Made by a program: the position numbers and the translations under genes. DNA of 64,000 nucleotides from Erythrobasidium yunnanense (lineage: Eukaryota > Basidiomycota > Cystobasidiomycetes > Erythrobasidiales > Erythrobasidiaceae), in NCBI GenBank assembly GCA_001600175.1, contig BCJC01000001.1, forward strand, positions 3,395,652 through 3,459,651, given 5' to 3'. Positions within the stretch are counted from its first letter, which is position 1. The number at the start of each line of letters is the position of its first letter. Below the pieces are notes generated by a model that was given only the letters and a program-made list of their open reading frames with translations, was not told where the DNA came from and did not search any database. Of this stretch, positions 1-64,000 are shown in pieces.

Positions 1-426
1 AGGTGAGCAGCTGTGCACATCATGACACGTGTGCTCTTGAAGTAGCAAGCTAATATTGTTTGGCAGTCGAAAGTACCATCAGAAGCGCCATCAGCCAGCA
101 ACAGGCAAGAGAGAAGGTGAAGTCCATTGGCCAAACAGTACAGGAGGGAAAATTCTTGGTATCATCTTGCCTTAAGCTCTAATAGCAGGTCAGTCGGTGA
201 ATTGCTGCTTGGCTGTAAAGCATACATCGAAATATCCATCGAATTGGCTGTTGTCGGAGATACCGAGACACGTTGCTAGCACCCTTTCTAACCATGGCCT
301 TGCCTTTTCACTTGCTTCAGAAAATATCCGCCGACTCCAGCATGACAGCATGACCTGGCGAGACCGCTTGCACCAAAACGACAACAAAGTATCTCTTCTT
401 TGGATTCTAGCCTACATCCCACAGCC
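1..426. other. Intergenic left edge, FCP1 upstream region
   Basis: No convincing coding frame. The short open frames here lack family resemblance and overlap each other on both strands. The stretch probably holds the promoter and 5' leader of the FCP1-type gene that starts at 427. I see no tRNA or repeat. Confidence 0.4.
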
Positions 427-3400
427 ATGAAGGGCGACAGCACGGGCGTGTTTGTGCATGAAGCCATGTTTCCACTGCGAGTTCTGGCGCAGCTGGTCCC
501 AGCAGATCCCAAGGTCAAGGATGCCAGCGACAGGCGGAGCAAGAGCTTCGTCAAGCGACTGGATCCCTTGTTCCGCTACGAAACGAAAGTGGATATACAT
601 GCTGCTAGCAAAGATAAAGGAAAACAACGAGAAGACAGCAGCGACCTCACTGACGGCTTGAACAACCGAGAGATCCTCACTTATGAATCGCCCGTCGAGG
701 GCACAGTATGTGAATGGTGTGTTAAAGCAGGAGATATCCTGGAAAACCCATAGTGAGTGCTTGCAATACTACCTATCCTGGCCTCTACGCAGCAAGATAG
801 GGGCTATGGTCAGTAAAGCGAAGTACTGATGGTTCGCATCGCTACAGCAAACCTATACTGCGCATCATAGAGCCATGCAAGCATCCTGTACAGCTCGGCG
901 GACTATGCGCTGTCTGCGGGAAAGACCTCACCGCGTATGTCTACAAGCCGTCCACCTTACAAGCTGCATACTGATATGATGCCTACAGAGTCGACTATAC
1001 TGGTTTCAGCGAGACTTCACGAGCGAATATCCAGATGACCCACGACAGCTCAGCCCTTACCGTTTCTCTAGAAGAAGCCGATCGCATAGAGCGACAGACG
1101 AGCCAGCGTCTCGTCAAGGAGAAGAAGCTATCTCTCATCGTGGATCTCGATCAAACTGTCATACAAGCTACCGTGGACCCGACTGTCGGAGACTGGATGC
1201 ACGATGAGAAGAACCCAAATTATCCTGCCCTTCGAGATGTACAGCGGTTCAGACTATTGAACGACGCTGGAGTAGAGGATGGATGTTGGTACTATGTCAA
1301 GCCGAGGTGAGCTTTCTGCGCCTCGCAGTAAAGCTGCTCCCTGCTAACGGGAATCTTCCGCAAGGCCGACGCTTAATACGTTCCTCAAAGAATGCGCCAA
1401 GATGTACGAGATGCACGTCTATACTATGGGAACTCGACAATACGCAGAGAACGTATGCAAAGTCATTGATCCCGACGGCAAGATCTTTTCTACCAGAATA
1501 CTCAGTAGAGACGAGAGTGGCAGCATGGTGCACAAGTCTCTAGAGCGACTGTTCCCTGTGGATCAAAGTATGGTGGTCGTTATAGACGATAGAGCGGATG
1601 TGTGGGCTTGGAGTCCGAACTTGGTCAAAGTGGTGCCGTGTGAGTCGCGTTGCTCCGTAGCTAGGTATCTTGTATGCTGATGACTGCCTAATATGTATAG
1701 ACGACTTCTTTATCGGCACTGGCGACATCAACGGTGCCTTCTTACCTAGGGTAAAAGCCGTCCTACCAGGGGTGCCTGCAAATGCAGCGGCGAAAACCAC
1801 GTCACCTGCAGGATCCGTTTCAACAGAGAGCAACATGCCTTCTACATCTCAATCACAAGTATCACCGTCTGCTACATCAACGGAAGAAGTTCCATTGGCC
1901 CTCGCGATATCAGAGCAGAACGAAGCTCTCGATCATCAAGTGCACGATAAACCGCTTGCAAAGATGCAAGAGGAGAAGACTGCCCATCTCCATCATTTAC
2001 ATGCGGAGAAGGAGAAACATAAATCTGGAAGCACGACCCCCATATCTAGCGATGGCGATACAGCTATGCCGCTAGCTAAATCAACGAGTCCAGAAGCGCC
2101 AACTCCTGATACACAGGCTACATCACCAGTATCCGCCACTTCGACAGCTCCGACCTCGCCAGCACCTACTGCGACTGTGCAGCCGCCCGCTAAAGCTGCC
2201 GCACCCGCAGCAGCGACGAATGGCATAGGTGCTTCGCGCTTCGTGTCCAAGAGCACTATCAATGACACAGCAAGCGATAGCGAAAGCAGTTCAGACGATT
2301 CATCCGATGAAGACGAAGCTTCAGAGCCGCCTGCACAGCAGAAGCTCGAAGAGAAGGCAGCTGAAGCAGCAGAGAAACCCCTACCTATAGCCGTAGACCA
2401 AGTCAAGGACGAAGAGAAGCAAGATATCGATATCGAGAAACCTCAAGAAGCAAGCGAAACTATGCAAGTAGATGGCGAGCACACAGAAGATGCGCGTGAA
2501 GCGGATCTGGACCAGGAAGAAGAAGCTGTGCTGAAGAACAATGATATGGAGCTGGATAGAGTACTTAAGGTAAGCTTGCTTGCATAAACAGTATATCTGT
2601 GCTTAAGTATCCGTCCAGATCCTTACCGATGTGCATGACCGCTACTTCGACGATTTCAACGATACCGCAAGCGGCGTCCCTGTGAGTGCACAGGCTGCGC
2701 CAGGCATGTGTAATACTGACGTTATTGCAGGACATCATCCCAGACATGAAGAGGCAGGTTCTCCGCGGGTGTCACATCGTGTTCTCCGGAGTCATCCCGC
2801 TCGATCAAGATCCGAAGAGGTGGGTCAAGGATTGTAGAATGCAATGCATACTGAGATTGATGCCTATAGATCCGAACTGTGGCGCGTGAGCGAGCAATTC
2901 GGCGCCAGTCTGTCGAGCAATTTTACCAGTCGCACCACCCACCTTGTGGCTGCAAAGGTAAGACTACTTTTCAGTGGAGGACCAAGAGCAGCTACTGACT
3001 ATTCTGCAGGCCGGCACAAGCAAAGTCAATTCAGCGCGGCGGAAAACGCCTATCCAGATCGTCACGCCTGGCTGGCTTCTAGACTCAGTCGCCAAATGGG
3101 CTCGTCAGCCAGAAGAGCAGTACCTTCTCGATCTTGGAACGAGCGGCGAGGCCGCAGATTCCATCTCTAACGCCAACTCGCCTTCATCCTTTCACGGTAC
3201 ACCCGATCCAGACCCGCCTGATGAAAACGCAGCGCTAGACGGGCTGGAAGACGTTGATGAGCTAGAAGAGGATGACGACGAAGGTCTACATGATATAGAT
3301 TGGGGTGACGCAGAGGCGGAGATTCAGGCTGCGCTCGATGAAACAGATGACGACGATGATGGGATGGCCTCGCAATCAGACGCAGAGTCGACAGCGTCAG

Positions 3401-3744
3401 GTCCTACACGCTCTCGGAAACGAGGGCGACAATCTCTTCCTCCTGCCGAACCTTCTGGCACGCTTCCAGTCACCGGAAGTCCCTTATCGAAACGGCGGAA
3501 AGTTGCAGCGGAAAGGGCTGGAAAGTCGAAGCTGAAGATGTCGGAGTCTCTGCTGAACGACGACGACACTGCGCTATCCGCACCCGTACACTCACCTGCT
3601 GCCAAGAGTACGGCTACAATGTCTTCAAGCTCAAACAGCCAGAAGAGCAGTCCACGGATACCTATCAAAGACACGGACGGCACTACTACAGACGATGATG
3701 ATTTGGACGATTTTGCAAAGGCTTTAGAAGGAGAACTTTCGTAG
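427..3744 (+). CDS. fcp1: RNA polymerase II CTD phosphatase, FCP1 family
   Basis: Nuclear phosphatase that removes phosphates from the Rpb1 C-terminal repeat so that RNA polymerase II can be recycled. I read nine exons (first intron 753-847; others near 936-986, 1308-1365, 1636-1700, 2571-2619, 2681-2730, 2820-2870, 2959-3009), giving about 950 residues. The order is: an N-terminal lipoyl-like segment, a CKHPVQ...CAVCGKDLT cysteine pair, the catalytic DLDQTVIQ (DxDxT) motif near base 1146, the TMGTRQYA and IDDRADVW phosphatase motifs, a long Ser/Glu-rich linker, a BRCT domain (GCHIVFSG ... VTPGWLLDSV), and an acidic tail. This is the standard FCP1 architecture. ATG 427 is the first in frame. 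The shared zinc-like cysteines and the BRCT domain separate it from the small SCP phosphatases. Confidence 0.95.
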
Positions 3745-3908
3745 TTATCGTGATGCATACACCTTATTACTTCTCGGCAGTGCAGGTAGTACTGTAGCAA
3801 ATAGCTGATAAATAAGCCGGTGTAATGCAGCTATGTTCAGGTTGATCGCAACTACACAGGCGGTACTTCGTTGATCGACACTCTGCCTCTTTCCTCCAAA
3901 CTTCTGAA

Positions 3909-4334
3909 ATGTCTGGCCGACTATCGTCTATCTTTCTTGCACTAGGTGTTGGAGTGGGCAGCGGTATCTAGTAGGGTCGCAAGAAAACAGCCAAACCGAA
4001 GTATTGCTGACCAGATCTTGCAGCATCTTCAAGCCTTGTAAGGCTGGGAAACACTAGCAATTTCGCAGCTAGCTGACATCGACTGGACATAAACAACAGT
4101 GCTGAAGCAGTACGAAGCGTGAGTACGGCGCTCTTGGGTAGGTAGGAACTCCGCTGACATCGGCAAAATAGCGACACCCATGGCAGCTTTAATCCAGACG
4201 ACAGAGACTACAAAGTGATGCAGACACCTTCAGACGCACATCTACTCAAGCCTTTAGCGGAGCAGCCTCTTGAAAAGCAGCCTGCGACCACGGCGCCTGA
4301 AACCTCGTCATCAGATCTCAAGAAGGTCGTCTGA
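3909..4334 (+). CDS. Small single-pass membrane protein, 85 residues, split by micro-exons
   Basis: Assembled from four exons at 3909-3970, 4024-4037, 4100-4118 and 4172-4334. The lengths 62+14+19+163 sum to exactly 86 codons including TGA, and every border has GT-AG signals (gtaggg, gtaagg, gtgagt donors). The product begins MSGRLSSIFLALGVGVGSGI, a hydrophobic glycine-rich segment that would be one membrane span or a mitochondrial anchor. It continues YIFKPLLKQYEA, then a polar tail with HGSFNPDDRDYKVM, and ends DLKKVV. I recall similar short fungal proteins with a GVGxGxGIYIFxP start but know no function for them. It lies 165 bp past FCP1 on the same strand. The exact exon borders are inference; the combination that restores one clean frame is the support. 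Confidence 0.65.
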
Positions 4335-4565
4335 TCTGACTATACCCCTGTGATGGCTCTATGACCTCTCTCTCGTTGTACAAATACGCATCACCTGGAC
4401 ACATGACACCTCCGAGCTGGCTGGCAGCCGTAGCATGAAAGTCGTACAAAGGAAGTCAAGTCCGCCTCTGTCGACAGCGCTGCTGTATAGCTCTCTTCCT
4501 CTCTTTCTGTAACATCCTCACATCACGACTACGACTACACGCAACGAATACAGAAGCTATACACC

Positions 4566-6317
4566 ATGCCTGGCTTCGATGCACTGCTTTTCGACAAAGG
4601 ACGCCGAGCGTCTGTCATGTCGCAGCTGAGCATGATAAACGAGACGTCCAATTGCAAGCATTCAGATCCACGTCTCTTTCCCGCTGCATTCGGAGTCTCG
4701 GCAGGCCAATCTTTCGATGACCGTAAGAGAGGGTTTCGTGTAGCACAGGCCCTGGCCATTGACATGTTTTACAGTCTCTCAGGTACCTCAAGGTCTCCAT
4801 ATCGCTCGAGTTAGGAGCATAACTCTGCATCATGGCGCATGGATTGACTCGATCGTCACGGCTTATGAGCTGTCAGATGGCAGCATCATGACTTGTGCTA
4901 ACGGACCGAGAGGTGCGTACGCCGTAGCTCATCCCATGGCATGCGCTGATACAACACCGACCGCAGGCGCTCGAAGCAGCACCTATGAATTCGAAGAAAA
5001 TGAGATTCTGCTTGGAGTCGGTGGCCTTCTAGGTTTTATCAAGAGCAACGAGATCATTAAAGACGATTTGATCTTGGATCATTTACAATTCCATATCAAG
5101 AATACCGAAACAAATTTGGTCCGCGTAGTTCCTGAAGATCCGGAGTCGTACAGCAGCTGTCAAGGTGCAGACTTCTTCATTCAGGGACCCATCATAGCTT
5201 TCGCAGGTCGTATTGCCGGATATGTCTGCCAGATTCAGCCATATATCGGCCGAGAGAAGGGAGACGACGAGTTTGGCTTGCCTGCTCCCGGCATCACATG
5301 GGATGACAGGAAGAAGATAGCATACACGAACAAGGATAGAATACGAAGAATCAAGTCTTTCACTGTCAGAGCCGCAAGCTGGATAGACGGCTTCGACATC
5401 ACGTACGAACTGCTATCTGGAAAGACTATCACGTTGAGCCATGGAGGGACTGGAGGAGTCGCAACTACGACAGAGCTCGACGGTGAGTACTCAACATATA
5501 TATCAGCTTCATAGTTCCTAAGAGTTCTATCATCGTAGAGAGCGAAGTGCTTGAAGCGATAAGCATCTGCAATAGCGGTCCATTTCCTTTCTGCGACTCT
5601 CTGCGTCTATATGTTACCCAATACTCTCCTTCTGGCGAAGTCATCGGACGACGCACCATTCCAGACAAGTCGTCACCTTCGTTCGGCTACGAGTACGAGT
5701 TTGGCGAGAACCTCTGGATTCGGATCGGTAAAGGCAGCACTATATTCGCCTTTGCTGGGAAGAGCGGTAGCTACATCGAAGAGCTCGCATGTTGGGTCAG
5801 AGACGTCGATACAGGCGAAGAGAAGCTCGTGCAGCCTGCCAAGATCTCGTCTAACAAGAACTCGAAGCGGCTCTCGACAGTATCTATGATGACTGGAAGT
5901 GCTGCTCTAGGCACTATCAAGCGGCTCAGCAGAGGGTTCGACATGTTCTCCGATAGCAATGAAGGTCACAAGCGATCTGCCTCAACTCTGGACGTACCGA
6001 TCCCAAGCAGCTCGCTTCATGTACTACCTGGAGGCCTCGGCGGCGCACACTCACAGCCCTCCCCAGGGGCCCTGTCGTTCTCCGATTCGCCTGAACTTGT
6101 ACTGCCGTCCAGTGTGCCTTCCTCCCCTTCGCTGCCGACGTCCTCGCTTAGAAGACTTTCCTTGAGCAGCTCCGCCGGTAACAGCGATGGAGGTGAGCAT
6201 AGCCCTGTAATAGCGTTGCAAGGACGAAAGAGACTCAGCTCAACCCTTCTGGCTCTCAAGCATGGCGATGATCTACAAAGAGCGGCCCGCGAGCAGAATC
6301 ATGCGAAGGCAGCGTAG
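4566..6317 (+). CDS. Tandem jacalin-like lectin domain protein
   Basis: Four exons joined at introns near 4722-4773, 4914-4966 and 5482-5538, each restoring frame through a split G or C codon; about 535 residues. Two beta-prism (jacalin-like) repeats are visible. The first has ITLHHGAWIDSI, then YELSDGSIM, EILLGVGG and FAGRIAGYV. The second has ASWIDGFDITYEL, HGGTGG, then FAFAGKSGSYIEEL. The phrase WIDS/WIDG followed by a Gly-rich turn and a closing GR/GK-x-GSY strand is typical of jacalin-related mannose-binding lectins. The last 170 residues are Ser/Pro-rich and probably disordered. There is no signal peptide, so a cytosolic product is likely. Sugar specificity cannot be told. The fold call is firm for repeat 2 and weaker for repeat 1. 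Confidence 0.72.
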
Positions 6318-6482
6318 ACTAAAATATGGCTTTGCGTCGACGTTACTCTACTTTGTCAGCATATTCACCAGTCACTCTGTAAAGATCAACTGTTGTAGCA
6401 TTGCGCGTAGGCTGCGCCATCTGTTTTTCGGCATGACAACAACAATACTATATCTACTGCTGTCTGTGACACTTTCTCACTA

Positions 6483-8114
6483 CTACTGATATCTAATTGT
6501 TGGGAACCACCTCACATCTGTACTTCTGAGCTTTCCTGCTTCCATCATCTCTACTCCGGCTAGCAAGCCCAGCAGACGTCCAACGTTGCTACTTGCAGTG
6601 AAGACGAGGCCATCCGCTCGCTCTGCCAGGAAGGTCAAATCCCGGAGGAAGTCTCTGGTGGAATCGACCCTGGCATCGATAGGCAGCGCGTTGAAGGCAG
6701 CTTCGACAAAGCCTGGCTTATCGACTGTCTCTTCTGCCGGTTTGCTGGATTCAGGCGTGCTAGCGCTGATAGCGTTCGGAATTGCTCGAAGCGGGATGCC
6801 TGTAAGGACATCGAGACCTGCACTTGAGGGATGTTCGATGAACTTATGTAAACCTTCTCCGGATGTATCATCGCTCATAAGGATGAGAACTGGGTGGCCC
6901 GTCAGCACGGTGCTGTCAATGTCCCCAGCAGCTGGCCTAGCGAGATCTCCAGCAGCCTTCATGAAGTTGTCCACCTCCTCATTTGATATGCTATCTTTCT
7001 CGATAATTGTCACAGTCGCTGCTTCATGATCACGGCTACGCGAGTCCACCATTGCTTTGGCCGCTTTGTAATGCTTGAGCCAGGCGGCACGAAGACGGCC
7101 TAGGGTAGACTTGGGCTTCTGAAAGACATGAGGGCCATATTGAGCCAGTTCGCCGGACTTGTCGCCGAGTCTGCATGACAAGAGATTAGCGTAATTAGGG
7201 AGGCGACCGCAAGAAGTCCTTACCTAACGTGCGCTCCTATGGTCTGTGACGACTCAGTACTGCCGACATCGATGCCGTCCATCTTAGCCGACATCTCTGC
7301 ATTCAAGCGCCAAAGAGCCTTGACTTTCTGCGAGAGTTTCGTGAAGACCGGACGAAAGACTTCAGGCACCGTCTCGCTACCATCCAAGGGCTTCTTTGGA
7401 GGCCAAGTCAAGATGTCCATCTCGTGTAACTGTTCCAAAGCTGTACCATTTACGTAGGAAGACAGGATGAGGGAGTCCAGGTAGTCGAGCTTCCGGTTTG
7501 ACCAGACGACATGCTGCGAGCCAGTCCAGAAAGGAGATTGTGTAGCGGAGATGCTTGGTGGGTCTCGAGTATGAGGTGCAAGGGCTGTTCTGTGCATCTT
7601 GTAAAGGTTATCTGGCGGAGCGCAGTCGGTGCTGAGGGGCAAGAAGTAGCTAGAGATAGTTCGCAAACCTCAGCAAACAATTCATATAGCGATGCATGAG
7701 CGAGACTCACTCATCCCAGCTTCCGTAATTCCATCGCGAATCATCGATAAAGAGGGTGTAATTGTACTTCTCGGCCAATAAGGCCACCCTTAAGAAGATG
7801 AGGACCTCGCTTGCGAACCCATGCGAGCCAGCGAATCGATAAAGCAGCGTCCGCGAACATGTTGCGACCGGTGCCGGCGTAGCGAGAGGAGAAAGAGCGT
7901 GATGAGGATAGGATTGAATGATGGCGGCCAGATGAGCTGGAAAGAGTGTGGATCCAAGGAGTAACAGAGAGCATGCTGAAGTCACAACTACGGCCAGAGC
8001 TGCGACTATTCGACGAGGAAAGCGCGAAGAAACCGAAGCGCCCGACGACGCGACTGAAGCCAGAGAGGCGGAGCGAGAGTGGGAAGGAAGCGCAGAGTAC
8101 GACGCCGGCGCCAT
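6483..8114 (-). CDS. Type II membrane glycosyltransferase, GT23/Fut8-like
   Basis: Three exons on the minus strand (joins near 7651-7709 and 7172-7223) give about 505 residues. Residues about 36-57 form one hydrophobic signal anchor after a Ser/Arg-rich cytosolic tail, as in Golgi glycosyltransferases. The luminal part carries YTLFIDDSRWNYGSWDDYF, then AHVRLGDKSGEL, which matches the H-x-R-x-x-DK GDP-fucose-binding motif of GT23 and O-fucosyltransferases. It ends with GLVFTASSNVGRLL and RSTDVRWFPTIRY, which is typical of a fungal family remotely related to alpha-1,6-fucosyltransferase. Transfer of fucose is inference; the donor sugar in fungi of this family is not settled. The first ATG in frame is at 8114. 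Confidence 0.7.
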
Positions 8115-8687
8115 TACTGATGATGATTGTCCATGTACAGAGTCTTAATGCGCGTTGATGGAAGAATGAAAGAAAGGCCAAGAGCGAGGAGGAAGCTTGC
8201 TTATGCGGAAACCAGCTGAAGCAGAGGCTGCATTGATGCAAGCTCAGAAGCAACAACTGCAAACAACAAACAACAACTAGACAACACAATACGGCAGCTA
8301 GATGGCCAGCTTGATTCTGGCCTCCTTTGCCGGCTAAGAATGCAGCTCGAATCGCAATGCTTTTGTAGGAAGAGCTAAGTCTAGACTCTCAGTCTACAGT
8401 TCGCAAACGATGCCCTAGAGGCAGCTCCATGCAGCGCATAGCCCACAGGCGATCGCGAGCGCCGCCGCCTGATCCGAAAGACTGAAAAGTGAGAAGCGAG
8501 AAGGCTGATGTAAGAGAGACGCCTGCAACAATTTGGGGGAGACGAGGGTGTGGATTGCATTGGGCGAAAGGGTTGCACCTAAAACAGTGCTTTTTGAGAT
8601 GCTGTTCCTGCAGGACAGGAACAACAGGATGAGAAATGCGATGAGCTAGCGGATGATGGGAAGGACGCCATGAGTCTGTAGACGAGT
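8115..8687. other. Intergenic, glycosyltransferase promoter side
   Basis: No supported gene. It contains a CAA/AAC-rich stretch near 8249-8282 that lies in the leader or promoter of the minus-strand glycosyltransferase. The minus-strand open frames here are short, Ser-rich and unsupported. Confidence 0.4.
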
Positions 8688-9572
8688 TTACTTCCGGGTT
8701 GCGGAGGGTCGCATACGGTAATGATCGTCTCTGGCCGGCACGGGAGTGACTTTGAACCTCTGCTTCGGACTCAACTCCTTCTTACGGTTCAAGACAGACG
8801 TAGTCTTGCTAATTCTTCCAGGCTCGATGGGGATGACATCGACTATAGTATCCATACCGTATCTAGGGCTTCTGAACGTCTTGATCTTGATGAGATTCTC
8901 CCTTCTCTTGTCAACATGGTCCTCTTCTTGTAGCGTTGTGTATTGCGAATCGGTAGAGCCGATACTTAGAGCTGAAGCGGCTGAAGAGGCAGAGGAGATC
9001 GACGACTGTCTTCTCGCAAATCGAGAACCGATGGGGCTAGCTCTCCGGGATGCAGGCTCGTGGTTGACAGGCAGAGGATCATAGAATGAGTCGACATCAA
9101 TGTCCGAGTGCTGATTATCGGAGATGGACATGTAAGGCGGGTGAGGTCTTTGTTTGACTTGAGGACGGCCGTGCAACGAAGGCGCTCCAGCAACTGACTG
9201 CTGGCTCTTGCCCTTGTTGCGTCTACCAATTGCTCTCTTGGGTGCACCCTGTTCAACAAGAGAAGGGAGAAAGTCATGGGGCAGCGAGACGATCTGGACG
9301 TTTCCAGGAGGCGGAGGGGGTCGGTCGCCAAATCTGCTGTTTCGAGGATAGGCAATTCCCCCATTCATCGATACTGGAGTAAAGTTCTCACTAGGCGATA
9401 GAGTAGGGCTGCTCCCGTTCTTTGTTTGAGGCTGGAAAGTGAGGGACTCTAGAAACTGCTTCTGCTCGGAATAGCTTTTGTCTCGAGCCGCAAGTCGATG
9501 TGGACACGCTTCAGGAGGAGGAGGTGGAGGGAGCTGAGGTCCAGGAGCGTTGTTTCGGCGACGGACAGGCAT
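8688..9572 (-). CDS. Proline-rich protein, tandem copy 1
   Basis: Single exon, 294 residues from the ATG at 9572. It is a paralogue of the next gene upstream: both open with MP-x-x-x-RNNAP followed by LPPPPPP. They share QGAPK-x-A-x-GRRNK, DSFY-x-x-LPV-x-H, ARRQSSIxSxAS, and a C-terminal LIK-x-x-x-x-x-SPR-x-G block. The frame stays open further upstream to 9854 without a conserved ATG. In copy 2 the matching upstream DNA changes frame, so I take the start at 9572 and treat the upstream identity as conserved promoter or leader. There are no membrane segments and no known domain; it is low-complexity, basic and probably disordered. Function is unknown. Confidence 0.7.
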   Translation of the reverse strand: MPVRRRNNAPGPQLPPPPPPEACPHRLAARDKSYSEQKQFLESLTFQPQTKNGSSPTLSPSENFTPVSMNGGIAYPRNSRFGDRPPPPPGNVQIVSLPHDFLPSLVEQGAPKRAIGRRNKGKSQQSVAGAPSLHGRPQVKQRPHPPYMSISDNQHSDIDVDSFYDPLPVNHEPASRRASPIGSRFARRQSSISSASSAASALSIGSTDSQYTTLQEEDHVDKRRENLIKIKTFRSPRYGMDTIVDVIPIEPGRISKTTSVLNRKKELSPKQRFKVTPVPARDDHYRMRPSATRK

Positions 9573-10315
9573 GGCTGGCCGGTGGTGGGCTTTTTGGGGG
9601 TTGTGCGTAGGAGATTGGGCAGGCTCTTCGCTCTTTGCTTTGGGTTTGAGGAGAGACAACCCTAGTTGCAGCAGGGAGCGGGTTTTATTACCCTGCAGGA
9701 GCAGCGAGCTCGCTTCGCCTCGAGTTGGACAGACAGGAAAAGGCGATACTTCCCGCAAGCTAGCGCTGACATCTCGGAAGTTTTTAGTAGAGTTGACAGC
9801 TTTCTTGTGCTTGTCAGAGTGGTAAGAGGTACCCTTATCGCATTTGAAGCGCACTTTGTACCCGGAGAGAAAGCTGCCTAAACTCAGTCGAACGCATGAC
9901 CAGGCCTTCTGCTCCCTCGTCGCATGCTAACGTAGAAGTTCTGAGCCTCATGCTCTGAGACAGCTTGCGACGATGTAAGGTCGGAATCGAGCAGCAAAGC
10001 ATGATGATTTGGTGACCTTGACCGCGAGAGCGATAAACTTACCTCAGTATGTCACACGGCTAGGATCGTGGCATATGCCAAGAAATAAAGTAGTATCTCC
10101 GTTGGATCAAAAGGCTCCAGAGATGCGCGGGATCACGCTTGACTGCGATGGAACAGGATGCAAGCAGGTGTGTCTGTGATGAAATAACTTGGAAGATAGA
10201 CGAGGATGCGAATGCAGCTGAGACAGCGCTTTTGGGCGTGCTCCGCCTATAGCAGAAGCACAACGAGGCGAATAGTGACTAGAGCAGTTACGGGATGAGG
10301 CTAAGCAGTCATCAG
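9573..10315. promoter_or_regulatory. Upstream region of proline-rich copy 1, partly duplicated
   Basis: The part near 9640-9790 closely resembles 11350-11500, which lies in the same place before copy 2. It includes a shared GGACAGACAGGAAAAGGCGA block and a shared TTCGGAAG-like block. The rest (about 9880-10310) holds no gene that I can support. Confidence 0.5.
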
Positions 10316-11293
10316 TTAGAAAGGTGCTCTGCGGCCTTTGGACTTGGGAGTGAGGCGCGAGACAGTGTGGTGGATTTTGCCAAGAGTGAGAGGCTGGATA
10401 TTGATCTGAGTAGAAGTGCCTGTTCTGGGACTCTTCTTGGTGTTGACCTTGATCAGAGACTCGTTCATGTTGTTACCAACGAAGTCGACGAAAACTTCTT
10501 CCTCGAGAGTCGTATGGTCTGTGAGAGCAGAGGCGAAAGAGTTATCCGAGGCGCGTGAAGATGCGGAAGAAGCTATCGATGACTGTCTTCTAGCAGCAGG
10601 AGGACCGTGGTGGACAGCTTTTCTGGGTGCTGGTGTGTGAGAGACAGGCAAAGCACCATAGAACGAATCGTCGGCACCCTCCCAGTGGATCTCCTCTTGC
10701 GTAGCACCAGAAGTCGGCTTCGACCTTTGGTGAGGGTGAGGGTGAGGCTTTCCTTGAGGAGGTGGAGGAGGAGCGTACATGAAGGGCGGTCCAGCTGACG
10801 GCGGCTGATTGTTGCGCTTGTTTCGTCGACCATTCGCTTTCTTGGGCGCTCCCTGCTTAGCAGGTCGAGAGAGGAATCCAGCGGGCAGAGGGACGATACG
10901 AATGTTCGCGGCAGGCGCAGGAGGTTGGTCATAAAGAGATATACCATCTCCCTTGTATAAGGGAGGAGATGGCAGAGGCCTGCCATCCCTTTTGTCGTGC
11001 GGGGGAGCGGGAAGGTGTGCGAATTGGTTGTTAGGAGAACGAGAATCCTTGCGTTGAGGCTTGCGACCTGCACTATGAGCAATCGATACAGGAGGGAAGT
11101 TTGCAGCAGTGAGGGGTCTGCCGCTGCTCCTGTCCTCTGGTGGAGGAGGATGAAACTCGAAAGGATTGGCAGATGGCGGCTGCTTGAACTGACGCTTGCC
11201 TCGGCCTGCACTATGAGAGGCAGGTCCATCCTGAGGGGGAGGAGGGGGTGGGAGCATAGCTTCAGGAGCGTTGTTTCGGCTTTTGGTAGGCAT
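10316..11293 (-). CDS. Proline-rich protein, tandem copy 2
   Basis: Single exon, 325 residues, starting MPTKSRNNAPEAM with a PPPPPP run. It is related to the 8688-9572 gene through the same order of short blocks (QGAPKKANGRRNK, DSFYGALPVSH, ARRQSSIASSAS). It has extra proline-histidine-rich spacers such as YAPPPPPQGKPHPHPH. It is basic with an acidic patch near TTLEEEVFVDFVG. No known domain, signal peptide or membrane span is visible. The two copies lie head to tail on the same strand, 743 bp apart. Their divergence is high enough that this is not a recent duplication. Function is unknown. Confidence 0.7.
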   Translation of the reverse strand: MPTKSRNNAPEAMLPPPPPPQDGPASHSAGRGKRQFKQPPSANPFEFHPPPPEDRSSGRPLTAANFPPVSIAHSAGRKPQRKDSRSPNNQFAHLPAPPHDKRDGRPLPSPPLYKGDGISLYDQPPAPAANIRIVPLPAGFLSRPAKQGAPKKANGRRNKRNNQPPSAGPPFMYAPPPPPQGKPHPHPHQRSKPTSGATQEEIHWEGADDSFYGALPVSHTPAPRKAVHHGPPAARRQSSIASSASSRASDNSFASALTDHTTLEEEVFVDFVGNNMNESLIKVNTKKSPRTGTSTQINIQPLTLGKIHHTVSRLTPKSKGRRAPF

Positions 11294-12182
11294 ATGGCTG
11301 ATTGATCTACTGTTTGGGTTGCAAGGAGATCACTGGCTCTTTTGCTCTTTTGGTGTTTAGTATGAAGAGAGACAACCCTAGCTGCAGCATGGAGCGGGCT
11401 TTATACCCTAGCGGAGCGAGCGTGCTTCGCCTCGGGTCGGACAGACAGGAAAAGGCGATGCTTCTTGCCATCCAACGCTGACACTTCGGAAGTTTTCGAT
11501 GCGAAATTGCAGAAGTTGTGTAGGACTGTTTGCGATAGCAGCTGTCTTGTGTGCGGGAGTGTCTGAGTTTGCGGTCTGAGGGAGGTGAGGTGAGAGAGGT
11601 CTCGCGGCGTACTTCACATCTCGTGAAGCAGAAAAAAGAGCGCATGGGTAGATAGGAGCAGATGAAACGACCAGAACAGGGGAGTCGATCGAGGTCTGCA
11701 TCAGCGAGCAGCTCGTTACTTCACTTGAAATCTGGCTCTTGAAGGGTAGACTTAGGGCGGCAGGTCCCGTACAGCGACGCAGTATCTCGCTTCGGAAAGT
11801 CTCTCGTTCAGAAGAGTAGACGCCAGCCGTCCAAATGCACAAATGTTGCTCGGACACATCGTGAGGAGGTTGACTCGGGTCGAATATCGCCAGGAAATCG
11901 TCAACAGGTTCGCATAGCGATATTCTGCAACACACACGATCAGCTCATCCTTCTGAGCGAGTTGACACGTCCAAAGACGCGTTGATTGGCCTTGTTTACT
12001 GCCCACGTGACTCTAAAGAGTACCCGTCGTCGGAAGCAGAGGTCAGGTCCAGCAGGTTGTCTTTGTAGCAGGCGCCAAAGGATGCCCAGAAGAAAGAAGA
12101 AATCCGCGAAGAAAGCAAGAGGAAAGAGCAGCGACGACAGCGACGAGCGTGCGTCGACATTTCCCGGGACGCGCCTATCTAC
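11294..12182. promoter_or_regulatory. Divergent intergenic region between proline-rich copy 2 and zinc-finger gene
   Basis: The left part near 11350-11500 is homologous to the region upstream of proline-rich copy 1. A minus-strand open frame spans 11408-11935 but has no ATG at its head and no recognisable content. A lysine-rich plus-strand frame near 12082 (MPRRKKKSAKKAR) is a possible upstream ORF or leader exon, unproven. Confidence 0.4.
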
Positions 12183-12350
12183 ATGCCTTCGCTGATCTCG
12201 TCGCCTATTTCTCACTTTATTTACATGCCTCTGGCCGCCGACCTTAATGCTCTCATGGTGGATCCTTACGCATGCTTCTGGCCTACTACTGACTCTGCGT
12301 ACCTACGTTTGATGCCTCGACGATACGGTTCTTCAATGAATTCTGGATAA
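12183..12350 (+). promoter_or_regulatory. Possible 55-codon upstream ORF before zinc-finger gene
   Basis: An ATG-started frame of 55 codons (MPSLISSPISHF...) ends with TAA at 12348-12350, only four bases before the zinc-finger ATG at 12355. If the transcript leader includes it, it would limit initiation at the main ATG. The alternative is an upstream coding exon or chance. Confidence 0.35.
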
Positions 12351-12354
12351 AAAC

Positions 12355-14971
12355 ATGCAAACGACAACGAACATGGCCGCAAACAACGATGTACACTACC
12401 ACAACGACATGATGACCTCTTACTCACAATCGCAACCTCAACAATGGACCTACTTTGACGTTTCTTCCGAAAACAACCATGTTTGGCCTGCTTCTTATGC
12501 GCCGACCCAACAACAACAACCACAATATCAACAACTGATGCTACAACCTCAACACAACTACTACAATGCGCCTGTCGTGATAAACTACTATGATACGCAC
12601 GGCAATAACATCAACAATACAGTCTATACGCCCCACCCAGCTCCCGTGGCTTCAACGTCGCAGCTTCCGTTGCAGGAGCAGCAGAACGAGCAGGAAGAAG
12701 CATGTAATGAAGAGAACAGTGGTGCGAACAGTATACAGTACTCTGTATCGGACATACAAGCTCGAACGCGCATAGACGAAAATGGAGACGAAGTCTTTAT
12801 ATGCCATTTGTGCGATAAAGAGTATGGCGGGAAGCACGGAAGGAGTATATGGAGGAGACACTTGAGCAACAAGCACAATATACCCTTGAATGCGCAACCT
12901 CGTAGAACGAGATGGGACAATGGTGAGCGCTCACTCAATTTCCCCGCGAAAGACTTCGTTCTGATGGCGTTTCGTTACAGATGCGAATCGCCCGAAAGAC
13001 GAAGCAGAACGGCATAAACGTACACTTGAATCGAAACGGCGATGGGCAGCAAAGAACAGAGCTGAAAAGCGAGAGAAGCGAAAGACGGGGAGAGGCGGCC
13101 ATGCTGTCCAATATGAAGAAGTGGACGAGCAAGGAGACTACGAGAATCTTATGATGCAGCAACAACATCATCCTGGCATGAGCTACCACGCGACGATGTC
13201 CTACGAGCATTATGATCATTCGCTAGCCGTCCGGAGCAACAGCAGCCAATCGCATTCTCCCAGTCCATCGATTTCAGACGGAGTCGCAGCATATCCACAT
13301 CCTTCCCATTATCAGCACCCTCATCATACTCAACAAACGCTACCGCCGAATAGTCAGGCACCCCTAGCGAACATGAAGTCGGCGGAGAATCCCAATTTCA
13401 TACCCTACGAACGCGTTCCCGTCAACAAAGGCACGCGAAAACTATCTACATCTAAAGGGCGTAGATCTTCTCTATCTCCTATTCCTCCTTCTTCTTCAGA
13501 CAATGTTGGGCAACATACGCTTTCGCAATCAAATCAGCCATCAGCCTTCCCACTCTTCAGCACCCCCTTACTCACGGAAACAGAGCTATCGAATCATCAG
13601 TCCTCGATGGACCTCCTCAAACCATACCCTAACCAGCAAGTATACCAGCCTCTACAGCGCACTACATCAGCACCCAATCTTTCGCCGGGCATGCCCGCGC
13701 AACAGCATTCACCTATACCACTACAAGCTTCAATATCACACGGCGAGCTATCACCTGCTTATGACGCGTATTATCAGCAGCCAGAGATGGTCCGGGTACA
13801 GTCTCATTCGCCGGTACCTTTACAACAGCAGGAAGAGTATACTATCTATACTAGCGCGTCACAGCCTGCGTCAGTGCACAGAGAAGCAGGGCCAGAGGAG
13901 ATTGCGGCTGCTATCGAGAGTTCGCTGGCTAAGCTACCTGTACACGATCTTTCTCGCCGATCGCAAACTCCTCATCCTGCTGCGAACCTGGACACAGCAC
14001 CGTCTACTTCGCTGCACAAGGCTCCACCAGCACTTCTTATCGACCCAAGCTTGCGAGACGACATCAACAAATCTCTGGCGCGCACAAGTAGCAACGACGA
14101 AGCGGCATTACAGCTTCTTGCACTCAAGACATCCTCTCCCCCTGCTTCTCCGACACGCGGGTCTTCAGAGGATGGGGATGGCGAGGAATTGCAGCTTGTG
14201 GGCGATATCAGTTTCGCAGACTCAGGCTATGGCGACCTGAGTAGGAGCAACGGCGAGCGGACGAGGGAGCTGTTGGGAAGCGTATCTGATAAGAAGGGCA
14301 AGAAGAGAGCTGCTTCTTTCGCGTTACCGTCTAGTCCAGTCAGGCACTTTTCGCTATCTACCACTTCATCACCGCCTCCCCTGGCGAGAGAAGTTCCAGC
14401 ACAAGCACGAAAAATCTTTGCAGCGACACCGTCTTCGCAGAGCAAAAAGCGTCGCACCCGACAGCTTTCGTCAGACGAGGAGCAGTTGCTGGATCCTTCG
14501 CTCAGGAACCGAGACGATGTCTTGTTGGAGTCGTCGCCGTCTTCTATGCAGCCTCCTCTGCGGCGAAGGCGGGTACAGCAAAGTATTTCTCCGAAGGTGC
14601 CTACGTCCTCAGTCAAGCAGAAGAGCCGAGCGCGTACTCAATCACTCGAGAACATCTCCTCAAGCAGTACTCTCTATTCCTCGTTAGCTACTCCGCATCT
14701 GTCTCTTCGCAACCCTCTGTCTTTCCGGGAGAACAATAGCAATATCTTCAAGATCGACAATTGTTCCCGCCCATCAGCTTCTCTATTCTCAAGTCCAGGC
14801 AACATCCTCCTCTCATCGCCTGAACATGCAGCGGTGTCCCGCTCATTGGGTCTCGTACCCGAGTCAAATCACTTTGCTTCGGCTTTTGATTTGCAATTCT
14901 TGGATCGGTACGAGGGAGGTATTACAGACTATGCTACAAACGTCTTCGGAAGTAGTGGTTCGGATGGATAG
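12355..14971 (+). CDS. C2H2-like zinc-finger protein with long disordered tail
   Basis: Two exons; the intron at about 12925-12979 joins WDN to DANRPKDE through a split GAT codon. The product is about 850 residues. The N-terminus is Gln/Asn/Tyr-rich (CAA runs). Then comes ICHLCDKEYGGKHGRSIWRR followed by HLSNKH: a C-x2-C and an H-x4-H pair with 15 residues between, longer than the classical 12. It is directly followed by a strongly basic stretch (KRTLESKRRWAAKNRAEKREKRK split around 13030-13090), a likely nuclear localisation or DNA-contact region. The remaining 600 residues are Ser/Pro/Gln-rich with SP sites. I infer a transcription factor; no target is evident. Confidence 0.75.
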
Positions 14972-15454
14972 CCGGATTTGTATACAGACAGTTCCGTCCC
15001 TGTTACATAGGCTTACTTCGACTTTCATGTCATCCCACGCCGCGAAGTAACGATAGTATACAGATAACGAGCCACGTCTATATCCGATGTCGCACTCCTC
15101 CAGACTGCCCGGTGACTTCGTGACTTCGTGCCTTGTCGTTCCTTGGTCTGCGGAAGAGGTCGGAACACTCGTCCTCCGCACTCGCCCGAAAAAAGGGGCA
15201 CTGGCCGCGGCACCGGCTGTCACGAGAGCCGGGTAGATCTGAGTGATAAACCTGACTACGCAAATCTTCGAAGCCTTTCGTTGGTTCACTTCATCAACGC
15301 AACTCTTTCTGTACTTGTCAATTCCTTTCGGTGTCGCGCAATCATCCCTCATCTCGGAAACTCCGACCTGTCAAGTCACGTCAAACCTGTCTAAGACACT
15401 CTCTCATCTCGCAAGATCATCACCCCTTGATCCCTCATTCTCGCGAAATCAATC
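14972..15454. other. Intergenic between zinc-finger gene and isocitrate lyase
   Basis: No gene supported. The last 150 bases are CT-rich (ctctctcatctcgc) and lie just before the isocitrate lyase ATG, as expected of a fungal promoter and leader. An exact TGACTTCG repeat occurs at 15114-15129. Confidence 0.4.
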
Positions 15455-17332
15455 ATGGCAGACTACGTAGCGCAGGAAGAGCAGCAGTTCAAGCAGGAAG
15501 TAGATCAGCTGAAGCAGTGGTGGAAGGTACGGCTTTCGGCTCTTGCAGTGATATGTATCCGATGTTGGGCTGACTCGGCCCCTGTTACAGTCTCCAAGAT
15601 TCGAAGGCCTCATTCGACCCTACACTGCGGAACAGGTCGTCAACAAGCGAGGAACTCTGCCTATCCAATACCCATCGAACGTCCAAGCCAAGAAGCTTCA
15701 TAACCTCCTTTCCCAGCATGCTAAAGCCAAGACACCCTCTCACACCTATGGAGCGTGCGTACATCCCGCGCACAAAGCTGAAGAGTCTGGCTGATGATGC
15801 GTCCGGACAGATTGGACCCGGTCCAGCTCACCCAGATGGCTAAGTACCTCGAGACGGTCTATGTATCAGGCTGGCAGTCTTCTAGTACTGCTTCATCCAC
15901 GAACGAGCCTGGTCCGGATCTCGCAGACTACCCCTACAACACCGTGCCTAACAAGGTCGAACACCTCTTCGTCGCCCAGCTCTTCCATGACAGGAAACAG
16001 AGAGAAGCCAGGACTTCCATGTCACCCGCTGACAGACGCAAGGAGCCCTACATCGATTGTGAGCCTTTTCGAAATCCAGATTTAGGAGAGCTACAGCTAA
16101 TGTCCCCGAACAGACCTGCGACCTATTATCGCCGATGCTGATACTGGACATGGTGGTATCACGGCTACAATGAAGCTTGCAAAGCTCTTCGTCGAGCGGG
16201 GTGCTGCCGGAATCCATATTGAGGATCAAGCACCCGGTACGAAGAAGTGCGGTCATATGGCTGGCAAGGTCTTGGTACCTATTCAAGAGCACATCAATCG
16301 CTTGATCGCTATCCGCCTCCAATTTGACATCATGGGCACGGAAAATCTGATCGTCTGCCGAACAGACGCAGAAGCTGCTACCCTCATCTCGACAAACGTA
16401 GATGAGCGTGATCATGCCTTCATCATTGGATGCACCAATCCAGATCTCGATCCTCTTGTTGAAGTGATGAACAAAGCCGAGCGACATGGCAAGAACGGAG
16501 AAGAGCTGCAAGCCATCGAGGACGACTGGATCTCGAAAGCTGGTCTTGCCTTGTTCGGCGATGTGATCAGTGCCGCTATGAAGAAGAAGGGTGTTTCCCA
16601 GACGAAGATTGATGACTACCTCGCCAAGACCGCTCACGTCTCCCATGCGAAAGCCGTCAAGGTCGCGAAGCAGGAGCATGGCGTTGAAGTATTCTGGGAC
16701 TGGGATGCACCTCGATCAAGAGAAGGATACTACAGATACCAAGGTGGTACTCAGGCATGCATCAATCGTGCTGTCTTCTACGCACCCTACTGCGACGCCC
16801 TCTGGATGGAAACTGCCAAACCCATCTTATCGCAAGCCAAGGAGTTCTCAAGCGGGGTAAAAGCTGTACATCCAAACAAGTGGTTGGCTTACAACCTGTC
16901 GCCATCCTTCAACTGGGACGCCGCTGGTCTTGGCGATGAGGACATGGAAGCCTACATCTGGCAGCTAGGCAAGCTCGGCTTTGTCTGGCAGTTCATAACT
17001 GTAAGCTACAAGCATCATCGCTTGCAGCGTATCATACTGATCAATTGTTCGTTTCTTTTCATTCCCTAACGCGTCCTCAGCTCGGTGGTCTTCATTCAAA
17101 CGCCTTGATCTCAGATCAGTTCGCAAAAGCATACGCAAAGGAAGGAATGAAGGCATACGTCAATCTCATCCAGCGCAAAGAGCGAGAAATTGGCTGCGAC
17201 GTCCTCACCCACCAGAAATGGTCCGGGGCCAACCTGGCCGATTCCTTACTTCGCACAGTCACTGGAGGTGTCTCTTCGACATCTGCGATGGGGCAAGGCG
17301 TGACTGAAGCGGGCTTCACGTCGAAGCATTGA
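15455..17332 (+). CDS. icl1: Isocitrate lyase, glyoxylate cycle
   Basis: Splits isocitrate into glyoxylate and succinate, letting the cell grow on acetate, ethanol or fatty acids. Five exons (introns near 15528-15592, 15757-15808, 16060-16111, 17001-17080) give about 545 residues. The sequence reads [15 protein letters not shown], then [19 protein letters not shown], then ADADTGHGG, and then the catalytic signature KKCGHM (nucleophilic Cys). NLSPSFNW and HQKWSGAN follow near the C-terminus. Length and motif order are those of fungal enzymes, including the insertion domain after KKCGHM. The C-terminus is FTSKH, which may act as a weak PTS1-like peroxisomal signal. The ATG at 15455 is followed by the usual ADY start. 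Confidence 0.97.
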
Positions 17333-17619
17333 GCATCGTAACGCTCTCTGCCCATTTTTCCCGACCAGATGAGCCCGGTAACCGGCCAAGTCGCAGTGTA
17401 GCTCCTTTCGTGCTTTCTATGTTATGCACGGTGTGTCATCTACTACAGACGATGTACTGCAAGTGTTTTCGGTCGAAGAAATCTGTCATTTCGGTGTCTT
17501 GATCAGCTACGTCGTCCGCTAAATCCCTCACTTTGAAACGTGAAACTTTGGTTTCGCTTTGTGGCTCTGGACGACCTCGAATATCCAGGCTTCATCGCAC
17601 AAGTGTTGCTACGCAGACA

Positions 17620-20600
17620 ATGCCTAATGGCGACCTTGCATCTGTCGTGCTCGAGGCTGCCAAGAAAGAGCGCGGCCTTCTGGACGATGACGGACCTAAA
17701 CGCGCGCAAGACCACGATAACGCTGCGAACAGTCATCAAGATGAGAAACAGCCTAATCACATGAACGGCCATGCTCACAAGTCGGGCAACGGCCATCTGG
17801 CTCCTCCGTTTGAATGGAACAGTCCCAATAGAACCGTCTCTGCTTCTCCCGAACCTATGGAAGATGATACTACACATAACCCTAGTAGACCAGCGAGGAA
17901 AGACTCCCCGGCGAAGCAGAGTCCTCAGAACTCAAGCAAACTATCATCGAGCTTCCGATCAAATAGCGGCAGAAGAACGTCAACTGCTAGTCGCGAGCGC
18001 AGAATATACACGAGTCAAAGCAGCAATGATATCGATGATGACGCCCACGATCATACCGGCCAGAAACAAGCAAGAGGTTTGGACCAAGAGACCGGGCAGC
18101 AATTGTCAGCTTCCGTAGGACAAGCTGGCAGCTCGCAGCCTCTCAGAGGACCGTTCAGTCGTATAGATAGCGCGAGAGGACAGAACTCGCTATCCTCGTC
18201 GAGGAACGGCTCTGCGACATCAAAGCAGAATGCAGGAGCAGCGAGACGCAAGAGTACAGGAGGAACCGATAGCCGCAGACCAAGCATGACCATGTCTGCT
18301 ACAGCTCGCAAATTTGTGGGCTTCTTCACCGATGGCGAGCAGGATGATGAGACACAGGACGAAGCAGGACTGTCCGAGGACGAACGACGGAATCGGCGAT
18401 TGCATCCTTCAGACAGACAGGAAACGATTCAAGAGCATGCTTCGCGAGAAGGTCATACTCCCAATCCCGCAAGTCACGACGGTACTCCTTCGAGGAGGGT
18501 TACCTCGCGCGCCAATTCGTATGGTTTCGGAAGATCGCAAAGATCAAGTCGAAGGAACAGTATGACCGAGGCGGAACAAGGCGAAGACAGCGACCACCCG
18601 AATGTTGCCTCAGGCGCAAGGCCACCGATGGGACGAGGCCAGACTAAAGCAAGAATGAAGTGGGATGCCCTGCGGCAACGTATAAAGCAGGACAAGAAGC
18701 CTTCAGAGCTCGACAAAGGTCTCACCGGATCAGAGCTCGTAACGGATCTCTCAGCGGGCATGATGAGTGTCATGATGCTGAAAATGGCCTTCGATCGTGA
18801 TGAGCACGACAAACATAGAGTAAGTGCACTGTGCCGTTCCTTCTTCTGAAGGATCCGTCTAAACATGTTTACATAGATCCCTGTGCTTCTGAACTATCTC
18901 AAGCTCCGCATAACAGACTCCATCTATCCATTTAATGATAAGCATGCCATCTTCCGCATTGAGTTAGAATATGGAGACGGCCTTCTCAAATGGTAGGTCG
19001 CACAGTTGCGTGAAGGAGCTGTCCTAACAGCCTCTGCTACAGGGTTGTTTACCGGGAGCTTCGAGACTTTGTCAATCTCCACACTCATTACAGAGTAGCG
19101 AACGTCACACATGCTCTTGATAATTTCCCTGCATTCCCAAAGGTCTCTCTACCGTACTTCAACCTACTCAAGAAGGAAAGTCGTGAGAAAGGTGGTTCTG
19201 TTCCCGGCAAGGCAGAATTCGCAAAGCTGCAGAGAGAATCCCTCGAGAACTACGTATTGAGACTTGTGCGGGCCGTGGTATGTCACCTCTAATCGAATCG
19301 CATGCGCCCTGCTGATCAGGGTTCTAGATGTTTCGCCCAGAGGCGAACCGGTTATGCAAGTTTTTGGAACTCTCTGCTATGTCAATCCATCTCGCCACTA
19401 AAGGCGGAACTCAAGGGAAGCAGGGCTACTTGAGAGTCTTGTCATCTGGAGCATCTCGTCACAAGCGTCCAGGCTTCCATCCGATCGATTTAAAGCGGCG
19501 ACACGAACCCAAATGGTTCATCATCAGAGAAAGCTATATAGTCGCTGTAGATGAAGTCTTCGGAACCCAGATCTGGGATGTCTTCTTACTCGATAACGAT
19601 TTCAAGATCGAAAGGCCGAACAGGCTGTACCGCCAAGGTATCGGTCTTCTCGCAGGCGACAAGCAAAAGAGTCACGGAAAGGACAATCGGGAGGACGAAG
19701 ATTTGCCCGGGCAACAACATGCACTGGCTGGCTTTGAAGGCATCCGCGGAGGCAACATAGGGGATCCTAACGATCCGTCTACAACATCGGACGCAAAGGA
19801 GGACCCTCAGCATCTCAAGAACACTTCCGCGCATACCTTTTATATCAGAAACTCTGAACGCAAAATCAAGCTTGTAGCCAAGAGCGAGCGACAGATGGAT
19901 CAATTCATAGCAAGCATAGAAAAGATGACACAAAGAAGCATATGGGCAGGCAAGAATAGATTCGGCAGCTTCTCACCTATCAGAATGAACGTCGCAGCCC
20001 AATGGCTGGTAGACGGCCGCGACTATTACTGGAATCTTTCTCGCGCAATACTCCTGGCAAAGCATTCGGTCTACATCCATGATTGGTGGCTAAGCCCCGA
20101 GCTAGTATGTCGAGACTCGATGCTCTACTGTCCAAAAGCTGACATAGATACACGCTCGTTAGTATCTGCGTCGACCCCCAGGTGAAAACGGAAGATGGCG
20201 CCTCGATCGACTCTTACAGAAGAAAGCTGAAGAAGGAGTCCATATTTACGTCATCATCTATAACGAGGTCTCCAATGACTTCACTCCCGTTGACTCACAG
20301 TATACAAAACATACCCTCATGAACCTTCACCCAAATATAATGGTTCAGCGATCTCCTAACCACGCACAGACTCGTACGCTTCTCTGGTCACATCACGAGA
20401 AGATGTGCGTGGTGGACGAGACGATCGCCTTCATGGGCGGCTTGGATCTTTGTTTCGGCCGCTGGGATACTCCTGGCCACTCAATGCTGGACGATGGACC
20501 TGCCGTCAAGGACGACCTGGACCGCAGTCGAGATGATGTATCCCAAAACAGTCAAGAAGGGGGCCAAATATGGCCCGGCAAAGACTACTCGTAAGGACGT

Positions 20601-23398
20601 TTGCTCTGCGCAAAGCCTTGGCTTTTCGCTAATGCAGACTGTAGGAACTCTCGCGTAAGCGACTTCTTCACGCTGAACAAACCTTTTGAGGACATGTACG
20701 ATCGGCGCAAGACGCCTAGAGAACCATGGTAAGGGTCTCATGAGCCCCTATTTCCAATGCTGACACGGATTGCAGGCACGATATAGGTCTGCAAATTATA
20801 GGCCAGCCGGCTCGAGACTTGTGTCGCCACTTCGTACAGAGGTATGAATCCACATATTCCGAAAGGGCCAAAAGCTAATATTGACACTGCAGATGGAACC
20901 TCTTGCTTAGGAGCAAGAATCACAGGCGGTTCATGCCATTCTTGCTTCCACCTCCGGACTTCACTGCCAAAGAGCTAGAACATCTGCAATTAGCTGGAAC
21001 ATGCGAAGCTCAGATCTGTCGGTCGGCCGGGCCGTGGTCGATTGGCACTCCGAACAAGACAGAGCACTCGATCCAGACCGCGTACATCAAGGCCATCCAG
21101 TTGTCGGATCATTTCGTATACATCGAGAACCAGTTCTTCATAACAAGTACCGAGGTGGTTGGGACAACTGTAGAGAACAACATTGGAAACGCCTTGGTAG
21201 CCCGTATACAGCAAGCACATGCGGAGGGCACGCCATGGCGGTAAGTACGTTTCCCTTAGTGTCGTGCCGATAGCTGACTGCTTACTCTTACCAGTGCTAT
21301 AATTGTTATGCCTTTGGAGCCAGGTTATGCGATGCCAGTCGATCATCCGGACGCTGGCTCCGTTAGACTCATCATGGAGTGTCAATTCAACTCAATCAGT
21401 CGCGGCGAGCACTCCATTTTTGCCCGCTTGAGAAGAGATGGCATCGATCCCAACGAGTATATCAGCTTCTACGGTCTCAGAAATTGGGCAAGGATGCAAG
21501 ACGGGACCCTATCAACTACAGGAGTAGGTTTTCTAGCCTGATCTACTCCGATTATTGCTTAAAGCATGCGCACCTGCAGATCTACATTCACGCAAAGTGC
21601 ATGGTCGTTGATGATCGCCTAGTCATCATTGGATCGGCCAATCTGAACGAACGCTCACAGCGAGGAGATCGCGATTCCGAACTAGCGTGTGTTATTCGAG
21701 ACACAGACATGATCGATAGTACCATGGCTGGCAAGCCCTACAAAGTCGGCCGCTTTGCGCACACTCTTCGAGTGCGATTGATGAGGGAGCATCTCGGCGT
21801 CGACGTAGACGCCATGGAAGAAGAGGAAACAAACATGGATTTGCTCGACAGGGACCCTGTCGAGGATTCGCAGGATCTCGAGGCATGGGATCCGCATGAC
21901 GAGGAAGAGGTCGGTAACACAGCGATCACAAAGGGTAAAGCACATCGCACAAGAGCGGGCGAGACTGCATACGCGGCTGCATCGGGACTCAAAAAAGGTG
22001 CTAAAGGAGCCGTAGAGGCGGTGGGCTTCGGGGCGGATCAGGCGATTCCCAACATCAACGAAGATGCAGCCCGAGCTGCCAAACCGAATCCCGAAGCGTC
22101 ACACAACCGCAAGCCTCATTCCAATATCCAGGCGAATCAAGCAAGTGAAGACAATGCAAATGTTGAAAATACGGGCGAGGGCTTTGCAAGCACAGTCGTC
22201 CCTACTCTTGAGGAGAAAGCACTTGCCGAAGGCCGACCTCCAGATGATATGCAGGATAGTCGCAGCAAGCACGGTCAAGGCAGTGGGCCGGCGCGTGGTA
22301 GCTTGCACAAGCCGGAAGATCATGCTGGCTCGAAGCGGGACATGGACAATCTTGACAAGACGCGCGGCAACGAGACCAGCATGCAAAGTGATAAGGCTCA
22401 GGACACTAGACAGCTGAGGCACGATGAGGATACTCCCGATGGCCTGCCTGAAGACTCATCAGCGCCACGCTCAGCTGGCAGTGACCGGCTAGAGCCAGGA
22501 TATCCAGGACGGACGAGGCACTCTAGAGCGCTGAGCGCTGAGAGCATAACGTCTGTGGCCACACAGACTAGCCGAGTCACGTCAGAAACCGCTGGAGGCA
22601 GTAAACAAGGCAAGACAAACGAGCAGATAGCCAACTCGAATAAAGCTACAGATGCGATCAAAAAGCACTTGAACGGAAAGATGAACGCGTACTCGCTGCC
22701 TACGAAGGCTCCTAAGATCGACCCAAAGATGTTTGCCGACCCACTGATTGACAACTTCTACAAGAATATGTGGATGGCAGGTAATTGTCTCTTGATTTTG
22801 TTATATCGACACCTATTTCTGACTTGTGTCTTTACAGCCGCAGTGCGCAACACCCAAATTTATCGGAAGGTCTTCAGATGCACACCCGACGACTTAGTCA
22901 CAACTTGGTCGATGCTGAAAGAATGGTCAGCTTGGTACAAGCGGCACGAGGTACCGCCGTCCAGCGTGAATGGGGATGGCGAAGAATCGCCAAAAGAGAA
23001 GAGTCACATCAAGTCGGGCAGCGAGGCTACCCTGCTACAAAACAGCAATGGCAATGGCGGTACTATGAATGGCAAAGAAGAAGGTAGCTCTGACAAGAAG
23101 AAGCACAAGAATCAACAGTCTGCAGGCGAGCCTTTCACCGAGGAAGAGATTGAGCAGATGATAGAACTACTCGAGGAGACAACCGGTCATCTGGGTAAGC
23201 TCTGTCGTATTGCCAACGGAGACAAAGCTGAATACACCCTCCTTTTCGCAGTGCTCTTTTCGACCCGCTTCTTAGAGGGCGAATCGATGGGCCAGAACTT
23301 CCTCTGGTCAAAAGACCGTATACCCCCTATTGGTATGTCTACGTCGAAGAAGATACAAGCAAATATGCTGATGATTATACCTAGCTATCTACAACTAG
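17620..23398 (+). CDS. pld1: Phospholipase D, PX-PH type (Spo14/PLD1)
   Basis: Hydrolyses phosphatidylcholine to phosphatidic acid and choline at membranes. About a dozen exons and roughly 1,700 residues. A long Ser-rich N-terminus is followed by a PX domain (from about base 18880: IPVLLNYLKLRITDS, ending near 19400), a PH domain (GKQGYLRVL to WDVFLLDNDFKIERP) and the two catalytic HKD motifs: HEKMCVVDE near base 20396 and HAKCMVVDD near base 21591, each H-x-K-x4-D. The tail is acidic and disordered. The last two introns (near 23194-23251 and 23335-23386) give the ending RIPPIAIYN with the stop at 23396-23398. Reading on without the last intron would add a frame to 23436 that lacks family resemblance. 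The start is placed at the first ATG (MPNGDLASVV). Confidence 0.93.
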
Positions 23399-23735
23399 AC
23401 AAATACGCTTCAGGTCACAGCCTCCACACTTTTTAAGCATAACCGAGGCGATACCCATAAGCAACTGGATCATGGACATACACGCATGCTTTTACAATAC
23501 ACGCTACGACTACCTACGACCGCCACGATGTATCTACGATAGCCTTTCAGCTTTGTTGCTTGTTTTCGCTAGGCTCGCTTGAATTTAGGCTTCTCCATCA
23601 CTTACGACACAACGTCGACTTGCAAGGCTTCGAAAGATGTTTGCTTGAATAATACCTACATGTGTGTCTCTCGCTAGCTACAGAGGCGCTCGACAAGCTG
23701 CCTTCAATGCGGATTTTGCGCCAGCATGGTGTCCG
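23399..23735. other. Convergent intergenic region
   Basis: This lies between the 3' ends of phospholipase D and the stress-protein gene. It is AT-richer with no supported gene, and probably holds the two 3' untranslated regions. Confidence 0.4.
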
Positions 23736-26208
23736 TCACCCATCTTTGCGCGCTTCCAATTCTTTCGAAGCGGCCTGCACTTGCCGTTCTGCCTCTTCCG
23801 CCTTGTCTACGGTGACAGCGTCCTCCACTACCCGGCCCTTCGAATCTAGATCCACAGGTGGTGACTGTAGCTCTGTCGAAGGTAGCTCGTCATCGTCATC
23901 GCTATCATCGTCTACATTGTGTCGATCCACTCGGCCCTCCTCACGGGGTTTGTCATCGTCATCGTCCTCTTCTTCAATGTCCTCAATATCACCGCTGTCT
24001 GCTCTGACTTGAACAATGTCTTCGGAGTTCGTTCGATGAGACAAGGCTGGCTTTGCAGGCTCCTTTACATGCATAGCAGACTCTTGCACCTTCGTGACGC
24101 CTGCGTCCTTCGTATTTTGCGATGGCTGTGCATCTGTGTTTTGTGCTTTTGCTGTACTTTCAGTATCCGATACAGGTTTGATTGGATCGGTGGTCGAAGC
24201 AGCCGAAGCAGGCGTAGTAGGCGTGTTCGCGCCGGTGGTAGCTGCCGATGATACGCCTGACTCTACCTTCTTCGCAGAGGTGGATGGCGCACCGTCTGTC
24301 TCCTCGTCTGAAGACTGGACAACTCCAGTATGCGATTCTTTGTCGATGGCTGCGTCTGCCAAAGAGTCGACACGCGGTTCTCGCTGAAGATCGTATGTTC
24401 TCCTCGGCTTCTGAGGCGGCTTCAGCCTTCTTCTCGTTACCTGGGACATTGATTAGCGAAAGAAACGTATGGAAATCGCTATATGTGCTCACCATGACCG
24501 GACTGCTACTTTTCTGTATTAGGTAGTGACTGACGCTGCCCAAGATGATTCCCTTCAACTTCCCTAAGCCTCTAGAGCCGACAATCACGAGGGTGGGATG
24601 GAAGTAGTCTATCAGATCTACCAGCATATGCCTCGCATTTTTGGCATGGATCGCTTGGCAGAGGACGCGGATGTGGAGATGGGTGCGTTCGATAAGTGCC
24701 GTAGCTAAGATAGCAAGTACCTATCAGCACAATCACTCGTAGCATATCCAAAAGCATGGAATCCTACCTTCTCGCGATAGTTGGAGCACCCGCGTTTGCC
24801 TTTCGTGCTGGTTGCGGATCTTTTGTGTCTTGTCGTAATGGCGCGTGTCATCAGGATCGACTGTACACTGATGTCTCAGTAAGAGCCAAATTTATGCGAC
24901 GAACAACGCACGCTTCGAATCCGTCTCCATTACAGTCACGAAAAGTAATTCGTCTCCATTCCGCAGGACCGTTCCGATAGCCCATTCTATAGCATAGTAT
25001 GATTCTTCAGATAGATCGCTTGCGACTACGTACGTCTTCTTCTGTTTCCTCGGCTTGCGATTCGCATTGGATGGCGTGGTTCCCTTGATGAAACCGTCTG
25101 GATCTCCATGAGTTAAAGTGATCGTACACCTATTTCTTTCATGTAAAGGACGTGATGATACCAAAGGATATTCATCCTTGCTGTTCACGCTGTTGATGGA
25201 TCCGGTTTGAGAAGTAAGCCGGCGCGAGTGTGGGCGGGAAGGGTGAAGACCAGCACTGCGGTGATGATTGTCTTTCTCGTCGAGATCATGAAGGGAAGTA
25301 TTCGAGTTGCCGGCAGTCAGATGATGATGCCCAAACGGGGAGGTGGATGAAGTCGATGGGGATTTCACCAAGTTGGGACCATCTATAGGCTCCATGTCGA
25401 GCACTGCCAGCGCAGGTATCTCAGATTCTAGATACTCTGCAGCTCGTTTGCCAGTCCCGGAGTTTGCACTCGTGTTTGCCCGTACTTCTGGGTCATCGCG
25501 ATAGTCGTTCTCCCATGGATCATCGCTCTCTTCTTCTTCTTCGTCGTCGTTTCGCTGTGACTGGTTCTCGTCGCTATCGCTGCTGCTTTCGTTGTCGGAT
25601 GGATGCGACGGCGCATGCTCGTGCAGCTCGACGCTGCTACTTGACGCATTGTTGAATGACGATGTCGATGCTGCTGGTCCACCGTACAGCGATGAATTGT
25701 TGGATCCAGATCTGTTCAGACTGCTGCTGGGCTCGCTGCCGTTCTCGCTGGCTGCTTTCTGGCTCTCGCGCTCAGTCGATGATCCCCGCTCGCTGCCAGT
25801 ACCTCCGTCACGTCCAGCATACGGCGACGGCTTCCTTCTTCTAGACTTCCGCGAGAATGCTCTGAACAATCCTCGAGAACGTCGCTTGCTGCTGCTGGAT
25901 CCCCCGCCGTTTTGGCCCTCATCGCTGTCGTCCTCATTGTCGCTGGACTGCGCGCTGCTGGTCGTACTTGGACTGTGGAAATGGAACGATGACAGCGTAC
26001 GACTCAGCATCAGTCTGGCTTGGATCGAGTTGGGCGGGTCAGGTCTGGCCGGTCGACCCGGATCCGGATTGCAATTGCAATCGCTCATCGCCCTCGCAGC
26101 TGACCTATGCATCATTGTTATGTGCTCATGTACGACAGCGCACGCGACACGCCAACAATTCAGCGAGCTGACATATGTCTTGACTTCCCTCCTATCCCTT
26201 ATATTCAT
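23736..26208 (-). CDS. Universal stress protein (UspA) domain protein
   Basis: Four exons on the minus strand. A Ser-rich, acidic and basic disordered region of about 300 residues precedes a UspA fold starting TYVVASDLSEESYYAIEWA. The ATP-binding signature GSRGLGKLKGIILGSVSHYL is followed by SSPVM, joined across the intron near 24449-24493 to VTRRRLK. After that comes a 230-residue Glu/Asp/Ser-rich tail (IEDIEEEDDDDD). Fungal proteins of this type have the same split layout. The role is nucleotide binding and stress response by family; no client is known. The start is uncertain: ATGs in frame lie at 26208, 26115 and 26088, and the last (MSDCNCNPDP) is equally possible. It is divergent from Rev7. 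Confidence 0.85.
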
Positions 26209-26480
26209 TCGCTTGAATTACACAAGCAGATTCAGTAGTCGAGCTCTTCTAAATTGGCCGATTCGTCATCTCACAACATGTGCGTGCATCCTAACGGGTT
26301 GAAGCTCATATGGGCCGTATCAAGTCTTTTGTTTTAGCGGACAAGCTCGCGACGCAGGTCTGTACAGCTTGTGTGTACACCTAGCATGAAAACTACAGCA
26401 CAAAGCTGCTTACATCTTGCAAATGCAATATACACGTCCCCTTGCTTTTCACGTGCCCTTTGCTTCCCGCCGTACTCGAC

Positions 26481-27769
26481 ATGGCACCTACGAAGAAGGG
26501 CAAGCAGAAGGCCCAGCAAGCAGTCGCTGAGAAGGAGAAAGATATAGGGCAGGAGCTGCTGTCGTTCAATGGTGAGATGCCAGGAAAGGCTGTAAGATTG
26601 CGTCAAGGAGGACTGACGCTTTTGCCGGCAGACACGGTGCACTTTGTCGTCGAGTTTCGTATGCTCTGATACCTTTGAAGTATGGATGTCAACTATGTCT
26701 AATGCCTTACCTGTCCTGCCTGGCCCTCCAGTCGAAGTCGCGTTCAATACCATTCTGTACCTTCGTCAAGTCTATCCTCCATGCAAGTTGCTATTCCTGC
26801 CCTCTCAACCTCTCACATCCCTCCTCTTCCATTCGTGTCCAAACGCTGACAATGTAAACCGGCCCGCAGACATCTTCTCCAAAGTCAAGAAGTACGAAAC
26901 GCCGGTCTGGAAAGCCCGTGTGCCCATCTTGCAGAATTACCTAGCAGATGCCTGTAAAGCAATCGGCGAACAGCTGTCAAAGGGCTTGATCAAGCAAGTC
27001 TGCCTGACTATCCGGTCAATCGATTCGACGTCGATTAGTCTAGCTGGGAATGATGGTGCAAGAGGGAATGGAAGATTCTTGGAAACGTTTGTCTTTGATT
27101 TTACCTTCCTGGGAGTCGGGAAGTTGTTCTTCGCAAGCACGACGGACAAGGACATAAAGTGAGTCTGGGCCACTGCGATCGAGGTCGGCTAGATAAGTGC
27201 AACAGAGAGCTATATACTGACAGCGTTTCATTCTGCACCGTTAGGATCGAAGGCAGCCCGACTAGAGGCCAGCTGGCTATGGTCCTCCGTGGCCTTCTCA
27301 TCAAGCTAAGCGTAATGGAAGGCCAGTTGAATGGCTATCCAGAAGGTATGGCTTTCAGAGCGTGATGATGTAGTAAAAATACTCAGTATCTCTTGTTGGT
27401 GCTCTGACTTAGGCGAAACCACATTCGATATAGGGATAAAGATGCAAGAAGAGTTTGAGTCTGATCCCACGATGAGCGATAGAAACAAGGTAGGCATTGG
27501 TTACATGATCAGTCTTCAAGGTTTAAGGGGAACGAAACTAAACGCACTGACCATGCAGGGCAAAGATCCACTTTGGATACCTGGCCAGGTAGACGAGGAC
27601 AAGATGGTCAGCATTCCGATACGTACAGCACCGATGGGCGTGATCAATGTGAGCCGACCGTTTCGACATGTTCTAATCAGAGCTGACTTTGCATTGGCTG
27701 CCTCTTCAGATGCAACTATACGTGCAAGAAAATGTATCAAAGGCGAACAAGGATCAAGAGGAGAGCTAG
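26481..27769 (+). CDS. rev7: Rev7/MAD2B HORMA-domain subunit of DNA polymerase zeta
   Basis: Seven introns (eight exons) yield about 260 residues. The start MAPTKKGKQKAQ is basic. The HORMA domain follows: FVVEFLEVAFNTILYLRQVYP, IFSKVKKYETPVW, then AIGEQLSKGLIKQVCL and FETFVFDF-like strands. The C-terminal safety-belt part is WIPGQVDEDKMVSIPIRTAPMG, and the stop is at 27767-27769. Rev7 bridges Rev3 and Rev1 in translesion synthesis and also acts in end protection. The third intron (26783-26869) starts with GC instead of GT: TAT CCT CCA T|gcaagt ... cag|AC ATC TTC restores the conserved VYPPYIFSK. Checkpoint Mad2 is less likely because the YPxxIFxKxKKY pattern is that of Rev7. Confidence 0.88.
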
Positions 27770-28021
27770 TCACAATCACCTGCCTCGGATTCTATCCTTT
27801 CGATGCGCATAAGCGGTCCTTCGCGAGACAGAATTGGAACGACGTGCTTGTTTGCATTGGAAATTTGCTACAACATGGAACCCCTTCTGCGCTACAAATA
27901 GATAACGAAGATATAGCACAAGCACCTTTCCTACTTCTGCAAGTGCAATTTTTCCGTGTCCAGAATGGCCGGATTTTGGGTGTGATCCTCAGGGCCCGGG
28001 CGAGCAGGGACTCAGGGACAC

Positions 28022-31000
28022 TTAGGTCTCGATATTCTGTCGACCGGTGTTTTCGTGCGCCTCGAACGCTATTCGAGTAGCGATATTCATAGATTGAAGC
28101 TCTTGGAAGAGAAGCTTAGCAGCGTAGGGTAGCAGGACTTGGGAGACTATTGTGCGGAGGAAGCATCAGGAATCTATTGGAGTAGTGCAAGTGAGCAACA
28201 CGTAAACTTACTAGCTGTCTTGTTCTTGCAAGATCTGCATTCGAAAGACTGCTTCTTTAGATTGGCAATAGCGATCATACCGCAGCTGAACATACATTAG
28301 ATTAGTATAATCCGTGTGGAAACGCACATTCGACACTCACATATCGCAGACGTGCACTCTGTAGCCGTCACTTGCTTCGAACATCCTCTCTTTCAGGAAA
28401 GCAGCAACACCGCTGAGAAAGCCAAATATTAGCCATAGCGCCACTAACAATGCAACACAGGACATACTGTGCAATCATACAATCTCTCTCCATCTCTCCG
28501 AAACGCAGACCTCCATCTCTTGATCTACCTTCTACCGGCTGTCTCGTAAGGATCTGGACAGGCCCTCTGGCTCTCGAATGAATCTTGTCGTCGACCATGT
28601 GCTTCAGTCTTTGATAGTATGTTGGGCCAAAGTAGACTTGTGCACGGAGTTTCTGTCCAGTATGACCGTTGTAGAGTACTTCCAGCCCACGGGATTGGTA
28701 GCCTTGATCGCGCAAAAGCTGGGAGATATGCTCTACGGTGACTTCGTTGAAAGGTGTAGCATCTCCCTCGTTTCCATGGATGCAAGAGACTTTACTCAGT
28801 AACGCCTCGACCAAATGTCCGATCGTCATGCGCGAAGGAATAGCGTGAGGATTGATGATGATATCAGGCGTAATACCTTCTACAGAGAAAGGCATGTCCT
28901 CTTGTCGGTATGTGATGCCAATTGTTCCTTTCTGACCGTGTCTCGAAGCGAACTTATCCCCTGTCTGCGGTACTCTGGTAGATCGAATACGGATCTTGAC
29001 GAACTTCAAGCCTTCGTTGTTTGTCGTGACCAATACTTGGTCGACGATACCGTTCTCTGTACTCTTGAGCGGTGTGGAGACATCTCGCTTCGTCTGCGTC
29101 TTGCTCCTCTGACCCAGTTCTTCACTGTCTGCAGGTATAGGCGCAGTTTTGCCAATGATGATGTCCTCTCCACTAACTCTTGATCCAGGAGAGATCAGGC
29201 CATCAGAGTCTAGCTTGTCGTATGTACCATGCTTGAGCCTGAGTGTAGTCTCCCACGTTGGTTTCTCGAACTCTTCCATCGTGATTTGACCCTGCTTCTT
29301 CTCTTGATCCATGTATGTTTTGTAATAGAGCGATCTAAACAAGCCTCTGTCTATACTACTCTGGTTCATGATGACGGAATCTTCTTGATTATAGCCAGAG
29401 TAGCACAGAATAGCGACGATAGCATTCTGACCTGCCGGCAGCTCTCTGAAACGTAGATACTCCATAGACCGTGTTGTTGCTAGAGGTTTCTGAGGATAGT
29501 AGAGGATGTTTGCCATAGTGTCCATTCGGACTTGGTAATTTGTAAGGTAGACGCCCATCGCTTGTTTACCCATTGCAGATTGGTAAGTATTACGAGGCGA
29601 TTGATTGTGATCGGGGAAGGGGATGATAGAAGCGCAGATACCGAGGATCATAGCTGGATGAATCTCGCAATGCGTCCAGGTCTGACAGTATGTAGCTACT
29701 GAAGGCTTGACTCTCTGTCCTTGGTCCACAGGCTTTTCAACGACCTTGCCTGTCCGTTGATAGTCTCGCACTTCTTCGAGATCTTCAGGCGTCATGCTGA
29801 TCATGACTGTCTCCTCCTCTTCGGCATCCAAGTATTCCACAATACCATTGTCGACTAATTGCTGCCATCTGAAAGGATTTTCTTCATCGTCTTGACCATT
29901 CTGAATCCAGTTCAGATGGTGCCGCTTGAGGGCTAGGTTCATATCCTCCTCGACGATGAAGAGCGGTCTGCACACTCTTCCTGCATCCGTGAAGATCCTC
30001 AACTCCCTCTCTCGCACATCTCTGACCACAGACACTTCCGCCGAGATATCACCACATCTCCTCAATTTCTTGATAGTATGTACCAATTGTTGAGGATCTC
30101 GGTGTACACCTTGCCAGACACCGTTCACGAATACCTTTGTGCTCTTGCCCAACTCTGACGAGAACTCCTCAAAGTTCTCCATACCCCATTCTTCCAAGAA
30201 CTCCACGATGGGCGCCGAAGGAGATCCTACGGAGATGTACGCCATGAGCGCCAGGTTCTTGACGAGACCACATGCTTGTCCTTCTGGTGTTTCGGCAGGA
30301 CAGACCATTCCCCAGTGCGAATTGTGCAATTGACGGGGTTTCGCAATCTTGCCATCTCGTCCTATAGGAGTGTTGCACCGCCGTAAATGCGATAGAGTGG
30401 ATGCGAACGTATATCTGTTCAGCACTTGTGAGACACCGGCTTTAGCTTGCATGGCCTTCTTCTGATCTCCCCAGTTTCCGGTGGCGATGGAATACTTGAG
30501 ACCGTTAGTGATGGTGTTGGATTTGATAGCTTGTTCGAGGTGGAACTCCTTCTGTGTCTCGACGCACTGCAGACAACTGCAGTCAGTATGCATTACCTTT
30601 CTTTTCAAGCTGTTGGCTCACCTTCTGCAAATGCCTATAGACGTCCTTCGTGAGTTTCCTAAACAATTGCCTAAACAGAGCTCCCAGCAGCGGTCCCGCC
30701 AAATCAAGCCTCTTTCTTCCATAATGATCTCTATCATCCAACTCTCTTCTCTCCAGCGCCGCTAATAGGAGTCTATGGACCATATATCCGAAGAAATACG
30801 CCTTCTTGTTGCTCTGGTTCTCAGACATGCTGATGTGCGGTAGCATTTCTTTCTGTAAGATCTCTTGCGCATACCGAAGACGGCGCTCGCGGTTCAGACC
30901 GGTGGTCGTGCCTCGACGACCAATGAAGTCGAGCGCGACCTGCCAGATAACACCGTAAGCCAACCCAAGCAGGTAGGGAAAGAAGACGCCAAACTTACCT

Positions 31001-32095
31001 CCTGGTCCTGAATAGGGAAAGCTTCCTGCAAACATGGCTTCATCATGTCGAAGAGCTCTGTATCGTTCTTGTCGTAGCAAATGTGGTCGAGAATATCTTT
31101 ATCTGCAATAACGTTGAGCGCACGGAAGACGACTACGATAGGGATATCATTTCGGATGTAGGGTAGTGTTGCTTTCATGACTTGGCCAGATACGCTCTGC
31201 GGACGCACATTAGAAGGGCTAAGTAGCAAGTGAGAGGAGACCTACATCGCTCGACTGCTTCGCTGCCATCATCTTGATCATGAGCTGCGATATCGTCTTT
31301 CCTCCCTTTTCTACAGCTGACCGGATCTCTGCTTGATACGTGACAGCCGAGGGCGGCGCTTTCGCGAAGACATAGACCTGATTCGCGGCTGTCCTCTCCT
31401 GCGCAATGAGTACCTTCTCTGATCCATTGATGATGAAGTATCCTCCCATATCGAATGGACACTCATTGAGCTCGAAGAGGGATGCTTCGTCTTGTGGTTG
31501 CAGGATACAGAAGTCGCTCTGAAGCATGATGGGGACCTTTCCGATGTAGACTTTCTTGACAGTTGATCCTTCTGCATCTCCAGTGTTCTCTTCTATGGTC
31601 TCCCACACCGGCTCTCCCGTCACTGGGTCATACTCTCCCTGCGCATGCTTCATTACTGATTTCTCTATATCGACATAGAGGGGCGCCGAGTAGGTCAAGT
31701 TTCTCAACCTCGCTTCGTTAGGGAACATGGGAGCTACACTTCCATCTGCTTCCGTCTGTGTCGGCCTTGAGAGGTAGATCTGACCAAACTTGATTTCAAA
31801 TCGCCTCGTCTCGTCGCTGTCTTTGCCCGTGTACTGCATGTTTTGGTCGAGGATCAACGTGCTGTTCTCATCTACCAGTTCTTGCATTGTATTTGTGACG
31901 AATTCATTGAACGAGGCGATCTGCTGCGACACGAGGGTCTTGTCTGAGAAGAATGAGGCGCAGACCATCCAGACGTCCTGAAGTTACGGCGCGAATCAGA
32001 CATGATACCGGCCATATTCCAGTGTAGATTCCCACCTCCTGGGTGATGATGCCGCCCTCATCCTCATACATGGATCCCTCGTAGCCGCCGTCCAT
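28022..32095 (-). CDS. rpb2: RNA polymerase II second largest subunit RPB2
   Basis: Catalytic-core subunit of RNA polymerase II, about 1,210 residues. It begins [15 protein letters not shown] (ATG at 32093-32095). Hallmarks in order are [79 protein letters not shown] (active-site region), [14 protein letters not shown] (hybrid-binding) and [14 protein letters not shown] (clamp). Three small terminal exons follow: [17 protein letters not shown], a zinc-ribbon exon with CGMIAI ... CRSCKN, and a last exon ending QNIET with TAA at 28022-28024. Those last exons are too short to show as long open frames and were found from splice sites. It converges on Rev7 (252 bp gap) and diverges from APC2. Confidence 0.97.
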
Positions 32096-32388
32096 GGTGG
32101 TCGCGGTTGGGCTCGTTCGTTCAGCAGAAACTCAGGTCAGTCTTGAGGAAGCAGCTCGTCGTCGTCGTTGTCTTCTATTCTCGTTGTTGTTGCTGGATTC
32201 CTCGCTGTTTTGTTGTCCTGATTTTGCTGGGAAGCGAGTCGGGCAGAGAAGAGAGTAAGCGAATACTGACTGCTCTATACAATCAAGCAGCAGAGAAGGG
32301 ACCTCATACAAGATATACAACATGGATCAATAACGACGTATAACAAGAGTCTAAGGGAAGATATAAGGCATCGCATAATACGCTGGCC
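32096..32388. promoter_or_regulatory. Divergent promoter shared by RPB2 and APC2
   Basis: A 293-bp gap between two oppositely transcribed essential genes. It includes GTCGTCGTTGTTGTTGCT-like GTT repeats near 32158-32195. I see no clear TATA box at a conserved distance. Confidence 0.5.
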
Positions 32389-34879
32389 ATGCAAGCTGCA
32401 GTCGCGGGACACGCTCGAAACAGCGCTGAAACAGACCTGGCAGCGCTATGGAACAGCACAATCCAATCACTGCTATCCACACAGTCCAGCTGGGACACCG
32501 CAACCGCTTTTCTCGCGCCAAAATCCATCCAGGAATCATCGGGGGAGCTGGATCCAGATGAAACAGTCATACGCGCTGTAAACGAGCTGCAAAATCATGG
32601 AAGAGTAGAAGAATTGCTGGAATGGCATACCTTACAAGTCACAGACAGGTTCAACGATGTTATTAAGCCCGAGATACGGGCACATTTCGAGAATCCAGAA
32701 GCTCGTTTGGACGCACTTCTCATCCGACTAGCTACGTATCTCCAACTATGGTCGCAGCCATACGACGCACTGCCCTCCGCATCCACTTCTTCACCTTCTT
32801 CGTCCCCGGCCATGCTCTTCCGGAGGCACTTCATCAGCCTCCTCTTCCCTCTTATTACGCGCAAAGACTTTGTAGACAGTCTACGCGCCTTCCTCAAATC
32901 TACATTCGAGCTCTCACAAGACTCCGAAGCGAGTCAGAGTCCCGAAGCAGCAGACATTCTTCGAGGCGTACAGGCAATCCACTATCTCTCGCTATTCGAG
33001 CGCTTCGAGCCAGTTCTCTTCAGTCTCGTCTACAGCATCATCGAAGAGAAGATAGCTTCTTCCTCCGCAGGCGATCTCGAGACGTCCAATCAGCTCGCTT
33101 CTCTCGGCGACTGGCTCACCTCTTCAATCGGAGAGTGGCTCATCTCGCTCTACGCCCTCGCATTCTCCGAAGCTGCCGAAGACGCCGCTCGCGCACGCGC
33201 TACACGGATCTTGAAGCCCACAATGCAGCGCTTCGAATACCACATCTATTCCGTTCTCTTCAAGATGCGCACCAGCGAGTTGTTCGACATCATCGTCGAT
33301 TTCCCAAATTCTTTACCCGCAATACAGGACTTACAGACCTGTTTAGCGAAAGTAGACCAGAAGAACTATCTTGTGCGCTCGCTGTGTCGACAGATCAAGA
33401 AACGCTTATTGCACCCTGGTGCAGACACGAAAGATATATTAACAAGTTATATAAACTTGATCAAAGTATTGAAAGTCCTGGATGGAAGTAATGTGCTTCT
33501 AGCGAGAGCTGCTGGGGAAATCAGGGAATACCTGAGGAATAGAAGCCTTACGATACGATGTATCGTGCAGGGCTTGATAGAGGAAGATGGAGAATTGCTC
33601 AATGAACTACGCGGAGGTGGGGATGGAACAGGAGACGATGAGAATGCTCTTTCTACAGCTCAAGAGCTCAAAGAGCGAGAGGAAGAAGCTGTTGAAGATT
33701 ATTCTGACGAAGGGTATAAATGGGTCCCAGCACCCGTGGATGCACCACCTTCGTACGCAAGCACGAAAAGAGCAGATATCATCCAGCTCCTCGTGTCCAT
33801 CTACGACACGAAAGAGCTGTTCATCAAAGAACTACAACATTTACTCGCGAATCGATTATTGCAGATCAAGAACTACGAAAGCGAGAAAGAACTACGGAAT
33901 ATCGAGATACTGAAGATCAGATTCGGCGAACAAGCTTTAGCAGGTCTAGAAGTGATGTTGAAAGACCTGGCGGATTCAAAGAGAATAGACACATCTCTGC
34001 ATTCATCAAGCACCAAATTCCCAGGTACGACTTCCGTCGCTACCCAAGCCTTAGTCGCGCCATTACATTCTACTATAATCTCACATCTTTTCTGGCCTGC
34101 CTTGCCTAAGAAAGAAGAATTAGGAGGCATGAAGCTACCTGGACAGTTGAAGAGTATTACAGAAGGATATGAGAAACTGTATAGGAAACTCAAGCCGGAC
34201 AAAAGATTGATCTGGATACCGCATTTGGGAACAGTCACGGTGGAAGTGCAGCTCAAGGATAGGATGGTGGAATTGGAGGTGTCGCCGCTGCAGGCTGCGC
34301 TGCTGGAGCTGTTTGCGGAGAAGGGTAAATAGATCTCTCAGACAATCAGAAAACTCAGCTGACCTCGTATCGGCAGCCGAACATACTGTATCAGGCTTAG
34401 CGGAAACGCTCAGACTGGCAGACCTAGATCCCGTCAAAGGTGCTTTACAGTTCTGGCAGACGAAAGGTGTCTTAGCTCCTTTGCCTCTTCCTCCCGGCGC
34501 GCCTATCGAAGAAGGGTCTGCCCGGTGGGCCGTCTGCGAGACACGACAAGAAGCCCTTCCTGGTCCTCACGAAATCAGCAAAGCCGAACAGCGCTCGCGA
34601 GCCAGTATCGCGAAATTCGACGCCAATCCACCCACTGCGATCCTTGGGCCTGAGGAAATTGAGAACCTAAAGACGTTCTTTCCCTTCATTACGAATATAC
34701 TTACGAATCTACATGCGATGCCGACGCAGAGGTTGCATAGCATGTTGAAAGCTGTCGCGCCTGGGTTTGGGGATAAGGCATATTCGGTGGATAAGTTGGA
34801 GATCTTCTTATTGCTGGCGAAGAGGGAGGGCGCGCTGGGGAGAAAAACGGGCGGTGATTGGGTGCTGCCGAATCGGTAG
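32389..34879 (+). CDS. apc2: Anaphase-promoting complex subunit 2 (cullin-like)
   Basis: Scaffold subunit of the APC/C ubiquitin ligase that pairs with the RING subunit Apc11. Two exons: the 44-bp intron near 34326-34369 joins EK to ADLVSAAEH. The product is about 810 residues. The N-terminal part is helical cullin repeats. The cullin-homology domain shows DIIQLLVSIYDTKELFIKEL, LLANRLLQIKNYESEKELR, LKIRFGEQALAGLEVMLKDL and a LIWIPHLGTVTVEV strand. The C-terminus has the APC2 winged-helix end (FPFITNILTNLHAMPTQRLH ... GALGRKTGGDWVL). Its 3' end is only 95 bp from the oppositely oriented NmrA-like gene. Confidence 0.92.
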
Positions 34880-34974
34880 ATGGACTTGCAATATAGTTCC
34901 AAGACATGCCTCTACCGAATGCTGACTCATATTGAGGATGGCTACAGAAGACTGACTATCTAGTGCGGCTACAG

Positions 34975-35898
34975 CTACTGCGGCGTAAACAAATCATCTG
35001 CGAGCTCTTCTATCCCTTTCGGCGTTCTGCCCAGCAGCTTCTGCAGCGTAGGATCCACTACGGCCGTCTCGCCCTGAGCGATGCCTTCATACCACCCCAC
35101 CCAACTTTCAATAACCCAGAAGCTATCTTCCGGCACTGATTTCTTCTCCTTATGATACTTCTCCGCCCCTTCCTTCCCTCTGTAATCTATGTTCACTTTC
35201 CTGCCTGATTTCTGCTCGAGAAGCTTGCAGACATCCAAGATAGACGTCGCTCGGGGGCCTGTGAGCCGAAGTGTCTGTCCCAAGTACTGCTGATAATTTG
35301 CAAGTATCTTGGCTGTACCCTCTGCCAAATCATCCCAGCCTACCCAGGCCATCTTTCCGTCATTTGGGATGACAACCTCTATCTGTTCGTTGCTTTTGCT
35401 GACTTTTATGTCTTGATACCCACAGTAGAGCCACCAGCTTTCTGCATAGATTCCCTCGCGTATAATGACATACTGTAGTCCGCTCGCTTGCAGTATCTTG
35501 ACAGTCTCGATATGTGCCTGTTGGACGCCCGACTTGCTCTCCATCCCAGTCTCTCCTCCAAACATCAAGCTTGTATATACCACCGTCTTGACACCCGCCA
35601 GTCTCGCAGCTTTAATAGCAGTTTCATGATACTTCCATCTATCGATAGCGGGACTAGGGTATGATATCAGGAAGAGCACGTCTCCTCCTTTGTACGCTTT
35701 TGCCAGTTCTTGAGGCGATGAAGCTGTATAATCTCCCTTGCGAACTTGTACACCAGCATCTTTGGCCACGCGAGAAACAGATTCTGGCTTTGTCGACGTA
35801 ATCACCAGCTTCTCGGCTGGGATCAGCTTGTTCTCTACGATGTACGACAGCGTCCTTGAGCCCAGATTGCCCGTCGTAGATGTCAGAATAAATGTCAT
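34975..35898 (-). CDS. NmrA-like NAD(P)-binding oxidoreductase
   Basis: Intronless, 307 residues. The N-terminal Rossmann motif MTFILTSTTGNLGSRTLSYI has the TGxxG core of atypical short-chain dehydrogenases. It continues with VRKGDYTASSPQELAKAYKG, then VVYTSLMFGG and YVIIREGIYAESWW, the usual order in NmrA/QorB-like NAD(P)H:quinone oxidoreductases. A catalytic YxxxK is not evident, which fits the redox-sensor or quinone reductase side of the family. It is divergent from TF copy 1 with 158 bp between them, so the two may share control. Substrate is unknown. Confidence 0.85.
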   Translation of the reverse strand: MTFILTSTTGNLGSRTLSYIVENKLIPAEKLVITSTKPESVSRVAKDAGVQVRKGDYTASSPQELAKAYKGGDVLFLISYPSPAIDRWKYHETAIKAARLAGVKTVVYTSLMFGGETGMESKSGVQQAHIETVKILQASGLQYVIIREGIYAESWWLYCGYQDIKVSKSNEQIEVVIPNDGKMAWVGWDDLAEGTAKILANYQQYLGQTLRLTGPRATSILDVCKLLEQKSGRKVNIDYRGKEGAEKYHKEKKSVPEDSFWVIESWVGWYEGIAQGETAVVDPTLQKLLGRTPKGIEELADDLFTPQ

Positions 35899-36056
35899 CT
35901 TTAAAGTACAGAGTAGTCAGTCAGTGAGTTGCGCGTGCTTTCGGCTTCTCTCGCTCGATAAACTTAGGGGTAGCTTGGAATCGGACTACACTACAAGAAG
36001 AGACGACCTTTTGAATGCTGCGATAACAACAAGACAATACGAGACAGTACGATACG

Positions 36057-38697
36057 ATGAATGACTGGCAAGATATCAACGTCGAGCAGCCTAATCCTTG
36101 GGAAGGACCACGTGGAGAGCCTTCGACATCGACCTTGACGACTACCAACGATGCTGCTGGACCGTCTGCTCCTGCAAACAAGAGGAAACGGCGAGCCTGC
36201 GATGCCTGTAGACTGCGTCAAGTCGCCTGCCAGCGAAATCCAGGCATGTTCTCGCTATCATATCGAAGTCGCGAAATACCATGCGGTGCTAACGTATGTT
36301 GCGATGCGACAGGCCAGGAAGACTGTCTGAAGTGTATCAAGATGGCCATCAGGTAATGCTCTTTCCCAGGTACTTACAACGATCAGAACACCGGCTGATC
36401 TTGCTTATCAGATGCATTGTCTCACCTCCCAAACCACGCACAACCAACAAAGGCGCAAGGATAGCACAAGCGAAAGCACTGTATTCGCATGAGAATACTG
36501 CCATGACAGACACCGAGCAGATGGCGCTTGCCCTCGTCCAGCGCTCCTCCAACCAGGCGACACTTCCTTATTCCCCCTCACTACCACAACAGAGTATATT
36601 CGCATTGATGGACTCTGCTCTCACCAAGAAGCTCATATTGATAGCGGTCAAGCTGAAATTGTATGGAGTGCCCTTCGGCCGATTCGCATAGCGCCAGAAG
36701 CTGAGAATGAATCCATTCCAGTGTCTCCTTTCCTCTATTACGCTGGATCAATCTCGAGAAAGAATATACCGCTGCAGGCTCGCTGCTCAAGATGGATTCG
36801 GCTTCCCAGGCCGTATTTATGGGCATTGCAGCGATAGCGGCACGAGCAGTGTCTCCTCAGGAGCTCGATGGCCAAGACGCACCTGCATTGGAGGACCTGT
36901 CCAAGTCACAGATGTTACGGCAAGGCACAACGCTATGTATGTATGGGAAGAGACGGGAGGCCGCAGCCATCACTGCACTTCAAGGTGCTATCAGGGTCAT
37001 AAACGAGACGGGAATCTTTACAAGCCCGTCGCTCAAGAGTGTGTCGGCCTTGACGATGTTGGAAATGCTAATTCTAGGTGAGCAACATCGACTCGTTGGC
37101 CCGAATGGGAGGGCTGACGGTTCGCTGTCTAGTATTTCGCGACCCGTTGCGCTTCTCCAAGGAATCAAATCAGCAAGCCCGTCCATATGCTGCAACTGCC
37201 GCTGCCCATTTGCGGATCCTCGCTGAAGAGTACGCTTTATCTGGCATCGATCGCGGATACGATTTCTACAGCACCGCTTGGACTTGCATCATACGAGACG
37301 CCCTGGTGGCTGTCGCTACCGGACGTGCCCTCAACTAGTGAGCCAAGCACGATCTCACCATATCAAGCACGGAAAGCTGACTCGTATTCTTCACCTTGCC
37401 AACTCTAGTACGTCAAGCGATTTGCAACTGATACTGGGCATTGACGAAACGCAAGAGATCCCAATTCCAGATTCTGCAGCGCTAGTGCAGCCTTGGACGG
37501 AGGCTAAGCTCGAGGGTCGACCCCTGATGCAGCTATGGGCAGTAGCTCTCAGGCAAGCTCGCATATTTATCGACAAAGTAACTCAGCGTGCGTCTCCTCT
37601 ACTTGGGTCAACAAAGGAGTAATCCGTGCACAGCTGAATGTAATTCAACAGCCCTGGCTGCTGGCAAACCTGAGCTGGATACATCCGTCTTCGAGCGTGT
37701 CTTTACCTGCTTTCGCAAAGTTAGGGAAGTCCTCAATGGTGCAATCATGCTTGCCCAGCTATACTCGCCACCCATAAAGACGCCAGAACAAGTCGGCGTT
37801 CTGCACTACTGCACCGACTTCTTCCTCGTACAAGCTCATCAGGTGCTTGTTTCCAAAATGCGTCCTGATCAGCTTAGCAAGACGAACAACGCTGGTGGGG
37901 GCGGCTTTATGGCTTCTTTGTCTGAGATAGACGCTGCCTCCCCTACAACCTCCCTAAATGGGGAATATCTTGCAAAACTGCAACTCCTGAAGCTAAGGAG
38001 CGACGAAGAAGTTTTTCAAGCTGGTCAAAGGATGGTCGAGCTGTTTCTATCGATGTTCCGATCGGATGCGCCCGATACAGTCGAGTTCTTCTTGCCAGGT
38101 AAGCGTATGACAAGACATTTCAGTCCTGATTGATCTGACGAACTTGTGTGCAAAAGGCTATTTCACCTTTGAAGGTCTTCTAGCTTGGGTTGATATCGTC
38201 GTTGCCACGCCTTATGCGGAAGAGCAGAATGGCAGAGAGGACTATCCGCTTCAGAAGAAGTTGGCGGACCTTCGCGTGCTGCGAGAGGCCATGGCCCTCA
38301 TGGGCTGGAGCTCAGCTTCGGTACGTGTAAACGACTCTTGGAGTATCCGGCGAAGCTGAACACCACAACGACTGCGTTCTAGGTCCAGCCGCACATCGAA
38401 GGTCTGAGCCAGACCATTCTGGAACTAGAACTGATAGAGCGAGAAAGCATCTCCCCTTCGACCGAAGGCACGGATATGAGCTTCATGGACTCCTATCTCA
38501 ATCTCGCCAGTCCAATACCGCAGGCTTCGCTCCCGAACCCCGACATGGCGTCATTTGGAGTAGGCGATATTTTCGGCGATGGCACTTTCTATCAGCCTCC
38601 GCTTGGCGATAACGGCTTTCAATCTGGCTTCGACCTAAACGCCATGAACGAGATGATGTCCAGCGAATGGTTGCAAAACCTGTTCAAGCAATCCTAG
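36057..38697 (+). CDS. Zn2Cys6 transcription factor, tandem copy 1
   Basis: Nine exons, about 690 residues. The zinc cluster is split over three exons: CDACRLRQVAC then CLKCIKMAIRC, a complete C-x2-C-x6-C pair. The basic stretch KRKRRA precedes it. The first intron (36244-36312) has a GC donor where the three paralogues have GT. It is 69 bp, divisible by three and free of stops, so retention would insert 23 residues within the zinc cluster. The middle region carries the array signature EYTAAGSLLKMDSASQAVFM, then CMYGKRREAAAI and NETGIFTSPSLKSVSALTMLE. It ends EMMSSEWLQNLFKQS, a probable activation or partner motif. It is head to head with the NmrA-like gene. Target genes are unknown. Confidence 0.82.
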
Positions 38698-39131
38698 AGG
38701 GCATGTATATTTCCGTCATCATTTATTAGCAGATAGCAAACATCGTTCACCGCATTCCTTTTGTCTGTTGTTGTGGAGCAGGATCCTAGAGCCCATTGCT
38801 GACTAGAGACGTAGCCATACATGCATTGTCAGCTTCCCATTTCTTATCGAGGCCGACTTCTTTGCGCACATCTTCAAATCGATTTGGCCTCAAGAAGTCG
38901 TCTAACACCCTATAAATACACGTTACAAATCAATGCTTGTCGACGAGAGCATACCGGCCTGGACCCTACCTGATGATGCTTGTCGTGGGACCAAACTTTG
39001 CGCCCGGTTCGTGTGTGCATGGCCCCCTTCATCACCCTTCATCGCCATGCTGTTCTCGCCTCTCTCAGCCTCACTGCAAAGCCAGCGAGCTGCTTCGTTG
39101 TCTCTTCTTCTACTACTAACAGGCCGTCTGC
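38698..39131. promoter_or_regulatory. Spacer between TF copies 1 and 2
   Basis: No gene supported. The last 120 bases are CT-rich. They contain a CTCAGCCTCACTGCAAAG segment resembling one upstream of copy 3 (near 42005-42025), perhaps a duplicated promoter element. Confidence 0.4.
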
Positions 39132-41653
39132 ATGAGCTTACTTGGCAGCACAGAGCAGAGCAAAATTAGGACGCCGTCCAGCGAACAAGCGGAAAAAGAC
39201 GATGAAAGACCTACCGCTAGACGAGGTCGGAGACGACCGCCTTGTGAAGCTTGCGCGAGGCGAGACCTAAAGTGCCGCCGCAAACCAGGTCCGTCTGGCT
39301 CACACAATCTCATGGACTTCCAAGCCTGATGCAGCTCTTACTGCAGGTCAAGATATTTGCATGCGCTGCATCAAGATGTCAATGAAGTGTGTGAAAGACT
39401 CGCCTGCCTAATGAGCCTCCGCTGACCTCAAATAGCTGTGTACCTTGCGAATCTCGGAAGGCAGTCACAACGATATTCAAGATGTCAGCCGCAGCTGGGA
39501 CGGAAGACCCCAAGGAAGTCTTTCCGCTTGAACAGAACCATCAAAATCCTGCCAAATTGCCGTTTACTATATCTCCAAAAGCTCAGAACACATTCGCCGC
39601 CTTCATGGACTCTGGTCTGATTAGTCGGCTTATCTCTACATCATCTCTACATCTAAGACTGTGAGGAGTCTGAACCTGCTTCTTGCTGGCCAAGCTCATC
39701 GCTCGCTCCTTCAGCGCGGCTCTGCCGTTGATGCACCAAGTAGATATACAACAAGAGTACACATCCGCTGGGTCGTTGCTCAATATGGAGCCAGCCTCGC
39801 AAGCCTTCTTCATGGGTGTGGCAGCGTTGGCCGCGCGTTATGTTTCTCCGAAAGAACTCGACAACCTCGAAGCGCCTACTTTGGGCGAATTATCGCAAAA
39901 CCCATCTCTCAGACACGAATCCAATATATGTGTGTACGGCAAGCGGCGAGAGCGATCGGCTCAGGTCGCTTGCGAAATGGCCATCAAGAGCCTACACGAG
40001 AGCAATGTTTTCACAGAGCCGTCTGTACGGAGTGTCGCTGCCTTAGCCTTGATGGAATTCCTTGCACAAGGTATTACAACTCATACAGTCTCCGCTGTTT
40101 GCACATGTAGCTGATAGCCTGTGAAGCCATTTGGTATCCCTGTAGAACACCGTCGCCGTGGGATCAACGCGCACGTCTGTGTTCTGCTGCAGCAGCTGGT
40201 CATCTGCGATCTTTGGCAGAAGCACATCTCACCTCAGGGAGCAAGACTGGTCCATACTTCCGTTCTTCTGCCTGGATCTGCATCATAAACGATCTGATTG
40301 CCGCGATATCTACGGGCCGTAGTCTTCACTAGTAAGGCAGGCAGCTTATAGACGGACAGTAACACTCTGCTGCACACCTCCACGAACAGTACATCAGACG
40401 ACCTACGTCTCATTCTCGGCATTGACGAGAACAACAAGTTTCAAATGCCCGATGCCCACAGCTTGATTGAAGTCTGGCTGAATGAACGTACCGGTGACGC
40501 GTACGCCGATGGACCTTTTGTGAAGGACCTTTTGTCGGTTTTTCTGCAGCATGGTCGTGCTTTCGTCAACAAAGTTAGCTCTCGTGAGTCTTAGGTCACT
40601 TATCTGGGCAGGACACTGACAGACACGATCTCGACTTCAGCCCTGCCCACAATCCGGTCGGAATTCAACACTACAGTCATGGAGAACCTCCTCGACAGCT
40701 TCCACAGAATAACGTCGCTTCTGCACGAAACGCGACGCTTGGCGGAGAAACGTTCAGGACAGCGCACTGTACCCTATTTCGCCAAGATCCTCTGGCACTC
40801 TATGGACCACTGTATCTTACAAGCTCACAAAGCGCTTCTCCGCCACCATTCCAGGAACTTTGCTCGACAGTGGCCGTCCGGACCGGACTACCTGGTCAAG
40901 CTGAGGTCACTACAGCTTAGAAGCCACGAAGAGGTGTTTTGGGCTTCGCAAAGAAGAGTATCCCGCTTTGTCGAATGGCTGAAAGTGACTGCCTCAGGCA
41001 CATGTGACTACTTCCTACCAGGTGAGACCGGTTTCGAGAGGCTGTAGATGGATGTTCTGACATTCGGCACATCACAGGCTATTTCGTCCTCGAAGACATA
41101 CCGTCTTGGGTGGAAGTGGTCACGCAAACGAAGCACAGAGGGGAACTTGGAGGCCGGCCAGACTATCCTCTGTCAAAGAAACTGGCAGATCTCAGGATTC
41201 TCAGGGACTCCATGGCCTTCCTCGGCTGGAGCTATGGTGATGTAAGTTGCAGACATCTACATTTGAATCCTGCTCACCTTGTTGAAACAGGTTCAGCCCT
41301 TGATGGTGACTCTTGGTCAGACCATTGCCAAGCTGGAGGCAGAAGAAACTCTACGAGCGAGCAAAGAGGCTCTCTCTGTGCTCTCCGCACCGGCAACGAA
41401 ACAAATGTGGCGCGAGAACGCTTCTTCGTTGACTGACAATTTTGGCGTCAGCTACCTGGGCACTTGTAGCACTCCCGCGTCAGAGGCTTCCAGTCACGTT
41501 CCCGCTGGCGTTGCCTTGGGCAATCTCTACCCTAGCCGGACTGGCTATCAATTGACTCCGGTCATTCTTCCTACCCAGAATCGGCCCGACAGCAACACCA
41601 TGAGCGAGATGATGTCTAGCGAATGGATGGATAGTCTTTTCAAGCATCAGTAG
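39132..41653 (+). CDS. Zn2Cys6 transcription factor, tandem copy 2
   Basis: Nine exons with the same intron positions and phases as copy 1, about 650 residues. The zinc cluster is CEACARRDLKC plus CMRCIKMSMNC, preceded by RRGRRRPP. The shared core follows: AAFMDSGLISRLI, DIQQEYTSAGSLLNMEPAS, CVYGKRRERSAQVACEMAIK and FTEPSVRSVAALALMEFLAQG. The C-terminus is SEMMSSEWMDSLFKHQ. It is closest to copy 3 by eye (both RRPPCEAC ... RRKPG and SPxELDNxxAPTL). The exon after the fourth intron begins at the acceptor near 40111 (ACEAIWYPCRTPSPWDQRA), chosen because it keeps frame with the conserved LCSAAAAGHLRSLAE part. Confidence 0.82.
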
Positions 41654-42064
41654 GGCAATTGTCAGAGATGCGGGATATCTTGCATCTTTTAGCAAGTTGA
41701 GATGGGTTCTGTCTTATTGTCGCTGAGCGGCCCTCGCCCTTACATAACTAGAACGTAGAGGATCATGCAAGCTTTGGCATTGAGATTGTACAATGTTATA
41801 CTGATCGAGGTCGACGGACTTCTGGTTAGTCTTCGCACGTTGCTTTCCAATAACTTCATCTGGCCTGTCTCTAGCTTCATGAAGTACAAGCGAATGACAG
41901 CGACAAACCAAAATGCTCACAGAACAGCGCTCAAGAAACGCGAACCCTGCTGACTACCGCCGACCAAATGTTGCGCCCGCTCCTCCTGCTGCCTTGCGGT
42001 TGTCAGCCTCGCACAAAGCATCTCCCTCTTGTCTCTGCTCTGCTCGCCCTGAGGTGGATCTTCG
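41654..42064. promoter_or_regulatory. Spacer between TF copies 2 and 3
   Basis: No gene supported. The right part near 41990-42050 is CT-rich and contains a TCAGCCTCGCACAAAGC block similar to the one before copy 2. Confidence 0.4.
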
Positions 42065-44592
42065 ATGAGCGCAAGCTTACATGACAGCAGCGAGCTGAAG
42101 CAGCTCGACCGGGCGCCAAGTGTCCTTCAAATGGATAGCATCAAAGCGAAAGCCAGACGAGGTCCTAGACGACCACCATGTGAAGCTTGTGCAATGCAAC
42201 AACTCAAGTGTCGTCGCAAACCGGGTGCGTCTATCCTGTTTCGAAGTGTCTCTTCCAGCGTCCTAAAACTGACGTCGCGCACAGGTCAAAACATATGTTC
42301 GCACTGCATCAGAACGTCCATCGAGTAAGCTCGAAGCCCACGTAAAGCGATATGTATCGCTGAGCTCGAAATAGGTGTACGCCTCGTCAATACGGAAAGA
42401 CAGTCGCAACGACATACAAGATAGCCCAAAACTCGTGCAAAGACGCACATCTGGACAACGCCTCTGTGTGGGAGGAGAACGACTTACTCTCACTGCCGCC
42501 AATCATTTCTGCAAAAGGGACAGTCACGTTCGCCGCCTTTATGGACTCCAGTCTGATTAGCCGGCTCGTCTTAACAACCTCTACATATCTCAAAATGTAA
42601 GGTCATAACGTCTCCCTCCTTTCGTGCCGACTAATCGCTTTGTATATAGCCCAACGCTTCCGCTGCTGCTCCAAACCGATATACAGCGTGAATATACGGC
42701 CTCAGGCTCCTTGCTCAAGATGGATCCAGCTTCGCAAGCCTTCTTCATGACCATGGCAGCTCTAGCATCACGCTACGTATCGCCCCGAGAGCTCGACAAC
42801 ATGGGTGCCCCTACTTTGACCCAAATTGAGAGGAAGCCGTCTCTTATACACGCCGCGGGTGTCTGCGCATATGGCAAACGTAGGGAACGATTCGCTCAGA
42901 TCGCCTGCGAAGTCGCCCTGAAGACGCTGTATGAGAGTCGCGCATTCACCGAGCCATCAGTGCGTAATGTTGCTGCACTGGCCTTGATGGAATTTGTCGC
43001 ACAAGGTATGAACAAAGCTGTTGGCAGCTCTTCACAGATTCCGCTGACGTCCTGCAAGCTGTTCAATATACCTCTCTGAACGGTCGATTGTGGACTTACA
43101 GAGCTAGGCTATGCTCTGCTGCTGTAGCCGTTCACTTGAGATCTATGGCAGAGGTGCAGCACGCTTCACATAAGCAAATCACCCCTCAACTTCGTTCTAT
43201 AGCCTGGATCTGCATCCTCAATGACGTTCTTGCCGCGTTATCTACAGGCCGCGATCTTCATTAGTAAGGCAGCTACTCGAAGAGCTTCACGAAGTGTTGA
43301 GCATGATCTCCGGATAGTACATCGAAAGATCTGCTTCTCGTGCTTGGCATCGACGAGAACGTCCGGCTCCCAGAAGTGCCCGATGCGACCAGTCTGATGG
43401 AAGCCTTTCTGAACGACAGCATGGAGCCTTTGGAACTCGCGCCCGTGAAAACCTTCGTATCGTTACTTCTCCAGCAAGTGCGGATTCTTGTCGACAAAAT
43501 CAGCTCCCGTAGGTCATGGATTGATCCGCTCTGCAAACCACGCTTATCAACACGACTGCGATCGCTCATATATAGCTTTGGCCGCATCACGCACCCAGTT
43601 TGATATCGGCGCAATGGACGGGCTGTTCGACAGCCTCGCCGCCCTCTTATCGATCCTGAACGAGACACAACGTATGGTGCTGCACGGCTCCGTCGTACAG
43701 CGTGCCAATTCATGCTTGTGCAAGGCTTTCTCTATCATAGATAGTTGCATTTTACAAGCTCATAGAGCACTCCTTCGGCACATAGCCAAGACACCACCCT
43801 CTCAAGAAGATTACCTGCTGAGGCTGGATTCCGTACGACGAAGAAGCTATGAAGAGGTATTTCGGGCTGCACAGAGAAGACAATCTACTTTTGTTGGATG
43901 GGAAAATCTAATGTGCTCGGGCAAAGAGGCTTTCTTCGTGCCAGGTACGACCGGCTGAGGTACGGCTGCATGAGGGTATACTGACATATCTGATTCTGTA
44001 GTCTACTTTGTTATACATGATCTACCTGCCTGGGCGGAAGTCATAAAGCAAACAAAGCATAATAGGGAATTTGGGGGCCGGGCAGACTATCCCTTATGCA
44101 AGAAATTGGCAGATCTGCGAAGGTTGGGAGACTTGATGTCCTTCATGGGCTGGAGCTATGGAGGTGTTAGTTGCAGCCATACTTGCTCGGTCCCTACTGA
44201 CCTCGTTGAAACAGATTCAGCCTCTCTTAGAGGAACTAAGGGAGACGATTTCCAGGCTAGAAGCGGAGGAAAGTAGATTGGAGAGCGAGGAGGCGTGTGC
44301 ACTGCCCTCGGCACCGGCAGTGAGACAGATCTGTCGCGAGCGCCATCTGAGTTCGACCGCAGAAGTTGGCATGCAATTGCCGTACACCTGCACAGGTCTT
44401 CCGAACTCTATACCGGTGACTTCAGCTGAGATTTCAGATACCTTGGCCTCGGGCGACCTCTTCCATCACGGAAACGGCTCTCCTCCAAAGCCGATCAGTT
44501 TGAGTGTTCAGGATAGTTCTGACGCTGCCGCTACGGCCGAACTGGTGTCCTGTGAATGGCTAGAGAATCTCCTCAAGCAGTCGCCAGCATAG
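42065..44592 (+). CDS. Zn2Cys6 transcription factor, tandem copy 3
   Basis: Nine exons with conserved intron layout, about 650 residues. The zinc cluster is CEACAMQQLKC plus CSHCIRTSIEC, so all six cysteines are kept. The core is AAFMDSSLISRLV, DIQREYTASGSLLKMDPAS, CAYGKRRERFAQIACEVALK and FTEPSVRNVAALALMEFVAQG. After the fourth intron the exon starts near 43062 (AVQYTSLNGRLWTYRARLC). The C-terminal motif is drifted: LVSCEWLENLLKQSPA. There is a Glu-rich helix just before (SRLEAEESRLESEEAC). It looks functional, with no stop or frame break in the inferred exons. Confidence 0.82.
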
Positions 44593-45053
44593 CTGGGATC
44601 TTTTTTCATCCCTCGTCGTGCAATCTGCGAAGTTCTGCGTTACGTAACTAGTTACAAGCCTGGTTCTTAGAAACCGTCACCGAATCAGAATGTAGTATAG
44701 ACATCATATCGGTAGTCCAACCGCACAACAGGCATGGAATTCCAGCCAACGAACATACTACTTGCACTTTCGATCTTCTCGCATCGCTAGACCTTGATTA
44801 AGTGCGGAGCTATGCATAGCATCGCCGTTTCGCCTGAACATAACAATTATGGAAGATCTGACAAACGAATGTCGAGATGGAATACTCACTAATGCCAGGG
44901 CCGTGACCTTGTCATTCTGCCCAAACTCGAGACGCTCGCGACGACCCAAATACTGCGTCAAAGGAAAGTCACGGCACGAGATATGTATTCCCTTCCTTGT
45001 CTTTCCTCCGACGTGTCTGGGTCTGCCTCGTGAATCCGCTGAATCAGGCATTC
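44593..45053. promoter_or_regulatory. Spacer between TF copies 3 and 4
   Basis: No gene supported. Open frames on both strands (for example 44758-45051 minus) are unsupported by any conserved content. It presumably carries the copy 4 promoter. Confidence 0.35.
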
Positions 45054-47301
45054 ATGAGCTGCCCGGGCAATGCTAATCACGAACCGATGACGACCTCTGG
45101 GCAGAGTGGTAGGGTAGAACAGCCCTTCCGCAGAAGAACAAGAGCGTGTGCAGCTTGTGCCGTACAGCACCTGCGCTGCGAGCGCAAAGCAGGTAGGCCG
45201 TGCGTTTCCCATCGTTTCTGACATCGCCCTGATGTGCTACATTGATGACAGACAGCAACACTTGTTCGCGCTGCATCAAGTTAGCAATAAAGTAGATATC
45301 AACAGCTTGACTATCTAATCCGACTTTCCGCTGACTATTTTGTGTTCGCCTAGTTGTGTAGACCGCGCCAATCGAAGAGGGTTTTATACCATGCGACATA
45401 CTCCTGTCTATCCTCAACCACAAGATATTAGAGAAGATGTGCAGGTCTCACCTCTGGAGCAGGCTCCCGACTCTGCTATCACGCTGCCTTTGACCGTTCA
45501 TGCGCGACCGCAGAGCAACTTCGCCGCCTTCATGGACTCTTCCCTGATCACTAAACTCGTCGCAACGTCTTCCAAACTCAGGCTGTGAGTTCGCCAGATC
45601 CTGTCCCAGACCCCTCCGTTCTCTGAAGCAGACGACCGCCAGTATCGTACTACCCCTAGTCCACCGAGTGGATTTGCAATACGAGTACATGGCCGCTGGA
45701 TCTTCGATCAACATGGAACCTTCGTCTCAAGCTCTGTTTATCAGCTTCGCCGCTCTAGCGGCTCGTTATGTAACACCACAAGTATTCGATTGCCTGGACG
45801 CACCTACTTTGGATCAGCTGTCAGTCACTCCATCTTTTAGGCAAGGCACACAGCTCTGTGACTACGGCAAGCGAAGGGAAAGGTCAGCACAGATTGTCCA
45901 GGAAGTAGCCATCAAGGTGTTGAACGAGAGCGGCGTGTTCACAGAGGCGACAGTAAGGAGCGTTGCTGCTCTGACCATGATGGAAAGCATTATACATGGT
46001 ATGTCCACGATGATCCATGGTCCTGTTCGGCTTGTGACATGCCCTGCAGCTTTCAGATACGCTCTTCCTAGCTCCGACATCTGGCATCAGCGGGCACGAC
46101 CCTACTCGGCCGTTGCAGCTGCTCATCTAAGGTCGTTAGCAGAGGCCTCGCTCCTTTCAGGCATCAGAGTGGACCGGCATTATCGGACAATTGCCTGGAA
46201 CTCTATCTTCCGCGATGTCATTGTCGCCAGTTATACAGGTCGGAGCCTGCACTAGTGGGCTTATCTATCGCATTGAGCCTACTTTACTTCAGGCTGATAG
46301 AGTCATCCGCATTCATCAGCACATCAGACGATTTGCGGCTGATACTCAAAGTTGACGAGACTGCCAATATTCAGATCCCAAATGCGAATAATCTAGTGGA
46401 GGCCTGGCTGCATCCACACACAAAGAGATCGTTTGCGGACGACTCCCCTATGCAAGCTCTATTCGCAGTCGTTCTTCGGCAAGCGCAAGCTTTTGTCAAC
46501 AGGGTCACGTCGCGTGAGTTCTGAAGTGCTGCCATCACACGCACCGACCTCACTCAGTTAGCCTACAGCTCTGGCTGCGATGAAACCCGAATTGGATATT
46601 CTTGTTATCGAGGATCTCTTCAACTGCTTCGGCAAAGTAAGACTGGCTCTGATCGAGACTCGCATCTTAGCGAGCAGAGTCACGGGCAGACAGGATATTC
46701 CAGACTATGCAAAACTCTTATGGTTTCTTACAGACTTCTGCTTGCTACAAGCACACAAAGAGGTTCTTCGGCACATGCTCGAAAGTTTTGGAGAGAACGC
46801 GGTTGAGCAGATCCTTACCTACGATTCAGAAGCAGCCGCAAGAAGAGCATATCTGCTCGACTTGCGGCGGAGAAGTCATGAAGAGGTCTTTCAAGCATCC
46901 CAAAGGGTCACGTTGAGATTCAAGTCAGTATTGGAGGCAACGACAGCCGGGACCGAGGAATGCTTTCTTCCAGGTGAATACCATTTCAAAGTTAAGTAAA
47001 CATGTCTGACAAGGTATGTCGATCAGGTTATTTCCTTTTCGACGACGTACCTTCTTGGGTAGATGTCATCACGCAGACGGAGCACAGTGGGCAGTTCGGA
47101 GGTCGCGGCGATTACAGCCTCTCGCAGAAGATTGCAGATCTCAAGGTGTTCCGGGAAGTCTTGTCTGTTCTTGGCTGGAGCTACGGCGAGGTATAATAGC
47201 ACGACCTGCGCGTCTTGAGACTTGATTCACTGACCATCAGCCACTTTGAATAGATTCAGCCTCAGATAGAGAGTATTAGCCAGACTATCGCAAACTTGTA
47301 G
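45054..47301 (+). CDS. Zn2Cys6 transcription factor, tandem copy 4, shortened C-terminus
   Basis: Nine exons with the same intron positions, about 590 residues. The start is ATG 45054 (MSCPGNANHEPM). The zinc cluster is CAACAVQHLRC plus CSRCIKLAINC. The core is AAFMDSSLITKLVATSSKLR, DLQYEYMAAGSSINMEPSS, CDYGKRRERSAQIVQEVAIK and FTEATVRSVAALTMMESI. The final exon reads IQPQIESISQTIANL and then stops at TAG 47299-47301, so it lacks the roughly 90-120 residues and the EWLxxLxKQ motif present in the other copies. It is either a naturally short factor, perhaps lacking the activation end and competing with its paralogues, or a gene beginning to decay. No other disruption is seen. Confidence 0.78.
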
Positions 47302-47595
47302 CAAATCCACATCCTCGAGACTCCCAGCATGCTTGAATCGCCGAAACTCATCAACCATTGTGATCTAGCATTAGACACTATCGTTATGACTATTGTGTTG
47401 AGGCATCGCGACTCAAGCGCAGGCAGCTACGGCTGCGAACATATAACTGCGTCAAGACCGCGTCACTTTCGCATGGGGGTTACACTTGCCTTAGCTAGCC
47501 GTCATTTCTCTTAATGCGATGAGATCGGCGTGCGAGCGAAATCACGGGTATATATTGAAGGCCTGCTTCTTTCCTTGGGTGAGGCAGGCGTGCAT

Positions 47596-48307
47596 CTAGC
47601 ATACGGAGGTCAAGCGATTTCCAGATCCAAGCCGCACATCGCCAAGACCCACAATGATGGATGCGCTTGCTACGCTTATGGTATAATATTCATCGCTCTT
47701 GGTCGCACCCTCTCCAAGACAGTAAGCGCCTTCGAAAAAAGCGAGGAACCAGTAGGTCGGGTATCTGACTAGCGTCTGTGCCACAGCGTGCTGAAGATCG
47801 CCATCTCCTGCAATACTTGCAGCTTCGTATGCGTGGAGAAGCAGGCTAACTGAGAGGCTTCCGATCTGAAGACTGTCCACGACATTTAAGTGTTTTCAAC
47901 GCTCTCTGGTGCCATACTACTTACGTGATCCTATCTCTCATCCAGTCACACAAGCGCTCCATAGCATACTTGTCGGTGAACCTGTAGACTCCTAATTCTC
48001 CCTGATGTGGAAAATCCGTGGGAAGACGACATCCAGGAAAGAGGTATCGAAATGCGTTTTCGACATCTACGCTTGGATCTTCAAGTGTTACTAGATCCAG
48101 CTTAGTGTACGGTTCGGGCCAGCCATTCTTGCTCTGCTGCTCGTCCTCTTTGTTTTGGGACAGACTCAACATATCGGCAAAGACTGTGGAATGGTAGGCT
48201 AAGGATTCCTTCTGAACTGGAAAGGCATACTGCAAGTCATCGGCATTGACGACCACTAGAAGGTTTGGCTGCTCGATTCCAAGGTCCTTGATCTCGTATC
48301 TCGACAT
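47596..48307 (-). CDS. BTB/POZ domain protein, tandem copy 1
   Basis: Two exons, about 220 residues. The start MSRYEIKDLGIEQPNLL aligns with the starts of the next two copies, which is why 48307 was chosen over 48325. The BTB fold shows LLVVVNADDLQYAFPVQKES, AYHSTVFADMLSLSQ, VENAFRYLFPGCRLP and VYRFTDKYAMERLCDWMRDR. The intron (about 47874-47923) joins DRIT to LQIGSLSVSLLLHAYEAAS. Fungal BTB proteins of this shape (x-FPVxKxxLAxHSxVFxDML) are common and mostly uncharacterised; some act in protein-protein contact or as Cul3 adaptors. No DNA-binding or kelch part is present. It converges on TF copy 4 with 294 bp between them. Confidence 0.78.
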
Positions 48308-48665
48308 AGCAGCAGTTGCGGTCATACTTTGCGGTATGGAGAGAAGAAAGAATGATCCCCTGGACATTGGGTACAAGACATCTGCCTTCCAGGTTCGGTG
48401 CGTGATGATTTCGAGATGTCCGACAATCATGTCGTCATCGTTTAGCTGCGTTCGAACAGAGTGACCGTCCAAACGTCGGAGACGTTGTTATCTGACAGAT
48501 ATCGCACGCGTTCTACAATCCTCGTTGGTAGCCTGGACCCTGATGTTGGTGGCCAGCCTATGTTCGTGCAGTCGCTGTCCGCTGTGGCCTCTTTGATGAC
48601 AGCCTACGCGTGGATGTTGTAGGCGGCACCTCGGCGCAGCAGGCAAGTGTGCATCTGGAGAAGTA
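48308..48665. other. Spacer between BTB copies 1 and 2
   Basis: Upstream side of BTB copy 1 and 3' side of copy 2. No gene supported. Confidence 0.35.
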
Positions 48666-49353
48666 TTAAGAAAGATGGACAGTCGGGCAGGAGAGACTAG
48701 AAATGCTCACCACAAGGGCCGCGCAGGAGACGCTGATCACGCTGTACTGATCGTCTTTAGTGGGTCCTTGGCCTAGGCAGTGAACCCCGTCGACCACCGC
48801 TATATTCCAGTCTGCAGGGCGTGCAGCCATCGTTTCGGCAACGCTTCTTTGAAGGAGGATGTCGCTTGCGACGCTCGCACTTTCGCAGGCCCGTACTAGG
48901 AGGCCTTTCTCAAAGTTCTTCAACTCAATGCTGCAGCGCTTGTCAGCAAGTGTGAGCTGTCCTGGAATGTACTCGCTCACACAATTTTCTCCCTCATCCA
49001 GTCGCATAGGCGCTGCATGCCATATTTGTCGGCGACGCGATATACTCCTAAAATCTCTTCATGGGACAATCCTTGTGGTACTTTACACTCGGGAAATAGG
49101 TATCGCAGCGCGTCTTCGATGCTATTACGCAGGTCTTGAGAACGACCACGTCGAGCTGATGATATGGATCTGGCCAGCCGTTGTTCGTTGACTCGTCCTC
49201 TTTGTCTCGAGGAACCCGTAACATGTCCGGTGAATGATGCGCCAGAGAGTCCTTGCGTACAGGGAACGCATGTCGGTCGTCTTCAGGCGTCTTGACGATA
49301 ACGAGGAGGTCAGGATCCTTGATCAAAATGTCTTCTACAATGCGCTTGGGCAT
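48666..49353 (-). pseudogene. BTB/POZ domain gene, tandem copy 2, probably broken
   Basis: The start MPKRIVEDILIKDPDLLVIV and the end (IELKNFEKGLLVRACESAS ... VHGVHCLGQGPTKDDQY-like exon 2) match the flanking copies. Exon 1 changes frame near 49140: the first frame gives LDVVVLKTCVIASK and soon stops. The next frame gives DLRNSIEDALRYLFPECKVP and VYRVADKYGMQRLCDWMRE, which align with BTB copies 1 and 3. Four residues corresponding to TVFA in HHSTVFADM are also missing. No splice pair explains the shift. It is either a recent pseudogene or a sequencing slip at one base. Confidence 0.68.
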
Positions 49354-49707
49354 GGTTGAGTGTACTTTTCAGCTCAGGCTATCGGGCGGCTTGGCGAAAA
49401 GCAACGAGAGCAAGTCACTCGATGATCACAACACATTAAACCCTGCACAATGGATACCGCGACTTCATTTTGACGACAGGTCCCACAATTGTAATCACAC
49501 TAAGAGCGAGCTGATTGACAGACCTCTTTGTACGTTTGAACGATTGTGCCATCGACCTACCGGCCAGAGCAGAGGCGACAATCTACGTTAGAGTATGAAT
49601 GTTGAACTTCATGTCCTCATTCAGGTCCTTCAAGCATTTAAAAATCTGATAGACGGTTTTCAGTGCCGCGACGCAGGGAGTCTTTGGCGACTCACGATAA
49701 ACGCTGC
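49354..49707. other. Spacer between BTB copies 2 and 3
   Basis: No gene supported. It probably holds the upstream region of BTB copy 2 and the 3' end of copy 3. Confidence 0.35.
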
Positions 49708-50362
49708 TCAGGAGGCGCTGATGGCTTTGCGAGAGTCATTTGGGTAGTATTCCGTCCCGAAATGGAACACGCCCTCCCTCAATTCTATATGCCAATCATT
49801 CGGTCGATTGGCCAGAGTTTTGGCGATGGCCTGCTGTAAAAGCACATTGTCCGAGACGCTGCTAGCTTCGCAGACGAGCGGAAGTAAATTCTTATCGTAT
49901 GCGCCAAGCTCCAGCCTATCCGGTACAAACCAGGCTTAGCTGAAACAAGGGCGCCGCGACATGTCTCACTCACGCTATCTTGTCTGTCATCCACTCACTA
50001 AGGCGCGGCATATTATACTTGTCGGCCATTCTGTATGCACGTAGTATCTCCATATGCTCTAGCTTCCTGGCCAGGCGACATTCAGGGAAGATTAGGCGAA
50101 AAGTGTTCGCAAGGTCAAGCGGATCGTCTTCCAGTGCTACTACGTCTAGCTTGTGGTATGGGTCCGGCCAGCCATTATCCTTGATCTCCTCAGGATCCCT
50201 GTGAATTGACTGTGTCGCCACAGCAAACATGTCCGCAAAGACGGTGGAATGGTGGGCTAGGAACACCTTCGAGGTCGGGAAGGCGTAGTGATCATCCTCA
50301 TTCTTAGCTGTGACCAGGAGATCGGGATCTTTAACTCCGAGATCTATGATTTCTTGTTTCAT
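49708..50362 (-). CDS. BTB/POZ domain protein, tandem copy 3
   Basis: Two exons, about 200 residues. It begins MKQEIIDLGVKDPDLLVTAK and continues with DDHYAFPTSKVFLAHHSTVF, ANTFRLIFPECRLA and AYRMADKYNMPRLSEWMTDK. The intron near 49918-49974 joins DKIA to LELGAYDKNLLPLVCEASS. It ends YPNDSRKAISAS at TGA 49708-49710, shorter than copy 1. The frame is open further upstream to 50422, but alignment with the paralogues supports the ATG at 50362. Same family remarks as copy 1; no disruption is seen. Confidence 0.78.
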
Positions 50363-50496
50363 GTATCTTGTGAAAAGCCAACGAAGAGTGGAAAGTAGTT
50401 GTTGAGAAGTCTGCTTCTGCACACCTGCATGATATCGTCGTGATGTAGGACCATCACCACCTCATCGTCTGACGGTACAACATACCGGCACCTCGC

Positions 50497-51719
50497 CTAT
50501 AACCCATCGATGACGTTCTGTCTGACGACGAGCTCCCATCTGCCGAGCTCTTCTCCCTCTTCGACACCAGGTACCCTGACGAAAGCCATGCTTCCAATTT
50601 CTTGCTGGTCCATACTCCTGAACGGCTCCTCCCGCAGCGTATTTTCCAGCAACGTATTCTTCGAGACCGCTTTGTATTGTGGAGGATGTAGCGTAATATG
50701 ATGTGTGATGTTGAAGTTAGAAGACTCGATCGGATGAGATGGATTGAAAGGCGGAAGTGAAGGCAGGGCATCATCGACTTTCACGAAGGGAGAAGGGTAC
50801 GGCTTTGGCAGATGTTGTCGAAAGAAAGGGGAGTTGAGAGTTGGCTGTACGTCTCCTATACCAGGAAATGCCCAATTTATAAGAACGATCACACAGCCCA
50901 ACTTCTGTCGTATCGTATTTAGGGCAGAAAGCGTATTCCGTAAAGCGGCAGCACTGCTGACCGCCTTGCCTTTGATGTTGACTTTAGCTTGCTCTGCCTG
51001 AAAGCGATCTTGCCAGTAGAAGGCCGATATACTATCGAGAAGTACGAATGTGAGCTCTTCGGAGCAGTTTTTCTGCACATACGTAGGCAGGCTAAGCACA
51101 GTAGCGGCCAGCGATACTGAGGAAGTAGGAGAGAAGATATGAACGCGAGACAACGCTTTCATCGTTTCTTGGTGTAAAGCTCCGGAGTCTGCTTCTGCAG
51201 AGTATAGTGCTGGAATCGTTGCAGCGTGTTCTTGCACTCGTCTAGCGAGATGTGCCCGAACGAGTTGGTATAGTCGGTCTACACTGAATCTGCCATCGCA
51301 GTCGAGAACAGCGCAACATTTGGCTCGTCCTCCTATGGCGATTTCCTCCATTCTTGGCGGACGTGAGCTTCCTCGCACGCTCAAAGCAACTTCCCAGGAT
51401 CTTGGGAGACATGCTGTCATTGCAAAGAAGTGCAGCATCTGCGTCTTTCCGCTTGCTGCAGGGCCCTGTATCTCGATGACATCGCTGCGGTTCAGCACGC
51501 TTTCTGATCCAGCTTTTGGGTCATAGTTCTCGAGAATGCCATCTAGAGGTGCGAAGAAAGTGTTTCCTGGCGGGCTCGTATAGTACCGAACGGACTGCAG
51601 GAACTGGTGGAGCAGCACGCGAGCAAAGTGATCAGATTCAGAGAGGAGAGATGGGAGATACCACTCACTTGATTGCCTGATTCACAACTAATGCTGGTCA
51701 GAAGTGCTTGTGCAGCCAT
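50497..51719 (-). CDS. xrcc2: RAD51 paralogue, XRCC2-like recombination protein
   Basis: ATPase of the RAD51 family acting in homologous recombination. Two exons: MAAQALLTSISCESGNQ (51669-51719), then an intron ending in CACCAG, then FLQSVRYYTSPPGNTFFAPLD. The product is about 385 residues. Walker A is GPAASGKTQ, and Walker B with the XRCC2 hallmark is FVLLDSISAFYWQDRF. The SALNTIRQKLGCVIVLINW strand follows. DSxSAFYW separates XRCC2 from Rad51, Rad55 and Rad57. The start is only 70 bp from the start of SLX9 on the other strand. Confidence 0.88.
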
Positions 51720-51789
51720 ACGTGACTGTTCGTTGACGCCAGGTCTTGCTTGATCTTGACCTTACTTTCACCACTTTGAATCCAGCAAC

Positions 51790-52714
51790 ATGGTGCGCCA
51801 GCCAGTAGGAGATGTCAGTATGAATTGCACTGAAACGGCAGTCCCCTTCAGCCTCGAGCAGCGCGGTCGAGAGCAGTGAAGAAGCACGAAACGGCGATTC
51901 CGCTGGACCGAGCAGCAGAAGTCAACGAGGTCGAGATGGCAGAGGACGACGAGCAGCAGTCTGCAGAAGATTCAGAGTTGTCAGAAGACGAAGAAGATGT
52001 ACCGCCAGAAGCCGAAGTACGTTATGCTCGAAAAGGTCTCAGCAAGAACCACGAGCTGAGATTTTGCGCCAGGATGCTATGGATGGCGCCGAAATCGTCA
52101 AGCAAGCTACGAAGAAGTCAAAGAAGAAGGATAAACGCGCTGCTCTCATGCGAAGTGATTGGACCCTCCGGCCTAGCTAATTTGACCTATCCTGACATAT
52201 CCTATGATATACAGAACTCGCAGAAAGTGCCATCCCCGTCTCACCTTACTCCAAATCACATAACAGGCGGATGAAGAAAAAGGCGAAAGAGTCTATGAAG
52301 CTGGGTGCCATCACAGCTGCTCTGGAAGAAGCCTTGGCAGAAGAACCTAGTCTAACGGGAAACTTACAGAACAAGCCAAAGACTGCAGAGCTATACTCTG
52401 TGCTGGAGGGTGAACGGAAGAAGCAGACCAAGTCTGCGCCTCTTCCAGCTGCCAAGAAGCCAACATCGCCTGGCAAGATCGGAGCAGATACATCGCGTAA
52501 GAATCTGTCAGCCAAGCAGAGGCAGAAGATGCTGTCAGTATATCTTGGTCACACATTCTAGAGATAATGCTGATGCCAGGTCTGCAGACAAACGGAAAAG
52601 AACCGCCTACCCGCAATCCTGGCCCATAAATCGTTCGCAGCCTCACCTTTTGAGACCATTCGTCTGCATGCTCAAAATACAGTCGTGCCGCTTGAAAAGT
52701 CACGTAGGGCGTAG
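51790..52714 (+). CDS. slx9: Ribosome biogenesis protein SLX9
   Basis: Small nucleolar protein of 40S (pre-18S) maturation and export. Read as five exons of about 220 residues. The end is diagnostic: SPYSKSHNRRMKKKAKESM, then RKNLSAKQRQKMLQTEKNRL and SPFETIRLHAQNTV, with the stop TAG at 52712-52714. The join KML|QTEKNRLP uses an intron from GTCAGT near 52533 to the acceptor near 52588. ALMRK|LAESAIPVSPYSK uses an intron to the acceptor near 52214. The N-terminus is less sure: MVRQP then an intron of about 47 bp, then a basic and acidic segment (KKHETAIPLD, AEDDEQQSAEDSE). The intron within the acidic segment (near 52018-52061) could shift by a few codons. Confidence 0.78.
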
Positions 52715-52968
52715 CCCGCCTCCGCCGTCAACAGCGCATCTCCGGGTATGACACGTTGTTGTATTCCTAGCTCCTCGTTTCTTGCAAAGAATAATGATTC
52801 TGATTACTGCTTGACTAATACTTGTATATAATCACGACAACATGCAGAGTTCGAGTACACCAAAGCCAAAGTACGGCTTCCCGAAGCAGTTACTACCCCG
52901 CGGCGAAAAGACGAGAAAATGACGATGTATGTGCCAACGATGATGCGCAAGGAAAGGCTATGCTCCGG

Positions 52969-55943
52969 TTACGCTTGATGTGATGCACTGGGACTCCGCG
53001 AGGACCAAGTCGAAGCCGAATCCTTCGAGTAACTTAAGCCGAGACCGATGCTTTGCAAGCCTGAAGATACGTCTCCAGTAGCTGCGTCCCTATTACCAGC
53101 AGAAGGACGCTTTCTATGTCCCGAAAGCTTGACGCTTCCACCACCTCCTGCCTGAGAAGGACTGGCACTGGTTCCGATATCTGCAGATCCCGATACACGC
53201 CTAGAATTGCTGCTATCACTTCCTTCCAGATCGCGATACTCGTCTTTGGGAGGCAAAGAAGGTGGCTGAGGCGAAAGAAGGTTGTTTGAGGTGGCACTGC
53301 CGACCGATAGCCTCTGGCTAGGAGACCTGTTTCGCTGTATAGGCTGGGCGCTGTTCGAAGGAGATGGACCAAGGCCGGCGTGCAGTACTGGAGAGCCATG
53401 ATTTGCATAGCCAAGAAGCTTCATCTCGCTCTGCAAGCGAGCTCGCATTTTCTGATCGTCCTCATCCTCTTCTGTGCTCATCCGTCGAGCTGCAGCGTTG
53501 AGCATCATCGGCTTGAACCCCGGCAAAGGAGGAGGATTAGGAGATGTCGATGGAGCAGTGACAGCGCTGGTAGATCCAGTAGCGCCTGTTGTCCCACCCG
53601 CCTGCGCAGAGCCTGAGGATCCGCGCCAGAGTGCTGATGTGATGAAGTCCATGGAGAAGCGACCCTTCTTTTGTCCAGCGGGGACTGCTCCGTCTGGCAG
53701 TAGAAGCTGATCCTTGCCTCCCTTAGGTGAGAGCGGGCTTGTTCGAGGGTCGCGACTGCTGCCAGAGCTAATGCTTGACGTCGCAAGAGACTGTGTTCGG
53801 AGAGGATGAGGGCGAGGAGAGGCGGGAGTCACAGCGTTTGCTGAGAAGGCGGGTGCAAGACCAGGCCTCGCATTTGCTAGTACCGGCTTGACTGGCGAAG
53901 AAGCGCCGCCTTGATTCGAGTTCTGCTGTAGCATGGGCGGTGATGCTCGGTAGTCTTTGTCGACTGCCAGAACTTTTTCAAAGCCTTCCATGCCTATTAC
54001 CCGCTCCAAGATCTTCGACACGTAGGTAGAAAGCTGTTAAAGAACACATCAACTCGCCATCCATACCCGATCCGAACATACATACTCCCTTGTTCTCTTG
54101 TCTCAGGAGGCGGACTTCATTGCGCAACTGTTCTACGTCTGCAGATATAGGATCTCCTTCTCTTCCGCCAAGATGCGTAGACTGGTTTGCCTTTCTTCGC
54201 TCAGCAACAGCTTTAGCTCTCTTCTTCTCTTTCCTCAGACGAAGTGCCTCTTTCTTCGCTTTGTCTGTTTCCTCTTCTTTTGCTGCCTTCTCCAGCTCAG
54301 CTTCCAGATTCAAGCCTCCTGTTATGTCTCCACTTTCACTTGATCCGTCTGAACGCTTAGGTCCTCTTCGGATGATGCTATGTCTCGCACCGACTGCTCC
54401 CCCTTCGAGACTGCCATCGCCAGATCCCTCCAAATACTCCAGCTCATCGTCCTTCGATTCTTCGTCTGATGACAATTCGTCTGCATCCTCCAGTGGATCT
54501 TCCTGCAGAGCACCTAACGAACTTGTAGGCCGGCTTCCACCTCCGCTGCTTCCTCCAAGGCTGCCATCGCTCAAAGGCCTGTTGCTACTTTGCATCGATA
54601 CGTTCGCCAGCGAGCTTCCGACACCCGAGTCGGAGAAGTGTCCGACAGATATTCCACCTAGCACACGCTCTGCCAAAAGTGCTTCATAGTTCTCGTTCTG
54701 CTCCTGAAGGTCGGCATTCAATCTTTGCACCTCTTCTAGCTCGGCGGTCAGCCGTTGTACCTCGGTAGTAAGATGCGTCTGCTCTGAAGTGAACTCTGCG
54801 ACTCTTGTGTTGAGCAGATTGAGCTCTTCTAGCGCACTTTGCGGAATCGAGAAAGTCGGTGAAGGCTGGGGCTGAAGGGATGGCGTTGGCGATAGGGCAG
54901 AGGTAGGGGCGGCAGCATTCTGGCTGTAGTTACTGTCTCTTGTCATATGATGGGCAGTGTCGCTGTTGGCGCTGGGCGACTTTATGTGATCAGGCTTTCC
55001 GGCTAGCTCAGCGGAGAGAGCTGCTTTCTCGTCTTCCAGAGTCGCAAGCTTTCCCTTGAGTGCTTGCTCAGAGGTGTACCATGCTGTCCGTTCCGTCTCG
55101 AAGCTGTCTACCTGAATAGTCGGAACACGTGAACAGGAGAGAAGCAGGGTGTCAGAATGCGTTGCGAAAAGGTGCATCTTGCGACTTGAGCAGTCATCCA
55201 GAGGGCAAGGAACCAACCTCTGTCGCATATCGTTTCTGAGCCTTTTCTGCCTCTCTAAGCTGACTTTCCAAGCTAGATTGTTCCTGCAGTTGGCCAGCCA
55301 GCTGGTTCTCGAATCTGGCAGCGGAATCATACGCTTCTTGCAGCTTTGCCTGTTTCAACTCTTGACTTGCTAACAGCTCATTAACTTGACTGCTGAGATC
55401 TGTATGCTCCAAAGTAACTTTCTCGAATCTGGCGTAGAGCTGTAAGGTCAAATTAGGTACGCGCCGGAAATGGTCAACATTGGGGTTTGCGCGGCCTGTC
55501 AGACAGACAAGCTGTCATTATCACAAGCATACCTCTTGTTTGTCGGTCCTCTCGCGCTCTACCAGCGCCAGCAGCTGATCTCGCGACATCCTGGCGTACT
55601 CGGTCGCATTGTCGTCGCCATTATCGAAAGTATCGTTCGCTTCGCCATCATTGACCTCGTTGCTGTCTGCAGATGCCTTTGCTTGCGTTGATGTCGCTGA
55701 TTCTTTGCTTTTACTATCGCGCTTTGTTGCCTTTGCGTTCGCCGGACTCCCTTGGCTTGCTGAAGTGGTATTGATGCTACTACTGCTGCTCTTGCGCGTA
55801 TGCCCTATACTTCTGGATGATCTTTTGGCATTTCTGCTGGCGCTTAGCGCTGCTGCTCCATCCAGTGCGACCTCGTTGATGCTGCCTGATCCTCCTATGC
55901 TACTGCGTGAAGGACGTCGAGCGCCATCTGGCCTTACGCTCAT
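52969..55943 (-). CDS. Long coiled-coil protein of unknown function
   Basis: About five exons and 930 residues. A Ser-rich head (MSVRPDGARRPSRSSIG) is followed by coiled coils (LYARFEKVTLEHTDLSSQVN, ENQLAGQLQEQSSLESQLRE, TERTAWYTSEQALKGKLATL, and later QRLTAELEEVQRLNADLQEQ). An acidic linker and a charged KAKKEALRLRKEKKRAKAVA stretch precede a conserved-looking VEQLRNEVRLLRQENKG | LSTYVSKILERVIGMEGFEK segment. A 300-residue Ser/Pro tail follows. I recall fungal proteins with the SKILxRIIxxEGFExVL phrase annotated only as M-protein-repeat or Golgi/vesicle coiled coils; I cannot give a function. The start is the first ATG, and the tail has SxxSPxxR kinase-type sites. Confidence 0.72.
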
Positions 55944-56492
55944 TGCATTCGTAGCAGTGAAGCAGTACTTCTGTCAGATCAAGATGGAATGGTTGCGATC
56001 AATCGAGATGATGTTCTCCGCCAACCGACAAAGGGTCCGTTCTTTGCAGGCCCTTGTGCAATACTGAGGAGGAGGAAAGACCATCTATCTTCAAGTCTAG
56101 CTTTACATGGCACTGCAGTCACCAAAGCTAACACCGCCTACCGAGCATGCCCGATATCATAGCAGCTGTCCGACTTTCAAGCTTGCTAGACGTCCCCCAC
56201 AAGACTGTATGCCTTATTGTTCCTGCGAATTGAGAACAAAAACTCTGTTCAAGGCTCTTCTGCGCCCGAGCGGCAACTGGACCGACTTTGGCCATGTTTC
56301 CAGATTTTGACCTAATGCCTCTGTCAGTCGACGCACCACGGACTTCTTGGAAACAGCCTTACACATGGTCATCTCAAGAGGCTGAGAGCATACCTCCGCT
56401 TGCGGGCGGCGTCGAGCGTAAAGGACCGGATGCGACCAAGGGAGCCAGATCGAACTAGCGCATGCGGGCAGCGTGCTGTGCATATACCTCGC
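55944..56492. other. Intergenic between coiled-coil gene and reductase gene
   Basis: Promoter of the coiled-coil gene and 3' region of the reductase gene, both on the minus strand. Short open frames on both strands lack support. Confidence 0.4.
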
Positions 56493-58340
56493 CTAATAGT
56501 TAAAGGTCTCGAAGATAACATCTCTGGAAGGGTACCAGGCTTGTATAGCCTTACTGAGTCCTGGAGAAGCGCACATGTACCATTGGCTGGCTTGCACATC
56601 GAGATCTTCTTTCTGCAGGCGTCTGCGGATGATCTGAGATGTACTGAGGCTAAGTCTCCGCAGTAGATCTTCCACTCCCGCTTCTTGGGTTCCGTCTTCC
56701 AGCTTGCCGGTGATGTAGAGGGATGTCTTTTCGGCCAGAGCAGGACAGGTCTCAAAGACATGCTCGACCAGACCGAGATCTTTCTCATGCAGTGTCCAAA
56801 AGAATCTCAGTCGTGATGGGTCCAATTGAGGCAGCGATGCCAGTAGTGGAGTAATGCCGATGCCTCCAGCAATGAAAGCAGTCTCTCCACCATCTTCTGC
56901 ATCTTTCACCTCGAATTCACCTCCAAACCCACGTATGCGTACTTCCAGATCTACGCCCCGTCTCTCGTCAAACAGGTAGTTTGTCACCTTCCCTACTTTG
57001 CGGATAGTGATGCTGAAATCGGCCGGTGTCTCGCTTGTCTTGCGCGAAGGAGATGAGGACACGGTGAATGTACGAATGTGATCATCATTGATGCTCGTGG
57101 GATCCTCGTCTCGCATATGGCTGTACCCTTCGTACAGCTGTTTTGACAGGTCTAGAGCGACCCATTGACCAGGCTTGGGCGTCAATACTCCTCCATCTCC
57201 TCCAGCGATGCTGAATGTCAACTTGACAATGTCTGACGTGATGCTTTGCCGCTGAATAAGCTTGGCTGTTTGCAGATTCTCCTGTGTCGTGGGAATGGCG
57301 AAGATACTTTCCGTGGCTAGAGGCCGAACTCTGGGGTTGTATGGCGAGTCTTCCATCGCTTCTGCTCTCACTTGAAGTCCATTGCGCACCAGTATCGATT
57401 TCTTGACCGTCAGCTTGACGGCCAGATTCGATCTTGGGATAAGAGCGTCTGCCCGTTCTCCGATCAGGACATCCGTACTTCCCGTCACGTAAAGTATATC
57501 TCCCGTCTCGAAATCTGGGAATACCAAACCAGCCTTGGGGTGCAAGATAAAATTGCCAAGGGTCTGATAGAGCAGATTGCCAGAGTATTCTGGCCAGACG
57601 ATTTCCGAGCTCTCTCCCGATTGTATGAGCCTTACAAAGCCCTTCGGTCCACCGCGATGGTTCGTATCCATGTCCTTCTTGCCATTGGCCGATGAGACGA
57701 AGAAGATATCTGACTGTTTAATGAGCTGGACAGCCGCTTCCGACAGCTTTTCGGACATAGGTTCAGGGGAGGGTGAAGATATGTGTGGGTAGACACGCTT
57801 GCTGTTCAGATACTTGGGACAATTGCCCAGGCTCTGCTCGATCTTGATGACCAGCTGAACCATTGCGACGCCTTCTTTGCTGTCTTCTTCCCTATACGGC
57901 ACAAGAGCGCCAGCTACAGCTCTTCCGAAGAGCTTGACGCGCTTCCTTGTCATCAGGTTTATACTGAGGCCGGAGACCATCTTATTTTGAACACCGTCTA
58001 TCATGCCATAGCTTCCTTTGCTCTGCCCGGCCAGCGCTTGCACAACAGGATCGTGTTCGACGGCCGCCAGGACTTTCATCGCGATGAGGCTGTCACTCAG
58101 ACCTCGAGCAAATCCGGGGTCTCCTCCCCAGAGAGTCGTCCAGATATCGCCTTGTTCTTCATCGATGGTACCGATAGCCAGCAGAGGGAACGATTCGAGC
58201 ATGGCAGCAGCACCGCGACTGAGGTTTGGGACTGTCGGGTTTCCCATCCTCATTGCAGAAACGTGCGCATTCTTCGTAAGCTTGTGCATCTGCATTTCGC
58301 CCTCATTCCAGGCCATTTCCTCGAAGACCATAGCCGCCAT
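56493..58340 (-). CDS. PNPOx-like and FAD/NAD(P) reductase fusion protein
   Basis: Intronless, 615 residues from ATG 58340 (MAAMVFEEMAWNEGE). The N-terminal half looks like a flavin-binding pyridoxamine-phosphate-oxidase-like (split-barrel) domain: FPLLAIGTIDEEQGDIWTTL, then GLSINLMTRKRVKLFGRAVA and NHRGGPKGFVRL ... LGNFILHPKAGLVFPDFETG. The C-terminal half is a ferredoxin-NADP reductase type domain: PGQWVALDL, then DHIRTFTVSSSP (FAD-binding RxYS-like), FIAGGIGITPLLASL (NAD(P)-binding GGxGITP) and WYMCASPGLSKAI. It probably moves electrons from NAD(P)H via FAD to a bound flavin. No 2Fe-2S cysteine cluster is seen at the end. Substrate is unknown. Confidence 0.8.
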   Translation of the reverse strand: MAAMVFEEMAWNEGEMQMHKLTKNAHVSAMRMGNPTVPNLSRGAAAMLESFPLLAIGTIDEEQGDIWTTLWGGDPGFARGLSDSLIAMKVLAAVEHDPVVQALAGQSKGSYGMIDGVQNKMVSGLSINLMTRKRVKLFGRAVAGALVPYREEDSKEGVAMVQLVIKIEQSLGNCPKYLNSKRVYPHISSPSPEPMSEKLSEAAVQLIKQSDIFFVSSANGKKDMDTNHRGGPKGFVRLIQSGESSEIVWPEYSGNLLYQTLGNFILHPKAGLVFPDFETGDILYVTGSTDVLIGERADALIPRSNLAVKLTVKKSILVRNGLQVRAEAMEDSPYNPRVRPLATESIFAIPTTQENLQTAKLIQRQSITSDIVKLTFSIAGGDGGVLTPKPGQWVALDLSKQLYEGYSHMRDEDPTSINDDHIRTFTVSSSPSRKTSETPADFSITIRKVGKVTNYLFDERRGVDLEVRIRGFGGEFEVKDAEDGGETAFIAGGIGITPLLASLPQLDPSRLRFFWTLHEKDLGLVEHVFETCPALAEKTSLYITGKLEDGTQEAGVEDLLRRLSLSTSQIIRRRLQKEDLDVQASQWYMCASPGLSKAIQAWYPSRDVIFETFNY

Positions 58341-58517
58341 GGTGTCAGGTATGATATTGTTTGTCGCAAGCTGAAGAAGTTGAGAAGATAGGGTCGAAAA
58401 GAGCAAGACCGGTCATCCGGCTATTATAGGTTGGTCTCGTGAGGGAAATGGTGCAATCTTGCTCAAAGGCGTAGCTACATAACACGTACGAAGATATGAG
58501 AACGACCAGCTGCCTGC

Positions 58518-60050
58518 CTAATCATCGCGATCGCGGACTAATGTAGCTCTACCCCGACCTTTGATAGCATCTCCTAAACTCTGATCGCCCAGCTTCTTAT
58601 ACTCGTTGAGCAGGAACTCTGGACCTGATCCACCTGTTCCTTTACCCAGCTTGCCATCTGCGACCTTCTGGCGCGCTTCGGCTTCTCTTGCTGCAGCTTC
58701 CGCTTCTTCAGCTGTGATTCTTGCAACTCGGCTTGCGCGCTCTTCCGATATTGTCGCTGCAGACGCTTGCATCTCCGCCAGTCTAGCTGCAGCAGCTTCT
58801 CGTGCCTTAGCCCGCTGCTCTTCAGACATAGCCGGCGGGCCTTGGGTATGCCCGTTCCTGTAAGAATTGTGGTTTCCTTCCCTTCCATTTCCATTGCGAT
58901 ATTGATGAGGCGGAGGCGGTCGTCGATCAGGGTGCCGTGCATCCTCAGGAGACCGCGGTCTACTATAAGGCGAAGGGGAGCGCCGCCTAGGCGGAGAGCG
59001 AGAACGATCCCGTCGAGCGGGTGACGGCGAGCGAGAGTAGCTGTCCCGCCTCCGCTTGCGGTATCTGTCTTCCCCTTCGTCTCTTCCTCGATCGCTGCGA
59101 TGTCTTCGATCTTCGTGATCGGAAGAACTGCTCCTTCGCTTTCTACGCTCGCGATCACGGTCTCCCTCATCCTCTGACGCACTTCCATCATCTCGACCTT
59201 TGCCTCTTCTGGCTCGTCTATCTTCGCGATCCTGCCTACGCTCCTCCTTGCGGCGTCGCTTCTCTGCCTTTTCATTCTCCTTCTCCCGCTTACGCCTCTG
59301 ATGAGGATCCACCGGCACTACGTTCGTTCCGGTCATGCTGGTACTGCTTCCTTTGTACTTGCTGTCTCGCATATACTTCTTCTTGGCAGCTTCATAAGCT
59401 GCTTGTTCTTGCTGTTTGATCGCTAGCAAAGGGTCTTCACGGATCTTGGCTGCCAGATCGCGAGCGCTGTTGGCATTCTGTCCTAGTGCAGTGAATCCAG
59501 TCACACCTCCTTGTGCTGCAGTCTGACCAGTCTGACCGGAGCCATTGGCCATTTGAGCCATCTGACAGAACCGAGTTAGCTGGTGCATTCCCCCAGACTG
59601 CGTATGCGCGCCCACCTTCTTCTCATCTTGCTCCTTGAACAGCTTGTCTACAGTCTTCTTTCCAAGCAAATACTGCTCCAGCTCCTCTGCGTTCGGACCA
59701 GAGCCAGCAGAGGGCGCAGCGTAGAGCCAGTCCACTCGTTCTTGCACCTTCTTTCCACCTTGAGCGGCTTGCAGACGCTGTAATTCTTGTATCTGGCGCT
59801 CCTCCGCGCGCTCCTTCTGTAGTTGAGCCAGCTTTTTGCGTTCATCCAGAGCCTTCTTCTCTTCCTCCCAGACTCGCTGCTGGTTTCTGCGGTCGTGCAC
59901 ATAGTCAGCAATGGTACCTACGCTCTGGTTTGCCTACTCACTTCATAATTGAGGGCTCCCATGACTTCTTGAGATTCAGATTGCCTGAGTGACCGGCGTC
60001 AGCATTCTCGAACAGCCCGAGTAGAGACGCAAGGACTGACCACCACCCAT
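58518..60050 (-). CDS. cwc25: Pre-mRNA splicing factor Cwc25
   Basis: Spliceosome protein needed for the first catalytic step. Four exons. A 10-nt first exon (ATGGGTGGTG) joins to [15 protein letters not shown], then [20 protein letters not shown] and [23 protein letters not shown], then [13 protein letters not shown], follow the family closely. The intron 59562-59615 (54 bp, branch GCTAAC) is divisible by three and free of stops; removal joins DEKK to MAQMANG. The C-terminal half is RS/RD-rich ([27 protein letters not shown]), and the end is [11 protein letters not shown]. The MGGGxLNLKKSW start fixes the family. Confidence 0.92.
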
Positions 60051-60622
60051 CTTGACTAGCTACAAGATACGTTCGTATGGCGTGTGCGAAGAGAAGCGGC
60101 TCGAAATCCAATAGGTTTGACCAGCGTCAAGTCGTCCGCTTTGCGTTTGTCTTTGCTCAAACTGGTATGAAATAGGCTGATCTTGCAGGAGGGGACTTCT
60201 GCGACTTGGATCCGCGTGAAAGTCTGCTGCGAATTGGACCGCTACGATGCGCTTGTTGCAAGTCGAAATGCTGCGAAGCCAAGATGCTCGAACAAAGCAA
60301 GTACGAAAGAGAATGACCACGACCGAAAGTTTGAGCAAAGAAGGCTTTGGTGATACCTCTATGACATTCAACTACTACTGCCAGCGGTATCCGCACTTTC
60401 CGTTCTAACTACAGGCCTCATCTCGAACCTGTAAAGACTGACGGACGAGCCGAAGCAACCAAGCTGCGAACATAACCTTCCTCATGCTGATCTGTCAAGC
60501 ACCATCCTCCACAGATGTCCTGGCCCGACTGAAGGCATAGCCTCGACCACTCGACAGATCTTGGTGGTCCTAGAGGGACACCTTGCAATCTGACCAAAGG
60601 TAGTCCAGTCTTTGCGTGACAG
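60051..60622. promoter_or_regulatory. Divergent region between Cwc25 and RS-like gene
   Basis: A 572-bp gap between oppositely transcribed genes. A 103-codon minus frame at 60060-60371 lacks any family content and sits in the Cwc25 leader, so I do not call it. Confidence 0.4.
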
Positions 60623-61977
60623 ATGGGTCGCCGCAAACCAGCAAGGAGCGAGACATCAAGCGTGAGTCAATCCGCATCTACCATTTCGGGACCCTCGCTG
60701 AGATGGTACCTGTCTAGTCAGCGTCTGCCTCGGAGTCCGTCTTTAGTGATGGGATTGCACTCAGCTCAGCTGATAGTAAAGATGGATGCAAGACAATCAC
60801 AAATGCTTTCATACAGCAGGCGAGAGGCAGTAAGTGCTTGCCGCTTTGCAAAGGCGCTAGACAGGCTGATTGACTGTGTCGGCCAGACATCGACGAACAG
60901 GAGGTCATGAAGAGGACGGCCCTATCCCTTGCCAACAAAGCGTCAAAGAGGTTTCTAGGCTTCGATCTCAGGGAGGCTTTCCAAGAGCCCAGTAAATCGC
61001 GAAAGTCTAGCGTAAGCGATAGTGAACCTCAGAGTATAAGCGTAACTTCGAGTGAGGACGAAGATGAGAAGCGCCGAAGGTTGATGAAGAAGGTACGACA
61101 ATCGTGCAACGCTGGGGTGAGGCGCTAAATACCTTCTTCTACGACAGATGCGACGATCGAAGGACAGAGAACGCTCTCATCACAAGCATAAAGACGTCAA
61201 AGTAGAGCGGCGCAGAGAGCGGCGGAGAGAGCCGCGCGAACACCGTCACGAAAAAGACAGACCATTGCGACGGAAACCTCGGAAACAGGGTCGTGAACAT
61301 AAGCAATCTCGTCGAGACGTTCAAGCCTCATCCTCCGGAGCTTCATCGATTTCAGATTCTCTGACAGCCTCTACACATGCCTACTCAGCGTACAATAGAC
61401 GCAAGCGACGTGACCCCGCAAAACATGTTTCCGAAACAAGGCGGCGAGAGCCTTCACGCAAGTCTGAGAAGAAGCCGAAGATTCACGTCACCATAACATC
61501 TGAGATCATACCTCCTAAAGAGCAGCGTTCTAAGCATAAGGGTAGACGTCGGCACAGACGGAGGCATGTAAGCCGTATTCGCTTATGAGGATGCATCTCT
61601 AGCTTACTGTGTTGTATGCTCAGTCTGAATCAGAGAAAGGATCTCTGGCCTCGTCGTTCTCCGATGCATGGAGCGACTCTACATATGACATTGATCGGCC
61701 CACCAAACGCGCAAATGATGAATACTTACCCGAGGACTGGGAAGTATCGAAGCCTAAACAGAGAATCGTATACGTCAGCAGGCCGCCATCGTATGAGAGC
61801 ATCGAGACGTATGTCCCGGAGAAGAAAGTTCGCTATATCCTCGATAAACCTCCTGAGTATCAAGATGGCCCACCCAGGGCTGGGTCGGAGATCGAATACG
61901 TTCAGCATACAGTCAAAAGAGAAAGAAAGAAGCCCATAGGTCAACGCTTCTTCGAAAGCTATCTTCGCAATTTCTGA
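60623..61977 (+). CDS. Basic Arg/Ser/Glu-rich protein, unknown
   Basis: Five exons (introns near 60662-60719, 60829-60889, 61092-61149, 61567-61619) give about 375 residues. It starts MGRRKPARSETSS and contains NKASKRFLGFDLREAFQEP. A highly basic block follows (MRRSKDRERSHHKHKDVKVE, RRREREPREHRHEKDR-like). The end is better ordered and Tyr/Pro-rich: QRIVYVSRPPSYESIETYVP, KVRYILDKPPEYQDG, then IGQRFFESYLRNF. The repeated RPPSYES / KPPEYQD units look like short binding motifs. Its place next to Cwc25 and its RS-like make-up hint at RNA or nuclear work, but that is only inference. Confidence 0.62.
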
Positions 61978-62193
61978 TCAAGTAGCTCTCACTTGATGAC
62001 AGCTTCGTGCAACCACCTCATGTCGTCATCTTCATCACTCTTGCCAGATCCGTGAAGCCTCCACGGGAACACCGGTACCTTAAAGAGGCCTTCCGCGTGT
62101 TACTCTGTTTTAGCAGTCGTGCATTATCTCGATTGTGATTATTCTGCTTGGATAACGGCTTCCTACAACAGCACGAACAAGACATATTACAAC

Positions 62194-64000
62194 ATGGATA
62201 CAAAGGAAGCTTCGTCCGACAAGAGGCACCGCCCCTCTGGGCTCCCTCTAGCAGTAACGAAGTCTTGGGCCCAGCTCGACAGCAGACAATGCTTCGCTGA
62301 GATAACGATTCGGGGATGGTGAGTCTCGGCTGTTTCGGCTCTCAAGTCCAGCGTCAAGACTAACACTCTGCGCCCACAGTCTGAGGACTCTGGGAGCTCT
62401 ATTAACTTCAATCTGACTGAATCGGGAGACTACAGTGACGACTGGACTGAATCGGGAGACGCGCACAGTAACGGCGTCTGGGAGGAACTATATAGTGACG
62501 GCTTTTCTGTGTCTCCTCCGCCCCGCGTCTCAGCCGGCTCTCGTCAGGTAAGAAGCGGAGGATGCCAAAGCTTATGACCATGCTGATACGTCATCCCGCG
62601 TGCTCGCTAAGTCTGCCCCTCGACATGCCATCAACACGCCTCAGCAGCATCGAACCCCAGAAGCAGGACGCATGCCAGAACGAGAGAACATTGATCCCAG
62701 ATTTGACGGTCTATACGTCCCCCCTACTGCGTTCCAGCAGCCTACGCATGGGCAACCATCAGTGCCACCGCCCTATCAAGACTCAGCCATATCACAGCAA
62801 CATCTGCCACCTGTCAACCGCCTTCCAAAGACTCCCAGGGCTACAGCAGCATCGACAAAGCAGCCTTTTCAGTCGGGCCCACATAACGCTTCGCAGATGC
62901 CTCGGTCGCAGCCTACAGGTAATCTCGGGCCAGCCGTACCTACGGTTCCTCCGCGATTGGACATGGGATATCGACCGCCTACTGTGGAATCTGCATCTGA
63001 TGAGTACTTTCGTCGACGACCGTCCAATGACGCCAGTAGGACGGGCGAAGCTCTTTTTCCGGAAGCCACGGTCTTTACGGGAGGACAAAGAGACACCATT
63101 AAGGGGTTGAAGAAATTTCCTGGCAATACGAACCATGCTCAGCCAGGTCCCAAGGCCCCGAACAATCCCAATCCCGGTCCCATATCCAATCCTGCGGCTG
63201 CTGGGAACACGCTCCCACAGCCTCAGCACCCTCGCCGACCAGAACCAGAACGTATAGAATCCAGATTCAACGTTGTACACGTCCCTCCCGGAACGTCACA
63301 GCAGCCTACGCAGCCACAACACTTAGGACCACCGCATCATTCTCCTCATACCATCCGACAACAACAACAACAGCCGCCCGTCAACCACGTTCCAAGCATC
63401 TCCGCGCCTTTTACGGCCCCAAACAATCAGCCTTCCTTGCCGCATGGTTCGTTGCAGCCTTGGCCACAATATACGGCAACTCAACAGGTGAAGCCATCTT
63501 ACAACAATTGACTGAGACATTGGCTAACAGTGTATGATAGCTTCCATTGAGGCCTTTGAGCAATGCTGGACCGACTATACCTACGCCTCCTGTCCACAAG
63601 CAGAATACAGGCCATCAACCTATTGTTGAGCAAGCTCTGCCGCCGCCTACTGTAACCGGTCCGCCCAAACCCGTCTTTTCGGACCCGCAGAACATCTCTC
63701 ATCACACTGCGCAGCACGCTAGGCCGGGTCCTGCAGGGCTTGGGCCAAGCAAAATTCCGCCGATCCCTGGTCCTGCAGTATCACAGCCGCTAACTGCAAA
63801 GCAGGTGCCATTAATACAGCCCGATGCAACAGACAAGACACCTTTAACGGGACCATTGCCTGTTCAGTCAGGTGGTCCTAGCAAGGCCAAGAATTCTGGA
63901 CCCAATGTGCTCTTGCCGAAGAAAATTAGGCCTGTAGGAGATCTGCAAGCAAACAACATTGCCGCCAAAAAGCAGAGTCCCCCCATCTTACATGCGTCCA
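62194..64000 (+). CDS. Proline/glutamine-rich protein, cut by the window end
   Basis: Partial gene; at least four exons. The probable start is MDTKEASSDKRHRP at 62194, but the splice into the next exon (SEDSGSSINFNLTESGDYSD, near 62381) is uncertain, as no donor gives a clean phase with a normal length. Later joins are clear: RQ|SAPRHAINTP (acceptor CTAAG near 62610) and TQQ|LPLRPLSNAG (intron about 63489-63540, branch GCTAAC). The third exon carries two related blocks of about 80 residues: ERENIDPRFDGLYVPPTAFQ and ERIESRFNVVHVPPGTSQQ, each followed by QQPT, a Pro-rich stretch and PPVN. No known domain is present. Confidence 0.55.

Follow-up and report, generated by a model that had tools for sequence, protein, structure and literature searches.

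In the basidiomycete Erythrobasidium yunnanense, a 64,000-nt stretch of contig BCJC01000001.1 (assembly GCA_001600175.1, positions 3,395,652 to 3,459,651 of the forward strand; hereafter, the window) carries a tandem array of zinc-cluster genes, which raises the question of whether these genes encode a new kind of regulator or a diverged version of a familiar one. The array appears to be mostly an ordinary, if diverged, family of fungal regulators. On balance, we lean towards an old, locally duplicated four-member Zn2Cys6 family with a diverged Fungal_trans-like core and non-standard DNA sites, in which the fourth protein would be a tail-less competitor or partner.

Array Anatomy and Age

Gene models placed four zinc-cluster genes head to tail on the + strand, each with eight introns, as had been proposed from the sequence alone.

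36057..38697, + strand: gene 1 (g1), 713 aa, 9 exons, first intron GC-AG (gene model)
39132..41653, + strand: gene 2 (g2), 697 aa, 9 exons (gene model)
42065..44592, + strand: gene 3 (g3), 694 aa, 9 exons (gene model)
45054..47301, + strand: gene 4 (g4), 593 aa, 9 exons, last exon of 15 codons plus stop, without C-terminal tail

All eight introns occur at the same place and phase in the four gene models (32/32 matching positions; phases 1,2,2,1,2,1,1,0), and the first two introns of each gene fall within the zinc cluster, both as previously described. A GT start and an AG end are found in 31/32 introns, the exception being g1 intron 1 (GC-AG), and none of the modeled reading frames contains an internal stop. 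The sequence-only reading had described the genes as complete factors with nothing between them; spacers of 434 (g1/g2), 411 (g2/g3), and 461 nt (g3/g4) show the latter to be inexact, and the former holds for g1–g3 but not for g4, which ends approximately 100 residues early.

The likeness among the four genes is far above chance, with protein identities of 35.8–51.2% between pairs. The six cysteines and YGKRRE are unchanged in all four proteins; some of the other motifs quoted earlier as shared are consensus forms only, as the FAAFMDS block reads FALMDS in g1, the SQAxFM block reads SQALFI in g4, and the FTxxSV block reads FTSPSL in g1 and FTEATV in g4. Four of the six pairs have reached saturation at synonymous sites (pS 0.63–0.81, pN 0.32–0.45 across the pairs), so the duplications are old. 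A whole-genome search with g1 and g2 as queries found no further family copies; outside the window, it returned no array-like match and just two weak zinc-cluster rows. The earlier suggestion of a lineage-specific expansion is thus supported to the extent that all copies found with these two queries lie within the array, but the saturation of 4/6 pairs indicates that the expansion is not recent. With regard to a RIP signature, the array is like the rest of the window (TpA/ApT of 0.70 in both). Pattern searches gave 29 matches in one contig collection and 35 in a second, viral one, none of which was confirmed in either case; as both collections are described as bacterial, archaeal, or viral, their negative outcome is hardly informative for fungi. 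A literature search, in which sequence motifs were not used as terms, found no description of this four-gene family.

Zinc Cluster and Its Recognition Residue

Zn2Cys6 clusters (PF00172) show the spacing CX2CX6CX5-12CX2CX6-8C, and all four array proteins fall within this range.

36198..36415, + strand: g1 zinc cluster, C-x2-C-x6-C-x8-C-x2-C-x6-C, introns 36244-36312 and 36353-36411 inside, Lys18-equivalent residue Q
39243..39439, + strand: g2 zinc cluster, same spacing, introns 39289-39346 and 39387-39435 inside, Lys18-equivalent residue D
42179..42378, + strand: g3 zinc cluster, same spacing, introns 42225-42284 and 42325-42374 inside, Lys18-equivalent residue Q
45147..45357, + strand: g4 zinc cluster, same spacing, introns 45193-45251 and 45292-45353 inside, Lys18-equivalent residue H

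The array proteins resemble Gal4-type factors in this spacing (4/4), in the N-terminal position of the cluster, and in a basic stretch ahead of it, but differ from them in scoring under the Pfam cut-off and in lacking K or R at the Lys18 position. While Zn_clus matched all four proteins at E values up to 10, the curated cut-off of 21 bits was reached by none of them (best, g1 with 19.6 bits, the other three having no better E value). The zinc-cluster profile also aligned to the Lac9, Ppr1, Gal4, Put3, and Leu3 chains (best E of 0.015); we therefore place g1–g4 in the Zn2Cys6 superfamily because of their cysteines and their alignment with structurally solved clusters, rather than on the Pfam cut-off.

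All four array proteins replace the basic residue at the position equivalent to Gal4 Lys18 (by Q, D, Q, and H, in g1 to g4), a finding that is new here. By comparison, K or R occupies this position in all 23 other fully readable clusters of the same genome, and in 33/34 when partly readable clusters are added. The recognition segment contains three K/R among six residues in g2 and only one of six in each of g3 and g4; some ordinary clusters of the same genome resemble g2 in this count. In the cluster alignment, Put3, like g4, carries His at the Lys18-equivalent position; Put3 is counted among the binders of CGG pairs in PMC5559640, so that loss of Lys18 alone is no proof of altered specificity. 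The same source describes Schizosaccharomyces pombe Pho7 as a zinc-cluster protein in which the side chain of Gal4 Lys18 is missing, and its reported sites are not the usual paired CGG triplets (PMC5559640). Pho7 shares this missing side chain with g1–g4; however, its DNA-binding domain is central and its residue is Asn, while the array domains are N-terminal and carry Q/D/Q/H, and the likeness need not reflect close kinship.

Elsewhere in the genome, the match of 7/46 Zn_clus rows breaks off somewhere from profile position 12 to 18, as would be expected if an intron lay there; intron 1 may thus hold a position in the zinc cluster that is not special to the array. Inspection by eye of g1–g4 revealed no clear heptad pattern of a coiled coil downstream of the sixth cysteine.

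A Probable Diverged Fungal_trans Core

The sequence-only reading had also doubted that the shared core is the classic fungal-specific transcription factor domain and had proposed a profile search against Fungal_trans. In that comparison, Pfam and profile-profile alignment gave different answers. A Pfam scan found no match to Fungal_trans (PF04082) in any of the four proteins, nor in a full-length or core consensus, in keeping with the doubt; Fungal_trans_2 (PF11951), which has three rows elsewhere in the same genome, did not match the four array proteins either. By contrast, hhalign sets the core in the Fungal_trans register, with a score above 900/900 shuffles when an 18-sequence profile is used, which speaks against the doubt.

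36605..37421, + strand: g1 putative diverged middle homology region (MHR), Fungal_trans-like by hhalign, from the end of exon 3 to the start of exon 6
39602..40402, + strand: g2 putative diverged MHR, by alignment to g1 and family profile
42538..43330, + strand: g3 putative diverged MHR, by alignment to g1 and family profile
45529..46332, + strand: g4 putative diverged MHR, by alignment to g1 and family profile

Compared with a profile of 18 Fungal_trans sequences from this genome, the core scored 33.8 (best shuffle, 28.4) and aligned in register over approximately 180 columns; the full-length family scored 39.0 over the same core region, as compared to 18.6 for the reversed control, although the hhalign probability with this profile was only 28–38%. 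A 13-sequence profile yielded a score of 29.0 (probability 8.9%), with 0/300 column shuffles and 1/300 block shuffles scoring higher (1/900 overall), and swapping query and template lowered the score to 22.6 (probability 1.4%). Searches with hmmsearch between the family and the own-genome Fungal_trans pieces were not significant (best E of 0.012 among four targets; 0.71 in reverse). An AlphaFold model of a contiguous g4 stretch (45644-46252, including intron 4, which adds 17 residues) was helical with a mean pLDDT of 48.9, and Foldseek with this low-confidence model gave no match at E ≤ 0.001. The in-register alignment represents moderate evidence, on which the core is best regarded not as a new domain but, most likely, as a Fungal_trans (MHR) domain that has diverged strongly; it resembles PF04082 in block order and in its place in the profile alignment, and differs in being invisible to the Pfam search. 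This suggests that profile libraries can miss diverged MHR cores.

C-Terminal Tails

A short, conserved, acidic/aromatic motif is found near the C-terminus of g1–g3.

38650..38694, + strand: g1 conserved island EMMSSEWLQNLFKQS, putative activation motif
41606..41650, + strand: g2 conserved island EMMSSEWMDSLFKHQ, putative function as in g1
44539..44589, + strand: g3 conserved island ELVSCEWLENLLKQSPA, putative function as in g1

Island identities between the three proteins are 11/17, 10/17, and 6/17, as compared to 18/65, 19/68, and 26/86 in the preceding segment; the g2/g3 island (6/17 versus 26/86) barely exceeds background. The g4 gene model lacks this tail of approximately 100 residues, and no convincing tail remnant was found 3′ of g4 in 47180-48600.

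Neighborhood

One named gene lies next to the array; it is oriented away from g1, and the two inferred start codons are 158 nt apart.

34975..35898, − strand: NmrA-like/NAD(P)-binding gene (Pfam NmrA, E of 2.4e-11), neighbor of the array

Among 18 scanned window ORFs, six had a Pfam match above cut-off (two Rpb2-type RNA-polymerase subunit pieces and APC2-like cullin, NmrA-like, CWC25, and phospholipase-D-like genes); the other 12 received no name above cut-off. None of the six points to a cluster of nutrient, effector, or metabolite genes, and the earlier proposal that the array controls nutrient or host-related genes thus finds no evidence here. CGG pairs were considered as autoregulatory sites in the spacers and rejected, as they are absent from the first spacer and show no common arrangement in the other two, which contain some. 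Scanning the window for Rfam families, tRNAs, and tandem repeats turned up nothing relevant to the array.

Possible Function and Alternative Explanations

Under the explanation favored here, the N-terminal zinc cluster would bind DNA, by analogy with Pho7 at sites that differ from the usual paired CGG triplets, and the MHR-like core would gate activity; g1–g3 may activate transcription through the C-terminal acidic/aromatic motif, while g4, which lacks this motif, may act as a competitor or partner subunit. If the recognition loop does read such sites, the family would extend the range of DNA sites that fungal zinc clusters are known to read. A more elaborate version, in which the array is a self-contained combinatorial switch whose paralogues pair on asymmetric non-CGG sites via a rebuilt recognition loop, with g4 as antagonist and perhaps including the neighboring NmrA-like gene as redox sensor and a neighboring BTB array as degradation adaptors, appears highly doubtful.

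The four proteins could instead be pathway-specific activators of the ordinary type, which would form homodimers on CGG pairs and regulate genes for nutrient use or host interaction. Their Zn2Cys6 plus MHR-like plan agrees with this, as does the His shared by Put3 and g4 at the contact position; however, the contact residue is replaced in all four, the 18 scanned ORFs yield no named nutrient, effector, or metabolite gene, and the coiled coil is not obvious by eye, leaving this explanation unlikely. A separate regulatory domain, of no kinship to Fungal_trans and joined to a zinc cluster, would account for the absence of Pfam matches in the members and both consensus forms, for the non-significant hmmsearch results, and for the weak swapped hhalign run, but seems distinctly unlikely considering the in-register alignment, the 18-sequence profile score that 0/900 shuffles equaled, and an order of zinc cluster followed by core that matches standard factors. 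Decay of the duplicates, with some copies past DNA binding or function, is suggested by the missing tail of g4 and by the weakly basic recognition segments of g3 and g4; the multi-exon frames of all four genes are open, their splice sites are usable, all six cysteines are retained, and pN is well under pS, which makes decay very improbable.

The favored reading, a family formed by old local duplication, can be set beside other clustered zinc-cluster genes. According to PMC4559421, Yna1 and Yna2 of Hansenula polymorpha are two zinc-cluster activators from one gene cluster that form a heterodimer; these genes adjoin the nitrate genes that they control, whereas no target genes were seen near the array. 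Zn2Cys6 genes are reported to cluster non-randomly in Trichoderma reesei (PMC4812632), a likeness to the array in terms of clustering. In A. nidulans, Zn2Cys6 expansion is reported to have proceeded mainly via dispersed duplication (PMC8396895), with which the old four-gene tandem set described here contrasts.

Organization and age of the zinc-cluster gene array

In the window (C1:3395652-3459651, in a genome of 20.9 Mb and 10 contigs), four genes for zinc-cluster (Zn2Cys6) regulators, here designated g1 to g4, form a genuine tandem family of old origin:

36057-38697, + strand, g1
39132-41653, + strand, g2
42065-44592, + strand, g3
45054-47301, + strand, g4

The gene content, with zinc clusters, Fungal_trans proteins, and short introns, indicates a fungal source. 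Gene models were based on conservation and splice signals, with splice sites and frames matched across all four genes. As the sequence-only reading had described, each model presented eight introns (nine exons; intron length 47-71 nt) at identical positions and phases (1,2,2,1,2,1,1,0), with introns 1 and 2 splitting the zinc cluster. GT-AG boundaries were found in 31/32 array introns; the single GC-AG intron is g1 intron 1 (36244-36312), the equivalent intron being GT-AG in g2, g3, and g4. The predicted proteins (713, 697, 694, and 593 residues for g1 to g4) showed pairwise identities of 35.8-51.2%. The same reading had described four complete factors with nothing between them; the four-gene array was retained, but the genes are separated by spacers of 434, 411, and 461 nt and g4, which ends after the conserved IQPQIESISQTIANL, has no counterpart of the C-terminal tail of g1-g3.

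Synonymous sites were saturated in four of the six gene pairs (pS 0.76-0.81), with dS values of 1.37 for g2/g3 and 2.26 for g3/g4; pN was 0.32-0.45, and the tree grouped g2 with g3 and g1 with g4 (support 99/99). These results indicate that the duplications are old, that reading frames were kept, and that the array does not represent a recent burst. Genome-wide copy-number searches used g1 and g2 as the only queries and returned 24 rows each (best 16 candidates scored); all g2 rows fell within the array, and g1 yielded two weak zinc-cluster rows outside it (E 1.5e-4 and 0.0245). Elsewhere in this genome (C8:575-582 kb), a tandem Fungal_trans gene pair (L044/L045; 205/258 residues identical in the compared stretch) appears to be younger than the g1-g4 array.

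Previous studies attribute Zn2Cys6 expansion in A. nidulans chiefly to dispersed duplication (PMC8396895) and report a non-random distribution of Zn2Cys6 gene clusters in T. reesei (PMC4812632). A literature search conducted without the sequence motifs of the g1-g4 family found no description of it; the family belongs to an already known kind of regulator.

Probable relationship of the core to Fungal_trans

The core, which follows the zinc cluster, had not been recognised by eye as the classic fungal TF domain, a view that agrees with Pfam searches but not with profile alignment to Fungal_trans. In Pfam, Zn_clus was the sole match in 4/4 proteins, with the best score under the cut-off; the consensus core had no match, and the full-length consensus gave sub-threshold matches alone, to Zn_clus and, weakly, to four unrelated names. 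Two Fungal_trans profiles were built from same-genome stretches (source listing of 54 rows), one of 13 sequences and a second, better built, of 18. The 13-sequence profile aligned to the core with an hhalign score of 29.0 and a probability of 8.9% (swapping query and template lowered these to 22.6 and 1.4%), and hmmsearch between the g1-g4 family and the 13-sequence set was not significant in either direction. A score of 29.0 was reached by 0/300 column shuffles in a first run and by 0/300 column, 1/300 block, and 0/300 reversed-block shuffles in a second. The 18-sequence profile scored 33.8 against the core, a level reached by 0/900 shuffles (highest 28.4), and 39.0 against the full-length family, with the core again the best region. 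The accompanying hhalign probability of 28-38% is a real weakness of this kinship, though unsurprising for a four-sequence profile.

In the alignment, the FMDSxLI block of the core lies opposite the first helix region of Fungal_trans, (L/F)PLL.. opposite 'fPi', SVxAL opposite 'tvQAL', and AWxxIxxDxxxAxxTGR opposite 'ww...D......GR'. Structure prediction for a contiguous g4 stretch gave a helical but poor model (pLDDT 48.9), and Foldseek with this core model gave no match at E<=0.001. A diverged Fungal_trans domain is the most likely identity of the core.

Recognition segment and C-terminal tail

Alignment to solved clusters places RLRQVA (g1), ARRDLK (g2), AMQQLK (g3), and AVQHLR (g4) between cysteines 2 and 3. 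The fourth of these six residues corresponds, by our own alignment, to Gal4 Lys18, which is described in PMC5559640 as forming hydrogen bonds to adjacent guanines of the CGG target; it is Q, D, Q, and H in g1 to g4, respectively. In a genome survey (40 zinc-cluster rows fetched from 46), the 34 rows readable at this position presented K (26), R (7), or Q (1), and the 23 rows in which cysteines 1 to 3 were in frame presented K (19) or R (4). At least three K/R were found in the segment in 23/23 in-frame rows, as compared to 2, 3, 1, and 1 in g1 to g4; the overall segment charge of g2 is thus within the genome range. These comparisons suggest that the recognition segment of g1-g4 is unusual. Pho7, by comparison, has Asn instead of the Gal4-type lysine and an asymmetric site, perhaps bound as a monomer (PMC5559640). 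Altered specificity should be read from Lys18 loss with caution, because Put3, with His at the aligned position, is listed among CGG-pair binders in the same source (PMC5559640).

A tblastn search of the three g1-g3 tails against 47180-48600 recovered the conserved stretch that ends g4 and chance-level matches alone. In the final 17 columns of the g1-g3 alignment, the three pairs were identical at 11/17, 10/17, and 6/17 positions, as compared to 18/65, 19/68, and 26/86 in the 91 preceding columns; g2/g3 identity is hardly above background (6/17 vs 26/86). The tail-end motif, E-x-x-S-x-E-W-[LM]-x-x-L-[FL]-K, resembles short acidic/aromatic activation motifs; because it is absent from g4, g4 might act as a competitor. 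Paired zinc-cluster factors able to act as heterodimers are described for Yna1/Yna2 (PMC4559421) and AOD2/AOD5 (PMC5295593). The apparently unusual recognition segment and the tail-less g4 are the parts of the array that deserve tests.

Genomic neighbourhood

A Pfam scan of 18 window ORFs outside the array yielded six past a cut-off, and named the following:

21367-23436, + strand, phospholipase-D-like gene
28368-30617 and 31219-31983, - strand, Rpb2-type RNA polymerase subunit, two pieces
32344 onward, + strand, APC2-like cullin
34975-35898, - strand, NmrA-like gene
58518-59933, - strand, CWC25 splicing factor

No catabolic or secondary-metabolite cluster was found among the named ORFs, 12/18 scanned ORFs having no match above the cut-off. 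The inferred starts of the NmrA-like gene (- strand) and g1 (+ strand) are 158 nt apart (35899-36056), and the two genes may possibly share a promoter.

A second tandem array is located just downstream (47500-50400, - strand), with at least three BTB-like copies approximately 1 kb apart:

47934, 48990, and 49983, - strand, BTB-like repeats

The first copy matched Pfam BTB below the cut-off (E 0.064), and the middle copy presented matches in two different frames, indicating an intron or frame break. A further ORF (50497-51681, - strand) showed sub-threshold matches to PSY3 (E 0.0098) and Rad51 (E 0.046) and possibly encodes a recombination protein.
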